In this document: piece after piece, positions 1 through 45,113 of the stretch | Numbering within the stretch: the first letter of the stretch is position 1 | Layout: every line of letters starts with the position of its first letter | From: a virus | Virus record (IMG/VR): IMGVR_UViG_3300045136_000520 | Span: 1-45,113 of that record | Direction: 5' to 3' (one strand) | DNA length: 45,113 nt | Program-made: the position numbers and the translations under genes | Notes under the pieces: generated by a model | Databases searched by the model: none | What the model was told of the DNA's origin: nothing | The model's input: only the letters and a program-made list of their open reading frames with translations

Positions 1-90
1 TGTGAGAAGTTTCCACCGCTGCGGTCGTGGTGGTACGGCCGCTTCAAGACTGCGAAAGATGCTATCGATGTTAGGCGTTTCTACTTTCAT
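1..90 (-). CDS. 5' part of the 130-aa ORFan, repeated at contig end
   Basis: Leftward start codon at 90 followed by 30 codons running off the window edge. The bases are identical to 44889-44978, where the same gene is complete (44586-44978), so this is the contig overlap and not a second gene. The start is preceded by a purine-rich Shine-Dalgarno stretch that merges into the repeated element at 99-127. Confidence 0.85.
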   Translation of the reverse strand, partial: MKVETPNIDSIFRSLEAAVPPRPQRWKLLT

Positions 91-98
91 TCCTTCCT

Positions 99-127
99 TC
101 CTTTCTCCCCGCTTTTCCCCGCGGGGT
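99..127 (-). promoter_or_regulatory. Start-associated hairpin/SD repeat, copy 1
   Basis: A 29-bp element read leftward: a potential stem CCCCGC/GCGGGG with loop GGGGAAAA, running directly into AGAAAGGA, a Shine-Dalgarno sequence for the start at 90. It is identical to 1660-1688 and 44987-45015, 28/29 identical to 1117-1145 and 24/29 to 43880-43908. A translation-initiation element or RNA hairpin is inferred. Its use as a recombination seam follows from the alternative contig junction located in it. Confidence 0.7.
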
Positions 128-177
128 CGGGTGGGGATTGGCCCATTTCTCTAGGTGTCTCTTTTGGGTAACACGTG

Positions 178-453
178 TCACCCAACCTGGACGATACGCC
201 GCGTTGCCGCATCGTACCACCCATGGCGCCTAGTGAGCCCTTTGCTACCGATGCACGTAAGGTCGAAATATCGTAGCCGTTCCGAAGGCACGTCTTCTTT
301 CGTGAAGTATGGCAGGACGATTTCGTAGCTTTCGCCAAGGTAGCAAGTCCCAAACACAGCACCGCAACGCTTGCACGTGTACACGTCACGGAGTCTTTCA
401 TGGGCTTCCATTCGTTTCCCGTTACACGCTGGGCAGGCTTGTTTATCGATCAT
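178..453 (-). CDS. Small zinc-ribbon-like ORFan (91 aa)
   Basis: Two CxxC knuckles (CPAC at about residues 7-10, CKRC at about 26-29) at the N-terminus suggest a zinc ribbon. The rest has no motif I recognise. I placed the start at 453 because AAAGGAGAAAGAACG precedes that ATG; a longer reading from 486 would swallow this ribosome site. It belongs to the leftward chain of small genes and lies inside the 128-1688 segment that the alternative junction would remove. Function unknown; a DNA- or protein-binding accessory role is only a guess from the ribbon. Confidence 0.65.
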   Translation of the reverse strand: MIDKQACPACNGKRMEAHERLRDVYTCKRCGAVFGTCYLGESYEIVLPYFTKEDVPSERLRYFDLTCIGSKGLTRRHGWYDAATRRIVQVG

Positions 454-550
454 CGTTCTTTCTCCTTTCTCCCGCCCCGTGCTCATCAGGCCCGCGATGG
501 GCAGGGAACTGCGGGCGACCGGTGGGGGCTACCGCCCCAACGGTTTCACG

Positions 551-1105
551 TTACTCCTCTTCCTCACGCAACCGCTCCAAGTAAGACCTCACGTCTCCCA
601 CTAGATATACGCCAGTGCCCTCTGCGTCGGCCTCTATCTCGCGTGCCTCCTGCTCAATAGATGCATCCTCGGGCAGGTGATAGTCCGCGAGCCAGTCGCT
701 CACATGCCACACGTCCACGTCGCCCCCCAGCCTCTCGCACGCCACTGCTACGTCCTCTGCTGCCTCCTGTGCGTCCTCAGTCAAGCGCCCGATGTAGTGA
801 TTCCCGTCCCAGATGATCTCATGCCCAGCGTGCACACGCTCAATGATCGGAAGGATGTCAAGGACAAATGCGTAAAGCCTGCTCCCAGACACGTTAGGCG
901 TGATGCCCCACCTTAGCACGCGCCCGTGCCACACATCCGCTGAGAACGAATTAGTCGACGGGTGCTCTGTCTCGACGTACACGTCCCCGTCCCTATCCAG
1001 GCACAGGTATGCTCTCCCGAGTCTATGCTCGCTCGCAGCCCAGTACAGCACCGGCGCCCGCTCGCTACGTAGTGCCTCAATTCTTGTGATGTTGATCCCT
1101 CCCAT
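551..1105 (-). CDS. Hypothetical protein (184 aa)
   Basis: Leftward gene with an excellent ribosome site, AAAGGAGG then 6 nt to the ATG at 1105, directly downstream of a start-associated repeat copy (1117-1145). The protein is acidic, especially at the C-terminus, which ends in a run of glutamates. The middle is aromatic and mixed alpha/beta. I recognise no family. An acidic small early protein could be a host takeover or anti-restriction protein, but no motif supports a choice. It is in the segment absent from the alternative circle, so it is probably dispensable for growth. Confidence 0.65.
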   Translation of the reverse strand: MGGINITRIEALRSERAPVLYWAASEHRLGRAYLCLDRDGDVYVETEHPSTNSFSADVWHGRVLRWGITPNVSGSRLYAFVLDILPIIERVHAGHEIIWDGNHYIGRLTEDAQEAAEDVAVACERLGGDVDVWHVSDWLADYHLPEDASIEQEAREIEADAEGTGVYLVGDVRSYLERLREEEE

Positions 1106-1116
1106 CTCTGCCTCCT

Positions 1117-1145
1117 TTCTTTCTCCCCGCTTTTCCCCGCGGGGT
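1117..1145 (-). promoter_or_regulatory. Start-associated hairpin/SD repeat, copy 2
   Basis: 28 of 29 bases match copy 1. Similarity to copy 1 continues past the element into a G-rich tract and GGGGATTGG, so the copies at 99-127 and 1117-1145 are closer to each other than to the copy at 1660. It serves the 184-aa gene starting at 1105. Confidence 0.7.
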
Positions 1146-1215
1146 CGGGGGGGGATTGGACCCGCTAAATTGTGATGCAAGTTTTGTGCCAGCTAGTCTA
1201 TCCTTTCCGCTTTGC

Positions 1216-1407
1216 TCACCGCCATTTTGGCGCGTCATTTTGGCGTGACCGCGTCATTTTGGCACGCTCACCGTATTCTTGGCGCGCGCGGCGCGGGCTG
1301 AGGGAAAGCCAGTACTCCTCGATTTCCTCGCTTTCCCAGGCGTCTTCCGCATCACGGTAACCCCTCGGGATGCGCGCCAGCATTTCGAAATATTCCAATC
1401 TTTTCAT
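1216..1407 (-). CDS. Hypothetical protein (63 aa) with repeat-encoded tail
   Basis: The start at 1407 sits behind AAAGGAGAGAAAC. The body is small, charged and rich in Arg, Glu and Tyr, with no known domain. The last 16 or so codons are built from three copies of a CATTTTGGC-type repeat (read on the plus strand), giving a basic Arg/Lys-rich tail. That tail looks like a by-product of the DNA repeat, so the 3' end of the gene may double as a binding site. It lies in the excisable module. Confidence 0.5.
   Translation of the reverse strand: MKRLEYFEMLARIPRGYRDAEDAWESEEIEEYWLSLSPRRARQEYGERAKMTRSRQNDAPKWR
1223..1263 (+). repeat. Triple CATTTTGGC repeat
   Basis: Identical nonamers at 1223-1231, 1236-1244 and 1255-1263, each in a GC-rich setting (GCGTCATTTTGGC in two). 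The same nonamer forms half of the perfect palindrome at 3866-3880. Binding by a phage regulator is an inference. Confidence 0.5.
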
Positions 1408-1435
1408 TGTTTCTCTCCTTTCTCCCCAGGGTTCC

Positions 1436-1648
1436 CTATGCGTTCCCATACCCGTTACGCAAGGCCTCTGCTACATCATCCCGTAAATCGCTTTTCCGCA
1501 CGGGAAAACGCACGCCAGTTTCAATGCCGTTTACTACGGCACTAAATAGGTAGAACTTCGAATTGAGCGTTTCAAAAACCATAAAATCGGCAAACCTTCC
1601 CCTCACCGTTGCAACGTAGCATTTAGGAACCATCTCTTTGGCGTACAT
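1436..1648 (-). CDS. Hypothetical protein (70 aa)
   Basis: The start at 1648 lies 12 nt after GAAAGGA, the Shine-Dalgarno end of the repeat copy at 1660-1688. A longer reading from further upstream would translate the repeat itself. The protein is a small beta-rich polypeptide with several Phe and Val residues and no recognisable motif. It is the last gene of the segment that the alternative junction removes. Confidence 0.55.
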   Translation of the reverse strand: MYAKEMVPKCYVATVRGRFADFMVFETLNSKFYLFSAVVNGIETGVRFPVRKSDLRDDVAEALRNGYGNA

Positions 1649-1659
1649 TGTCTTGCTTA

Positions 1660-1688
1660 TCCTTTCTCCCCGCTTTTCCCCGCGGGGT
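1660..1688 (-). promoter_or_regulatory. Start-associated hairpin/SD repeat, copy 3 (recombination point)
   Basis: Identical over 29 bp to 99-127 and 44987-45015. The window's final bases leave the 44889-45015 sequence here and continue as 1689-1786, so this copy and the copy at 99-127 are the two ends of the variable segment. Confidence 0.75.
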
Positions 1689-1698
1689 GGGGATTTTC

Positions 1699-2013
1699 TC
1701 AGGTATAAATCACTTCCCCTTGGCAATGCAAAAGCTGACCATCAACTACAGTTGCTCCACCATGCGCCCTTGTGTATTCCATCACAACTTCTTTTGACGC
1801 TTGCTCCACCTTGCTTATTTCCTTTATTTTAAATATTGCCAATTGGTTATGCCGTTTCGCTGCCTTCATGGCTGCCCGTTCTGTCCTAAAAAGCCGGATT
1901 TTGTCCACGTACAGCGTTCCATTTTCTTCCCATGTGCCGTATGTTCTGGCGTTTTGCAGCCTTTTAACTGGCCTAATGCCAACAACGTATAATGGAGCCT
2001 TAAGGGTTCTCAT
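1699..2013 (-). CDS. Hypothetical protein (104 aa), first gene of the leftward operon
   Basis: The start at 2013 follows GGAAAGGAATGGAAGGAC. The sequence is basic and mixed alpha/beta. A conserved-looking stretch around residues 30-55 (thrown together from Tyr, Arg and Lys) may be nucleic-acid binding, but I cannot name a family. It is the most upstream gene of the leftward transcription unit, next to the control region, which is where phages usually place host-takeover or regulatory genes. Its C-terminal 28 codons are repeated at 45026-45113 by the contig overlap. Confidence 0.6.
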   Translation of the reverse strand: MRTLKAPLYVVGIRPVKRLQNARTYGTWEENGTLYVDKIRLFRTERAAMKAAKRHNQLAIFKIKEISKVEQASKEVVMEYTRAHGGATVVDGQLLHCQGEVIYT

Positions 2014-2254
2014 GTCCTTCCATTCCTTTCCGGCACCCTTTTTCTGGTGCCACCCTTTTTATGTGCAAGACCCATGCCAAGCCTGGCCGGTGCAGAAATA
2101 CGCAAATTGTGGTAAACACGCAACAAAGTGTTGTAAAAATACAACGCCGAAAAGCCTTTTAGTAACGAGCTTTTTGGCGGTATGTGGCTTTTTTACCACA
2201 AAGCGGAATGGTCTTAGGTCAAATAGGTGGTGTACTAAAAGGGGGGCATGGTGT

Positions 2255-2282
2255 CCTATAAAGCGGACGCTGTAGGTGTAAA
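2255..2282 (-). promoter_or_regulatory. Possible leftward sigma70-like promoter
   Basis: Read leftward: TTTACA at 2282-2277, 16-nt spacer, TATAGG at 2260-2255. Both boxes are imperfect. It lies 240 bp upstream of the leftward operon and is the best candidate I can find for driving it. Confidence 0.3.
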
Positions 2283-2337
2283 TAAACAAAAAGTTTGCTG
2301 GGCGGTGTACGTGCACGGCACCATGAGAAAGACTGGT

Positions 2338-2366
2338 AAAAAAAAGGAAACCAACGAAAAGGTTGG
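2338..2366 (-). terminator. Leftward rho-independent terminator 1
   Basis: Read leftward: a 5-bp stem CCAAC/GTTGG with 6-nt loop (2366-2351), then TTTCC and eight T. The stem is short, so efficiency is uncertain. Confidence 0.45.
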
Positions 2367-2380
2367 CACGGAATTTGCGT

Positions 2381-2407
2381 ATAAAAAGCCTGCCGGTGGA
2401 CCGGCAG
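2381..2407 (-). terminator. Leftward rho-independent terminator 2
   Basis: An 18-base near-perfect palindrome with 8-bp arms (CTGCCGGT/ACCGGCAG, 2390-2407), followed in the leftward direction by GCTTTTTAT. On the plus strand the hairpin lies just upstream of the ribosome site of the 2425 gene and could also shape its leader. Confidence 0.6.
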
Positions 2408-2424
2408 AAAGGAAGGGAAGAAAG

Positions 2425-2784
2425 ATGAAAATAATCGGTGCAACGGAACGAGAAATCAGGGAAGCAGCACGATTTGCAGGAGTTGGTCTACGGCTTACCC
2501 CGTTGGCAAACAACGGGAGAAGCTGGCGTGTGCGGCTGCTGCCTATTGAAGAAAAGTTCTACCGTCTAGGCCCCACGGGAAGACGGGTACACGCTGTTTG
2601 CTGGCATGGCCACTACGCTTTTTTTGTAGCTCTTTTTGTGCTGTGCCCAATAGCTAAGGTACGTACGGCACTAGCCAAGTATGATGGGTACGAGCATTTT
2701 TGGCAGACTTACCACAAGACACGCAGTAAAAACATCGGGAGCACACTGTCCTCTTGGTACTACGAGAACGCGTGCTTTTGCTGA
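2425..2784 (+). CDS. Hypothetical basic protein (119 aa)
   Basis: The start at 2425 follows GGAAGGGAAGAAAG. The protein is basic and aromatic; residues about 60-80 are hydrophobic (His-Tyr-Ala-Phe-Phe-Val then Leu-Phe-Val-Leu) and could cross a membrane or form a core strand. No family recognised. It is a single-gene unit with terminators on both sides (2338-2407 and 2803-2833), an arrangement typical of independently expressed accessory genes. Confidence 0.55.
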   Translation: MKIIGATEREIREAARFAGVGLRLTPLANNGRSWRVRLLPIEEKFYRLGPTGRRVHAVCWHGHYAFFVALFVLCPIAKVRTALAKYDGYEHFWQTYHKTRSKNIGSTLSSWYYENACFC

Positions 2785-2802
2785 AAACAGCAAGGCCACG
2801 AG

Positions 2803-2833
2803 AAAAAGCCCGCTTCGGCGGGCTTTATTTTTG
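2803..2833. terminator. Strong bidirectional terminator
   Basis: GC stem AGCCCGC/GCGGGCT with a TTCG tetraloop (2807-2824). It is flanked by an A tract on the left and TTATTTTT on the right, so it should stop transcripts from either side. It ends the single-gene unit 2425-2784. Confidence 0.9.
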
Positions 2834-3238
2834 CCTGGTGTTAATATGGCGGAGGGCTGAATGCTTGTTAATGGCAGAGGAAAATATGGGAAAAGGCCAA
2901 GCCCAGGCTATGGCCCAAAGGCCGGCGCTGGCCAGCCAAACACCCAGCACCTAGGCCGGCATATCGCAATCATGAAACATTGTTTGCGTTGCAGTTTCAA
3001 GTTAAAGCTTAACTTCTTGAGCGATAACAACTTGCGCAAAACGGCGCGTCCGATAATATGCGTTATGTTAAATCGCAACCCTCGCGCCATGGGGCAAAAG
3101 GGGCAGCGGACCGCGTCCCCCCTCCCCACCCCATATATATACATGGCTTCCCCACCCCGTTTTCAAAAAAAACGAATCACTCTCACCTGGAACGCATCAC
3201 TCTCATCTAGAATCCCATAGCGCGAGATTGATGCATTA
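2834..3238. other. Non-coding region upstream of 3284
   Basis: No convincing gene: open frames here lack ribosome sites and have unnatural compositions. Seen: a 7-3-7 palindrome AAGTTAA/TTAACTT at 2999-3015; a weak promoter-like pair TTGCGC (3032-3037) and TAATAT (3054-3059); and an imperfect direct repeat around ATCACTCTCA (3176-3215) just before the promoter at 3239. The palindrome and the direct repeat are plausible regulator sites. Confidence 0.45.
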
Positions 3239-3267
3239 TTGACAAGTCGCTCTTTCGGCCTTAAATT
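3239..3267 (+). promoter_or_regulatory. Near-consensus sigma70 promoter
   Basis: TTGACA (3239-3244), 17-nt spacer, TAAATT (3262-3267). The predicted start of transcription, near 3274, falls on the GGAGG of the next gene, so the mRNA leader would be only about 10 nt, as in repressor-maintenance promoters of some phages. Confidence 0.65.
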
Positions 3268-3283
3268 ATCTTTGGAGGATGAA

Positions 3284-3766
3284 ATGACAGAGAAAGTGTT
3301 TAACTACAAGAGTCTTGAAAGGCAGTTGGTGGAACGAGACCTCGCTCAATTCAACCCAACAGACCCGTTTCAACAGAAGATCTACCGACGTCTCTATGAG
3401 CTGGATCTCCCTCTGGCTGCTGCATTTTTCAGAGATGCTGCTTGGATCATGGAGCATCCGCAATTTTTTCATGCTGGCCCGCACTTGTTCATCTACTGTC
3501 TAAGGGAGGTCAACACAATACTTCTGGAATCATTGTGGCCCAAGGTTCTTCGCATGCTTGAGAATGCGATGCAGAGAGATCAACTCCTATCAAAGCGGGT
3601 TGAGTTACTGCAAGAACGATGGGGCGAGATAACAGATGAGCTTGAGCTGTTGTCCTCCCATGAGCCGACCCACCTATCGAAGATGTTGGACACCTGGGAA
3701 CAGTTTCAGGGGTTGCTCTACATTGTTCTCGACGCATGCCGCCCGCTCGCACAAAAACCGGCCTAG
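3284..3766 (+). CDS. Helical hypothetical protein (160 aa), solitary
   Basis: GGAGG lies 5 nt before the ATG at 3284; an in-frame earlier start at 3239 would lie within the promoter. The protein is almost entirely alpha-helical, with Leu/Glu/Arg heptads around residues 85-120, suggesting a coiled-coil or helical bundle. I recognise no family and see no DNA-binding helix-turn-helix. It stands alone between two non-coding stretches of 400-650 bp and has its own promoter with a minimal leader. A prophage-state or superinfection-exclusion gene would fit, but that is inference only. Confidence 0.65.
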   Translation: MTEKVFNYKSLERQLVERDLAQFNPTDPFQQKIYRRLYELDLPLAAAFFRDAAWIMEHPQFFHAGPHLFIYCLREVNTILLESLWPKVLRMLENAMQRDQLLSKRVELLQERWGEITDELELLSSHEPTHLSKMLDTWEQFQGLLYIVLDACRPLAQKPA

Positions 3767-3865
3767 AATCGAAGATGTCGTGACCCCTGGTGTCCCATAG
3801 GGGGTATGCGCCAAAATCCGTTTATAGGTCAATTTTGTGGCGAGGTGTACCACATGTGTGATACA

Positions 3866-3880
3866 GTGCCATTTTGGCAC
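3866..3880. promoter_or_regulatory. 15-bp palindrome GTGCCATTTTGGCAC
   Basis: Perfect 6-3-6 inverted repeat. It has the same architecture and TTT centre as the palindrome at 4174-4188, so it may be a variant operator for the same or a related dimeric regulator. Confidence 0.5.
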
Positions 3881-3900
3881 ATAGTGTGTCCGGATAACCT

Positions 3901-4007
3901 ACACTCTCCTTCCCTCTTCTCTCTCTCTTTCCCCCATACCCCCCATCTCTCTCTTATCTCCTATCCTCAGCAAGTAAGTACGTAAGTATTTTTTTTTTTT
4001 TTTTTTT
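3901..4007 (+). repeat. Polypyrimidine tract and T19 run
   Basis: Roughly 68 bases almost all C or T on the plus strand (CT dinucleotide runs and C6 blocks), then AAGTAAGTACGTAAGTA and an uninterrupted run of 19 T at 3989-4007. Such strand asymmetry favours triplex or single-stranded DNA. No coding content. Confidence 0.75.
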
Positions 4008-4173
4008 AATGTATATCTAGAGTATAAGCCGTAACTACAGAACACTCATGGCTTACAGTAAAACTTTTCTCACAGTAGGTAAATTAGGCATAGAGAAAAT
4101 GGGAGCGTCACTTTGAAGAATCTAGCTGCAGAAAGTTGAGTCACTTGCGCTCATCGTTTTTCACGTCTTGTGT

Positions 4174-4188
4174 GTTGCATTTTGCAAC
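4174..4188. promoter_or_regulatory. Operator-like palindrome GTTGCATTTTGCAAC
   Basis: Perfect 6-3-6 inverted repeat, matched at 14 of 15 positions by 4336-4350, which stands just upstream of the promoter of the early operon. A dimeric helix-turn-helix protein such as the one at 6169 is the natural candidate binder (inference). Confidence 0.6.
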
Positions 4189-4234
4189 TTTGCAACTAAA
4201 CTACATTCTATGAATAACTTGCGAATGCCGTGGC

Positions 4235-4276
4235 TGTGGAAAACCTGTGGAAAACTTGTGGAAAAACTGTGGAAAA
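4235..4276 (+). repeat. Four DnaA-box-like repeats with 11-bp period
   Basis: TGTGGAAAA at 4235, 4246, 4257 and 4268, exactly 11 bp apart, so all face the same side of the helix. Each differs by one base from the reversed DnaA box TGTGGATAA. Iteron or DnaA-box function is inferred. An earlier in-frame start at 4247 would translate these repeats and is unlikely to be used. Confidence 0.7.
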
Positions 4277-4335
4277 GTCCTGATTGGTGCGTTAGTTCTT
4301 GGCTTTTTGAGTACCAACGAAACACGAGCGCGAGT

Positions 4336-4350
4336 GTTGCATTCTGCAAC
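4336..4350. promoter_or_regulatory. Operator-like palindrome GTTGCATTCTGCAAC
   Basis: Second copy of the 6-3-6 palindrome, ending 14 bp before the -35 box of the early promoter (4365), a typical site for a regulator that controls that promoter. Confidence 0.65.
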
Positions 4351-4364
4351 ACACCTCGATGCCC

Positions 4365-4393
4365 TTGACAAGCTGGATAGCAGGGCTTATATT
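4365..4393 (+). promoter_or_regulatory. Early rightward sigma70 promoter
   Basis: TTGACA (4365-4370), 17-nt spacer, TATATT (4388-4393): five or six of six matches in each box. The transcript should begin near 4400, about 20 nt before the first gene of the early operon, which rules out the longer in-frame start at 4247. Confidence 0.85.
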
Positions 4394-4420
4394 GAGCGAG
4401 GGAAGGGACGGGTGGGGGTG

Positions 4421-4840
4421 ATGAAGAGGGATATGACACAATGCCACAACTTGACCGCCTATATAGAGCCTGAGCTTTTTACCAACTTCCTTCGAGATTT
4501 CATCAAGCGGGCTCTCGCCAAGGCATACTGCCCAGAAAACCCAGAACACGTAAACGTAGACGTTAGGTGCACTATACACAAGGCGCACGACCTTTGGTAC
4601 GAAGTGAATGTCTTCCAATACGAACCAATGAGGATACCATTAGGACACTCTGATACCCATGTTCCGGAAGTCGTGAAAAGAGAATTCACTTTTAGGGCAA
4701 ATACTGATGGAATACTGATGTACTTCCAGATCACAATTTCAGCCTACGCCGAGCCAGAAACTCTCAAACTAATGGCACTATCTGCAGAGAAACTGCTGAG
4801 GGCCACTGGGTTAAATGCGATAGTGATGTATGACTGGTGA
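4421..4840 (+). CDS. Hypothetical early protein (139 aa)
   Basis: First gene of the rightward early operon, 20-25 nt after the predicted transcript start. ATG codons at 4421 and 4433 are both possible; the second has AAGAGGG close upstream. The protein has a helical N-terminal half and a beta-rich C-terminal half with several aromatic residues, and ends in an Asp-Trp. No motif I can name. Position argues for a regulatory or replication accessory role. Confidence 0.6.
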   Translation: MKRDMTQCHNLTAYIEPELFTNFLRDFIKRALAKAYCPENPEHVNVDVRCTIHKAHDLWYEVNVFQYEPMRIPLGHSDTHVPEVVKREFTFRANTDGILMYFQITISAYAEPETLKLMALSAEKLLRATGLNAIVMYDW

Positions 4841-4874
4841 GGCATTTATCAAGAAAGGATAAAGGCAGGTGGAC

Positions 4875-5264
4875 ATGGATAAGTTTTCAGATTTTTACAA
4901 TGCGCTTACTAGGCACTCTGGAGACTATGGATCGTTTTTCCCAAATCCGGTAGAGATTCTGACTGATGACGGTCGGGTTGTTACGGTGAAGGGACGCACG
5001 CGACACCCGTGGGCTATCGCGTTCGCATGCTCCTCTGCGGACAAATATAGTCTTTATCATATTCCAACGCGAGTGAAGCTCATGGAGCATCACAGTGCAT
5101 ACTCACTGGCGTGGCTCTGCGACGCGCTGGAGAGCATGCCTGAGAACTGGATACTGATCGAGACCGAGGAACAGCTGAGAGAGGCCGTACGTAGGTTGTG
5201 GCCTGATATTAAGTCACTAATTTTAAGCACACAATGTGGAGAAACAAATGAAGAAACTCGATAG
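4875..5264 (+). CDS. Hypothetical protein (129 aa)
   Basis: ATG at 4875 follows AGGTGGAC; a GTG at 4869 with AAAGG upstream is an alternative. The protein starts with an amphipathic helix, then a short beta region, then an acidic helical C-terminus. No family recognised. It overlaps the next gene by 17 bp, so translation of the two is probably coupled. Confidence 0.6.
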   Translation: MDKFSDFYNALTRHSGDYGSFFPNPVEILTDDGRVVTVKGRTRHPWAIAFACSSADKYSLYHIPTRVKLMEHHSAYSLAWLCDALESMPENWILIETEEQLREAVRRLWPDIKSLILSTQCGETNEETR

Positions 5265-5481
5265 TTTCGGTATAAGGGTCAAGGTTTTCAATAATTGGCT
5301 TCTTATCACCGATCCTGGTTGTGGGTGTTGTTGCGATGACGGCTTGGAATATGACCTATTTTCTATCAGCGAGCTAGATGGTGCAATTTCTGCGATTGAG
5401 GGCGTGGTTCATGATCTCAAGGACTTGATTAGGGAGCTGCGAATACGGAAAGGTGAAATTGAGGCCAGGAAAAAAGGGTGA
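5248..5481 (+). CDS. Cysteine-cluster small protein (77 aa)
   Basis: ATG at 5248 with GTGGAG 7 nt upstream. Around residues 25-32 lies a dense cluster, CGCCCDD, which could bind metal. The C-terminal half is a single long amphipathic helix (about 37-77) with heptad Ile/Leu spacing, likely a coiled coil for self-association. Function unknown. The last codons overlap the next gene's GTG start. Confidence 0.6.
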   Translation: MKKLDSFGIRVKVFNNWLLITDPGCGCCCDDGLEYDLFSISELDGAISAIEGVVHDLKDLIRELRIRKGEIEARKKG

Positions 5482-6167
5482 AGAGAGCAATGGATGGAGA
5501 ACTCTTCCTTCAGCCAGAAGTAATTGACGAGGCCATTCTCGTCTTCCCAACGGTCGGGAACACTACATCATGGGCACTAACAAGGTCAGAACTTGAGCGC
5601 CTTAAGCTGAGATTCCCTACGATAGACGTTCTCGCTGAGTGTAGGAAGCTGCTTGCGTGGGTTGAAGCAGACAAATCGAGGAGAAAAACAGCAAGGGGGA
5701 TGATGTCATTCCTTACAACTAACCTCGCACGGGCAACTGACAGGCAAAAAACAGCACCAACTGGCCCGATTGACCCCAAAAGGGCCCCAAAATTTGCTGT
5801 TGAGCAGCCAAAAATTGAGGTTCCAGAGGCCATAAACAGGATAAAGACGGCTCTTTTGCGGGCAGCGAGCAAGAAATCTTCGCATCCAGCTGCTGAAATC
5901 CTTCAAAAGGCCGCCCAAAAGCTCGATTCTCCCCCAAATCTCCCCCCAGCAGACCTCCAGGAGTGGCTTTTCAAACTCGAAGACGCCATGTATCGCAAGG
6001 TGTTTGAAATTCTAACCGACGAAGAGAAGAAGTCAATGGTGGAGTATGTGCAGGAAAAGTTTGTACACACTGAAGTTAAAAGCCATGAGCAACTCCCGTG
6101 GCCCCTAAAGAAGGAGCTCATACGGGATGCGCTCGGTATACCAGTGTTCTACCTACTTTGGAGGTAA
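5478..6167 (+). CDS. Putative phage replication-associated protein (229 aa)
   Basis: Residues about 20-80 carry a pattern familiar from the C-terminal part of many phage replisome-organiser proteins: FPTVG, a Trp-x-Leu-Thr motif, then FPTIDV, a Trp, and a basic RRKTARGM followed by a helix. In those proteins it follows a DNA-binding winged helix; here it is at the N-terminus, followed by a Pro/Ala-rich linker (90-150) and a helical C-terminal domain. A role in recruiting host helicase to the nearby candidate origin is plausible. GTG at 5478 overlaps the previous stop (GTGA); ATG at 5490 is the alternative start. Confidence 0.6.
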   Translation: MKRAMDGELFLQPEVIDEAILVFPTVGNTTSWALTRSELERLKLRFPTIDVLAECRKLLAWVEADKSRRKTARGMMSFLTTNLARATDRQKTAPTGPIDPKRAPKFAVEQPKIEVPEAINRIKTALLRAASKKSSHPAAEILQKAAQKLDSPPNLPPADLQEWLFKLEDAMYRKVFEILTDEEKKSMVEYVQEKFVHTEVKSHEQLPWPLKKELIRDALGIPVFYLLWR

Positions 6168-6168
6168 T

Positions 6169-6432
6169 ATGGGTGAAAGCTTAGGACATTTACTATCGCA
6201 GGCAAGGAACGCCTTAGGTCTGAGCCAATCTGACCTTGCCTCTCTGCTTGGTGTGGCCAAATCGGCCATTTACGCTTGGGAGCATGACAAATACAAGCCT
6301 GCCACTGGAAAAATGGTTCTAATTTTGTGTTACTTGCAGCAAGTTAGGGAGCATGAGCTGGCAAAGGAGCTTGGTAGCAGGTATAAGGAGCTTTCCAAAG
6401 AAGATAAAAGCAAAAAAAGGAGGGGACAATGA
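6169..6432 (+). CDS. Xre/Cro-type helix-turn-helix regulator (87 aa)
   Basis: A canonical Xre helix-turn-helix spans residues about 6-45: a helix ending in GLSQSDLASLLGV, a turn, and a recognition helix AKSAIYAWEHD, followed by KPATGKM. The C-terminal 25 residues are highly charged. GGAGG precedes ATG 6169 by 4 nt. It is short, DNA-binding only and in the early operon, resembling Cro-class proteins, so it may bind the GTTGCA palindromes at 4174 and 4336 that flank the operon's promoter (inference). Confidence 0.85.
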   Translation: MGESLGHLLSQARNALGLSQSDLASLLGVAKSAIYAWEHDKYKPATGKMVLILCYLQQVREHELAKELGSRYKELSKEDKSKKRRGQ

Positions 6433-6653
6433 AAAGCGGCTGTGTTTACTGTGGAGCTAGTGGCGAAGGCGATTTGCTTGATGAAATTAAGAGGCTTGTG
6501 AATTGTAACAATTGCGTTTCGGATATTCATTCCAAAGGCAACTGGACGGGTGATGGGTTTGCAGCCATAAAGCGCCTTGTGGAGCGGTTTGGCATTGAGG
6601 CCGTGAATGAGGCTTGGAAAAAGGAAATGGCGGAAAGAAAAAAGAGCCTGTAA
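6429..6653 (+). CDS. Zinc-finger-like small protein (74 aa)
   Basis: ATG overlaps the preceding stop (ATGA) behind AGGAGGGGACA. Two Cys pairs (CVYC at 5-8 and CNNC at about 26-29) form a likely four-cysteine zinc site; the C-terminal half is a helix rich in Ala, Glu and Lys. Small phage zinc-finger proteins of this size often regulate transcription or replication, but the target is unknown. Confidence 0.65.
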   Translation: MKSGCVYCGASGEGDLLDEIKRLVNCNNCVSDIHSKGNWTGDGFAAIKRLVERFGIEAVNEAWKKEMAERKKSL

Positions 6654-6667
6654 AAAGGAGGGTATCC

Positions 6668-7003
6668 ATGAACAACGAAGCTAATCCGATTCGTAAACCA
6701 AGTTTCGACAAACTCTGCGCCGGTGTGGCGAAAATGCTCTCAGAACGTAAGAGGTCCTACTGTTCCCCAAATTATGTGGCCTTGACGTATCGTCTTATCA
6801 AATCGTTTATTTCTGAAATGATTGCACGCTCAGAGTTCAGCCCGAGCGATACAGAAGTCATGGCACTTGATATGATTGCACTGAAGATAGCGCGTGTAAT
6901 TTTCTCAAGCCCAGAAAAAAGAATGGATTCATGGAGGGACATAGCTGGGTATGCTATACTGGCCCTGGAGAGCTTAGGAGATGGCGATGATGGAAATACA
7001 TAA
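6668..7003 (+). CDS. Helical hypothetical protein (111 aa)
   Basis: ATG at 6668 with AAAGGAGGG upstream; earlier starts fall inside the previous gene. Mostly alpha-helical, with no motif I can assign. The final 17 bp overlap the next gene, consistent with a compact early operon. Confidence 0.65.
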   Translation: MNNEANPIRKPSFDKLCAGVAKMLSERKRSYCSPNYVALTYRLIKSFISEMIARSEFSPSDTEVMALDMIALKIARVIFSSPEKRMDSWRDIAGYAILALESLGDGDDGNT

Positions 7004-7199
7004 GGAACAATTCACGATTGACACAACGATTGGGCTCTCTGATGAGGAAATCCGAGCGAAAGCCGAAGACTGCTACTCGAAAGACCACGATTTTGTGATG
7101 TGGTCGTTTGCTGAGTATGGGATTTCTGCGCTCATATGCACGGACTGCAAAATCTGCCTGCTCGGGCCTATGTTCTTGGAACAAATCAAGGGGAACTGA
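6987..7199 (+). CDS. Hypothetical protein (70 aa)
   Basis: Three in-frame ATGs (6981, 6987, 6990) follow TAGGAG; 6987 or 6990 give workable spacing. Acidic N-terminal half, then a CTDCKIC motif near residue 52 that may bind metal. Family not recognised. Confidence 0.6.
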   Translation: MMEIHKEQFTIDTTIGLSDEEIRAKAEDCYSKDHDFVMWSFAEYGISALICTDCKICLLGPMFLEQIKGN

Positions 7200-7200
7200 C

Positions 7201-7395
7201 ATGCCGTGGAAGGTGGTTAAGCGTGGCTCAAAGTACCTGGTTGTGAACGAGCTTAATGGACATGTGAAGGGGACACATGAAACGCGAAAGCAGGCTGTAC
7301 AACAGCTCAGGGCTCTCTACGCAAACGTCCCAGAAGCCAGAACCAAAACCACTCCAGCTAGGAAGCCTAAAGGAAAACATGGAGTGCCTCGCTAA
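7201..7395 (+). CDS. Small conserved phage protein, MPWKVVKRG type (64 aa)
   Basis: The N-terminal pattern (Pro-Trp-Lys-Val-Val, then a Gly/Ser/Lys turn, a beta strand and a THETRKQA...LRALYAN helix) is that of a small uncharacterised protein I know from many phages. Its role has not been established. AAGGGGA precedes the ATG by 7 nt. The basic, Lys/Pro-rich tail suggests nucleic-acid contact. It is the last gene of the rightward early operon and faces the leftward cassette across 12 bp. Confidence 0.7.
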   Translation: MPWKVVKRGSKYLVVNELNGHVKGTHETRKQAVQQLRALYANVPEARTKTTPARKPKGKHGVPR

Positions 7396-7407
7396 ATAAG
7401 CGCTCGT

Positions 7408-7896
7408 TCATTCCTTTAAGCGCTCGCGCTCATAAATGAGCGGAGCAACACAAATGAGCAGGACGTTCACCGAGACCTTTGCGGAGCTCTCTGCGCTAGG
7501 AGCGTGTTTCATTCCGGCAATGTGTGCGGCCTCATGAACCAGGTAGGTGGCCCTTTCGTATCTTGAAGGCTTGCTCCAGTATAACGGGCAGAGAACGATG
7601 GCCTTCATACCAATCGGGACGAAGGCCACAAGCCCCTCAGTCTGGCACGCGCGTGCCTTTTCCCCATTCACGATTGGCGTTGTGTCAAGGGCTTTGATGA
7701 GCCCATCCTTCGTAACGCCAAGTGAGCTCGCACAGAATGTTGTGTGCGCAGCCTCCCTGGCAAGGCGCAAATCCCAGACAAGAGATATTTGCTTCGAGCG
7801 ATCAAAACCGATGAGCTGAGGGTGGTTTTCGTTGGTGCAGTTTCGGCTAGCCCCTAGCGAGGCGAAAATGAAAACGGCGAGAAGACCACGCTTCAC
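7408..7896 (-). CDS. Exported metzincin-like protein, HExxHxxGxxH (162 aa)
   Basis: N-terminal signal peptide (basic start, hydrophobic 4-15, small residues after), then a soluble domain with HEAAHIAGMKH at 121-131, the zinc-binding signature of metzincin peptidases. Four or five Cys residues after the signal could form disulfides, consistent with the cell envelope. No lipobox is convincing. The domain is short for a metzincin, and a methionine turn is not clear, so catalysis is unproven. GTG at 7896 overlaps the stop of the phosphoesterase gene (GTGTGA). Possible jobs: envelope modification, superinfection defence or help in lysis. Confidence 0.6.
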   Translation of the reverse strand: MKRGLLAVFIFASLGASRNCTNENHPQLIGFDRSKQISLVWDLRLAREAAHTTFCASSLGVTKDGLIKALDTTPIVNGEKARACQTEGLVAFVPIGMKAIVLCPLYWSKPSRYERATYLVHEAAHIAGMKHAPSAESSAKVSVNVLLICVAPLIYERERLKE

Positions 7897-8747
7897 ACTG
7901 TGACCTGCACATCAAGTCCTAGCTCTCTTCCCCCACCCCATCTTGTGCGCCGAACCCGCACCTGAATAAGTGGTGGTACGGACGGCTGACGCGGATATCC
8001 ACGCCTCTCTGTGTAGTGTACCCCATCGGATAGGTTCGGGTCAACGAAGGAGGAGCAGTTCACCAGGTACACCTTCCTGTCTCTCACCACCGTCTTCCCA
8101 GCCTTCTTGCATATCTCTGTACGAAGCTCTGTGTCAACACGCGAGGCGTGGTTGTGCCCAAACACGGCCACATCCCATCCCCAAAGGTGGTCAAACCACT
8201 CGCGGGCACCTATGTACCCCTTAGCGTATTTCCCACCCCACGCCCCATGGTGGTAGGCGATGATAAATGGAACTCCGTAGTAGTTCGGCTCTAGTTTGAT
8301 GAAATACCTAAAGAATCCAGAGTAACCACCGTTCGCGCATCCGAGTGCTCTGGCGAGGAATTCTGTCACGTCAATCCCAAACCGCTTCTCAATCTCATCT
8401 TCGTGATTCCCCCTCCCGATGAGGTCGAACTGTACGTTCAGCCCCTTGAAGAGCTCGATGGCCCTCTCGATTGAGGCCATGAGGAAATCATCCCTTGTCG
8501 CTATATCCTGGGGGCGGACTGACGGTTTGAATCGCTTTAGATCGCCTGGGAGAACAAGATCGCACGCATCGCCTATCACCAGCACCCTGTGGTTCGGGAG
8601 AGAGTTGCGCTCAGCCATTATCCGTTTGAGCCTGTCGTAGTTGCACAGTGAGGAGTCTATGTGAACGTCGGAGAGGATGCTGACGTTGAGTGAGTCGCTG
8701 AGCCCTGAGAAGTCTATGTATTTTTCATGTATCTTTGGCTTGCTCAT
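7893..8747 (-). CDS. Calcineurin-like metallophosphoesterase (284 aa)
   Basis: All five metallophosphoesterase motifs are present in order: SDVH (D27, H29), GDACD (D60), GRGNHE (N114, H115), HH (166-167) and FGHNH (H198, H200). These bind two metal ions and hydrolyse phosphomono- or diesters; the substrate is unknown. The length is normal for a single-domain enzyme. The start at 8747 overlaps the upstream stop by 4 bp. A copy of its first five codons survives between the two paralogs upstream (9389-9403). Confidence 0.9.
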   Translation of the reverse strand: MSKPKIHEKYIDFSGLSDSLNVSILSDVHIDSSLCNYDRLKRIMAERNSLPNHRVLVIGDACDLVLPGDLKRFKPSVRPQDIATRDDFLMASIERAIELFKGLNVQFDLIGRGNHEDEIEKRFGIDVTEFLARALGCANGGYSGFFRYFIKLEPNYYGVPFIIAYHHGAWGGKYAKGYIGAREWFDHLWGWDVAVFGHNHASRVDTELRTEICKKAGKTVVRDRKVYLVNCSSFVDPNLSDGVHYTERRGYPRQPSVPPLIQVRVRRTRWGGGRELGLDVQVTV

Positions 8748-9352
8748 CGCCCTAGTCTGTACAACTCAAGCATTTGCCGTAGGTATTCCATAAGTTTTCG
8801 TGTTTGTTCCATATCTTCGTTCCCCGTGAACAGCTTATTTGCGGCCCCTCGAATGAGAGCCGCTTCGCGAGGATCATCGGTGTGGAACTCTCTGGAGATG
8901 CCGTGTGGGCCTTCTACTTTCACATCCTGCGAGGTTGACATGGCGTCCCCGTAGTGAACGTTCACCCGCCCTCTTGTTTGCATCGCGTATAGGTCCGGCT
9001 GTGTCTCGAACCCGCCAATGAGTACCTGCGTCTGTGTTGGGCGCTGGTTCTTGAGCCGAATCCAGTTGTCAAGAGCAATGCGCTCGGCCTCGTTCCTCGG
9101 GATGTATTGGCCGGTGTATGGGTTTATCGTACCCTCCCCTTTAAGCATTTGACTAAGCATTTGAGTAAGTCCAGGAAATTGCGACATTGTTCTCATCTTC
9201 TCTTGCCTACTCCGTGCGTCTTCCTCTATTCGCTCTTGTGTCCGTCTTACACATTCTGGATCAAGTCTATCGCCGACGAAATTACAATGCTCGAAGAGAT
9301 GCGACATGATTTCTTGGTAGGACGTGGAGTATGTTGCGCCAATCCAGGGCAT
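8744..9352 (-). CDS. Tandem paralog B, function unknown (202 aa)
   Basis: GAGGGG lies upstream of the ATG at 9352. It shares with the 176-aa neighbour an N-terminal block (GATYSTSYQEIMSHLF, residues 5-20) and a nearly identical C-terminal half containing YGDAMSTSQDVKVEGPHG. The middle (about 20-95) differs, with an insertion here of Met/Gln-rich helix. No enzyme motif. The C-terminal block holds no obvious catalytic residues; a helical end suggests oligomerisation. Confidence 0.7.
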   Translation of the reverse strand: MPWIGATYSTSYQEIMSHLFEHCNFVGDRLDPECVRRTQERIEEDARSRQEKMRTMSQFPGLTQMLSQMLKGEGTINPYTGQYIPRNEAERIALDNWIRLKNQRPTQTQVLIGGFETQPDLYAMQTRGRVNVHYGDAMSTSQDVKVEGPHGISREFHTDDPREAALIRGAANKLFTGNEDMEQTRKLMEYLRQMLELYRLGR

Positions 9353-9370
9353 CAGCTGTCCCCCTCAGCG

Positions 9371-9403
9371 CTAATTATACGCCATTGTCTTTGGCTTACT
9401 CAT
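9371..9403 (-). pseudogene. 10-codon duplication scar, MSKPKTMAYN
   Basis: Read leftward, an ATG overlapping the stop of the 176-aa paralog opens a 10-codon frame. Its first five codons copy the start of the phosphoesterase gene (ATGAGTAAGCCAAAG versus ATGAGCAAGCCAAAG at 8747-8733). It then runs into ATGGCGTATAATTAGCG (9385-9369), a copy of 9963-9947 from the nuclease gene's 3' end. It marks the joint of a tandem duplication. Confidence 0.75.
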
Positions 9404-9930
9404 TTTCCTCGACGGTAGAGTTCAACCATTTGCCTGAGATACTCCATAAGCTTCCGCGTTTGCTCCATGTCTTCATTTCCGGTAAATAGACTCTCTGCTG
9501 CTCTATGAATGAAAGCTTTCTCACGAGGATCGTCGGTGTGAAACTCGCGGGAAATGCCGTGTGGGCCTTCTACTTTCACATCCTGCGAGGTTGACATCGC
9601 ATCTCCGTAATGAACGCTGACACGGCCCCTTGTCTTCATCGCGTAAAGGTCGGCTGGCTTCTCGAATGGTCCGAGAAGAATTTGCGTCTGGGTTGGGCGC
9701 TGCTCTTTCAGGCCTAGGTAGTTCTGGAGGGCAAGTTGTTCCGCCCCACTTGGCGCATCCATTCCGACAGCGCGCGCTCGCTTCGAGAGCCTATCGAAAA
9801 ACTCGATGGAATTCCTATTGCGCTGAATACAACTTTCCGAGACGCTACCGTCTGGTAGCCTGCAGTTGTCGAACAGGTGCGACATGATTTCTTGGTAGGA
9901 CGTTGAATATGTTGCACCAGACCAGGGCAT
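9400..9930 (-). CDS. Tandem paralog A, function unknown (176 aa)
   Basis: ATG at 9930 follows GGGGGAGAAGG and overlaps the previous stop by one base; a TTG three bases earlier is less likely because the paralog also begins Met-Pro-Trp. The N-terminal 20 residues and the C-terminal 95 match paralog B closely, at the DNA level too (around 9560-9600 versus 8905-8945). The length difference is exactly 26 codons. No domain recognised. Confidence 0.7.
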   Translation of the reverse strand: MPWSGATYSTSYQEIMSHLFDNCRLPDGSVSESCIQRNRNSIEFFDRLSKRARAVGMDAPSGAEQLALQNYLGLKEQRPTQTQILLGPFEKPADLYAMKTRGRVSVHYGDAMSTSQDVKVEGPHGISREFHTDDPREKAFIHRAAESLFTGNEDMEQTRKLMEYLRQMVELYRRGK

Positions 9931-10337
9931 CAACCTTCTCCCCCACCGCTAATTATACGCCATGCCAGTTGGGAGCTGAGCGATTCTCGCGGTGGTACGT
10001 CAACCACCTCACGTTGCTTGCCCCTGCCGGAAACCAGCAGAAACCTCGCCCATGGGATAGCTGACGCTGCAGCCTTGAGCTTCACAATCGCGTCCTCCCG
10101 CGCGTACCCACCCTTGCACTCGATGAACTGTACCTCCACATGCCCGTCCTTGCGAACCAGGGCACAGAAGTCAGGCTTATAGGTGCACGAAGAGCCAAGG
10201 GAGATTGTGAATGGCTCATAGCCCCACCAAAGGACCTCACCAGACCTTCTGAGGGCTTCGAGCTCAAGGGCGATATCCTGTTCTACCTTGCTTGCGTAAC
10301 TTGTCGTTGTCCGTATCATCCGCCGTCTACGGCCCAT
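9930..10337 (-). CDS. PD-(D/E)XK nuclease-like protein, DUF1064-type (135 aa)
   Basis: The core YKPDF (about 53-57), a strand, then FIECKG (about 71-76) and a Lys/Arg-rich helix, match the PD-(D/E)XK nuclease fold of the DUF1064 family, small phage endonuclease or resolvase-like proteins. The N-terminal SYASKVEQDIALELEAL helix supplies the usual glutamates. It would cut or resolve DNA, perhaps recombination intermediates. The start at 10337 or 10319 is uncertain (weak ribosome sites). It is divergent from the gene at 10354 with only 16 bp between. Confidence 0.75.
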   Translation of the reverse strand: MGRRRRMIRTTTSYASKVEQDIALELEALRRSGEVLWWGYEPFTISLGSSCTYKPDFCALVRKDGHVEVQFIECKGGYAREDAIVKLKAAASAIPWARFLLVSGRGKQREVVDVPPRESLSSQLAWRIISGGGEG

Positions 10338-10353
10338 AGCTTATGATAGCACT

Positions 10354-10674
10354 GTGAGACGCGATGCTGTCATCTCCAATCTTCAGAAGCTGGTAGACAG
10401 AACCCACGCAGCTAAGGACGGTTACATTCCTGTTTCAGCCGTCGGAAAGTACCTAGGGCTTCATCACCACAAGGTCGTCTCGCTGGCGAGGGGCATGGGC
10501 CTTCGCGTCCACTACGTAGAAAGGCACAAATCCTACACCGGACAGAAGCAGCGACATGCGTTCCTAAGATACGATGATGCCATTGTGCTTATTGAGACAT
10601 TCTCTAAAAGCGGCACTTCCAGTTTGACAAATCCAGACCCATGGACTATATTGAGTATCCGATGGGGGAAATGA
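10354..10674 (+). CDS. Putative DNA-binding protein (106 aa)
   Basis: GTG start at 10354, weak ribosome site. Residues about 24-50 (IPVSAVGKYLGLHHHKVVSL) read like a helix-turn-helix followed by a basic strand. It is the first gene of the late block before the packaging genes, so it could be a late-gene regulator or a packaging accessory. Neither is proven. Confidence 0.55.
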   Translation: MRRDAVISNLQKLVDRTHAAKDGYIPVSAVGKYLGLHHHKVVSLARGMGLRVHYVERHKSYTGQKQRHAFLRYDDAIVLIETFSKSGTSSLTNPDPWTILSIRWGK

Positions 10675-10686
10675 AAGGAGAGAGGA

Positions 10687-10887
10687 ATGGGGCACGACAC
10701 AATCGTTTTTCTAGCGTCCACATTAGTCATTATTGGCCTCGTTGGGGCCTATATCTTTTTTAAGGCCGACGTTGAGCGGCTTAGGTGTGCAAACTGCGGG
10801 AAGCCATTGAAGGCTAACGGGCACGCCATCTTTGATTTTGATAGATGCAACATCATTTGCCAGGACTGTTGGGAGATGGAGCCATGA
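10687..10887 (+). CDS. Membrane-anchored zinc-ribbon protein (66 aa)
   Basis: AAAGGAGAGAGGA precedes the ATG. A single transmembrane helix (about residues 5-25) is followed by a cytoplasm-facing ribbon with CANC (about 34-37) and CQDC (about 58-61). The four cysteines should hold one zinc. Role unknown; the stop overlaps the next start (ATGA). Confidence 0.7.
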   Translation: MGHDTIVFLASTLVIIGLVGAYIFFKADVERLRCANCGKPLKANGHAIFDFDRCNIICQDCWEMEP

Positions 10888-11351
10888 TTTTTGGGGTGCT
10901 CTTGCTTGCGGGGAATCTTGTTTATGGCCAGGGCGAACTGGCGGAGGTTCCAGCTCAGTTCCTCAACGTTAATTACGTTGACACGATCCGAGCTGGTTGC
11001 GGTCAGCAGGCTGAGTGCGGGCCTCCGTGGACCATTGAGGTCAGACTCTGGCCTGGAGAGGTTGTATGTTGGAATGATGGGGCGGCTCCAAAGTGCGCAA
11101 TTGCGGTTGGACCGATTTCCAAGGAGGCGCTCGTATTTTCGTTCTACACGTCGGGGGTCAAGATTCTTACTTGCATGGAGCCTGGGGTGAGACAACTACG
11201 GCTTGAGTGGGAGTCTCTCGGGAAGAAGCAGTCCATGCTTTATTGCTTAGTAACAGAGAGACTCCCTGACTATCTTCTCTGCCTTCAGCAGAGTAGAACG
11301 CCACAGCCGTTCCCTCTAAATGGTTGGTGTGCGCTATCATATAGGCAGTAG
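10884..11351 (+). CDS. Exported cysteine-rich protein (155 aa)
   Basis: Starts at ATG 10884, overlapping the previous stop. A short signal peptide (about residues 1-16, ending VYG) precedes a beta-rich domain with eight or so cysteines, likely disulfide-bonded in the periplasm or outside the cell. No family recognised. Together with the membrane zinc-ribbon gene before it, it forms an envelope-directed pair at the head of the late operon. Confidence 0.6.
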   Translation: MIFGVLLLAGNLVYGQGELAEVPAQFLNVNYVDTIRAGCGQQAECGPPWTIEVRLWPGEVVCWNDGAAPKCAIAVGPISKEALVFSFYTSGVKILTCMEPGVRQLRLEWESLGKKQSMLYCLVTERLPDYLLCLQQSRTPQPFPLNGWCALSYRQ

Positions 11352-11361
11352 GGGGTGAGTT

Positions 11362-11571
11362 ATGGCTAAAAAAAGAGGCAATCGAAAGAGTCCCGTGGGT
11401 GACGGGATGGTTTTTGAATCGCTCTCTGAGGCTGCGCGGGTTGCTCGCCACATCAGAGAGTCGAATCACGGAGCAAGAGTTCAGATACTTGCCCTGCGGA
11501 GTGAGGATGGTAAGGGAAGGTTCCAGGTTGTATCAAGCATTGGAGAGCATGGGGACAGAGATTCTTCCTAA
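11362..11571 (+). CDS. Small basic protein (69 aa)
   Basis: ATG 11362 behind GGGGGTGAG. The Lys/Arg-rich N-terminus is followed by a helix (SLSEAARVARHIRES) and two beta strands. No known family; the size and charge suit a nucleic-acid-binding accessory. It overlaps the next gene by 23 bp. Confidence 0.6.
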   Translation: MAKKRGNRKSPVGDGMVFESLSEAARVARHIRESNHGARVQILALRSEDGKGRFQVVSSIGEHGDRDSS

Positions 11572-11995
11572 GAAAGAGGACAAGACCTCGCAGGTCATCT
11601 CCACCGCCGCGCTAAGGATGGTACAGCACGGGGAAGACCCAGTTTCAGCTGTTTCTGCGGCGGCAAACATCGTTGGGGTGCGGGTCAATCCAGAGGAGTT
11701 TCTTCTCTACAACGTTGCAGAAATACAGTCACAGGCAGTCGCCCTAGTCCAAGAGCGCATGAAACAAGTCAAGCTGCTGCTGTCAGCGAAGCTGGCAGAA
11801 GCTCTTGGGGAACTTGGGCGGTCTGGCGCCATCCAGGAAGCGTTTGGCGAGCTTCTTGACGCCCTGCGCTCCTCAGATGAGAAGGCGCGTGAGCGGGCAG
11901 CAAGAGAAATTCGTGAACTAGCTGGGAAATATGCATCCGTTGAACGTGAGCAGCAGCAGCAAGCAAAGAGGATAACAGTCCACCTTGAGGAGTAA
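11549..11995 (+). CDS. Candidate terminase small subunit (148 aa)
   Basis: The start at 11549 is set by TTGGAGAGC just upstream. The protein is all-helical: an N-terminal region with STAALRMVQHG and AVSAAANIVGV that may form a DNA-binding bundle, a central Leu/Ala coiled coil, and a Glu/Arg/Gln-rich end. It ends 11 bp inside the terminase large-subunit gene, the usual place for the small subunit, which selects DNA and forms an oligomeric ring. The call rests on position and helical character, not sequence similarity. Confidence 0.5.
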   Translation: MGTEILPKKEDKTSQVISTAALRMVQHGEDPVSAVSAAANIVGVRVNPEEFLLYNVAEIQSQAVALVQERMKQVKLLLSAKLAEALGELGRSGAIQEAFGELLDALRSSDEKARERAAREIRELAGKYASVEREQQQQAKRITVHLEE

Positions 11996-13634
11996 ATGCC
12001 CAGAGTGCGGATTTGACCACGATGAGCTGCGGGCACGTATCCGCGGTTCGCTTTGGGACTGCGTAACGATAGTCTGTGGGTTCAACTCGAAGAACTTCAA
12101 AACGCCACCTTCAAGAAGGCTTCACAAGCGGGTATTAGACTGGCTTCAGGAGAGAATCGAGTCACCAGGGAAACATAAGCGCCTTCTTCTCATGCTTCCC
12201 CGTGGGCACCTAAAGACCTCTGTTGTTACAGTGGGATTGTCCACGTGGCTTGTTCTTCGGGACAGGAATACACGTGGGTTCATCATGCACAAGCTCCCTG
12301 AGGAGGCAAAGGGCTTTCTGGCCTACGTAAAGAAGATTCTCCGTTCGGAACTTGTCCTGCACCTATTCCCTGACGTTATCCCAGAGCAGGACCCAGCAAG
12401 AATTGGGTTGCGGTGGAAGGATGAGGAGATCGAGGTTCTGCGAGACCGCTACCACCACAACGCAACCCTTGAAACAAAAGGCTTGCGCTCAACAATGGAG
12501 GGAACGCACCCCCTATGGGCCATCGCCGACGACCTGGTGGATAGGGAGGTTTCAAGGTCGCCAGTTCTAACGTCACGTGCAATCGAGTTCAGAAGGAATA
12601 TCGGACAGATTCTTGAGCCAGATGACGGTAGCTTCTTCCTTGTGGTTGGCACCGCATGGCCTGGTGGGTTCTACGAAGAGCTCATGGACGATCCTGTATA
12701 CGAGAAACTTGTGCTCGGGTGCTACCAAGATGAGCGCAGCGCTCGCCTCGGGTTGACGGATTACGGCGAACCAATATGGCCAGAGCGCTACTCGAAGGAA
12801 GACCTGGAGGCACTCCGGATAGAAATGACGGATTATGTGTTTGCGCATCAATACCTTAACCAGTTCACGAGTAAGACTTCAGGATTCGATACTGGGGACT
12901 TTAGATACTATGACTGGGACGCTTCAACGCGGGAACTTAGGTTCTCGCTAGATGGTGGAAAGTCATTTCAGACGCTTTCACTCGCTGACGCGGATGCTAT
13001 CGTAACGACGATAGACCCAGCAACTGGGGCTGGAGACGATGAAACGGCAATCGTGACCACGGCGGCATTTCTCAAGAATCACGGCCTTCTCGCTGTGCTG
13101 GACGTGTGGCATGGGCGGGCAAATCCAGAAAGACAGCTTGAGGAGCTTTACAGGATGATAAAAAAGTGGAACCCGAGCAGGGTGGCAGCGGAGCGTGGGC
13201 TATGGGCGATGCTAGACCCGTTCTGGAAAAGAATGTGCGCCGAGCGCGGAATTCGTGTTCGTGTTGAGGAGATTTCGCATGGACTTCGCGCGAAGACGGA
13301 TAGGATTTGGCAGCTGCAACCGTGGGTGGCCAACCACCGTCTCTTAATCCAGCGCAACATGAACGTGATCGTTGACCAGTTTGCGCGCTACTCTCCAACC
13401 GCGCGGAAAAACCAAGATGATGTGATTGACTGCCTGGCGTATGCACTTGATGTTCTTGACGATATCATCCGTAGGTACTCTCCATTGCGCCTGCCTCAGA
13501 TTAAGATTTCGGATGGATACACGGATGACGAGGACGTAAGCGAAGAAATTGAGCAGGCACGCAGAAGGATAAGCGGTGGTTCGTGGAGAATCGTCGGGAG
13601 GAGTAAAATGAGAAGTGGCTGGAGGATTATGTGA
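11985..13634 (+). CDS. terL: Terminase large subunit (549 aa)
   Basis: ATPase and nuclease that pump and cut phage DNA at the portal. Walker A is LPRGHLKTS (71-79), Walker B LWAIADD (177-183), coupling motif VVGTAWP (220-226). The RNase-H-like nuclease has its first acidic residue in TTIDPATG (D344) and the last in QDDVIDCLAY near residue 485. An N-terminal CPEC with a further Cys may bind zinc. No ATG fits; TTG at 11985 is the only start that keeps the N-terminal ATPase region, with GAGG upstream. The length is normal for the family. Confidence 0.93.
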   Translation: MRSKCPECGFDHDELRARIRGSLWDCVTIVCGFNSKNFKTPPSRRLHKRVLDWLQERIESPGKHKRLLLMLPRGHLKTSVVTVGLSTWLVLRDRNTRGFIMHKLPEEAKGFLAYVKKILRSELVLHLFPDVIPEQDPARIGLRWKDEEIEVLRDRYHHNATLETKGLRSTMEGTHPLWAIADDLVDREVSRSPVLTSRAIEFRRNIGQILEPDDGSFFLVVGTAWPGGFYEELMDDPVYEKLVLGCYQDERSARLGLTDYGEPIWPERYSKEDLEALRIEMTDYVFAHQYLNQFTSKTSGFDTGDFRYYDWDASTRELRFSLDGGKSFQTLSLADADAIVTTIDPATGAGDDETAIVTTAAFLKNHGLLAVLDVWHGRANPERQLEELYRMIKKWNPSRVAAERGLWAMLDPFWKRMCAERGIRVRVEEISHGLRAKTDRIWQLQPWVANHRLLIQRNMNVIVDQFARYSPTARKNQDDVIDCLAYALDVLDDIIRRYSPLRLPQIKISDGYTDDEDVSEEIEQARRRISGGSWRIVGRSKMRSGWRIM

Positions 13635-13888
13635 GGTTCCAGTCACTCAATGAGCTACTTATGGCCCTAAAAGGTAAGGTGGGTACGGTTGTTCTTGTTG
13701 CGCACCCAGATGGGACATACACTGCCTCCGTTAAGCAGATAGTGAAAGGCAAGGAGATAACAGAAGACATGCGAGCCGCTGCAGAGGGGCTCCTTAGGTC
13801 TCTTGGTGGTGTGGCTGTAACATTAATAGCTCGCAACGATGGAGGGAAAGTGGTTCTAGACCGGATTGAGGCATTGAAGCGACTATGA
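13631..13888 (+). CDS. Small protein between terminase and portal (85 aa)
   Basis: GTG start at 13631 overlaps the terminase stop (GTGA), and its own stop overlaps the portal start (ATGA), so the three are translationally linked. Mixed alpha/beta with Val-rich strands; no recognised family. Position suggests a packaging or head-assembly accessory. Confidence 0.6.
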   Translation: MRFQSLNELLMALKGKVGTVVLVAHPDGTYTASVKQIVKGKEITEDMRAAAEGLLRSLGGVAVTLIARNDGGKVVLDRIEALKRL

Positions 13889-15801
13889 CTGACTGGAAAG
13901 AGTTGTTCGAGCTTGCAAAGACCGCAAGGTCTCAGTTAACTTCAACCTGGGACAGTGCCGCGAAGCTCTACGATGGAGAGCTTTCGCGCCCAGGAAAGTA
14001 TGATGAGTGGCAGCCTGACGTTGAAATTCCAATTGCCTGGGAAAGAGCGGTCGCCCAGTCTTCCAGAATAGTCAATGTGATAGTCGCCCAAGACCCACCG
14101 TTTGTTGCCACACCTAAGGTTGGTTCTGCCTTGGGAAATACCGCAGAGGTGGCTCGGGCGGTGGAGAAATACCTCAAGTGGAAGATTCGCACCTGGAAGG
14201 ATGCCACAAGGACTGACTGGCCGTCATGGCTTAATGAGCTTGTACGGCATCTACATGTTTACAGGATGGCCGTGCTGCATATCTATTCGCGAACAGAGCT
14301 TGCCCCAATCTTTAAGCGGAAGACTATCACTGAGGAGGTCGAACTCCCAGCCTCCCCATTTGGGGAAGGACCGGAGAGAGTCACGATTACGCGGGAGCTG
14401 TTAACGCAGGAACTCGGCCCAGTCCCGAAAGGAGCCAGGGCTGAACTTGTAGACCCACGTGACTTCTTCTGGTATCCGCTCTTTGTTGACAGCATCTCGG
14501 ACTGCTCATTTGTGGCACGGCGTCACTACATGAATCCGTGGGAGCTTGAGAGAATAGCTCGGACTGGATTTTTCGACCCAGGAGCTGTCCGGAAGGTCCT
14601 AGAAAGAGAGCCAGAGCGCCAGATCAGTGGCGAAATCGAGCGCATTGATGAGCCACGTAGGGGTTTCTACGAGGTTCTTGAGGCTTACTATTGGGAAGAG
14701 ACCGAGGCGGGGTGGCAAGAGGTTGTGGCTTTCGTTGAAGTCTCAACTGAAACCGTTCTACGGAAAGAACCGAACCCCTTTGTTGAGTTCAGGATTCCAT
14801 TTGTGGTAATCCCATACGAATGGAGGAGCGGAAGCTTTATCGGCCCGTCATTTGTTGAGCGAATGAGCGGAATACATGCGGCAATCAACGCCGCTGTTAA
14901 CCTTGACCTTGAGAGCGCCATATTAGCCAACAGCATGCCCGTGGCCACGGACGATGATGATGTTGCTGATGAGCTGAACGATCGGACACTGAGACCTGGT
15001 CAGGTCCTTAGAACCACTCGCCCACCACGCGAAGCAATTTTTCCTATTAACTTCCCTGGACCGAACGGACAGCTCGGATTGTTACGGGCATATATGGAAC
15101 AGCACGCCGATATGATTTCCGCCTCTTCCCCCGCTGTCTTCGGGATAGAGCAGGCGCAACGCCCGACATTTAAGGGCACAGCGGCCCTAATCGAGGAGGC
15201 GCGGCAGCCTCTCTACCGCCTTCTGGAGTCCGTCCGAGCTGGGCTTTCAGAAATGGCTTACCAGCTTCTCGCTAGGGACAGGGAGACATTCGATACGAGG
15301 ATTCCCTATTTCGCTTACGATGAGGACGGTAGGGTGCTAGGGGAATACCTTCTCTCCGTGCCAGACGGACTTCTCAAAGATTCTGTACTTATAGAACTCG
15401 CTGCAAGCTCTGAATCGTTCTCGAAGGCAACGAGGCAGGAAGGATTAATTGAGGCAATTAACCAGGTGAATAACACCTATCAAGCCATTCTTGGGATGTT
15501 GCAACTTGCAACACAGCAGCCTGGTGTGATATCTTTGGTAGCGGTGAAGGGTGCGAGGGCGCTAGCAACGCTGCTCAGGGAGGCCGCGAAGGATTTCGGG
15601 ATTCCAGGAGCGGAGTTGATAGCTCCCGATCCAACGGAGGATATGAAATATGGTGACCTCATTAACCAAGCCTTTCAAGCAGCCGTTAGCTCAATCAGTA
15701 ACGCAGTCGCTCAACCAGGGATTGGACAGCAGGGACAGGGACCTCCTCAAGGAGCTGGCCCGCAGGCTGGCGGGGGCGAAGTCGGCCCAGCAGGGCTTTG
15801 A
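13885..15801 (+). CDS. Portal protein (638 aa)
   Basis: Forms the twelve-subunit ring at the head vertex through which DNA passes. The order after terminase, the length, and a podovirus-portal-like pattern support the call: N-terminal helices, a beta-rich wing with LVDPRDFFWYP near residue 190, PFVVIPYEWRSGSFIGPSFVERM near 310-330, and a long helical stem and crown. The C-terminal 30 residues are low-complexity Gly/Gln/Pro, and their DNA also encodes the start of the next gene in another frame. Confidence 0.9.
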   Translation: MTDWKELFELAKTARSQLTSTWDSAAKLYDGELSRPGKYDEWQPDVEIPIAWERAVAQSSRIVNVIVAQDPPFVATPKVGSALGNTAEVARAVEKYLKWKIRTWKDATRTDWPSWLNELVRHLHVYRMAVLHIYSRTELAPIFKRKTITEEVELPASPFGEGPERVTITRELLTQELGPVPKGARAELVDPRDFFWYPLFVDSISDCSFVARRHYMNPWELERIARTGFFDPGAVRKVLEREPERQISGEIERIDEPRRGFYEVLEAYYWEETEAGWQEVVAFVEVSTETVLRKEPNPFVEFRIPFVVIPYEWRSGSFIGPSFVERMSGIHAAINAAVNLDLESAILANSMPVATDDDDVADELNDRTLRPGQVLRTTRPPREAIFPINFPGPNGQLGLLRAYMEQHADMISASSPAVFGIEQAQRPTFKGTAALIEEARQPLYRLLESVRAGLSEMAYQLLARDRETFDTRIPYFAYDEDGRVLGEYLLSVPDGLLKDSVLIELAASSESFSKATRQEGLIEAINQVNNTYQAILGMLQLATQQPGVISLVAVKGARALATLLREAAKDFGIPGAELIAPDPTEDMKYGDLINQAFQAAVSSISNAVAQPGIGQQGQGPPQGAGPQAGGGEVGPAGL

Positions 15802-15985
15802 GGTTGCCCTGGAGGCAGCCAACGAAGCCCTTTCGGTGACGCTGAGGCAACTTCATGGAAGTGTAAAGAGCTACGAGGACCACTCAGAGGCAATTTCTCG
15901 CGCTGCTGCTAGCTTTATTTCGGTTGCTGGGCTGGCAGCGTTTCTTGAGGCCGTCCTAGCTGAATCGAAACGATTGGAGGGATAA
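15650..15985 (+). CDS. Hypothetical helical protein overlapping portal (111 aa)
   Basis: GGAGG at 15636-15640 stands 9 nt before ATG 15650, inside the portal gene; the portal frame reads the same region differently. The overlap is 152 bp. The protein is strongly helical with regular Leu/Ala heptads, much more protein-like than the portal's Gly/Gln-rich tail in the shared DNA. A later TTG near 15720 is a possible alternative start. It is followed directly by the scaffold-like gene. Role unknown. Confidence 0.6.
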   Translation: MVTSLTKPFKQPLAQSVTQSLNQGLDSRDRDLLKELARRLAGAKSAQQGFEVALEAANEALSVTLRQLHGSVKSYEDHSEAISRAAASFISVAGLAAFLEAVLAESKRLEG

Positions 15986-16786
15986 ATGGTAGATTTTCCA
16001 TTCCCGCTCGATGAAAATCAGGAACCAGTCCCCGAGGAGTTCCAAGCTAAGCCTAACGTGCAAGCCACTGAACAGAAGAGTGCCGAGCAATCACAATCCG
16101 AGCAGCAGGAAGCTGGGGTCGCTGAGGATCAACAGGCCGTTTCTGAGCAAGTTGGAGAGATTCCTCTAGAGCAATGGAAGAGGGCTGTTGACCTCATAAT
16201 CTCCGAATCAGGTCCACCCCAGGAATATGTGCCCCCAGAGAGAATCCCTCCACCTCCGCCTAAAGACTTCGAGCGGTATATTTCCGACCCAGATTACGCT
16301 GCGAAGTACGACCAGATGGTGTTGCTATACCAGCACGCGATGCTTCAGGCTATTCGTGAAGAAATGCGTGCGAGCGTGCGCAGCGCCATCAACGAGGCAA
16401 TGAAGGCTACGATCAGGGAACGTGGAGCCGAGGCATTTTCATGGGCGGCCTCGCAGTACCTTGACCTCTTCCAAACCGAAGATCAGAAGCAGGTGCTTCA
16501 GAGCGCTATTCTCGACGCGCGGCAGGCTGTAAACAAAAACCCAGCACTTGCTGCCGACAAGGGGTTCTGGGCAGCTACGTTTGCTATGGCGGCTGCCCGT
16601 GCTGGTATCCCGTTAAGGCAACCTGAGAGAGTTAGTTCACAGCCCCCTCGACCGTTTGGGCCTGGAGGTAAGCCGGCGCCGCAAGAGCAGTACACGCTCT
16701 CCGATGAGGAACGCAGGCTGGCTGCTCAATTTGGGTTGACTGAGGAGGAGTGGATCAAAAACATGAAGGAGGCTGGGAGGCTATGA
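15986..16786 (+). CDS. Scaffold-like head assembly protein (266 aa)
   Basis: Acidic Gln/Glu-rich N-terminus (1-60), a Pro-rich segment (77-95), a long helical core (110-200) and a basic Pro/Gly linker leading to a C-terminal helix. This build and the position between portal and capsid genes match phage scaffolding proteins, which form the internal core for procapsid assembly and then leave. Sequence similarity to a named family is not evident to me. ATG 15986 follows TTGGAGGGATAA. Confidence 0.65.
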   Translation: MVDFPFPLDENQEPVPEEFQAKPNVQATEQKSAEQSQSEQQEAGVAEDQQAVSEQVGEIPLEQWKRAVDLIISESGPPQEYVPPERIPPPPPKDFERYISDPDYAAKYDQMVLLYQHAMLQAIREEMRASVRSAINEAMKATIRERGAEAFSWAASQYLDLFQTEDQKQVLQSAILDARQAVNKNPALAADKGFWAATFAMAAARAGIPLRQPERVSSQPPRPFGPGGKPAPQEQYTLSDEERRLAAQFGLTEEEWIKNMKEAGRL

Positions 16787-17295
16787 GCAGGAACCTAAAG
16801 TCACGCTCGCAAACAGAGCTCGCAGAGATGGCTAGGGCAGTTGGTGAGATGGGGAGCGTTTCTGCGGAGGAAATTCGCCAGATTCTCCGAAGGACGGGTG
16901 GCCCAGTATCAGCGACAATCACAGAGATGGTGAATCGTGTCTCGCCAGAGCACGTGGTGCTTTTTGTTGCGGATAGGGAGCTTGGCGTAGCACTTCAGGT
17001 ACCCACTACCCGTGTGGCTACCGAGTCTGAGCTGACTCAGATCACCGGAATGTCGCGCTTCGAACTTGAGGGATTTAGGTTCAAGTTCGAGGCTGACGGA
17101 AGGGTGAAATTCTTCGACACGACCGTCTGCTTACGAAACAGGGATGTGCACCAAAAAGTGATTTCAGAAAAGGCAAGGATTGCCATGGAGCCGTTCTCTG
17201 GGAAATTGGTTGAAGACTCTATTGCTAGCAGGCTCCGCGGCTCTGAACCGAAAGAAGAACGCAGCGTCACAGTAGGCGGTCCGATAAAGGAGTAG
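16783..17295 (+). CDS. Hypothetical head-region protein (170 aa)
   Basis: ATG overlaps the scaffold-like stop (ATGA), with GGGAGG upstream. N-terminal helices (about 1-60), then a beta-rich domain (about 65-130) and a charged tail. No recognised motif. It lies between scaffold and capsid genes and may be a minor head or assembly factor. Confidence 0.6.
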   Translation: MSRNLKSRSQTELAEMARAVGEMGSVSAEEIRQILRRTGGPVSATITEMVNRVSPEHVVLFVADRELGVALQVPTTRVATESELTQITGMSRFELEGFRFKFEADGRVKFFDTTVCLRNRDVHQKVISEKARIAMEPFSGKLVEDSIASRLRGSEPKEERSVTVGGPIKE

Positions 17296-17331
17296 TATAA
17301 TTAAGTAAGCCCGGGCCGAGGCGGCAGGGCT
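17296..17331 (+). promoter_or_regulatory. Leader with TATAAT and hairpin before capsid genes
   Basis: TATAAT at 17296-17301 without a recognisable -35 box, then a stem AGCCC/GGGCT enclosing GCC/GGC (17308-17331) with no T run. It is the only gap of note in the head operon, just before the two genes expected to be most expressed. A promoter or an mRNA-stabilising hairpin are both possible. Confidence 0.4.
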
Positions 17332-17378
17332 GTAAGGCGTGGCCAGACTGAAGGAGCGCCGAAATATGGGAGGGAACT

Positions 17379-17843
17379 ATGGCTCTTCGTATTGTTCGTG
17401 GGCCTGGTGGCGGCGCTCCGGTAGATGCAAAGTTTCCCGTCGCCACTGGCGTTTCGTTTAATATCGGAGACCCTGTGGCTCTCGATATTTCCGAGGGCTA
17501 CAAGGTCAAAAAGTCCGTTGAATACATTCTTGGTATCGCGCTCACAAATGTGAGCTCCGGCTCTCCAGCTGAGGCAGAGGTCCAGCTCATTACTCCGGAG
17601 ACGGTTGTTGAGATCACTGAAAAAATCTCTGGTGCAACCGCCCCATTCCAGGCTGGCACACCGATCGCTGTAACCGCTGCTGGTGTCCCAGACCGCGGGA
17701 CCCCCTCTGACGACGCGTCGCTCTATCTCATCACTCGCGTAACTGTTCAGAATGTTGAGCGCTCTACCACAAATGAGCGGATTGTCAGCTATTTGGCAAT
17801 CCCATTTGGGAACAAGCACGGCTTCAACGGTGCCGTGGCGTAA
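17379..17843 (+). CDS. Putative capsid decoration protein (154 aa)
   Basis: GGGAGGGAACT precedes the ATG. Almost wholly beta, Gly/Val/Thr-rich, lacking charged helices; size and place directly before the capsid gene match head-stabilising or decoration proteins (DUF2190-like). The family call is from overall pattern (VATGVSFNIGDPVALD, later IPFGNKHGF) and is tentative. Confidence 0.6.
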   Translation: MALRIVRGPGGGAPVDAKFPVATGVSFNIGDPVALDISEGYKVKKSVEYILGIALTNVSSGSPAEAEVQLITPETVVEITEKISGATAPFQAGTPIAVTAAGVPDRGTPSDDASLYLITRVTVQNVERSTTNERIVSYLAIPFGNKHGFNGAVA

Positions 17844-17855
17844 AAGGAGGCAAAG

Positions 17856-18740
17856 ATGAATTACCAACAGTTCGCAAACACTGTATCGCTGCAACTCTTC
17901 CAACCGCCATTCAGGCAGAAGGCCTCCGAGAAGCACTGGCCGTGGGACCAGATTTACACCACCAGGACTTCCAACCGCGGGTCCGAGCAAACCTTCGGAT
18001 TCACTGGCCTTCCCGCCGCGCAGAAGACCCCGATCTACGGGGAAGTCTACTACGCGGATATGGAAGAGCTCGGTGTAACGAAGTGGGTGCATGAGAAGTA
18101 CTCTTTGGGGGCGATTCTCCCAGAGGAGCTCATTCAAGATCAGCAATACATCCAGTTCACGCGTGACCTTGGGGCTGCGATCGGTGAGGGCCATGCGTTT
18201 GCGCGTGACCTCGCCGCCGCCTACCCGTTCCAAAACGCATTCACCACTTTCACGGTCTACGACAGTCAACCTCTCTGCGGGACTCACACACTTAAGAATG
18301 GCATGACCATCAACAACGCTATGACCGGTTCTTCGATCACGTATGCCACAGTGTGGGACGCGGTGCTGTATGGCCAGCTCTCGCTCATGACCGATAAAGG
18401 GCTGCCTTTCGTTGCCGAGCCAGTTGCTCTTGTTTATAACCCCATCAATGAGCCAGAGGTTCTCTTGCTGCTCAAGAACGAATTTCAGCCCCACATCGTC
18501 GAGCGTGACAAGAACCTCCTGCCCAAGCTGACTCCTGTTCCATGCCGCTTCTTGCCGAATGGCTACTGGTTTGTGACGTTCGAGGGGTTTAAGGAAGACA
18601 ACTTCCACTGGTCTCGCAAGGAGCCGAGCGTCCGCGAGAGCATTGACTACGACCGTGAGGCCGTGAAGTTCACGTCCAGCTCTCGGTTCAGCTTTGGTCC
18701 GCGTGATTTTCGACGCATCATCGGTAATCCTGGGGTCTAA
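17856..18740 (+). CDS. Major capsid protein, HK97-fold, gpT-like (294 aa)
   Basis: Builds the icosahedral shell. The N-terminal arm is followed by an E-loop-like segment (residues 35-75), a helical spine (80-125), and a C-terminal stretch with a Trp/Phe-rich strand then SSSRFSFGPRDFRRIIG, a pattern typical of HK97-fold capsid proteins of the Mu gpT type. AAAGGAGGCAAAG precedes the ATG. No sign of a cleaved protease-dependent prodomain. Confidence 0.85.
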   Translation: MNYQQFANTVSLQLFQPPFRQKASEKHWPWDQIYTTRTSNRGSEQTFGFTGLPAAQKTPIYGEVYYADMEELGVTKWVHEKYSLGAILPEELIQDQQYIQFTRDLGAAIGEGHAFARDLAAAYPFQNAFTTFTVYDSQPLCGTHTLKNGMTINNAMTGSSITYATVWDAVLYGQLSLMTDKGLPFVAEPVALVYNPINEPEVLLLLKNEFQPHIVERDKNLLPKLTPVPCRFLPNGYWFVTFEGFKEDNFHWSRKEPSVRESIDYDREAVKFTSSSRFSFGPRDFRRIIGNPGV

Positions 18741-18742
18741 CG

Positions 18743-19075
18743 ATGTCTCGCGTCTTCAAGCTCATCAAGCTGGTTGACGGCGCGGGTCCGGTGGAGACCC
18801 CATGGGTGAGCATTGAAGGGGCCGTCCGCGTTGGCGTGGCGTACCAAGCGTCCGCCAACGCGGACTTTTATCTCCAGGCTTCAATCCTGGAGGACGGCAA
18901 CCAGAACAATGGGTATACGTCTCACCTTTTTAGTGCCACTCCTGCGTTTACGGTGAGCTATGCTGCCCCATTCTCAGGCCCAGATAAGGCCCCGCCAAGG
19001 TGGGTACGTGTTTCCTGCGCTCAAACTGTCGCTAACCTGAAGGTGTGGATTTTTGCTGACTTCGAGGAGGGTTAG
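18743..19075 (+). CDS. Small beta-sandwich virion protein 1 (110 aa)
   Basis: Starts 3 bp after the capsid stop without a strong ribosome site, so translational coupling is likely. Predominantly beta, with TPWVSIEGA near residue 20 and TVANLKVWI near the C-terminus. The next gene shows the same order (GPWADLRNA, TIANLEIVA), so the two look like diverged duplicates. Head decoration or fibre-type function is inferred from location. Confidence 0.6.
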   Translation: MSRVFKLIKLVDGAGPVETPWVSIEGAVRVGVAYQASANADFYLQASILEDGNQNNGYTSHLFSATPAFTVSYAAPFSGPDKAPPRWVRVSCAQTVANLKVWIFADFEEG

Positions 19076-19077
19076 TC

Positions 19078-19407
19078 ATGGCCGTAACCTATTTCACTGG
19101 GCGTTACACACTTTTCTCAGGTCCGGCGAATGCTGGGGTGAAGGGTCCATGGGCCGACCTTCGCAATGCTAAGCAGCTGCGGATTTGGGCTAAGGCGTCC
19201 TCTCCGACAACGGTTGTTTTTCGATACACAATCTTCGGCGAGGATAGGCGGAATACCGACTACATCGACACTACCCCATACTCGGTTGGCACAAACTGGA
19301 CTGAAATTATGACCACAGAGCTCGATGGCCCGCTCACCTACCTGGCTGTCATCCCACAGGATACGATTGCAAACCTGGAGATAGTGGCCGCTGGAAGCGC
19401 TATCTAG
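19078..19407 (+). CDS. Small beta-sandwich virion protein 2 (109 aa)
   Basis: GAGGAGGGTTAGTC precedes the ATG. Similar in size, order of strands and C-terminal TIANLE motif to the preceding 110-aa protein, suggesting an old tandem duplication. Probable virion surface component; no family assigned. Confidence 0.6.
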   Translation: MAVTYFTGRYTLFSGPANAGVKGPWADLRNAKQLRIWAKASSPTTVVFRYTIFGEDRRNTDYIDTTPYSVGTNWTEIMTTELDGPLTYLAVIPQDTIANLEIVAAGSAI

Positions 19408-19410
19408 GCA

Positions 19411-19839
19411 ATGACTAAGAGCAGGATAATCCGAGATATCTCGGAACTCCTGCCTCACGTCCAGGAGTTGGCCAAAAAGTGGCTTGAGCTCTGCAATCGA
19501 GAGGGGGTATCACCGAAGATTGTAGAGACCTACCGAACCCCAGAGAGACAGGCCGAGCTCATGAAGGTAGGCGGAGTGACGAAGGCTCTCCCCATGCGGA
19601 GCTGGCACCAGTGGCGGAGGGCATGGGATGCTTATCCGATTATAGACGGGGTTGTCCGCGTCCAGTATGACGCGGTGACTCGCGAGGCGTTCCATCTTAT
19701 GGGTAGCGTTGCCGTCTCTCTTGGGATAGAATGGGGAGGGAACTGGAAGACGCTCAAGGATTATGCGCACTTCCAGGTCACAGATGGGCTTAAGATTGAC
19801 GATCTTGCCGCAATCGAAAAAGAGTGCGGGGAGCACTAA
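19411..19839 (+). CDS. Endolysin, M15/VanY-type peptidase (142 aa)
   Basis: Cuts the peptide stems of peptidoglycan at lysis. Zinc ligands fit the M15 pattern: S64, H66 and D73 in SWHQWRRAWDAY, and H120 in YAHFQ, with the Trp-Gly-Gly-Asn-Trp before it. The usual glycine of the SxHxxGxAxD motif is replaced by arginine (residue 69, codon CGG, one base from GGG). No signal peptide, so it needs a holin. Followed by two membrane genes and an exported repeat protein, together the lysis region. Confidence 0.85.
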   Translation: MTKSRIIRDISELLPHVQELAKKWLELCNREGVSPKIVETYRTPERQAELMKVGGVTKALPMRSWHQWRRAWDAYPIIDGVVRVQYDAVTREAFHLMGSVAVSLGIEWGGNWKTLKDYAHFQVTDGLKIDDLAAIEKECGEH

Positions 19840-19851
19840 GGGAGGAATACG

Positions 19852-20571
19852 ATGGTACGTAAACTTGTCTTGGTTGGCACAATTAGCTTGGGGCTGGCTG
19901 GAACGGCGGTTGCTGGAAAGCCGGTCCAAATTCAGGGGTACTGGGTAGTTCCAGAACAGCAGCTGTGCTTCTCAGCAAACCTGCCGAAGCCTGACTTCAA
20001 GGGAGTCTATTACAGTAACTTTTGCCCAGAAGGATATAAAGGTGTTGAGACGATTAAGCTCTCTTCAACATCCGCTGCTGGTGGCTTTCTGGTAAGTGAT
20101 TCAAAAAAGGAGTGCATCCCTGTTGCCTCTAACCCTGGCATTGGGCTCGCGGGTTACCGGTATGGGGAAGTGTGTCCAGATGGGTACGGCGTTGTTACTC
20201 CCAGTAACTCAACGCCGTTCTATATTAAGCTCTTGAATTTACTGGACAGCTGGTTCGGACTGAGGAACAAGCTCGTCTTCCTGCCGAACGGTCTGTTTGT
20301 TGCGTTCCTTATGTTCCTGGTGGCCTTGATTCGCTTTGTTGCATCTCAGCCATTGCTTAATGGCGTTTTAGACAAGATCACAAACGGGAAGGGTACGGTT
20401 GCTCTGACCGCCGCTCTCGGGCTTTTGTTACAGCTTCAGGACTTCCTGCAGGGCGGGCTCACAGCGTACGAGGCCCTTACGTGGCTGTTTTCCGTGATTG
20501 GTGCTATGGGTCTCTGGGAAGTAGTTAAGCGCATTGTGCGCAAGGTCCCTGTTCTCGGAGGGATTTTGTAG
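19852..20571 (+). CDS. Exported/membrane protein with holin-like end (239 aa)
   Basis: Signal peptide at 1-21 (cleavage after AVAG likely), a Cys-containing beta domain (40-115), then two or three hydrophobic helices (about 145-165, 175-200, 210-225) and a basic end. The C-terminal membrane part next to the endolysin suggests a holin or holin partner. The N-terminal exported domain is unusual for a holin, and a spanin-like or receptor-shielding role is also possible. GGGAGGAATACG precedes the ATG. Confidence 0.6.
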   Translation: MVRKLVLVGTISLGLAGTAVAGKPVQIQGYWVVPEQQLCFSANLPKPDFKGVYYSNFCPEGYKGVETIKLSSTSAAGGFLVSDSKKECIPVASNPGIGLAGYRYGEVCPDGYGVVTPSNSTPFYIKLLNLLDSWFGLRNKLVFLPNGLFVAFLMFLVALIRFVASQPLLNGVLDKITNGKGTVALTAALGLLLQLQDFLQGGLTAYEALTWLFSVIGAMGLWEVVKRIVRKVPVLGGIL

Positions 20572-20819
20572 TGCCTGAAGCTGGGGCCATTATCTGGAGC
20601 GCGAATGCTGGTCTTATCAGTATTCTCATATTCATCCTTATTCAGATGGCCCGCAGGGACAGGCAGGCCCTTGACGCGAATCTCAACATGCTCAGGGAGG
20701 AAATCCGTAGACTCTCCCAGAGCATCGAGGACCTCAAGGACGAAATGGCCTCGGAGCGTGTGCGCACAGAGGCCAGGCTCTCAAAGCTAGAGGAAAGGAT
20801 GGCTGGGCGTGTACAATGA
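20571..20819 (+). CDS. Membrane-anchored coiled-coil protein (82 aa)
   Basis: GTG start shares a base with the previous stop. One N-terminal transmembrane helix (about 8-25) followed by an unbroken charged coiled coil (30-78). This is the layout of inner-membrane spanins and of some small holin regulators. The stop overlaps the next gene's ATG (ATGA). Confidence 0.65.
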   Translation: MPEAGAIIWSANAGLISILIFILIQMARRDRQALDANLNMLREEIRRLSQSIEDLKDEMASERVRTEARLSKLEERMAGRVQ

Positions 20820-22957
20820 GGCAATTTCTCATCCTCCTGTTCCCAGCGCTCGCGTTTGCACAGTGGGACACTAACGCGAAGAAGATTTGGGGAAGGCCAA
20901 TTGCCCCCACCGCCCCCTCCACCGGTCAGGCTCTTGTGTGGGATGGAACAAAATGGGTCCCGCAGACAGTGTCTGGAGGTGGAGGGGGCGGAGATGCTAC
21001 ATCAATTCAGGGCCGTCCAGTTTCCTCAGCGGCGCCTTCAGCCGGCCAGTTTTTAGGATGGGACGGGACACAGTGGGTTCCTCTAAGCGAGTCTGGTAAT
21101 GCGACCTACCTTCAGGGTAGGCCTGTGTCTTCGACAACTCCATCATCAGGGCAGCTTCTAGGTTGGGACGGGACGCAGTGGGGGCCGGTCTCGGAGTCTG
21201 GTAATGCAACCAGCCTCCAGGGGAGGCCGGTATCTTCCACTGCCCCGTCCTCCGGCCAGCAGTTAACATGGACTGGCACGGAATGGGCTCCAGTCGCCTA
21301 CACCGAGTCAGGAAACGCCACCAAGCTTCAAGGGAGGGCGATCTCACCAGCTGCCCCATCAGTCGGCCAGCAACTGACGTGGGACGGGGTCGCCTGGGTC
21401 CCCGCGACCTACTCGGAGAGCGGAAATGCAACGGCACTCCAGGGGAGACCAGTCTCAGCATCGGCACCGTCCACCGGTCAGCAGTTGACGTGGACAGGAA
21501 CAGCATGGGAGCCAGCGACATACGCCGAGTCCGGTAACGCAACGAAGCTCCAGGGAAGGGACGTTTCTGGTATGGCGCCAAGTGTCGGCCAGCAGCTTAC
21601 ATGGAATGGTACGGCCTGGGCTCCGGCGACGTACAGTGAAAGCGGTAATGCGACAAAGATACAGGGAAGAGATATTGACGCTGCTGCTCCAAGCCCTGGA
21701 CAGTTCCTTGGCTGGGATGGGACCAAATGGACACCAAGTAGCGAGTCGGGAAATGCTACTCAGCTGCAGGGACGCAACGTCTCTTCGGCGGCTCCGTCCC
21801 CAGGACAGCAACTCACTTGGACAGGAACGGAATGGGCACCAGCAATGTACACAGAGAGTGGCAATGCCACCAAACTCCAAGGGCGCGATGTTTCCGCTTC
21901 GGCCCCTTCAGTTGGTCAGCTTTTAGGCTGGAATGGAACCCAATGGGCGCCGACAAATGAGAGTGGGAATGCCACCAAGTTGCAGGGAAGAGATGTTGCG
22001 AGCGACGCTCCTGCGGCAGGGCAGCAACTAACATGGGACGGTACAAAATGGGCGCCACAGACCTATTCTGAGAGTGGAAACGCCACAAAGCTCCAGGGAA
22101 GGGACGTTTCCCCGTCGGCTCCGAGTGCCGGACAGTTCCTCGGATGGGACGGGACAAAATGGACTCCAAGCAATGAGTCTGGGAACGCAACAAAGATTCA
22201 AGGGAGGAGCGTCTCTGCGACTGCTCCGTCGGTTGGCCAGCAACTAACCTGGAATGGGACAGAATGGGCACCAGCTACGTATGTGGAATCGGGAAACGCG
22301 ACGCAGCTTCAGGGCAGAGCCGTCTCATCGTCTGCCCCATCAACAGGGCAAACGCTCGTCTGGAACGGCTCTCAATGGGCTCCGTCCGTCCAAAATGCCG
22401 CTCAACTGCAGGGTAGGCCGGTTTCGCCCTCCGCACCATCAACTGGGAATGTCCTCGCTTGGGACGGGACTCAATGGGCTCCTTCTGCCTCAGGTGGGAG
22501 CGGGGACGCGATTTCTCTTAGGGGCCGTCCTATTTCGACGGACGCTCCAGGTAACGGGAATGTCTACGTGTGGAACGAAGCCGCGTCGCAATGGGAGCCA
22601 GCAAGAGTTAACGCGGTACTTATCTCCGGTTATCCAGTCTCGTACCTAGCCCCATCCCCTGGTCAGGTCCTTGAGTATAACGGTTCTGAGTACTCCCCAA
22701 CTGACGTGAACGCGAGGAAGCTCCAGGGGTATGAATTGCTATTTAGTAGCGTGTTAGAAGGCCAGGTTATTAGGTATCACAGTGCAAATGCAACGTTTCG
22801 GAGTAGCTACCCAATCCTCACTGCCTCCCCTGGTACATGCTCTTCGGCCTACAGTGGTGCAGCCTATTGGGCTATCAGCGGAACAAGTGTGAGGCTTTAT
22901 GTCTGCACACAAAACTCAAGTGGTGTCTGGGCCTACCGATATGCTACCCTTAACTAG
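20816..22957 (+). CDS. Exported repeat protein, 17-18 QGRxVS...APSxGQ units (713 aa)
   Basis: A signal peptide (MRQFLILLFPALAFA, 1-15) precedes about 17 tandem units. Each reads roughly LQGRxVSxxAPSxGQxLxWDGTxWxP followed by ESGNAT, in two lengths (35 and 37 residues) that interleave. Units near the end decay (SGYPVS, LQGYEL), and a unique C-terminal domain of about 55 residues with two cysteines follows. Similar units occur in phage tail-fibre-like and bacterial surface proteins. The signal peptide is odd for a virion part: the product may be secreted to the cell surface, or the leader may be vestigial. Confidence 0.75.
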   Translation: MRQFLILLFPALAFAQWDTNAKKIWGRPIAPTAPSTGQALVWDGTKWVPQTVSGGGGGGDATSIQGRPVSSAAPSAGQFLGWDGTQWVPLSESGNATYLQGRPVSSTTPSSGQLLGWDGTQWGPVSESGNATSLQGRPVSSTAPSSGQQLTWTGTEWAPVAYTESGNATKLQGRAISPAAPSVGQQLTWDGVAWVPATYSESGNATALQGRPVSASAPSTGQQLTWTGTAWEPATYAESGNATKLQGRDVSGMAPSVGQQLTWNGTAWAPATYSESGNATKIQGRDIDAAAPSPGQFLGWDGTKWTPSSESGNATQLQGRNVSSAAPSPGQQLTWTGTEWAPAMYTESGNATKLQGRDVSASAPSVGQLLGWNGTQWAPTNESGNATKLQGRDVASDAPAAGQQLTWDGTKWAPQTYSESGNATKLQGRDVSPSAPSAGQFLGWDGTKWTPSNESGNATKIQGRSVSATAPSVGQQLTWNGTEWAPATYVESGNATQLQGRAVSSSAPSTGQTLVWNGSQWAPSVQNAAQLQGRPVSPSAPSTGNVLAWDGTQWAPSASGGSGDAISLRGRPISTDAPGNGNVYVWNEAASQWEPARVNAVLISGYPVSYLAPSPGQVLEYNGSEYSPTDVNARKLQGYELLFSSVLEGQVIRYHSANATFRSSYPILTASPGTCSSAYSGAAYWAISGTSVRLYVCTQNSSGVWAYRYATLN
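20990..22780 (+). repeat. In-frame tandem repeat, unit about 105 or 111 bp
   Basis: The DNA under the repeat protein shows recurring blocks around GGACAG, TGGGACGGGAC and GGNAATGC. Synonymous differences between units are many, so most copies are not recent, but neighbouring units (for example 21490-21700) remain similar enough to recombine and change copy number. Confidence 0.75.
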
Positions 22958-22969
22958 GAGGTGGTAGGT

Positions 22970-23152
22970 ATGGCAAAACAAAAAAAGAAACCACCGCTCG
23001 GAACAGGAGAGCGGTTCAAGCAGCTTAAAAGCGAGCTTAAGAAAAAGGGTGTAAAGAACCCATCCGCGCTTGCGGCTTGGATTGGAAGGAAGAAGTACGG
23101 GAGCGAGAAATTCCAGAAGCTAGCTGCTGCTGGGAGAAAGAAGAAGGCCTAA
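22970..23152 (+). CDS. Small basic conserved phage protein (60 aa)
   Basis: ATG 22970 follows AGGAGGTGGTAGGT; an in-frame GTG at 22961 falls on the ribosome site. The pattern GTGERFKQLKSELKKKG, then NPSALAAWIGRKKYG and FQKLAAAGRKKK, is that of a small Lys-rich protein common in phage structural regions. Function not established. Confidence 0.7.
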   Translation: MAKQKKKPPLGTGERFKQLKSELKKKGVKNPSALAAWIGRKKYGSEKFQKLAAAGRKKKA

Positions 23153-23791
23153 ATGCCCCAGCTAGGGACCTGTCAGCTTTGCGGCTACCCAGTACTCAAA
23201 GACCGCCTCACCGAGACGGAAACGATGATGCTGTCCCCACAGGGGATAAACATTGTGGGCTCGTGCTCATTCAATCCTACGCAGTGGCACGGGGCCTTAG
23301 GATATAGGAAGGAGGCGCTCGGGTGTTTTTCTGCGAGGAGATTGGCAATCAAGGAAGACAATACATATTCGAAAATTCGACCTATCTACTCTATTGCCCC
23401 TCTCTCTTCTGTCTACACTGGAGTTTCATTCCCGAGCGGAGGGCAGTGGGAGTTTCGCCTTATCTTCGGGCCGGAAGAACCGAAGGATGGGCAGAAAATA
23501 GACCTAGAAATTAAGATAATCCAAGGCGCAGACGAAAAGGTCTTCCTCCGCGAAGGTTGGCACATGGCCGATGTTAAGTTCTACTTCAACGCATCGCCAG
23601 GTCCGGCAACAGTTCGCCTCACAAGCCTTACACCAGAAAAATGGTGGTGGTTTGACTGCGCGCAAATTTGTAGGCCATACGATGACCTGGTCTACACGTC
23701 GAACGGGCCACGCGAGTTCCCATACAAGAAGCCTCTGCGTGTTAAAATAATCGCATGCGAGGCTTGTCTCGATGAGGCGCTCAACACTTGA
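23153..23791 (+). CDS. Hypothetical structural-region protein (212 aa)
   Basis: Starts directly after the previous stop (TAAATG). N-terminal CQLC and C-terminal CEAC pairs may together bind a zinc ion. The body is beta-rich with WWWFDCAQIC near residue 165, like a carbohydrate-binding-type jelly roll in composition, though I cannot assign a family. The next gene starts 20 bp before its end. Confidence 0.65.
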   Translation: MPQLGTCQLCGYPVLKDRLTETETMMLSPQGINIVGSCSFNPTQWHGALGYRKEALGCFSARRLAIKEDNTYSKIRPIYSIAPLSSVYTGVSFPSGGQWEFRLIFGPEEPKDGQKIDLEIKIIQGADEKVFLREGWHMADVKFYFNASPGPATVRLTSLTPEKWWWFDCAQICRPYDDLVYTSNGPREFPYKKPLRVKIIACEACLDEALNT

Positions 23792-24443
23792 CCTCCTTTC
23801 AACTGTCCGGTCGCTACTTGGAAACGCACCTAACGCCACCGTAAGCGACGGGCAGATTCTTTCCATTGCCAACGCGGTTATTGATGAGATTGTCTCGCAG
23901 CGGAGACCGAGCGAACTCTCCGAAGTCTACAGCTTCACAACCACCTCTGGTACCGAGTTCTACGAACTACCAGATGATCTGGCCAAGGTCGTTGACGTTG
24001 TTTACGATGGGAAGTCTCTTCAGGAGTTGGCTATCTCTGACGTGCTAAAGCTCGACTGGGAGGATGGAGAGCCGAGGGCCTGGGCGAAGTGGTCAAATTC
24101 TCCAACGCCCCCGTACAATCACAGAATAAGGATTTTTCCTGTACCAGACGATGCATATGAACTGAATGTCGCCTATGTTAAGCGCCACCCGCAGCTCATC
24201 GTTGAGCCATCGCCTACTCCAATTCTTTTCGCACACGGGCTTTTTATGGCCCTTTGTGAGGCCGTGGCCGAGGCTGTGCTCCTAGGTGTTTCCACGCAGG
24301 AAGCCGGTGGGCTCGGGCAAATTTCTGGCTGGAGGGGCGAGTTCGCTGAGGGGTACCGAAGGGTTTCCCGTGGTATCTCTGATAAGCCCATCCGAGTACG
24401 TGGAGCGGCAAATCCAAAATCGCGGAGGAGGTCCTTATGGTGA
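23772..24443 (+). CDS. Head-tail adaptor, SU10-adaptor-like (223 aa)
   Basis: Ring protein joining portal to tail. The pattern is familiar from adaptor proteins of podoviruses: an N-terminal helix DLLSTVRSLLG, SDGQILSIANAVIDEI, a strand series with FYELPDDLAKVVDVVYDG, LDWEDGEPRAW, then IRIFPVPDDAYELNVAYVKRHP and C-terminal helices. The start at 23772 has GAGG 9 nt upstream. It is followed by three small connector-like genes and the giant tail protein. Confidence 0.75.
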   Translation: MRRSTLDLLSTVRSLLGNAPNATVSDGQILSIANAVIDEIVSQRRPSELSEVYSFTTTSGTEFYELPDDLAKVVDVVYDGKSLQELAISDVLKLDWEDGEPRAWAKWSNSPTPPYNHRIRIFPVPDDAYELNVAYVKRHPQLIVEPSPTPILFAHGLFMALCEAVAEAVLLGVSTQEAGGLGQISGWRGEFAEGYRRVSRGISDKPIRVRGAANPKSRRRSLW

Positions 24444-24772
24444 ACTGCTTCCGACCGCGTGATGAGGCTGGGCAGACAAAGGAGTGCCTCAGGGCAAAAT
24501 GGTACTCCCGCGTTGGTATGCTTGTTCCGCTTCTCGGTGAGGAGCTTGCACAAAAGTTTCTCGAAGATGTTGTCTTTCAGGATGAAGTTGGTAAGTTTGG
24601 TGGGGCTGGGCTACAATCCGTGCGCGCTGTTGGGGCAAGGGCTTCCCTGCCAGATGCCACGGGGGGCGTGAGCGACCTTGTGCTCTACAGCCCCACCACT
24701 ATCACAAGCGTTCACCTCAATGCTTCGGTAAACAGGAACCGACTTGTCATTGACTGGGTACACGACGGATGA
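24437..24772 (+). CDS. Small connector-region protein (111 aa)
   Basis: ATG overlaps the adaptor stop, with GGAGGAGG upstream. A region WYSRVGMLVPLLGEELAQKF...VVFQDE resembles WLSQAHLFAPLFGSEEVARQW...LVYRDE in the 114-aa gene two places downstream, suggesting paralogs. Function unknown; a head-tail joining or tail-completion role fits the location. Confidence 0.55.
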   Translation: MVNCFRPRDEAGQTKECLRAKWYSRVGMLVPLLGEELAQKFLEDVVFQDEVGKFGGAGLQSVRAVGARASLPDATGGVSDLVLYSPTTITSVHLNASVNRNRLVIDWVHDG

Positions 24773-25092
24773 AATGCTTCTTACCAAGGGTTTTTGGGAA
24801 GAATGCAGATGCTCGGTCCGCAAAGCAGAAGTGGGTCCAGCATCCGACCGAGCTCGTAAGGCTCCTCTCCATGGACCTAGCATTTAGGGGTGACACGCAA
24901 AACGCTCAGGTTGACTGGGTAAAAACGGTCACGGTGACGGACGGGATTACAACGACTGTTCTCGGGGCTCATGGAATAGATGAATTTGTACTTAGATCGC
25001 GTCTCGTTACCTCCACTGAGGGGGTGTTCCCATTCTATGACGTTAATGTGGATGGGGAGACACTTTTAGTCGGGGAAAGGTCATGGCCATGA
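24769..25092 (+). CDS. Small connector-region protein (107 aa)
   Basis: Start overlaps the previous stop (ATGA). Basic N-terminus, then beta-rich (VTVTDGITTTVLGAHG). No family recognised. Part of a tightly coupled run of small genes between adaptor and tail protein. Confidence 0.55.
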   Translation: MKCFLPRVFGKNADARSAKQKWVQHPTELVRLLSMDLAFRGDTQNAQVDWVKTVTVTDGITTTVLGAHGIDEFVLRSRLVTSTEGVFPFYDVNVDGETLLVGERSWP

Positions 25093-25433
25093 GCCGGATA
25101 CTTGGTTCGACAACCCGAGGCGGGTTGCGGCGGTTTTGGCTTTCGCAGGCGCACCTGTTTGCTCCCCTTTTTGGGAGCGAGGAGGTGGCAAGGCAATGGC
25201 TTGATTCTCTTGTCTACAGGGATGAGGGGATCATGGGATTGCTCTCGAAGTTCAAAAAGGTTTCTTATGAGTTCTGGTTGGTTGATACACTTGTTGAATC
25301 AGGAGAGGCAAGGCCAGAGTCCCCGCTCAAGCATATAGAGGTTAGGTACGATGACTCGATCGACCCCGATTGGTGGCTCGGGGCTGGTGTGTTACCGTTA
25401 GACCTTGGTTCAGGATTCAAGGTTGAGAGCTAA
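25089..25433 (+). CDS. Small connector-region protein (114 aa)
   Basis: ATG 25089 gives an ATGA overlap and the better spacing from GGGGAAAGG; ATG 25083 is the alternative. Shares the WLSQ...PLFG...RDE pattern with the 111-aa gene at 24437. Its stop shares a base with the next start (TAATG). Confidence 0.55.
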   Translation: MSRILGSTTRGGLRRFWLSQAHLFAPLFGSEEVARQWLDSLVYRDEGIMGLLSKFKKVSYEFWLVDTLVESGEARPESPLKHIEVRYDDSIDPDWWLGAGVLPLDLGSGFKVES

Positions 25434-28400
25434 TGCCGAAGCGTGTTGATATTTCGCTTCTTGATGCGACAATGGCTGGCGATGAGCCAGACAACGAAGT
25501 CACACTGCCAGAGCTACCCTATGTGGCAAATCTTCTCCCGCGTCCAGGGGGAGCTCTTGAGCTAAGGCCAGACCTTGTGCCCTCTGGATTCTCGATAGGG
25601 GCAGAGGCGTGGGTTTACCCCGACGCGCTTTGCGGTCTTTTCACAGCCCCAGAAACAGGAAGCCGATTCATAGCCCTAGCCTCTGGCCCGCGCGATGCAA
25701 TTGGCGCTCCGGCTGGGGCGTCATACACGTTTACCGGCGAGATTTCTGGGACCATCTTTAAGTGCAGTCAATGCATCGCTAACCACATTCGCCCTGGATT
25801 TTTGGCTTATGTGACGGGGGACCCTGTTGTACGTCATGTTGTTCGAGTTGTGTCCCCCAATGTGGTCCAGCTCGATTCAGCGCCTTCTGTTTCTGGGACT
25901 GGCAAGCGGATTGTGTTCAGGGCCTCATGGGGTATGGAGGCCGGAAAGACCGGTGTCAGGTTTGAGACGATCGGTGCGAACACAGTAGCAGGTCCGTGTG
26001 GCCCAGTTGGAACTAGTGAGACAGAAAGATTAGGTGGACCGCTTATCTCAGCGTTGCAGGATACCAAATCGAAGGCCTCTGTCCCATCATGGATTACGAG
26101 AGTAAAACCAAAGCTTGATGACGGTGGGGACCTTCGCAGTTCGAAGGGGATTGGGCTTGGAAGAGATGGGTGCGTATACGTCTTGGCGAACGGGAAAATA
26201 TACAGGTCCGAAGACGGATGCAAGAATTTCACCTCAATTGGTGACTTCCCGAACGCCGTCTGGTTGGGCGACTTCTATGGGAATATCGTTGTTGCGGAGA
26301 ATTCTGGAGATGATTGTTCACTCTCGACTCTCGACCTAAGTTCTCTTACGCTGAGTACCGTCGAATCCGTTGACGGATACAATATCCAAGCCGCAACGTT
26401 GGCTCTCGACGCATCCGGCTCTTCATGGTTTCTTGCCGTGCTCTTTGAGTGGGTACTTGGCGAGGACTACTACGCATTTCTTAGGTTCTACGATTCTTCG
26501 TTTTCTATTGTTCAAGACGCAGACGTCAGCGGGAACTGGTCGCTGGGAGCTGGGAGCGAGTTTGTTGACGGAGTGCCAGCTGGGATCAATGGAGGGGACA
26601 AGCCGTCCTTTCTGTTCCCAGGGAGGGACGCCGTATTCCTTATCACTGAGAATGGGCAGATCTTTAAGTTTAGTATAGGAGGCACCGATGAACAGATAGA
26701 CGGCAAAGGGGAGTCAAAGGCTTTACCTGTCCCAGCTTATCGCTATCGCGGTGCGTGGTATACCCAGGCGTACGTATTCAAACCACTGACTTCGAGTCCT
26801 GTGGGTGGAACATCTCACGTTTTCTCTGGTACTGGAAAGGTGGCGGTAGTTACCAGGACACTAAACACATTCCTCTCCGATAGCGGTGAATACAAGTCTG
26901 GGATTTGGGGTTTTCAGGATTTTTCAGTGACAGAAGCTGACGCACTGACTGGCTCTGGGATTCCGGCGGTGTTCCACCTGGCGGGTGCTGGATTCGCCCC
27001 CGCCTTTCCGATTTTCATTGACGAACACGGCCAGATTTTTCTCAACGGACGCCTGGTCACGGAAACTCTTAGAAGGCCCTCATATTTCATGGACGGGAAC
27101 AGCTCATTCGTATCCGACAGGGGAATTGTAGCGTTTTCAGGCACAAGCTCGCTACTCCCAGAGATTGCTGGGGCGGCAGGAAGTAAATTCATCACCCGCA
27201 GCGGGCTAATTCTGAACGGCGATGGTTCGGTGTTCTACGACCTAGGATTCACGGTCTCTGGGGTTGCTGCTGATGGGACTGGTGCAGCTGTTATCGCTTC
27301 AGGTTCATCGCAGCAGCTTGCATATTACGACGGTTCAACCGTAACCGTTGTCAACACCCCGACCGCCTTTATTTCAGCAATTTGGGCGAGTTCCAACTTT
27401 ATTTTGCTTGGAACGAACTGGACGGTTTACAGGTATGTTCCTGGTACCGGATTGGTAACTGTTGGCTCATCTTTGAGTCACTCAGGGGCGTTAATTGGAG
27501 CAGTGAACCAATCCGGCTATGCGGTTTTTGCCTTCGAAGACGGAATAACTGTTATTTCGCCAGCGCTCGCCATAAGCCAGTATCCGCTTGATGTGACCTC
27601 AATTTGCGCTGGCCCGTCGGAGGTTCTCTGTGTAGATTCAACTGGGGCTGTCTACACTCTATCCCCTGGGGTCTGGACAAGGGTGGACGCTGGGTACAAT
27701 GCCTACCCGTACTCAGTCTTGTTCCATTCTGGGAGCCTCTATTTTTGCCCACGCGGGGTTGGATTTTTTATCGAAGCCGGAACCTCAAGCGATGCCACAA
27801 TTTACTGGCACAATTTGCCAACGGATGCGGTCACCTTCCAGTCTGGCAGAACATTCACATATTACGGGATACCGATTGTCTATTCCGAGGAGAGTGGCGA
27901 CTCTTTTATCCTTGACGACAGGGGGCAACCGAGGGCCAAATTTTCTGTTTCGGACCTAGACGGCCCTTGTGCCTACTCTTCCCCGCAGGGCCTCGCCGGA
28001 GTAGGTACCACATCGTTCCCAGTCTTTTCAGTGCTCCCAGGCTCAGCTGGTGTTGGGCTTCTTTCCTCTGGAAGTGCTGTTCTGACAACAAACGGTGGAG
28101 TACAGAGGCTCGATCCTGCTGGGGCCGTCACAACGATTTACAGCGATTCTGGATCAATTTACTGCGGTGGTAGGGGGATCGTGTTTGCTGCATTTCCGAC
28201 CAAGGTCATCAGGACGGATGGAACGACCTACTCAGAAATAGCGACTGGGGCCATTGAGTCAGTTGGGGCGGCAGATTCTGTGTGTTCAGTGTTCTCGGCA
28301 GCTGGCTATTTCATTTTCACTGCGTCTGGTTCATCCCTCTTTCCGCGACCGGAGACCACCTTCACACGCCCAGTTGTCTGCCCAGGGACGTTATCTCCAG

Positions 28401-30067
28401 TGCTTCTTGTTACTTCTGGAGCTGTCCGTGGAACAAGGACAGATTCCGTCCCGCGTGTCCTTATTTACGGGTCAGGAGGGTGGAGGGAGGTTGGTCCCGC
28501 ACCGGTTCGCGCAAAATTCGCGCTTTACGGTTCCTCGCGCGTGACGTTGGCTTCGGAAAACACATTGAGGGATATTTCATCCTGGGGAGGAACCGAATTT
28601 GAGCCTATCAGTGAAAACTTTTGGGCTCCAGTCTGGGCTGTTGCTGGTGGCCACCTAGTCCTTTTCGGGACGACCGAGATTGAAGAGGGCAAGATTGTCT
28701 ATCACCGCAGGAGAATACGATGGTCAGCACCGCTCGCCCCACGTGATTTCGAGACACTTGAGGCAAGCGGGCTAGCCGACCTTTACCCAGATACTGGAGA
28801 TTTTATCTCGGCTGCTGGGATTACAAACGCGATTATCTACGCGGATGAAGCTGGGCTTGGCGTGCTGGAAGCCACTTTCGACCCAGCGGCCCCATGGGCT
28901 AACAGGAGGTTAGCAAATACTCCTCTTCCGATTTCCCCACTTGTAGCGCTCGGCCAGTCCGTGCTTTTTGTTGCAGACGATGGATGGCTCTGGGCCGCAA
29001 ATGTGGCCGGAGCCCAGCGCGTCCGCCAGCTTCCTATGGCGAAAGCCTTTGGAAGTGACTGGAAGCTCCAAAAATACGGATTGTTCCATGTGAAACAGCT
29101 TCAGCTTCTGTTCGTGACTACAACCTCCGGCTCAAATTGCACAATTGTCCTTTCTGTTCCTGAGTTCCGTTGTTCGCTTCTAACTACCACGCCGGCTGAC
29201 GCGTTGCCGTACCCAGACTCAGCGCAGATACTTACCGTTGTTGATGGTTCGTCAGTGGGGGAGCCGGCTATCGTTAGCCTCTCTCCATTCGCAGGAATAG
29301 CACCTAGACTGCTGAAGTTTTCCTCCACGTATTCTGGGGTTGACAACTACGGAAACAGAACACAAAAGTGGTATGGGATGGTCATCACCCCTCCGCAGCG
29401 AGAGCTGCGTGACGTGGCCGTCCTTGGACTCTCGGTTTCTGGCGGGGAGCGTGCGGATTCTGTCCTGGTTGGTGGGCTAACAATCGGGAGCAACGAATCG
29501 CTTTGGGACCACCCAGAGATATTCGCCGTCACCGGGACGGATGGGGGGGAACTGGTTGTTAATAGGGCTGTATCTACGAGATGGAGGACCCCTTACATCG
29601 GGGTGGTGACCCTCTGGGGGCCTCATTGGTCTGGGAGGTTGTTAGACAACGGCGGTAATGAGGTGCCCTACACGGCTATTTCCGATTTCCAGGTAACTGT
29701 TTCCGTTCCAACTCCTGGTTTTGTCACATTCACTGGTGCGCAGGGAGACGTGCTCTCTGGTGAAAAATTCCTGCTGCTTAAGTCCCCTGTTCTCATCCCA
29801 TTTGGGCGGGCAGTAAGCGGTTCAAAATTTTTCACGCTTGTCCCAGAGACGCCCCCAATGACCCCAATGAGCCTTCGCGGTTTTAGGTCCGGTTCAGAGG
29901 AATTTGGCCCATACAAGTCCACCGGTGGCGGAGCACCACGGTTCGTTTCTGAACCGCGTTTCCTTGTGGTATTAGGAGCGCCTGGAGGCTATTGCGCTAT
30001 CAACGCTATTACCGCTTATCTCTCAGCACGGAATATTGGTACAGTAAGCGGTTCGAGTGGACTATAA
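25433..30067 (+). CDS. Giant beta-rich tail protein, nozzle/propeller-like (1544 aa)
   Basis: Starts immediately after the previous stop. Nearly all beta, with recurring blade-like strands from about residue 230 to 1150 (repeating DG-x-V-Y/F-L and S-G-x-V-x-x-L patterns) that suggest one or more beta-propellers. In T7-type phages the gene after the adaptor encodes the beta-propeller nozzle; at 1544 residues this would be about twice the usual length, so it may fuse nozzle and additional propeller or receptor-binding domains. An N-terminal CSQC (near 110) is isolated. Tail component inferred from place and fold type. Confidence 0.65.
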   Translation: MPKRVDISLLDATMAGDEPDNEVTLPELPYVANLLPRPGGALELRPDLVPSGFSIGAEAWVYPDALCGLFTAPETGSRFIALASGPRDAIGAPAGASYTFTGEISGTIFKCSQCIANHIRPGFLAYVTGDPVVRHVVRVVSPNVVQLDSAPSVSGTGKRIVFRASWGMEAGKTGVRFETIGANTVAGPCGPVGTSETERLGGPLISALQDTKSKASVPSWITRVKPKLDDGGDLRSSKGIGLGRDGCVYVLANGKIYRSEDGCKNFTSIGDFPNAVWLGDFYGNIVVAENSGDDCSLSTLDLSSLTLSTVESVDGYNIQAATLALDASGSSWFLAVLFEWVLGEDYYAFLRFYDSSFSIVQDADVSGNWSLGAGSEFVDGVPAGINGGDKPSFLFPGRDAVFLITENGQIFKFSIGGTDEQIDGKGESKALPVPAYRYRGAWYTQAYVFKPLTSSPVGGTSHVFSGTGKVAVVTRTLNTFLSDSGEYKSGIWGFQDFSVTEADALTGSGIPAVFHLAGAGFAPAFPIFIDEHGQIFLNGRLVTETLRRPSYFMDGNSSFVSDRGIVAFSGTSSLLPEIAGAAGSKFITRSGLILNGDGSVFYDLGFTVSGVAADGTGAAVIASGSSQQLAYYDGSTVTVVNTPTAFISAIWASSNFILLGTNWTVYRYVPGTGLVTVGSSLSHSGALIGAVNQSGYAVFAFEDGITVISPALAISQYPLDVTSICAGPSEVLCVDSTGAVYTLSPGVWTRVDAGYNAYPYSVLFHSGSLYFCPRGVGFFIEAGTSSDATIYWHNLPTDAVTFQSGRTFTYYGIPIVYSEESGDSFILDDRGQPRAKFSVSDLDGPCAYSSPQGLAGVGTTSFPVFSVLPGSAGVGLLSSGSAVLTTNGGVQRLDPAGAVTTIYSDSGSIYCGGRGIVFAAFPTKVIRTDGTTYSEIATGAIESVGAADSVCSVFSAAGYFIFTASGSSLFPRPETTFTRPVVCPGTLSPVLLVTSGAVRGTRTDSVPRVLIYGSGGWREVGPAPVRAKFALYGSSRVTLASENTLRDISSWGGTEFEPISENFWAPVWAVAGGHLVLFGTTEIEEGKIVYHRRRIRWSAPLAPRDFETLEASGLADLYPDTGDFISAAGITNAIIYADEAGLGVLEATFDPAAPWANRRLANTPLPISPLVALGQSVLFVADDGWLWAANVAGAQRVRQLPMAKAFGSDWKLQKYGLFHVKQLQLLFVTTTSGSNCTIVLSVPEFRCSLLTTTPADALPYPDSAQILTVVDGSSVGEPAIVSLSPFAGIAPRLLKFSSTYSGVDNYGNRTQKWYGMVITPPQRELRDVAVLGLSVSGGERADSVLVGGLTIGSNESLWDHPEIFAVTGTDGGELVVNRAVSTRWRTPYIGVVTLWGPHWSGRLLDNGGNEVPYTAISDFQVTVSVPTPGFVTFTGAQGDVLSGEKFLLLKSPVLIPFGRAVSGSKFFTLVPETPPMTPMSLRGFRSGSEEFGPYKSTGGGAPRFVSEPRFLVVLGAPGGYCAINAITAYLSARNIGTVSGSSGL

Positions 30068-30305
30068 TAATGGTGTGGCGATTGATGGTCTGCTCGCTTT
30101 GGTTGAACAGGGAATTTCTGAGCGGGCCGTAACTGGGAAATGCCCGTTTAGAAATGGATGCCCGCACGCCGCAGGAATCCCTGGTTCGCGCTGCTTGATC
30201 ACGGATGCGATGGAAAGCGTGTACTCTGCGCTCGGTTCTGTCCAGCCTTCCCCTATCGGTTCTCTCCCGTGTAAGCAGTGCGGTTGTCTAGGAGGTGCGC
30301 GATGA
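30057..30305 (+). CDS. Cysteine-rich small protein (82 aa)
   Basis: GTG start at 30057 inside the end of the tail gene; a GTG at 30075 is also possible. Cys pattern CPFRNGCPH...SRC then CKQCGC suggests one or two metal sites. Its stop overlaps the next start. No family assigned. Confidence 0.55.
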   Translation: MDYNNGVAIDGLLALVEQGISERAVTGKCPFRNGCPHAAGIPGSRCLITDAMESVYSALGSVQPSPIGSLPCKQCGCLGGAR

Positions 30306-30904
30306 CCTTTGAGGAGCTCGTAAAAAAGATTTCGGGCTTGCAGGGACGGTACGATTTCGGGGACATGCGCGGTGGTGCGCTCCCTGGTGGGCCTGGCATT
30401 GTGCCCGAGCGGGGGACCTGGGGGCAATCGAAGGCCGCGAACCCTCCTGAGTGGCTTCGTAAGCCATCAGGAGGGAGCCAAACATCTTCTGGAATCGCCG
30501 AGCTCTTTGGTTCGGGTTCCGGTGGGTATTGGGGTTCGCGCGGAACGGTTGGCCCTGCACCATATTTCGGTGGTGGGGGCTCAGCTACCGCTTCCCCAGG
30601 CATGACAGTTCCCCCTGGTCCGTCACCGTTGCCAGGCAGTCCTTTACCATCTAATGTTCAACGATACCTACCTGGAATTGGCGCGCGTAAGAGCCCGATG
30701 GAGTTGGCCCTCCAATCGCTTAAGGGAATGCCAAAGGGCCTGCTTCAGTTGCTCGCTCCGCTGGCGTTCCAAGCAGCGATGGCGGAGTGGGAAGCGTCTG
30801 ATCCTCTTACGATCCTCGAAAGAAAGATCAGGCTGCGCAACCTAGAGAAGGAGCTTTTGCGCGTAGACTCGCCCTCTGAGACTTCTAGAATAGGAGCTGC
30901 CTAG
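30302..30904 (+). CDS. Gly/Pro/Ser-rich internal virion-type protein (200 aa)
   Basis: AGGAGG lies 6 nt before ATG 30302. Residues 20-130 are low-complexity Gly/Pro/Ser, probably disordered; the end (about 130-195) is helical with a hydrophobic stretch (GLLQLLAPLAFQAAM). Such flexible linkers with an amphipathic helix are seen in ejected internal proteins. Inference only. Confidence 0.6.
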   Translation: MTFEELVKKISGLQGRYDFGDMRGGALPGGPGIVPERGTWGQSKAANPPEWLRKPSGGSQTSSGIAELFGSGSGGYWGSRGTVGPAPYFGGGGSATASPGMTVPPGPSPLPGSPLPSNVQRYLPGIGARKSPMELALQSLKGMPKGLLQLLAPLAFQAAMAEWEASDPLTILERKIRLRNLEKELLRVDSPSETSRIGAA

Positions 30905-30906
30905 CC

Positions 30907-31629
30907 ATGGCGGTCCGATTCGGGAATATGAACTTTAACAGCCCAGAGCAAGCGCTCAGTTATTACTCGAACCTTGTCCAACAGTACGCACCGAAGGTCC
31001 AAGCCCCAAAGTCTGCTGACTGGAGGACACTTGTTGAAGGCGTGAAGCCGGTGCTTCAGCAAGAAGAGCGCCGCGCACAACAGTCTGCCGCTTCCCAGTT
31101 CGCCAAGCTCGGGATGCCTGTGTCCTCTTCGTACATGGAGCGACTTGGAAGGATTGGTGGCGAAACAGCGGCGCAACTTGCCGATATCACAAACCGCTAC
31201 GCATTTCAGGCACAACAGCAGCAGGCGCAGCAAGAACTCCAAGCCGCGCTTGCCAACCAACGGGCGCAGATGGAGTTGCTCGGTCAGGGCTTTGGAGGTG
31301 TGTTATCAGCACTGTTTGTTAACCCGCTTGAGGAGCGCCGGCTTGCACTTGAGGAAGAACTTGGGCGTGGCCAGCTTGACCTTCAAAGGGCTGCGCAGGA
31401 ATTGCAGAAGCAGCTTGGTCTCGGTGGTTTGGATTTACAAAAGGAGATGCTGGGATTCCAGAAGGAGCAGTTTGGAAAGCAGTTTGGTTCCCATGAGCAA
31501 CAGCGTCATTTCCAGAACCAGATGAGCTATTGCCAGCAACTGGTCGACCTGATAGGTTTCAAACCGGGGAATCCCGAATACGACAGGGCTTTCCAAAATT
31601 GCATGTCTGGGCACATGGGGAGCTTTTAG
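30907..31629 (+). CDS. Gln-rich coiled-coil internal virion-type protein (240 aa)
   Basis: Strongly helical, with Gln/Ala/Leu repeats from about residue 45 to 190 (for example QQQQAQQELQAALANQRAQ) predicting a long coiled coil, and two Cys near the end. It precedes the 279-aa and 1963-aa genes, the same order as internal core proteins in T7-like phages. Function inferred from place and build. Confidence 0.6.
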   Translation: MAVRFGNMNFNSPEQALSYYSNLVQQYAPKVQAPKSADWRTLVEGVKPVLQQEERRAQQSAASQFAKLGMPVSSSYMERLGRIGGETAAQLADITNRYAFQAQQQQAQQELQAALANQRAQMELLGQGFGGVLSALFVNPLEERRLALEEELGRGQLDLQRAAQELQKQLGLGGLDLQKEMLGFQKEQFGKQFGSHEQQRHFQNQMSYCQQLVDLIGFKPGNPEYDRAFQNCMSGHMGSF

Positions 31630-32469
31630 ATGGCCAGAGACCCAGTCCACAACGAGGCTTTACTTGCCATACTTGAGCTTATAAGCAAGTACGGTCCGGA
31701 GAACGTACGTGTCGGGATAGGTGGATATGAAATTGGAGGGGCGGGGTGGAAGGGAATTGAGCCCAACTCTGTCCCTGATTCGTTCTACGAAGCCGTTGGA
31801 AGAATTCGTGAGCAGGCCCCGCAGGTTTTGCAAAATCTAAGAGAGCAGCAGATGCTCGATCCATACAGGCAGGCCGTCTACGGAAGTGCAGAGGCCGAGG
31901 CGGCGCGGGAGGCGCTGGTTCGAATGCTTGCCGACGAGGTACAGAGAGCTGCTCTTACCGAGGCTGTTAAGCACCCAGAGCAAGCAAGGAACCTTGCTCC
32001 CGCCGTTCAGATGGGGCAGATGGCGGAGGGGGAGCTTTTCACAGCCCCACTCATGGGAGCTGCTACACGGGAGCAAATCCTAGAAAGACTCGGCTTAACT
32101 GAGGAAAAGCCTCCCATACGCCCAGAGTCCTTTCTTGGTGCGTACCTAAATCTTATCCGCGATGAGCAACGCAGGCAGGAGGAGGCGCCGCAGAGGATTG
32201 CAGCCCTTGCTCGCGCCGCTTCCGACCTCCAGCTTTCAGGGAACGACCAGCTTGCGCAATACATTCAGATGTTGATTGAGCACGAGATGTCTCGCACAGG
32301 TCTCGCGAAGAATAAGCAAGCTGACAGTGTGGCTTCACACCAATCGCAGCAGCAATCGCCAGGAGCAAGCGAGGAAGAAACTGAGCCTACCGAAAGGGCA
32401 AATAAGTTCCTTGAGCTGCTGAAGAAGTACTTCTCGAAGAAACAACAGAGAAACCATGGCCTACGATGA
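31630..32469 (+). CDS. Helical internal virion-type protein (279 aa)
   Basis: Starts directly after the previous stop. Helical throughout, Gln/Glu/Ala-rich, with a disordered Ser/Gln/Glu segment (230-260) and a basic end. Overlaps the giant downstream gene by 14 bp. Probably part of the internal core or ejected protein set. Confidence 0.6.
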   Translation: MARDPVHNEALLAILELISKYGPENVRVGIGGYEIGGAGWKGIEPNSVPDSFYEAVGRIREQAPQVLQNLREQQMLDPYRQAVYGSAEAEAAREALVRMLADEVQRAALTEAVKHPEQARNLAPAVQMGQMAEGELFTAPLMGAATREQILERLGLTEEKPPIRPESFLGAYLNLIRDEQRRQEEAPQRIAALARAASDLQLSGNDQLAQYIQMLIEHEMSRTGLAKNKQADSVASHQSQQQSPGASEEETEPTERANKFLELLKKYFSKKQQRNHGLR

Positions 32470-35400
32470 CTACATTCAGCAGCTCATCCAGTTACTTAGG
32501 GCGTCTGGGCTCACAGACGAGCAGATAAATCAGCAGCTTGAAATTCTAGGAATCCAACAACATAAGCAACAAGGCCCGTCCGACCCGCTAGGGACAGCCG
32601 AGGCTGTCTACAAGAGTTATAAGAACCTCGGGTACCAAGAAGAGGATGCAGCGCGGCTTTCTGGACTAGATAAGTTACGAGAACAGCAGGCACAGCTTGA
32701 TGAGCAGCAAAAAATGCAGCAGGCTGCTGCACTTGATGAGCAGTTCAGACAGCTCCTTAGTTCGCAGGGCAAGAAGATTGACAAGCACGTTGCTGAAAGT
32801 AGAGCCATTGTGCAAATGCTTGGCTCGCTGGATATCCCAGATGAGCTTAAGGACGAACTTGTCGCCAGCGGTGTTGTGTCCCCGACAGAGTGGGAGGACG
32901 CTAAGCTCCTAAGGGAGCAGAGGCGCCAAAGGGAAATTTCATCGCAGCAACCAAACATTCGCGAGCTCGCTCAATTTGCCGCAAGTCTCGGTCTGAGTGG
33001 GCCGGAGGTTAGCCAGCTTCTCCAGAACCTGCAACAGCAGGAAACCGGCGCTCAATTTAGGGAGCTGGCAAAGATGTTGGGGATTGAGCAACAGGGGCTA
33101 GAAGAAGCGGGAGCTCTCAGGGCAATTGTTCAGAAAGCAAAAGAGGCTGGTGTTTCACAGGATAAACTCGCCAGCGCTGTTAGACAGCTGCAGATACTTG
33201 GAAAGGCCAAGGAACCAGGTGCTGCCGAGGCGCTTTGGACTTATCTAAAGAGCGGGGCGGAGTCTTCGGTTGCGCTCACGGAGGAGGGTCTTGCTCGCGC
33301 TATTGACACCGTTAACAGAGGCCTTGAGAAACTTGGCCTGAGTCGCGACGAAATTCGCTACCTAGCAGATTTTCTTTCTCCGTCTCTCCCAGCTGCCAAG
33401 GCGCTTAAGGCCGCCGACGCTCTCCACGAGCTTTCAGCGACGAATTTGGCAAAAATTCAGGAAATGAAAAAAGAGGTCGGACTAGAGAATGCCCCAGCAG
33501 CGGTCCAGGCTCTTGGTTCAAGCGTTGAGTTCCTTGGCCAACAAATTCCACAGCTTGTCGGATACGCGCTTGGTGGGGCGCCTGGTGTTTTGGCAGCCGG
33601 TCTTCTTGCAAACACTGGAGAGGCATCCTATACACTGCGCTCCTATGGGGTTGACGATCCGCTGCTCGCTCTCGGGGCTGGGTCTATCGTAACGGCAATT
33701 GACGCACTTTCCATGGGGAGCGGCCTCGGTAAGGCCGTTCTCGGCGAGATAAAGGGCCTAATCGCAAAAAAGGCCGCCCAGGAGGTAGTAGAGGACACAC
33801 TGGGCAAGGCTGCCCTTAAGGCAGCCTCTGAAACCTTTGCTCAATCGCTCAAGAAGTCCGTCAAGAGCGCCGGAATCGAAGGAGTCACAGAAGTCCTTCA
33901 GGACGCCGTTGAACAGAGCGCGGCAGCTTTGGCCAGTGGTGACTGGGAGAAATTCGCAAATGAGTTTTGGGACAACGCCAAGTCTACGTTCGCCGATGTA
34001 GCGCTTGGGACACTTATTGGTGCATCCCCACGTCTACTGTTCAAGGGTATTACCCAGCTCGCAATTCCAACGAAGGATGGATTAGTAACGAATCCAACAC
34101 CAAATGAAGTCCAGCAAAAGGCCGAAAGCGCGCCTGACGCAGCTTACGCTAAGGTTGAATTCGTTGACTCAGAACCCGCGAACGAGGCGCCGTCGGAACA
34201 GGCTGGAATCGGAACGCAGTCGGTTCAGCCGCAACTCTCGGAGCAAGAGCAACGCGTAGCCGAGGAAATTCAAGGAGTCGCAGAGCTCCTAGCCGAACCG
34301 TCTCCGATTTTTAAGCCTGGGATCAAAGGGCAAATACAATGGGCACCGAGTGGTGTCGCGTCAAAGGTCATGCAAGAAGCTGTCCCTCAGGAGGTACCAG
34401 AGGGGCACAAACTTGTCTATTTCAGCGGCCTCAACTCGCTTGACCTTCAGAACTTCGCGGATACCATCCAGAAGGAGTTTGCGAAGCCGGCTCCGTTGAC
34501 CAGGGCTGCGTGGATTTTTCGTGTTGGCAACCACATGCTTGCGGCCCTCCCAGAAGAGGACGCCTCTCGCATTGTTACTCTGTTTGAGGAGGCAACGCGA
34601 AAAAGAGACACGAGACTAGGACGAATACTCGGGACTGCTTATCTTGCAACTGATAACGGGGTGTACGAAGTCAAGAACCACCGCGCCGTTTCAGTCTTTC
34701 CGTCACTTAAGGACGCTGCGGAGTCACGTGTTGCCACGACTGCCACAGCGCGTAAGGTCTTCGACGTTAGCCAAATACCCGAAGATATTCTTAAGTCTGC
34801 GCAAGAGATTGGACTCTCCCCATTCCACATTAATGCCGGTGCATCCGTTATAATGCACGCCACTGAGGGGCGTTTTATCCCAGACTTCTCCGCATTGTCC
34901 AGTGGATTGGTTCCGGTCTGGAGAGACCTGGCAAAGCAGAATATAGTCTGGATTCCGTCGCGGGCTGTAGATGCTGGTGGAAAGGAGGCAATGCGCGGCG
35001 GGCTCTTGAAGGTCTTCGACCTTCGTGACTACAGCAAGAGCGGTTTTATTCTTACCGCGGGTAAGGAGTCTGATGTACTTGCCCATGAGGTGGCTCATGC
35101 TGTTCTTGGTGAGACCCCAAAGAAGTTGGTCCGTGAGTTCGCTCAAGAGGTTGAGAGGATTGCACCCGAGCTAGCGGCGCAGGTGAAGTCAAAGTACAGG
35201 GGAGATGAAAGGACTGAGGAGATTGCTGCGCATGCCCTAGGCCCAATTATCGCTGAGCTACAAGCGAAGGAGCTTGCTAAGCTCACAAAGGGAAAGCCGG
35301 ACCTCCAAAGCATCGTAAAGGCAGCCCGAAGGGGCTTCCTAGTATTAGGAGGAAAAGAAAAGGAGCTAACGACCACGCAGAAGTATGGGCCAAGTGAGGA

Positions 35401-38347
35401 TGCCAGCTCGCAGATGATAGAGAAGGTCAGGGGGATTTTTCAGTCCTCTGGATTCTCTAAGAGTTCCTACAATCCCGAGGCGGTGAGTGCGGCTATACTG
35501 CCATGGACGGAATCAGCTCCAGGCGTTGTTGGGCCAGTTCGCCTTGAGACACGCAGGGCACAAGGCTCCCAAAAGACTAAGACACAGAGCCAGACTGCAG
35601 CACAGAGCCCCTCTGCAGGAACGGCTCCACAGCCATCGCTTGAAAACACTCTGAAGCAATTTGAAGACGCGCGGATAATAGCTGAACGTGAAGTTGCCAG
35701 GGTTACAGCAACAGCAGCTCCGTTGCGCGCCGTCAATAAGCTCCTCTTGTCTCTGAGGCAAGCCTTTTCGAATAGGTTTGCTTACACTGAGGACCTGTTT
35801 TCTGGAAACAAGCCTAGTTTCTGGGAAAGGCTTAGAAACAAACAGGCCCGTGAGATGTGGCTGCAAAACAAAGACCGAGCACGATATTTCATTGACGATC
35901 ACAATTTCGCAGACGCAGTGGCCCGTTATGTCACCAGTGAGTTTGACGAGATTTACGATGATCTCCTCGACGTTTTCAGTAACTCTCCGAGGGCAAAGTC
36001 TGCAGCCAACCAGCTCAATACCAGCATTGACGACCTTATCAACACCTGGTTCTTTCTGCGTCGGCAAGCATTTGAGAAGTTCCACTGGGACGAGCAGGCA
36101 CAAGAGTGGAAGCCTGGCGCATCGCCTACGGGTACGGGGACACGTGGGGCTGCTGCGTGGATTCACTATGGGATTGACGACAAGGAAGCGTTGCGGCAGT
36201 TCGACCAGCTAAACCAGCTACTTGGCCAAGACGTTCAGAAGGCTCTTGAGTCGGCAGCGAAAAGGATAGTAGACCTCATTCAGTTTATGGCTGATAAGAT
36301 GGAACAGTCAATGGCCTTCTCCCCAAGGGTGATAGACTTCATAAGGAAGAATCCCTACTACGTCGCATTTTCCATGCCTCACGAATTCCCCAAGCACCCA
36401 GTTGAGGTAGAGGGAGTGAAGGTCTCGGGGTGGGTTGAGCGAATCGGGAGTACTGACCTTGCCACGCTCCCCCCATTCCAGATGGCTGCACAAAAGATTG
36501 CAAACATCATCATGAACGCTGCACACCTTCGCCTTGTCAATTCCACGCTCCTGGAGGCGGTGAGACAGGGCCATGCCATCGAGGGCACTGGCAAGCCCAT
36601 GTTCCGAGATTTGGCCAGGGTCCAAACCGTCATACGAGGAGAGCGTAGGAACTTCCTTGTTCCGCGCGTGCTGGCAGACCAGTTCGACCCGAAGAGCCCC
36701 GTCGGGTACATGATTCAGAGGGCTATTAACGATGTGCTGGCAATCATTCGCGGAATTTACATCGAAACCAGCGTGGTGTTCCTTGGCCACAACCCGATCC
36801 GAGATATCAAGGGCACCATCAAAAACGTGCGCGAGCTCTTCGGTCCGAAGGAAGCGGCTGCCATACTTGAGGCGTATCGGGAGTATTTCAGGAAAGCGAG
36901 AGCAAGAAAGAAGGGGGAACGCATTCGACTCGATCCATGGGAAAAAGAGGTGCTTCGGCTTGGAGCGATTCCTGGGGAGAGCTCTGGAAGTTTCGTGGAG
37001 CTTGGATTCGCTATGAATGAAACGAAGAGCGTTGTAGAGAGAGGAATAGAACGCTTGCTTTCTTCGAGCGTTGCCCCCATTAAATGGGTAGGCATGGTCC
37101 TTGACACGCTAAGGTCCGTTGCCAACGCACAGGACTACGCTATAAAACTCGCTGGGTTTAGGCCTCTTTCCATGGTTCGCGGGGAAATCCCAGGAAGCAT
37201 ATCTCAATACACCGTTGACGCGGTGCGCAATCTCATAGGCACTCCCAACTTCCGCAAGACTGGGCGGCTGACGCCGTTCCTTCAGTTTGTTTACCCGTTC
37301 ATTAATGTTCGGAAGGAGGCGTACAAAGCCGTCGCCCGCCAGCTTCAGCGAGACCCGTACCACTTCGCCTTACGCTTCACCGTGACTTCGGCTGTCCCAG
37401 CAATAGCAAAGGTGGCATTGAAGAGCGGGGTGGCACTTGCAATCTATGACCTGCTCAGAGGTGAGAAGGATAAAGACGACTGGTTTAGGAAAGTGTTGCT
37501 GCTCTATACGAAGGTCTACAGGCTTGCGACCCCAGGTGACCTAAGGAATAAGCAAATAATCCCGCTATGGGTAGATGATAAGGGCAAGGCGTGGTACATT
37601 GCCCTTCCAATGGACCATGCGGGGCAGTTTATTCACAACATCGTGTATCGAATCTTTGACGGGTTCCTCGGGGAAAAGGGAGACGGTTCGTTCTCCAGCA
37701 CAATTCACGATGTCCTTTCCTACTTGGCTGGAGAAATACCATCGCTCAATCCACTGCTCCAGTTGGCCGTTGACCTTACGATGCTTGGACTTGGATTTAA
37801 CCCACCGGACCTTTGGAGGGGCGGGTATAAGATTCGACGCAAGATCTTCGAGGCCAGGGACCCGCAAATGTGGAAGGATTTGTTCTTGAGAGACCTGCAG
37901 CAAAATCTCGGTCCGACGCTCGGGCCGCTCACGCTCGGGCTATTGGGGGATGAGGATCTTAGGCAGAAGTTCATGGCGGCTGTCCGCGGAACAATCCCAG
38001 GGGCTGCAATTCTCAGAGTTTCAGACTACGGGGTTCGGGCAGAGGTTGCGGAAAGGATGAAGAGGCGATCGCAAGAGCAAGCAAGGAAGAGCCTTGCAGC
38101 AGAGAGAATCATCCTAGACGCGATAAAAGACGGTCACGGGTGGAGCTGGGTTGTGAACCAATCTAAGGAGCAGGGACTATTCAGAGACCTTAACACAGTT
38201 GGAAAGATTAAGACACGCCTACGGGCGATGGCTAAGCTTTATCACTTCTACCAGAAAAAGGCAGAATCAGAAAAGTGGGTTCCATTCTCAAGGAAGGAAC
38301 AAGAGGAGCTTGAGAGGATTCAGAAGGAGTTTGAGGCGCTTGAGTAA
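32456..38347 (+). CDS. Giant polyvalent internal virion protein with zincin motif (1963 aa)
   Basis: Layout: Gln-rich helical N-terminus (1-300); helical region with hydrophobic segments (about 360-395 and 400-440); disordered Pro/Glu linker (540-640); a zincin-like domain with AHEVAHAVLG (HExxH at about 876-880) and a downstream ERTEEIAAHALG glutamate; a linker (1000-1060); and a helical C-terminus whose segment VFLGHNPIRDIKGT (about 1440-1455) to PFLQFVYPFINVRKEAYKA (about 1605-1625) fits the LPD38 domain of phage polyvalent proteins. Such proteins are packed in the head and injected. The peptidase may process host or envelope targets. Start behind a weak site, overlapping the previous gene. 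Confidence 0.7.
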   Translation: MAYDDYIQQLIQLLRASGLTDEQINQQLEILGIQQHKQQGPSDPLGTAEAVYKSYKNLGYQEEDAARLSGLDKLREQQAQLDEQQKMQQAAALDEQFRQLLSSQGKKIDKHVAESRAIVQMLGSLDIPDELKDELVASGVVSPTEWEDAKLLREQRRQREISSQQPNIRELAQFAASLGLSGPEVSQLLQNLQQQETGAQFRELAKMLGIEQQGLEEAGALRAIVQKAKEAGVSQDKLASAVRQLQILGKAKEPGAAEALWTYLKSGAESSVALTEEGLARAIDTVNRGLEKLGLSRDEIRYLADFLSPSLPAAKALKAADALHELSATNLAKIQEMKKEVGLENAPAAVQALGSSVEFLGQQIPQLVGYALGGAPGVLAAGLLANTGEASYTLRSYGVDDPLLALGAGSIVTAIDALSMGSGLGKAVLGEIKGLIAKKAAQEVVEDTLGKAALKAASETFAQSLKKSVKSAGIEGVTEVLQDAVEQSAAALASGDWEKFANEFWDNAKSTFADVALGTLIGASPRLLFKGITQLAIPTKDGLVTNPTPNEVQQKAESAPDAAYAKVEFVDSEPANEAPSEQAGIGTQSVQPQLSEQEQRVAEEIQGVAELLAEPSPIFKPGIKGQIQWAPSGVASKVMQEAVPQEVPEGHKLVYFSGLNSLDLQNFADTIQKEFAKPAPLTRAAWIFRVGNHMLAALPEEDASRIVTLFEEATRKRDTRLGRILGTAYLATDNGVYEVKNHRAVSVFPSLKDAAESRVATTATARKVFDVSQIPEDILKSAQEIGLSPFHINAGASVIMHATEGRFIPDFSALSSGLVPVWRDLAKQNIVWIPSRAVDAGGKEAMRGGLLKVFDLRDYSKSGFILTAGKESDVLAHEVAHAVLGETPKKLVREFAQEVERIAPELAAQVKSKYRGDERTEEIAAHALGPIIAELQAKELAKLTKGKPDLQSIVKAARRGFLVLGGKEKELTTTQKYGPSEDASSQMIEKVRGIFQSSGFSKSSYNPEAVSAAILPWTESAPGVVGPVRLETRRAQGSQKTKTQSQTAAQSPSAGTAPQPSLENTLKQFEDARIIAEREVARVTATAAPLRAVNKLLLSLRQAFSNRFAYTEDLFSGNKPSFWERLRNKQAREMWLQNKDRARYFIDDHNFADAVARYVTSEFDEIYDDLLDVFSNSPRAKSAANQLNTSIDDLINTWFFLRRQAFEKFHWDEQAQEWKPGASPTGTGTRGAAAWIHYGIDDKEALRQFDQLNQLLGQDVQKALESAAKRIVDLIQFMADKMEQSMAFSPRVIDFIRKNPYYVAFSMPHEFPKHPVEVEGVKVSGWVERIGSTDLATLPPFQMAAQKIANIIMNAAHLRLVNSTLLEAVRQGHAIEGTGKPMFRDLARVQTVIRGERRNFLVPRVLADQFDPKSPVGYMIQRAINDVLAIIRGIYIETSVVFLGHNPIRDIKGTIKNVRELFGPKEAAAILEAYREYFRKARARKKGERIRLDPWEKEVLRLGAIPGESSGSFVELGFAMNETKSVVERGIERLLSSSVAPIKWVGMVLDTLRSVANAQDYAIKLAGFRPLSMVRGEIPGSISQYTVDAVRNLIGTPNFRKTGRLTPFLQFVYPFINVRKEAYKAVARQLQRDPYHFALRFTVTSAVPAIAKVALKSGVALAIYDLLRGEKDKDDWFRKVLLLYTKVYRLATPGDLRNKQIIPLWVDDKGKAWYIALPMDHAGQFIHNIVYRIFDGFLGEKGDGSFSSTIHDVLSYLAGEIPSLNPLLQLAVDLTMLGLGFNPPDLWRGGYKIRRKIFEARDPQMWKDLFLRDLQQNLGPTLGPLTLGLLGDEDLRQKFMAAVRGTIPGAAILRVSDYGVRAEVAERMKRRSQEQARKSLAAERIILDAIKDGHGWSWVVNQSKEQGLFRDLNTVGKIKTRLRAMAKLYHFYQKKAESEKWVPFSRKEQEELERIQKEFEALE

Positions 38348-38627
38348 GTACTTCATAGCCAGGGTCCCCGAACGTGGTCTCGCGCCACCTGTAGAGGTTA
38401 AGATGGTCAACGGTGTCCCCCTGCTTTCCTGCGATGGAGTTCTTTACGTCCTTATTGGTGAAGATATTTTCCGCGTCATCGGGAGAAGAGGACACATCAC
38501 AAATCCGGATTTTGTAATCGGAGGAGAGAATGTTAACAGAACTCGAAGGAACGATTTGGGGCCTAATAGAGGACTGCACCTGTACATACTGGCGAAATAC
38601 ATCGCTCCGAGGGCAGCCGAGGGTTAA
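38340..38627 (+). CDS. Hypothetical protein with TTG start (95 aa)
   Basis: TTG at 38340, with GAGG just upstream, lies inside the end of the giant gene. The N-terminal 60 residues are beta-rich and regular. The last 30 are Arg/Asn-rich and overlap the next frame, so the real end of the conserved part may be earlier. No family known. Confidence 0.5.
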   Translation: MSKYFIARVPERGLAPPVEVKMVNGVPLLSCDGVLYVLIGEDIFRVIGRRGHITNPDFVIGGENVNRTRRNDLGPNRGLHLYILAKYIAPRAAEG

Positions 38628-38751
38628 ACTCTCGCCGTCCTGGAGTAACCTGGTCCGAGACTTCCTGGACCTTAGGGCAGAACTCCCAGGTCTTCGGCTC
38701 TCGGACCTTATACCGGAGGATGCCATTGAAAAACTCGTCTCCAAGTCCTGA
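38530..38751 (+). CDS. Hypothetical helical protein (73 aa)
   Basis: GGAGGAGAGA precedes ATG 38530, well inside the previous gene's frame. The predicted helical C-terminus (RLSDLIPEDAIEKLV) looks natural. It overlaps the genes on both sides (98 and 26 bp), so either this or a neighbour could be spurious. Confidence 0.45.
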   Translation: MLTELEGTIWGLIEDCTCTYWRNTSLRGQPRVKLSPSWSNLVRDFLDLRAELPGLRLSDLIPEDAIEKLVSKS

Positions 38752-38938
38752 GTACATAGCCGGTGTTGAATATGGGCTGAAACTTGCAATCAAACATTGC
38801 GAGGACGTAAAAGCGTTCGTTGCTTTAAAACGAATTCAAGAGTCACTCAAGCGCATCCGGCAGTGGTCGAGGGAGGCGTGCGCCCCTTCTTCTTCTCCAC
38901 CTCCCTCTGCTTCGCCTCAAGCCAGCGGTCAAGAATAG
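38726..38938 (+). CDS. Hypothetical protein (70 aa), last rightward gene
   Basis: TTG at 38726 stands 6 nt after GGAGG; ATG 38720 has no spacing from it. Residues 8-50 form an amphipathic helix series; the Ser/Pro/Ala-rich end runs antisense through the tail of the leftward Xre gene (92-bp convergent overlap). No family known. Confidence 0.45.
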   Translation: MKNSSPSPEYIAGVEYGLKLAIKHCEDVKAFVALKRIQESLKRIRQWSREACAPSSSPPPSASPQASGQE

Positions 38939-39128
38939 CCAGGTCACCAAACAGAAGAAATATACGTGAGACTAGCGGAAGGGACGGGGTGCGAACACCG
39001 CGCTCGACCCTATATAGGTGATTCGGGGTAACGCCAACGAGACCAGCGAGGGCCCCTCCGGTCATTCCGGCCCTACGTCTCGCGTTCCTTATCGCCGCAC
39101 CAAGAGCCTTTTTTCTATCTCTCTGCAT
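38847..39128 (-). CDS. Xre-type helix-turn-helix regulator (93 aa)
   Basis: Helix-turn-helix at about residues 8-45: LGAAIRNARRRAGMTGGALAGLVGV, turn, PNHLYRVERGVRTPSL, followed by a short dimerising helix and a basic Glu/Lys tail. Start placed at 39128, where the domain begins; a GGTGG lies 12 nt upstream. Last gene of the leftward operon and antisense to the last rightward gene, where it may control late or lysis-lysogeny choices. Target sites unknown. Confidence 0.8.
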   Translation of the reverse strand: MQRDRKKALGAAIRNARRRAGMTGGALAGLVGVTPNHLYRVERGVRTPSLPLVSRIFLLFGDLAILDRWLEAKQREVEKKKGRTPPSTTAGCA

Positions 39129-40029
39129 CGTTCTTAGGCCACCTTGGCCTACTAACTGCAAGAATTAGCTCTTCGATTTTCTGAGAAAGCTCAGGGTTCC
39201 GTACTGCAAGCGACACCGCTCCCTTGACAAACTTCGCTCTCGCGCGCTCTTTCATTTCCACCCCGTAGCGCGCTTTCTTGAGCGTTGTTACGCTCACTCC
39301 CAGCTCTCCGGCAAGGAATTTTAGTGTCCACCCTGTCTCTTCGATGATTCTCTCAACGGCCCATCCGACAGTACCCTTGACGGCCACCGCGTGGATGAGA
39401 CCCCGTGACGTCCTTCGTCTCTTCTCGATGGCTCGCTTGAGCTCATTCCCCTTCTCTGAAGCAGCAGGGAACGCACATGTGAACGAATCTATCGCAGAAA
39501 TAAGTCTCTTTGCCGGAATGTAGCCCATATTGCCTCTCCTTAGGTAGTCTGAGAACGTCCATCGTTCCAGACCGGTAAAGCGAAAGAATTCTCTAACCGA
39601 GACCCCTGCATCTTCACACATATTCTTAAAAAGTGTAAATTGATCATTCCGCTTTTTTAGCTTATCCCAGAGCCTTCCCAGAGTCTCTAGCCTTCGAATC
39701 TTTTTCTGCGCCACCTCTTCTAGACCCTTGAACATGGACCTGTTTACCCTGTAACCAAGCTTGTCAAGAGAGTCTATAATCCCGATGCCATCAACTGTTA
39801 GGAACCGAATCGCCGAAGCCACTGCCTCCCGAAGCTCTTTCACCGCCATTGGAGCCTTGTATTTTGGCCATTTTCCTTCAGGCCTTAACTTTCGAAGGCC
39901 TATAGGGATTGGCTCCGTGATGTCGAGCGCGGCCTGAGCTATTACAGCCAGCCAAAGCTGGCAATACGGGTCAGGCAGGCGTGGGGACAGTGGTCTGGCC
40001 TGTTTCGAAAGCAACGAAATCTCATCCAT
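39115..40029 (-). CDS. Hypothetical multi-helix protein (304 aa)
   Basis: ATG at 40029 follows GGGGGGTGAC. The protein is basic and all-helical. Two segments resemble helix-turn-helix units: near 155-190 (DAGVSVREFFRFTGLERWTF) and near 240-270 (LAGELGVSVTTLKKARYG). Two DNA-binding units in one chain suggest a DNA-organising or regulatory protein, but no family is recognised. Overlaps the Xre gene by 14 bp. Confidence 0.6.
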   Translation of the reverse strand: MDEISLLSKQARPLSPRLPDPYCQLWLAVIAQAALDITEPIPIGLRKLRPEGKWPKYKAPMAVKELREAVASAIRFLTVDGIGIIDSLDKLGYRVNRSMFKGLEEVAQKKIRRLETLGRLWDKLKKRNDQFTLFKNMCEDAGVSVREFFRFTGLERWTFSDYLRRGNMGYIPAKRLISAIDSFTCAFPAASEKGNELKRAIEKRRRTSRGLIHAVAVKGTVGWAVERIIEETGWTLKFLAGELGVSVTTLKKARYGVEMKERARAKFVKGAVSLAVRNPELSQKIEELILAVSRPRWPKNDAER

Positions 40030-40107
40030 GTCACCCCCCATGAGAGAAAGGACCAGGCGGGCGTCTCACGACGGCCACCTGGGGCTGCGAGGAGGACCAA
40101 CTCATTC

Positions 40108-40926
40108 TCACTTGAAAAGATTTGGTTTCTCCTCTTTTTCTACTTTCTCTACGTGCTCGCTTGGCTCAACCTGCTGGGGTTGCGCCTCTTCCTGTGCTGT
40201 TTTCTGTTCCTGTTCCGGCTCAACCTCAACCACCAGCTCTGGAGCTTCTTCCACCTCAATTGCCCTCGCCAGAGCATCTTTCGCCAAAGCCAGCGGAAGT
40301 CGCCTGAGTGCTCGCTTTACTACAGTCTTGAGCGCGGCCTGCGAATAGAACTGCGTCCACAATGGGGAGTTGGGCTGCTTGGAGACGGCCCGAATTCTGT
40401 CAATTTCTGCCCTGCTCATGATCTCATGGATAAAGCCCCCCTCCTTCATCCTAATTACACAATATGCAGCAACGATTTTTTCGTCTCCCCGATCAGCGGA
40501 AAGTGATGGTTCGTGCGTTATGTTTTCCTCCGTCCCAAACGTCACCTTGAGGGAGTCTCCCTCGTACACAACGTGGGCACTCACCGATTCGACCAACCCA
40601 GTCTTGTAGGCCAGGTAAATAAGCCCGTGCACACCAACCTGAAGCTGCGCCTCATAGGTTTGTTTCTGGCTGTTCTTGAAAGGGATGAGGTACGCGTGGG
40701 CCATCGGCCCGACCCCCAGTTCAATCCCCAGCGAGGCAACTGCCTTCAGCGCATTTGCGATTGAATGTCCGGTGCACAGTGCCAGCTGCGGGTTCTGCTG
40801 GACCGCAAGGTTGAATGCCCCGAGCAGCGAGTCTACGTTGTACCCAGCCGGTGCGTACCTCTGGATTTTTGACCTTTCGGCAAGTACGTACGTTACAACA
40901 CTTTGGCTAGGTGTTTTCCCGGGCAT
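40108..40926 (-). CDS. recT: RecT-family single-strand annealing protein (272 aa)
   Basis: Anneals complementary single strands in phage recombination. The pattern GYNVDSLLGAFNLAVQQNPQL, SIANALKAVASLGIELG, AYLIPF and QLQVGVHGLIYLAYKTG is characteristic of RecT. The last 60 residues are acidic and disordered. AAAGGAGGGG sits 3 nt before the ATG at 40926. It follows the exonuclease gene by 10 bp; the two act together on double-strand ends. Confidence 0.92.
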   Translation of the reverse strand: MPGKTPSQSVVTYVLAERSKIQRYAPAGYNVDSLLGAFNLAVQQNPQLALCTGHSIANALKAVASLGIELGVGPMAHAYLIPFKNSQKQTYEAQLQVGVHGLIYLAYKTGLVESVSAHVVYEGDSLKVTFGTEENITHEPSLSADRGDEKIVAAYCVIRMKEGGFIHEIMSRAEIDRIRAVSKQPNSPLWTQFYSQAALKTVVKRALRRLPLALAKDALARAIEVEEAPELVVEVEPEQEQKTAQEEAQPQQVEPSEHVEKVEKEEKPNLFK

Positions 40927-40936
40927 TTCCCCTCCT

Positions 40937-41893
40937 TTACTTTGGACCAAGGAACCTGCGGGTCCCTGGCTTAATTTCCGTGTAGCGCGAAATTAATTCA
41001 TCGGGCGGATTGAGAGCCCGCGCTACCCGCTCCCAGTCCACCCTCAGTTGTTCCTTTGTGTTCTTCCATGTGATGGTGCCTAGGCTTGACCTAAGCACCT
41101 CCGCCGTCCCCATGCGCTCCATAATCCGCGCCTTGAGGGTAGCCACCTCCTCTTCTGCCGCTTTGAGCTTCTCCTGCGCATCAATTAGCTTCCGTATTAG
41201 CTCCTCATCCTCCTCATTGGCCTCGCGTATCGTCCCTGCCTCCGCAAGCCTGTACTTTTCCTGTGCGAGTGCAAGCGCCTCTTGCCCGAAAGCCTCCGGT
41301 GGAATTCCCGCTTCCACCAGCTTCCAGAATGCCAGTGCCTCCTCTGCGCATTTCTCCCCAAGTTCAAGCAGGTGAGCGTCAACAGGGATGGTATAAAGCT
41401 CAACCGTTCCAAGACCGAAGAGAACTGGGAGCTCAACTCGTTCTGGCGAGAATCCGTTCTTCCGCAGGCAGTGCACTTGAGCCGCCACCTGGACCAAGTA
41501 GTATGGGGGAATCTGGTCTGTCCCAGGTTCCCCCCAGCCCCTTGCACCCCTTTCCGCTGTCTTGCACTCAATGAGAATCTTCCCGTCATCCCCGATTGCG
41601 TCCGGTGTCGCGGCCAACTTGTGCTCCTCGTCCACGAAAAGGATAAACTGCGTTCTCCTGTACGCCCTATGTGGCCTATTATCTTGCCACCATTGGAGGA
41701 GCTCGTCTTCAAGCCTCTGTCCGACCCGCATGCGTAGAGACTCTGTTTGCTCCTCTATTCCGCTCTTGATCGCCCAGAGTTTGTACCGCGAAAGCCACGG
41801 ATTGATCCCCATGGCCGCGCTTACCTCTGAAGCGCCTATGAACTCCCCTCGCTTGTCAAGCCATTCTGCCCTCGACCTGCAGTGGATTATCAT
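40937..41893 (-). CDS. YqaJ-type recombination exonuclease (318 aa)
   Basis: Lambda-exonuclease-like enzyme that resects DNA to make the single strands RecT uses. The N-terminal GEFIGASEVSAAMGINPW signature of the YqaJ family is followed by E62, D98 (TPDAIG), E109 and K111 (ILIECKT) and a later Gln in VAAQVHC, the PD-(D/E)XK catalytic set. A coiled coil (about 235-270) precedes the end. Start overlaps the previous stop by 4 bp. Confidence 0.92.
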   Translation of the reverse strand: MIIHCRSRAEWLDKRGEFIGASEVSAAMGINPWLSRYKLWAIKSGIEEQTESLRMRVGQRLEDELLQWWQDNRPHRAYRRTQFILFVDEEHKLAATPDAIGDDGKILIECKTAERGARGWGEPGTDQIPPYYLVQVAAQVHCLRKNGFSPERVELPVLFGLGTVELYTIPVDAHLLELGEKCAEEALAFWKLVEAGIPPEAFGQEALALAQEKYRLAEAGTIREANEEDEELIRKLIDAQEKLKAAEEEVATLKARIMERMGTAEVLRSSLGTITWKNTKEQLRVDWERVARALNPPDELISRYTEIKPGTRRFLGPK

Positions 41894-42195
41894 AGGTCGC
41901 TCCCGTCGCCATTTTGGTAAGTTCGGAAGACGTAGCGGTTAAGTGCCAAATCCGCTCCGACCTCGACCAACCGCCCTTTCCATTCTCCGCGGCAGACGTA
42001 ATAGGTTCTTTCCCCTTCGTCCGACGCCTCAATGAGTTTTACCGGCTCGGCCAAGCCCAGGTGCTTTTTAAAGACATGGATTCCTACCATCACATTGCCA
42101 GAGTCGACAACCTCATCTAGGATTGCCTTTGCCTGGCCACGTGAGAGTCCTAATGTTCCTGTAAGTGTTTGGTAGGTCAGCCTTTGCCATTCCAT
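41890..42195 (-). CDS. Hypothetical protein (101 aa)
   Basis: The start at 42195 follows AAAGGAGACAATT, in a purine leader like that of the start-associated element but without its hairpin. An N-terminal helical half (TYQTLTGTLGLSRGQAKAILDEVVDS) resembles a helix-turn-helix, and a beta-rich half follows. Directly before the exonuclease gene, so perhaps a recombination accessory. Not recognised. Confidence 0.6.
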   Translation of the reverse strand: MEWQRLTYQTLTGTLGLSRGQAKAILDEVVDSGNVMVGIHVFKKHLGLAEPVKLIEASDEGERTYYVCRGEWKGRLVEVGADLALNRYVFRTYQNGDGSDL

Positions 42196-42244
42196 AATTG
42201 TCTCCTTTCTTCCCCTATCTCCTTTCAGCACTTAATTTAATCCC

Positions 42245-42586
42245 TTAAACGAATTTTGTCAATGGGTACGAAGTCCCCCCAGCACCAACGTACAGCCACT
42301 CCCCGTCGCTTCTGAGCTCGGGGAGCAGCCACGTGCCCTTCGTTTTGGCCACAGCGTACTGTGCTGCCACAAAAAGCGCAACCGCTGGGACTTGCGCGGA
42401 AAACCTTCCTGGGAAGTTAATTCTGCTTTTTAGGATGACCCCGTCATCCCCGAACGCAAGAGCGATTCTCTGGCCATCAACCTGCAGTTCCAGCTCCTTG
42501 GCACCGTGCTCCGCAACCAGCTTCCTTGCTGCGTGCACAAGTTCATCCCCTAAGACCACCGCTATCGTCCTTTCTTTTCTTTGCAT
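42245..42586 (-). CDS. Hypothetical protein (113 aa)
   Basis: GGAAGGGAGGATTT precedes the ATG at 42586. Alternating beta strands and helices, Ala/Val-rich; no motif recognised. Its 5' end overlaps the excisionase-like gene by 44 bp. Confidence 0.6.
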   Translation of the reverse strand: MQRKERTIAVVLGDELVHAARKLVAEHGAKELELQVDGQRIALAFGDDGVILKSRINFPGRFSAQVPAVALFVAAQYAVAKTKGTWLLPELRSDGEWLYVGAGGTSYPLTKFV

Positions 42587-42743
42587 AAATCCTCCCTTCC
42601 AAGAGTGCCCTAATAACCTCCGAATCGGAAATAAGGTATCTTCCATGTTGCTTCTTAGCCCTTAGCCACCCCTGCAAAATCCATTCGCGGATTGTTGCAG
42701 GGGTGACTCCAAGGACCGAGGCGAGCTCGCTGGTTGTCAACAT
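42543..42743 (-). CDS. Excisionase/MerR-like helix-turn-helix protein (66 aa)
   Basis: Residues 2-52 form a helix-turn-helix-17 type winged domain: LTTSELASVLGVTPATIREWILQGWL, basic wing KKQHGRYLIS, then a helix. Such proteins are excisionases or small transcription factors. No integrase is present in the window, so a regulatory role is more likely than excision. Weak ribosome site. Confidence 0.75.
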   Translation of the reverse strand: MLTTSELASVLGVTPATIREWILQGWLRAKKQHGRYLISDSEVIRALLEGRIYAKKRKDDSGGLRG

Positions 42744-42757
42744 AGGGTTTCTCAGAA

Positions 42758-43288
42758 TTACCGCACCATGGGCATGATAAGCGCTCGCACCGCACCCTCT
42801 GAAGACTCGAAGGTGAACTGCAGCGGCTTATTAGGCCCGAAGTAATCAACCTGAGCTTTCTTCGCTCCCCTGCCAGCGTCATGCAGGGCTCGAAGCACCT
42901 CTGTGAAGAATCTCAAGAGCTCCAGGTCCAGAAGGAATGTCACCTGGGGAGCGTCCTTGGGGAAAATGTTTTCCCACTTTGGGAAGTTATTCGCTTGGAC
43001 AAGGTCTCCCTCTACCTCCACGAACGGTGGGAACTTCCCAAGATTGTCAAGCCCTTCTGGGTCAACTGCCGCACTCACTTGCACATTTTCACCGTCGTGT
43101 TGCGCTCTTTCCCACACAATCATGATATGCCCCTCAGTCGCGACGGCGCGCTTTGTCTCTCCCGCCTCATCTGCCTGGCAAAGAATCCATTGGTAGCCAA
43201 AGTAGTCAGCCTTTTTTGCTACCTTGGCGAGCGCCTTTGCTACTTGGTTTGGAATTGATACTTTCGTTGTGGTGTTTTCTTTTTCCAT
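42758..43288 (-). CDS. Sliding-clamp-like protein (176 aa)
   Basis: AAAGGAGGTCACA precedes the ATG. The pattern RAVATEGHIMIV, FPKWENIFP, then a strand-helix LDLELLRFFTEVLRAL and the terminal ALIMPMVR echoes domains 2-3 of the DNA polymerase III beta clamp. At 176 residues it is only half of a beta subunit. It may act as a clamp mimic that recruits or blocks host replication proteins. The call rests on pattern only. Confidence 0.5.
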   Translation of the reverse strand: MEKENTTTKVSIPNQVAKALAKVAKKADYFGYQWILCQADEAGETKRAVATEGHIMIVWERAQHDGENVQVSAAVDPEGLDNLGKFPPFVEVEGDLVQANNFPKWENIFPKDAPQVTFLLDLELLRFFTEVLRALHDAGRGAKKAQVDYFGPNKPLQFTFESSEGAVRALIMPMVR

Positions 43289-43301
43289 TGTGACCTCCTT
43301 T

Positions 43302-43592
43302 CTATTGCGTCTTTGAGTAGATTTTTATAAAGCAAAACCTACTCACTGGCCAGCCGTCATCACTCCCAAAGACGGAGGAGACTGCAAGCCACCCGTCCTT
43401 TTGTTCACATCCGATTGGCCCGACCTCAGTAACTGTTGCGTACCGTCCAAGAGCTGCAAAACAGTCCTCCGCAGCCTCGGAAACTGCCGTCCTATCGTCC
43501 TGATAGACAATGATGCTGTCATCACGCGAGGTTCCGTACTCCCTGCCGCGGTTTCGTGAGCCGTGTTCTGTGATTACCAAATATTCAGGCAT
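43302..43592 (-). CDS. Hypothetical protein (96 aa)
   Basis: GGGGGTGGACT precedes the ATG at 43592, which overlaps the end of the upstream gene. Mixed alpha/beta with GREYGTSRDDSIIVY near 16-30. No family recognised. Confidence 0.6.
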   Translation of the reverse strand: MPEYLVITEHGSRNRGREYGTSRDDSIIVYQDDRTAVSEAAEDCFAALGRYATVTEVGPIGCEQKDGWLAVSSVFGSDDGWPVSRFCFIKIYSKTQ

Positions 43593-43833
43593 AGTCCACC
43601 CCCGATTTTTTCAGGCACTCTTTCCACCACTTGCGGAGAGTCTCTGGTACGTTCATTCTTTCCATGGCTTGTCCTACGTGTTGAAGGCCCCTTACTTTTT
43701 CCTCTCTGCTCAGACACCAAGCTGGGTGGTGGTGGAAATAATAGACAATGAGTTCATCTTGCCGAGACTCATAGACCTCAACTGCGTGCGTATTTTCCCA
43801 GTCGCCCCACCACCGGATAAAAATTGGTTTCAT
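43585..43833 (-). CDS. Hypothetical protein (82 aa)
   Basis: GTGGGGAAAAG precedes the ATG at 43833. Trp/His/Glu-rich: an aromatic beta half then a helical half. No family recognised. The ribosome site is separate from the repeat copy at 43880, which instead precedes an 8-codon frame. Confidence 0.6.
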   Translation of the reverse strand: MKPIFIRWWGDWENTHAVEVYESRQDELIVYYFHHHPAWCLSREEKVRGLQHVGQAMERMNVPETLRKWWKECLKKSGVDYA

Positions 43834-43845
43834 CTTTTCCCCACT

Positions 43846-43872
43846 TTACTGCGGATGTACGATATTACCCAT
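43846..43872 (-). other. Micro-ORF behind a start-associated repeat, MGNIVHPQ
   Basis: The repeat copy at 43880-43908 and GAAAGGAGGACGCA lead to an ATG at 43872 that ends after eight codons. The next real gene starts 13 bp later with its own ribosome site. It may be a leader peptide, or what is left of a gene lost by recombination. Confidence 0.5.
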
Positions 43873-43879
43873 TGCGTCC

Positions 43880-43908
43880 TCCTTTCTCCCCGCTTTCCTC
43901 GCTGGGGT
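43880..43908 (-). promoter_or_regulatory. Start-associated repeat, copy 4 (degenerate)
   Basis: 24 of 29 positions match copy 1. The Shine-Dalgarno side (GCGGGGAGAAAGGA) is intact, while the distal arm of the hairpin has changed (CCCCAGCGAGG). This shows which side is constrained. Confidence 0.6.
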
Positions 43909-43914
43909 GGGTGA

Positions 43915-43947
43915 GCGGAGCCGGAGTGACTAAGCCTCTGGCTCCGC
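43915..43947. repeat. 8-bp inverted repeat GCGGAGCC/GGCTCCGC
   Basis: Perfect arms at 43915-43922 and 43940-43947 with a 17-nt loop, between the stop of the 64-aa gene and the repeat copy 4. No T run leftward, so probably an mRNA hairpin, not a terminator. Confidence 0.55.
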
Positions 43948-43956
43948 CGTGTTTTC

Positions 43957-44151
43957 TTACCGTTTTTTCGGCTTTTTTATCAGCGCCTTGACCATCTGCC
44001 CGCAGTCTGGGCACTGGTAGTACCCTTTTAGCCCAGCACCCTTTGGGTAAAAGCCCCAGCGTTCTTTTATCTCTCTCCAACTCCGGAGGCTTTCATCACA
44101 AATGAAGTCTCCCCCAAAAGAGCCGGTGAAGTGCCTTTCCATAAGGTACAT
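43957..44151 (-). CDS. Hypothetical protein with partial zinc knuckle (64 aa)
   Basis: CGGAGGTGAAT precedes ATG 44151 by a good distance; an in-frame GTG at 44157 lies on the ribosome site. One Cys at about 19 and CPDC at about 49-52 give three cysteines; a fourth ligand could be His. Lys/Arg-rich tail. Function unknown. Confidence 0.6.
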   Translation of the reverse strand: MYLMERHFTGSFGGDFICDESLRSWREIKERWGFYPKGAGLKGYYQCPDCGQMVKALIKKPKKR

Positions 44152-44162
44152 ATTCACCTCCG

Positions 44163-44552
44163 TTAAATCTCAATTCCATTCCGAGCGGCAAGCCTTCGAG
44201 CTGTTTCTTCGAAAGCAAACCATGCCAGCAGGTTTTGATTGTTCACCTCCAACGCCAAGGGGTCTTCTGGGTCCCATTTCCCCATGAACAGCTCACCAGG
44301 CCCAACTGCCCCAAATTGGTCCATGTATTCGTAGATGAGCTTGTTAATCTCAGCTTTATGCCTGTTGAAAAATGGCAGGGTGTCCCTATAGTAAATCAGT
44401 TCGCCAACAGCTCCGCTCGCGCATCCTCCTTGTGACAAATCGTAAAGAAAGCCTGCTGCCCCGTTGTCATATTCTCTTCCATATTTGTTTATGATACGCT
44501 GAACTTCCCTTTCCAACCGCGTCTGTGCCCCCATAATTCTTATTTTTTTCAT
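44163..44552 (-). CDS. Conserved phage protein, DUF7222-like (129 aa)
   Basis: AAAAGGAGGTGAAAA precedes the ATG. The pattern GAAGFLYDLSQGGCASG, GELIYYRDTLPFFNRHKAEI is one I know from an uncharacterised phage family (DUF7222-type) of about this length. Helical; role not established. Confidence 0.65.
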   Translation of the reverse strand: MKKIRIMGAQTRLEREVQRIINKYGREYDNGAAGFLYDLSQGGCASGAVGELIYYRDTLPFFNRHKAEINKLIYEYMDQFGAVGPGELFMGKWDPEDPLALEVNNQNLLAWFAFEETARRLAARNGIEI

Positions 44553-44585
44553 TTTTCACCTCCTTTTTATGCGTTCCCCCAACCC

Positions 44586-44978
44586 CTATTCCGTTTTGCT
44601 CTCGGCCATTTTTCGCGTGATGCCGTCCCATAGGCGCGCTTGTTCATCGTCGCCCACGTGGCTGATCCAGTCTTGCAGCGCCTCGGGAAAAGGGCGCTCA
44701 GGGTAGCCCCTTTCTCGCGCTAGCTCCTCCACAAAAGCGCGCTCTGCAGGGGACAGCCAGGAGCTGTGCTCCAACCATAGCCATCCAAGATTCGCCACCA
44801 GCCAGCGCGCCGCATGCGCTGCAGCCGCTTCATGCGCACGTACAGCGATACAATACCGGCCATAATTGTGTCCAGTCATATTATCCCCTGTGAGAAGTTT
44901 CCACCGCTGCGGTCGTGGTGGTACGGCCGCTTCAAGACTGCGAAAGATGCTATCGATGTTAGGCGTTTCTACTTTCAT
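44586..44978 (-). CDS. Hypothetical protein (130 aa)
   Basis: GAAAGGAAGGAAGGA precedes the ATG at 44978, itself behind start-associated copy 5. Helical, Trp- and Ala-rich, acidic C-terminal half with EEQARLWDGI-like character. No family recognised. In the larger circle the gene before it is the 91-aa zinc-ribbon ORFan; in the shorter circle it is the 104-aa ORFan. Confidence 0.65.
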   Translation of the reverse strand: MKVETPNIDSIFRSLEAAVPPRPQRWKLLTGDNMTGHNYGRYCIAVRAHEAAAAHAARWLVANLGWLWLEHSSWLSPAERAFVEELARERGYPERPFPEALQDWISHVGDDEQARLWDGITRKMAESKTE

Positions 44979-44986
44979 TCCTTCCT

Positions 44987-45015
44987 TCCTTTCTCCCCGC
45001 TTTTCCCCGCGGGGT
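44987..45015 (-). promoter_or_regulatory. Start-associated hairpin/SD repeat, copy 5 (= copy 1)
   Basis: Same element as 99-127 by the contig overlap. Beyond 45015 the sequence continues as 1689-1786 instead of 128 onward. Confidence 0.75.
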
Positions 45016-45025
45016 GGGGATTTTC

Positions 45026-45113
45026 TCAGGTATAAATCACTTCCCCTTGGCAATGCAAAAGCTGACCATCAACTACAGTTGCTCCACCATGCGCCCTTGT
45101 GTATTCCATCACA
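45026..45113 (-). CDS. 3' part of the 104-aa ORFan, repeated at contig end
   Basis: Identical to 1699-1786, the last 28 codons and stop of the gene at 1699-2013. It shows the alternative gene order in which that gene directly precedes the 130-aa ORFan. Confidence 0.8.
   Translation of the reverse strand, partial: VMEYTRAHGGATVVDGQLLHCQGEVIYT

Follow-up and report, generated by a model that had tools for sequence, protein, structure and literature searches.

Strain bubbles in the assembly graphs of phages have been described with Phables (PMC10563150), and the maxK-long end sequences that metaSPAdes leaves at contig breaks are handled by COBRA, whose simulations took in both repeats and within-population variation (PMC10914622). 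The 45,113-nt stretch of viral DNA analysed here from sequence only (IMG/VR record IMGVR_UViG_3300045136_000520, positions 1-45,113, one strand; hereafter the window) resembles such bubbles in consisting of a circular phage component with two paths between two branch vertices and with k-length contig ends, but differs from them in that a single contig contains both arms, so that the FASTA file suffices to recognise the variant. Another system of reference is provided by the SAS/ESAS of Cluster K mycobacteriophages, short repeats, some with inverted repeats, which occur just upstream of the start codons of many small genes and for which a role in translation initiation has been proposed (PMC3203893). 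The repeated elements of the window recall the SAS/ESAS by their position before start codons and in no other respect: the SAS/ESAS motif is GGGATAGGAGCCC, against a core CCCCGCGGGGAAAAGCGGGGAGAAAGG here, and the elements are not members of the SAS; in addition, they are far fewer (three exact copies and one degenerate), the phage is unrelated, and two of the copies double as an indel junction. In the literature on phage deletion variants at start elements, no case on point was found.

With a probability somewhat above three in four, the window is the k=127 assembly of a circular genome from one tailed-phage population, comprising two nearly identical forms that differ by the presence or absence of a 1,561-bp cassette of four small genes. 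It appears to be genuine strain variation of an ordinary sort, and such variant bubbles are well known. Read in this manner, a single public contig reveals through its k-mer-length end overlaps a standing variant in the gene content of an uncultivated phage, and the deposited record would represent neither form, the bases of the other arm being the 225 at the right end or the 1,786 at the left.

Self-comparison of the window returned two exact matches of 127 bp, one between 1-127 and 44889-45015, which stops at the mismatch of 128 with 45016, and one between 44987-45113 and 1660-1786, the extent of which is bounded by the contig end. The 127 bp of both end overlaps correspond to a standard largest k of SPAdes. 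In a de Bruijn graph with k=127, the paths of circles with and without a segment must part at the 127-mer that precedes the divergence and meet again at the one that follows it. The parts of the graph are located as follows.

1-127 (contig start) and second copy 44889-45015, no strand: branch vertex V1, a 127-mer (exact match; branch in the two-form model)
1660-1786 and second copy 44987-45113 (contig end), no strand: branch vertex V2, a 127-mer (exact match; branch in the model)
1-1786, no strand: insert arm of the bubble (graph arithmetic and model)
44889-45113, no strand: skip arm of the bubble, 225 nt, carrying the junction 45015|1689 (graph arithmetic and model)

A de Bruijn mini-model with k=127 was built from the module and its 600-bp flanks, with a random linker to complete the circle. 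When the form that carries 128-1688 was mixed with the form that lacks it, the graph branched at two vertices of length k and no others, at window positions 1 and 1660; these were connected by two alternative paths identical to window 1-1786 and 44889-45113, whereas the insert form alone gave no branch. The 225 nt of the skip arm equal 127+98, and 98 equals 127-29, as a join within a 29-bp repeat demands; 98 128-mers are private to this arm, none being common to the insert arm or the backbone. Since the two-form model reproduces both arms and the skip-arm arithmetic agrees, the contig corresponds to a walk from V1 through the insert arm to V2, along the backbone back to V1, and through the skip arm to V2 once more, and together with the overlaps this makes the record a circular phage assembly with both arms of one bubble at its ends. 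The assembler would have put them in one contig by passing from the insert arm through the backbone to the skip arm. The circles amount by arithmetic to 44,888 bp for the long form and 43,327 bp for the short form. An earlier sequence-only reading had proposed two end matches of exactly 127 bp, a k=127 node with two exits, a skip exact within a 29-bp repeat and circles of about these two sizes; the coordinates of the matches were reproduced, the contig ends were exactly regenerated by the two-form model and not by the one-form model, the repeat was recovered (99-127 = 1660-1688), and the sizes agree.

The four genes announced by the same reading (91, 184, 63 and 70 aa) are all present as minus-strand open reading frames, in a long-form order, on that strand, of 104 aa, then 70, 63, 184 and 91 aa, then 130 aa.

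128-1688 (equivalently 99-1659, the junction lying anywhere within the 29-bp repeat), no strand: segment present or absent, 1,561 bp (end overlaps, arithmetic)
178-453, minus strand: 91-aa gene with a zinc-ribbon-like Cys pattern (ORF; no match above the curated family cut-off)
551-1105, minus strand: 184-aa gene, weak match to phrog_25332 of unknown function (ORF, family search)
1216-1407, minus strand: 63-aa gene, no family (ORF, family search)
1436-1648, minus strand: 70-aa gene, no family (ORF, family search)
1699-2013, minus strand: 104-aa gene on the upstream side, complete whether or not the segment is present
44586-44978, minus strand: 130-aa gene on the downstream side, likewise complete whether or not the segment is present

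None of the four segment products reached the curated threshold in Pfam or NCBIfam, and no transposase, integrase or recombinase was matched among them, the only likeness, of zinc-ribbon type and below threshold, being to a transposase zinc-ribbon domain (E=0.011). A mobile element (transposon or integron cassette) was considered for the segment and rejected because it holds no recombinase gene. Scans for Rfam families and tRNAs were empty. Near the end of the 63-aa gene (1220-1266) a short CGCCATTTTGGCGCG-like motif occurs three times, and beyond the 130-aa gene 44163-44552 (minus strand) encodes a 129-aa member of the DUF7222 family (Pfam E=2.4e-18).

The repeat shared by both ends of the segment belongs to an element which reads, on the minus strand, CCCCGC-GGGGAAAA-GCGGGG followed by GGGAGAAAGG, with an ATG 8-12 nt past GGGAGAAAGG.

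99-127, also 44987-45015, minus strand: repeat copy A, before the 130-aa gene, with the hairpin and GGGAGAAAGG (self-comparison, ORFs, folding)
1119-1149, minus strand: repeat copy B, before the 184-aa gene, inside the segment (31 bp exactly equal to 101-131 in the A region)
1660-1688, minus strand: repeat copy C, before the 70-aa gene (exact 29-bp match to A)
43880-43911, minus strand: degenerate copy D, before a short reading frame (84% over 32 nt)

Copy B, a third exact copy of the element, did not figure in the earlier reading. Copies A and B share 94% identity over 50 bp and are closer to each other than either is to C. The GGGAGAAAGG motif is carried by all four segment genes and by the 130-aa gene, with one mismatch in that of the 184-aa gene. 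The hairpin folds stably, with z values against shuffles of -2.6 for copy C and -0.6 to -1.4 for the others, and a structural role is at most suggested, copy C alone being clearly better than shuffles. As the repeat comprises the hairpin and GGGAGAAAGG before the ATG, the leader of the 130-aa gene is unchanged in the skip form from the hairpin on, and with breakpoints in two of three near-identical hairpin and ribosome-binding elements neither form deprives this gene of its start signal. After the skip the hairpin and GGGAGAAAGG still precede it, with an ATG 9 nt downstream of the motif, which bears out the start element that had been claimed in front of it; that this element is a working one is a reading of the bases alone. 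No copy of the start element was found in other viral contigs.

The skip junction lies within the exact 29-bp direct repeat of A and C, a single copy of which is kept in the skip arm. An exact 29-mer is common to only 20 of the 1.0e9 position pairs of the circle body, and the junction falls in one of these 20. The two forms are identical across 98 bp to either side of the repeat (divergence there of at most about 1.5% at 95% confidence), which argues either for a recent event or for frequent recombination between the forms. The short form may have arisen by deletion between the direct repeats A and C, probably through single-strand annealing by the phage's own exonuclease and annealing protein, with the loss of 1,561 bp in one step. 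The remaining element would then serve the 130-aa gene, so that expression at the join would be preserved, and the four cassette genes would be dispensable, at least under some conditions. A phage exonuclease and an annealing protein (RecET-like) can join direct repeats by single-strand annealing, and the window encodes such a pair.

40937-41893, minus strand: YqaJ-type recombination exonuclease (Pfam E=1.1e-18)
40108-40950, minus strand: RecT single-strand annealing protein (Pfam E=1.1e-35)

The RecT protein has about 600 matching phage records. With respect to the RecET-like systems, the phage resembles them in the presence of both proteins and differs in that the making of this particular junction by the pair is what we infer; the pair is a plausible cause of the deletion.

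The main rival to two phage forms is a chimera made in the library, whereby PCR template switching between GC-rich hairpin repeats of different fragments created the skip junction and the assembler kept the chimeric edge. Short GC-rich hairpins are indeed a type of sequence prone to template switching, but the homology between A and B is longer (31 bp, and 94% over 50 bp) and nearer, and yet the A-C join alone is seen. According to the model, random switching should add A-B, B-C and reciprocal joins, giving a 12-edge graph, an argument of little weight in that less frequent joins may have been lost to trimming or resolved. Every one of the 98 junction 128-mers would, moreover, have had to be assembled. 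Such an artefact is the less likely source, with a probability of about one in seven, and the two edges more likely represent two phage forms in the sample.

Among real variants, the direction of change might be reversed, the short form being the older state and a cassette with start elements at its ends having entered one element by recombination with another phage. The somewhat higher GC content of the segment (0.566, against 0.531 for the whole) and the likeness of A and B, which exceeds that of either to C, speak for a gain, but the searches found neither a donor nor a relative with either state, the GGGAGAAAGG motif is common to the four segment genes and the neighbouring genes, and the sequence data polarise neither loss nor gain; this origin is judged improbable. 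Even less credence is given to one true molecule with both junctions, either the linear genome that the contig spells out or a head-to-tail dimer, 88 kb long, of both forms. Both junctions do stand in the contig as written, but the linear genome requires two separate end overlaps that each equal a standard assembler k by coincidence, and nothing speaks independently for a dimer of two different forms. Returning to a mixed population with and without the cassette, the start elements as cassette boundaries are a modest point of interest. A bolder and rather doubtful extension would make them standard joints, the phages of this lineage shuffling small cassettes of genes through annealing between identical hairpins at gene starts, each gain or loss keeping a correctly placed start signal and presence or absence being maintained by selection; if true, such repeated joints would offer a simple route to viable gain and loss of phage genes.

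Searches of the viral collection for a second record with either form found none, and the viral contigs searched held no relatives of the 130-aa, 104-aa, 184-aa and RecT proteins. The portal search of genome contigs found nothing, the phage and plasmid DNA searches of the locus gave no homologous region, and the alignment-based scan contributed only terminase relatives of 22-23% identity. The terminase and portal distantly resemble those of podovirus-like phages. The sole close relative, a contig of 11,870 bp (L005), covers mainly 9.86-20.97 kb of the window and not the variable locus; its positions 768-11870 align to window 9863-20967 with 80% DNA identity over 11.1 kb, and the terminase protein is 97% identical, a combination indicative of many synonymous changes under strong purifying selection. 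Two adjacent paralogous genes (8744-9352 and 9400-9933, minus strand) share 58% identity, with a 44-bp exact repeat in the region, and both align to the same stretch near the start of L005, as if single-copy there. Finally, 43 bp at 4234-4276 show 95% identity to the microvirus record MZ089777.1, which matches in 8 places; the sequence there may be a contaminant or resemble an adapter.
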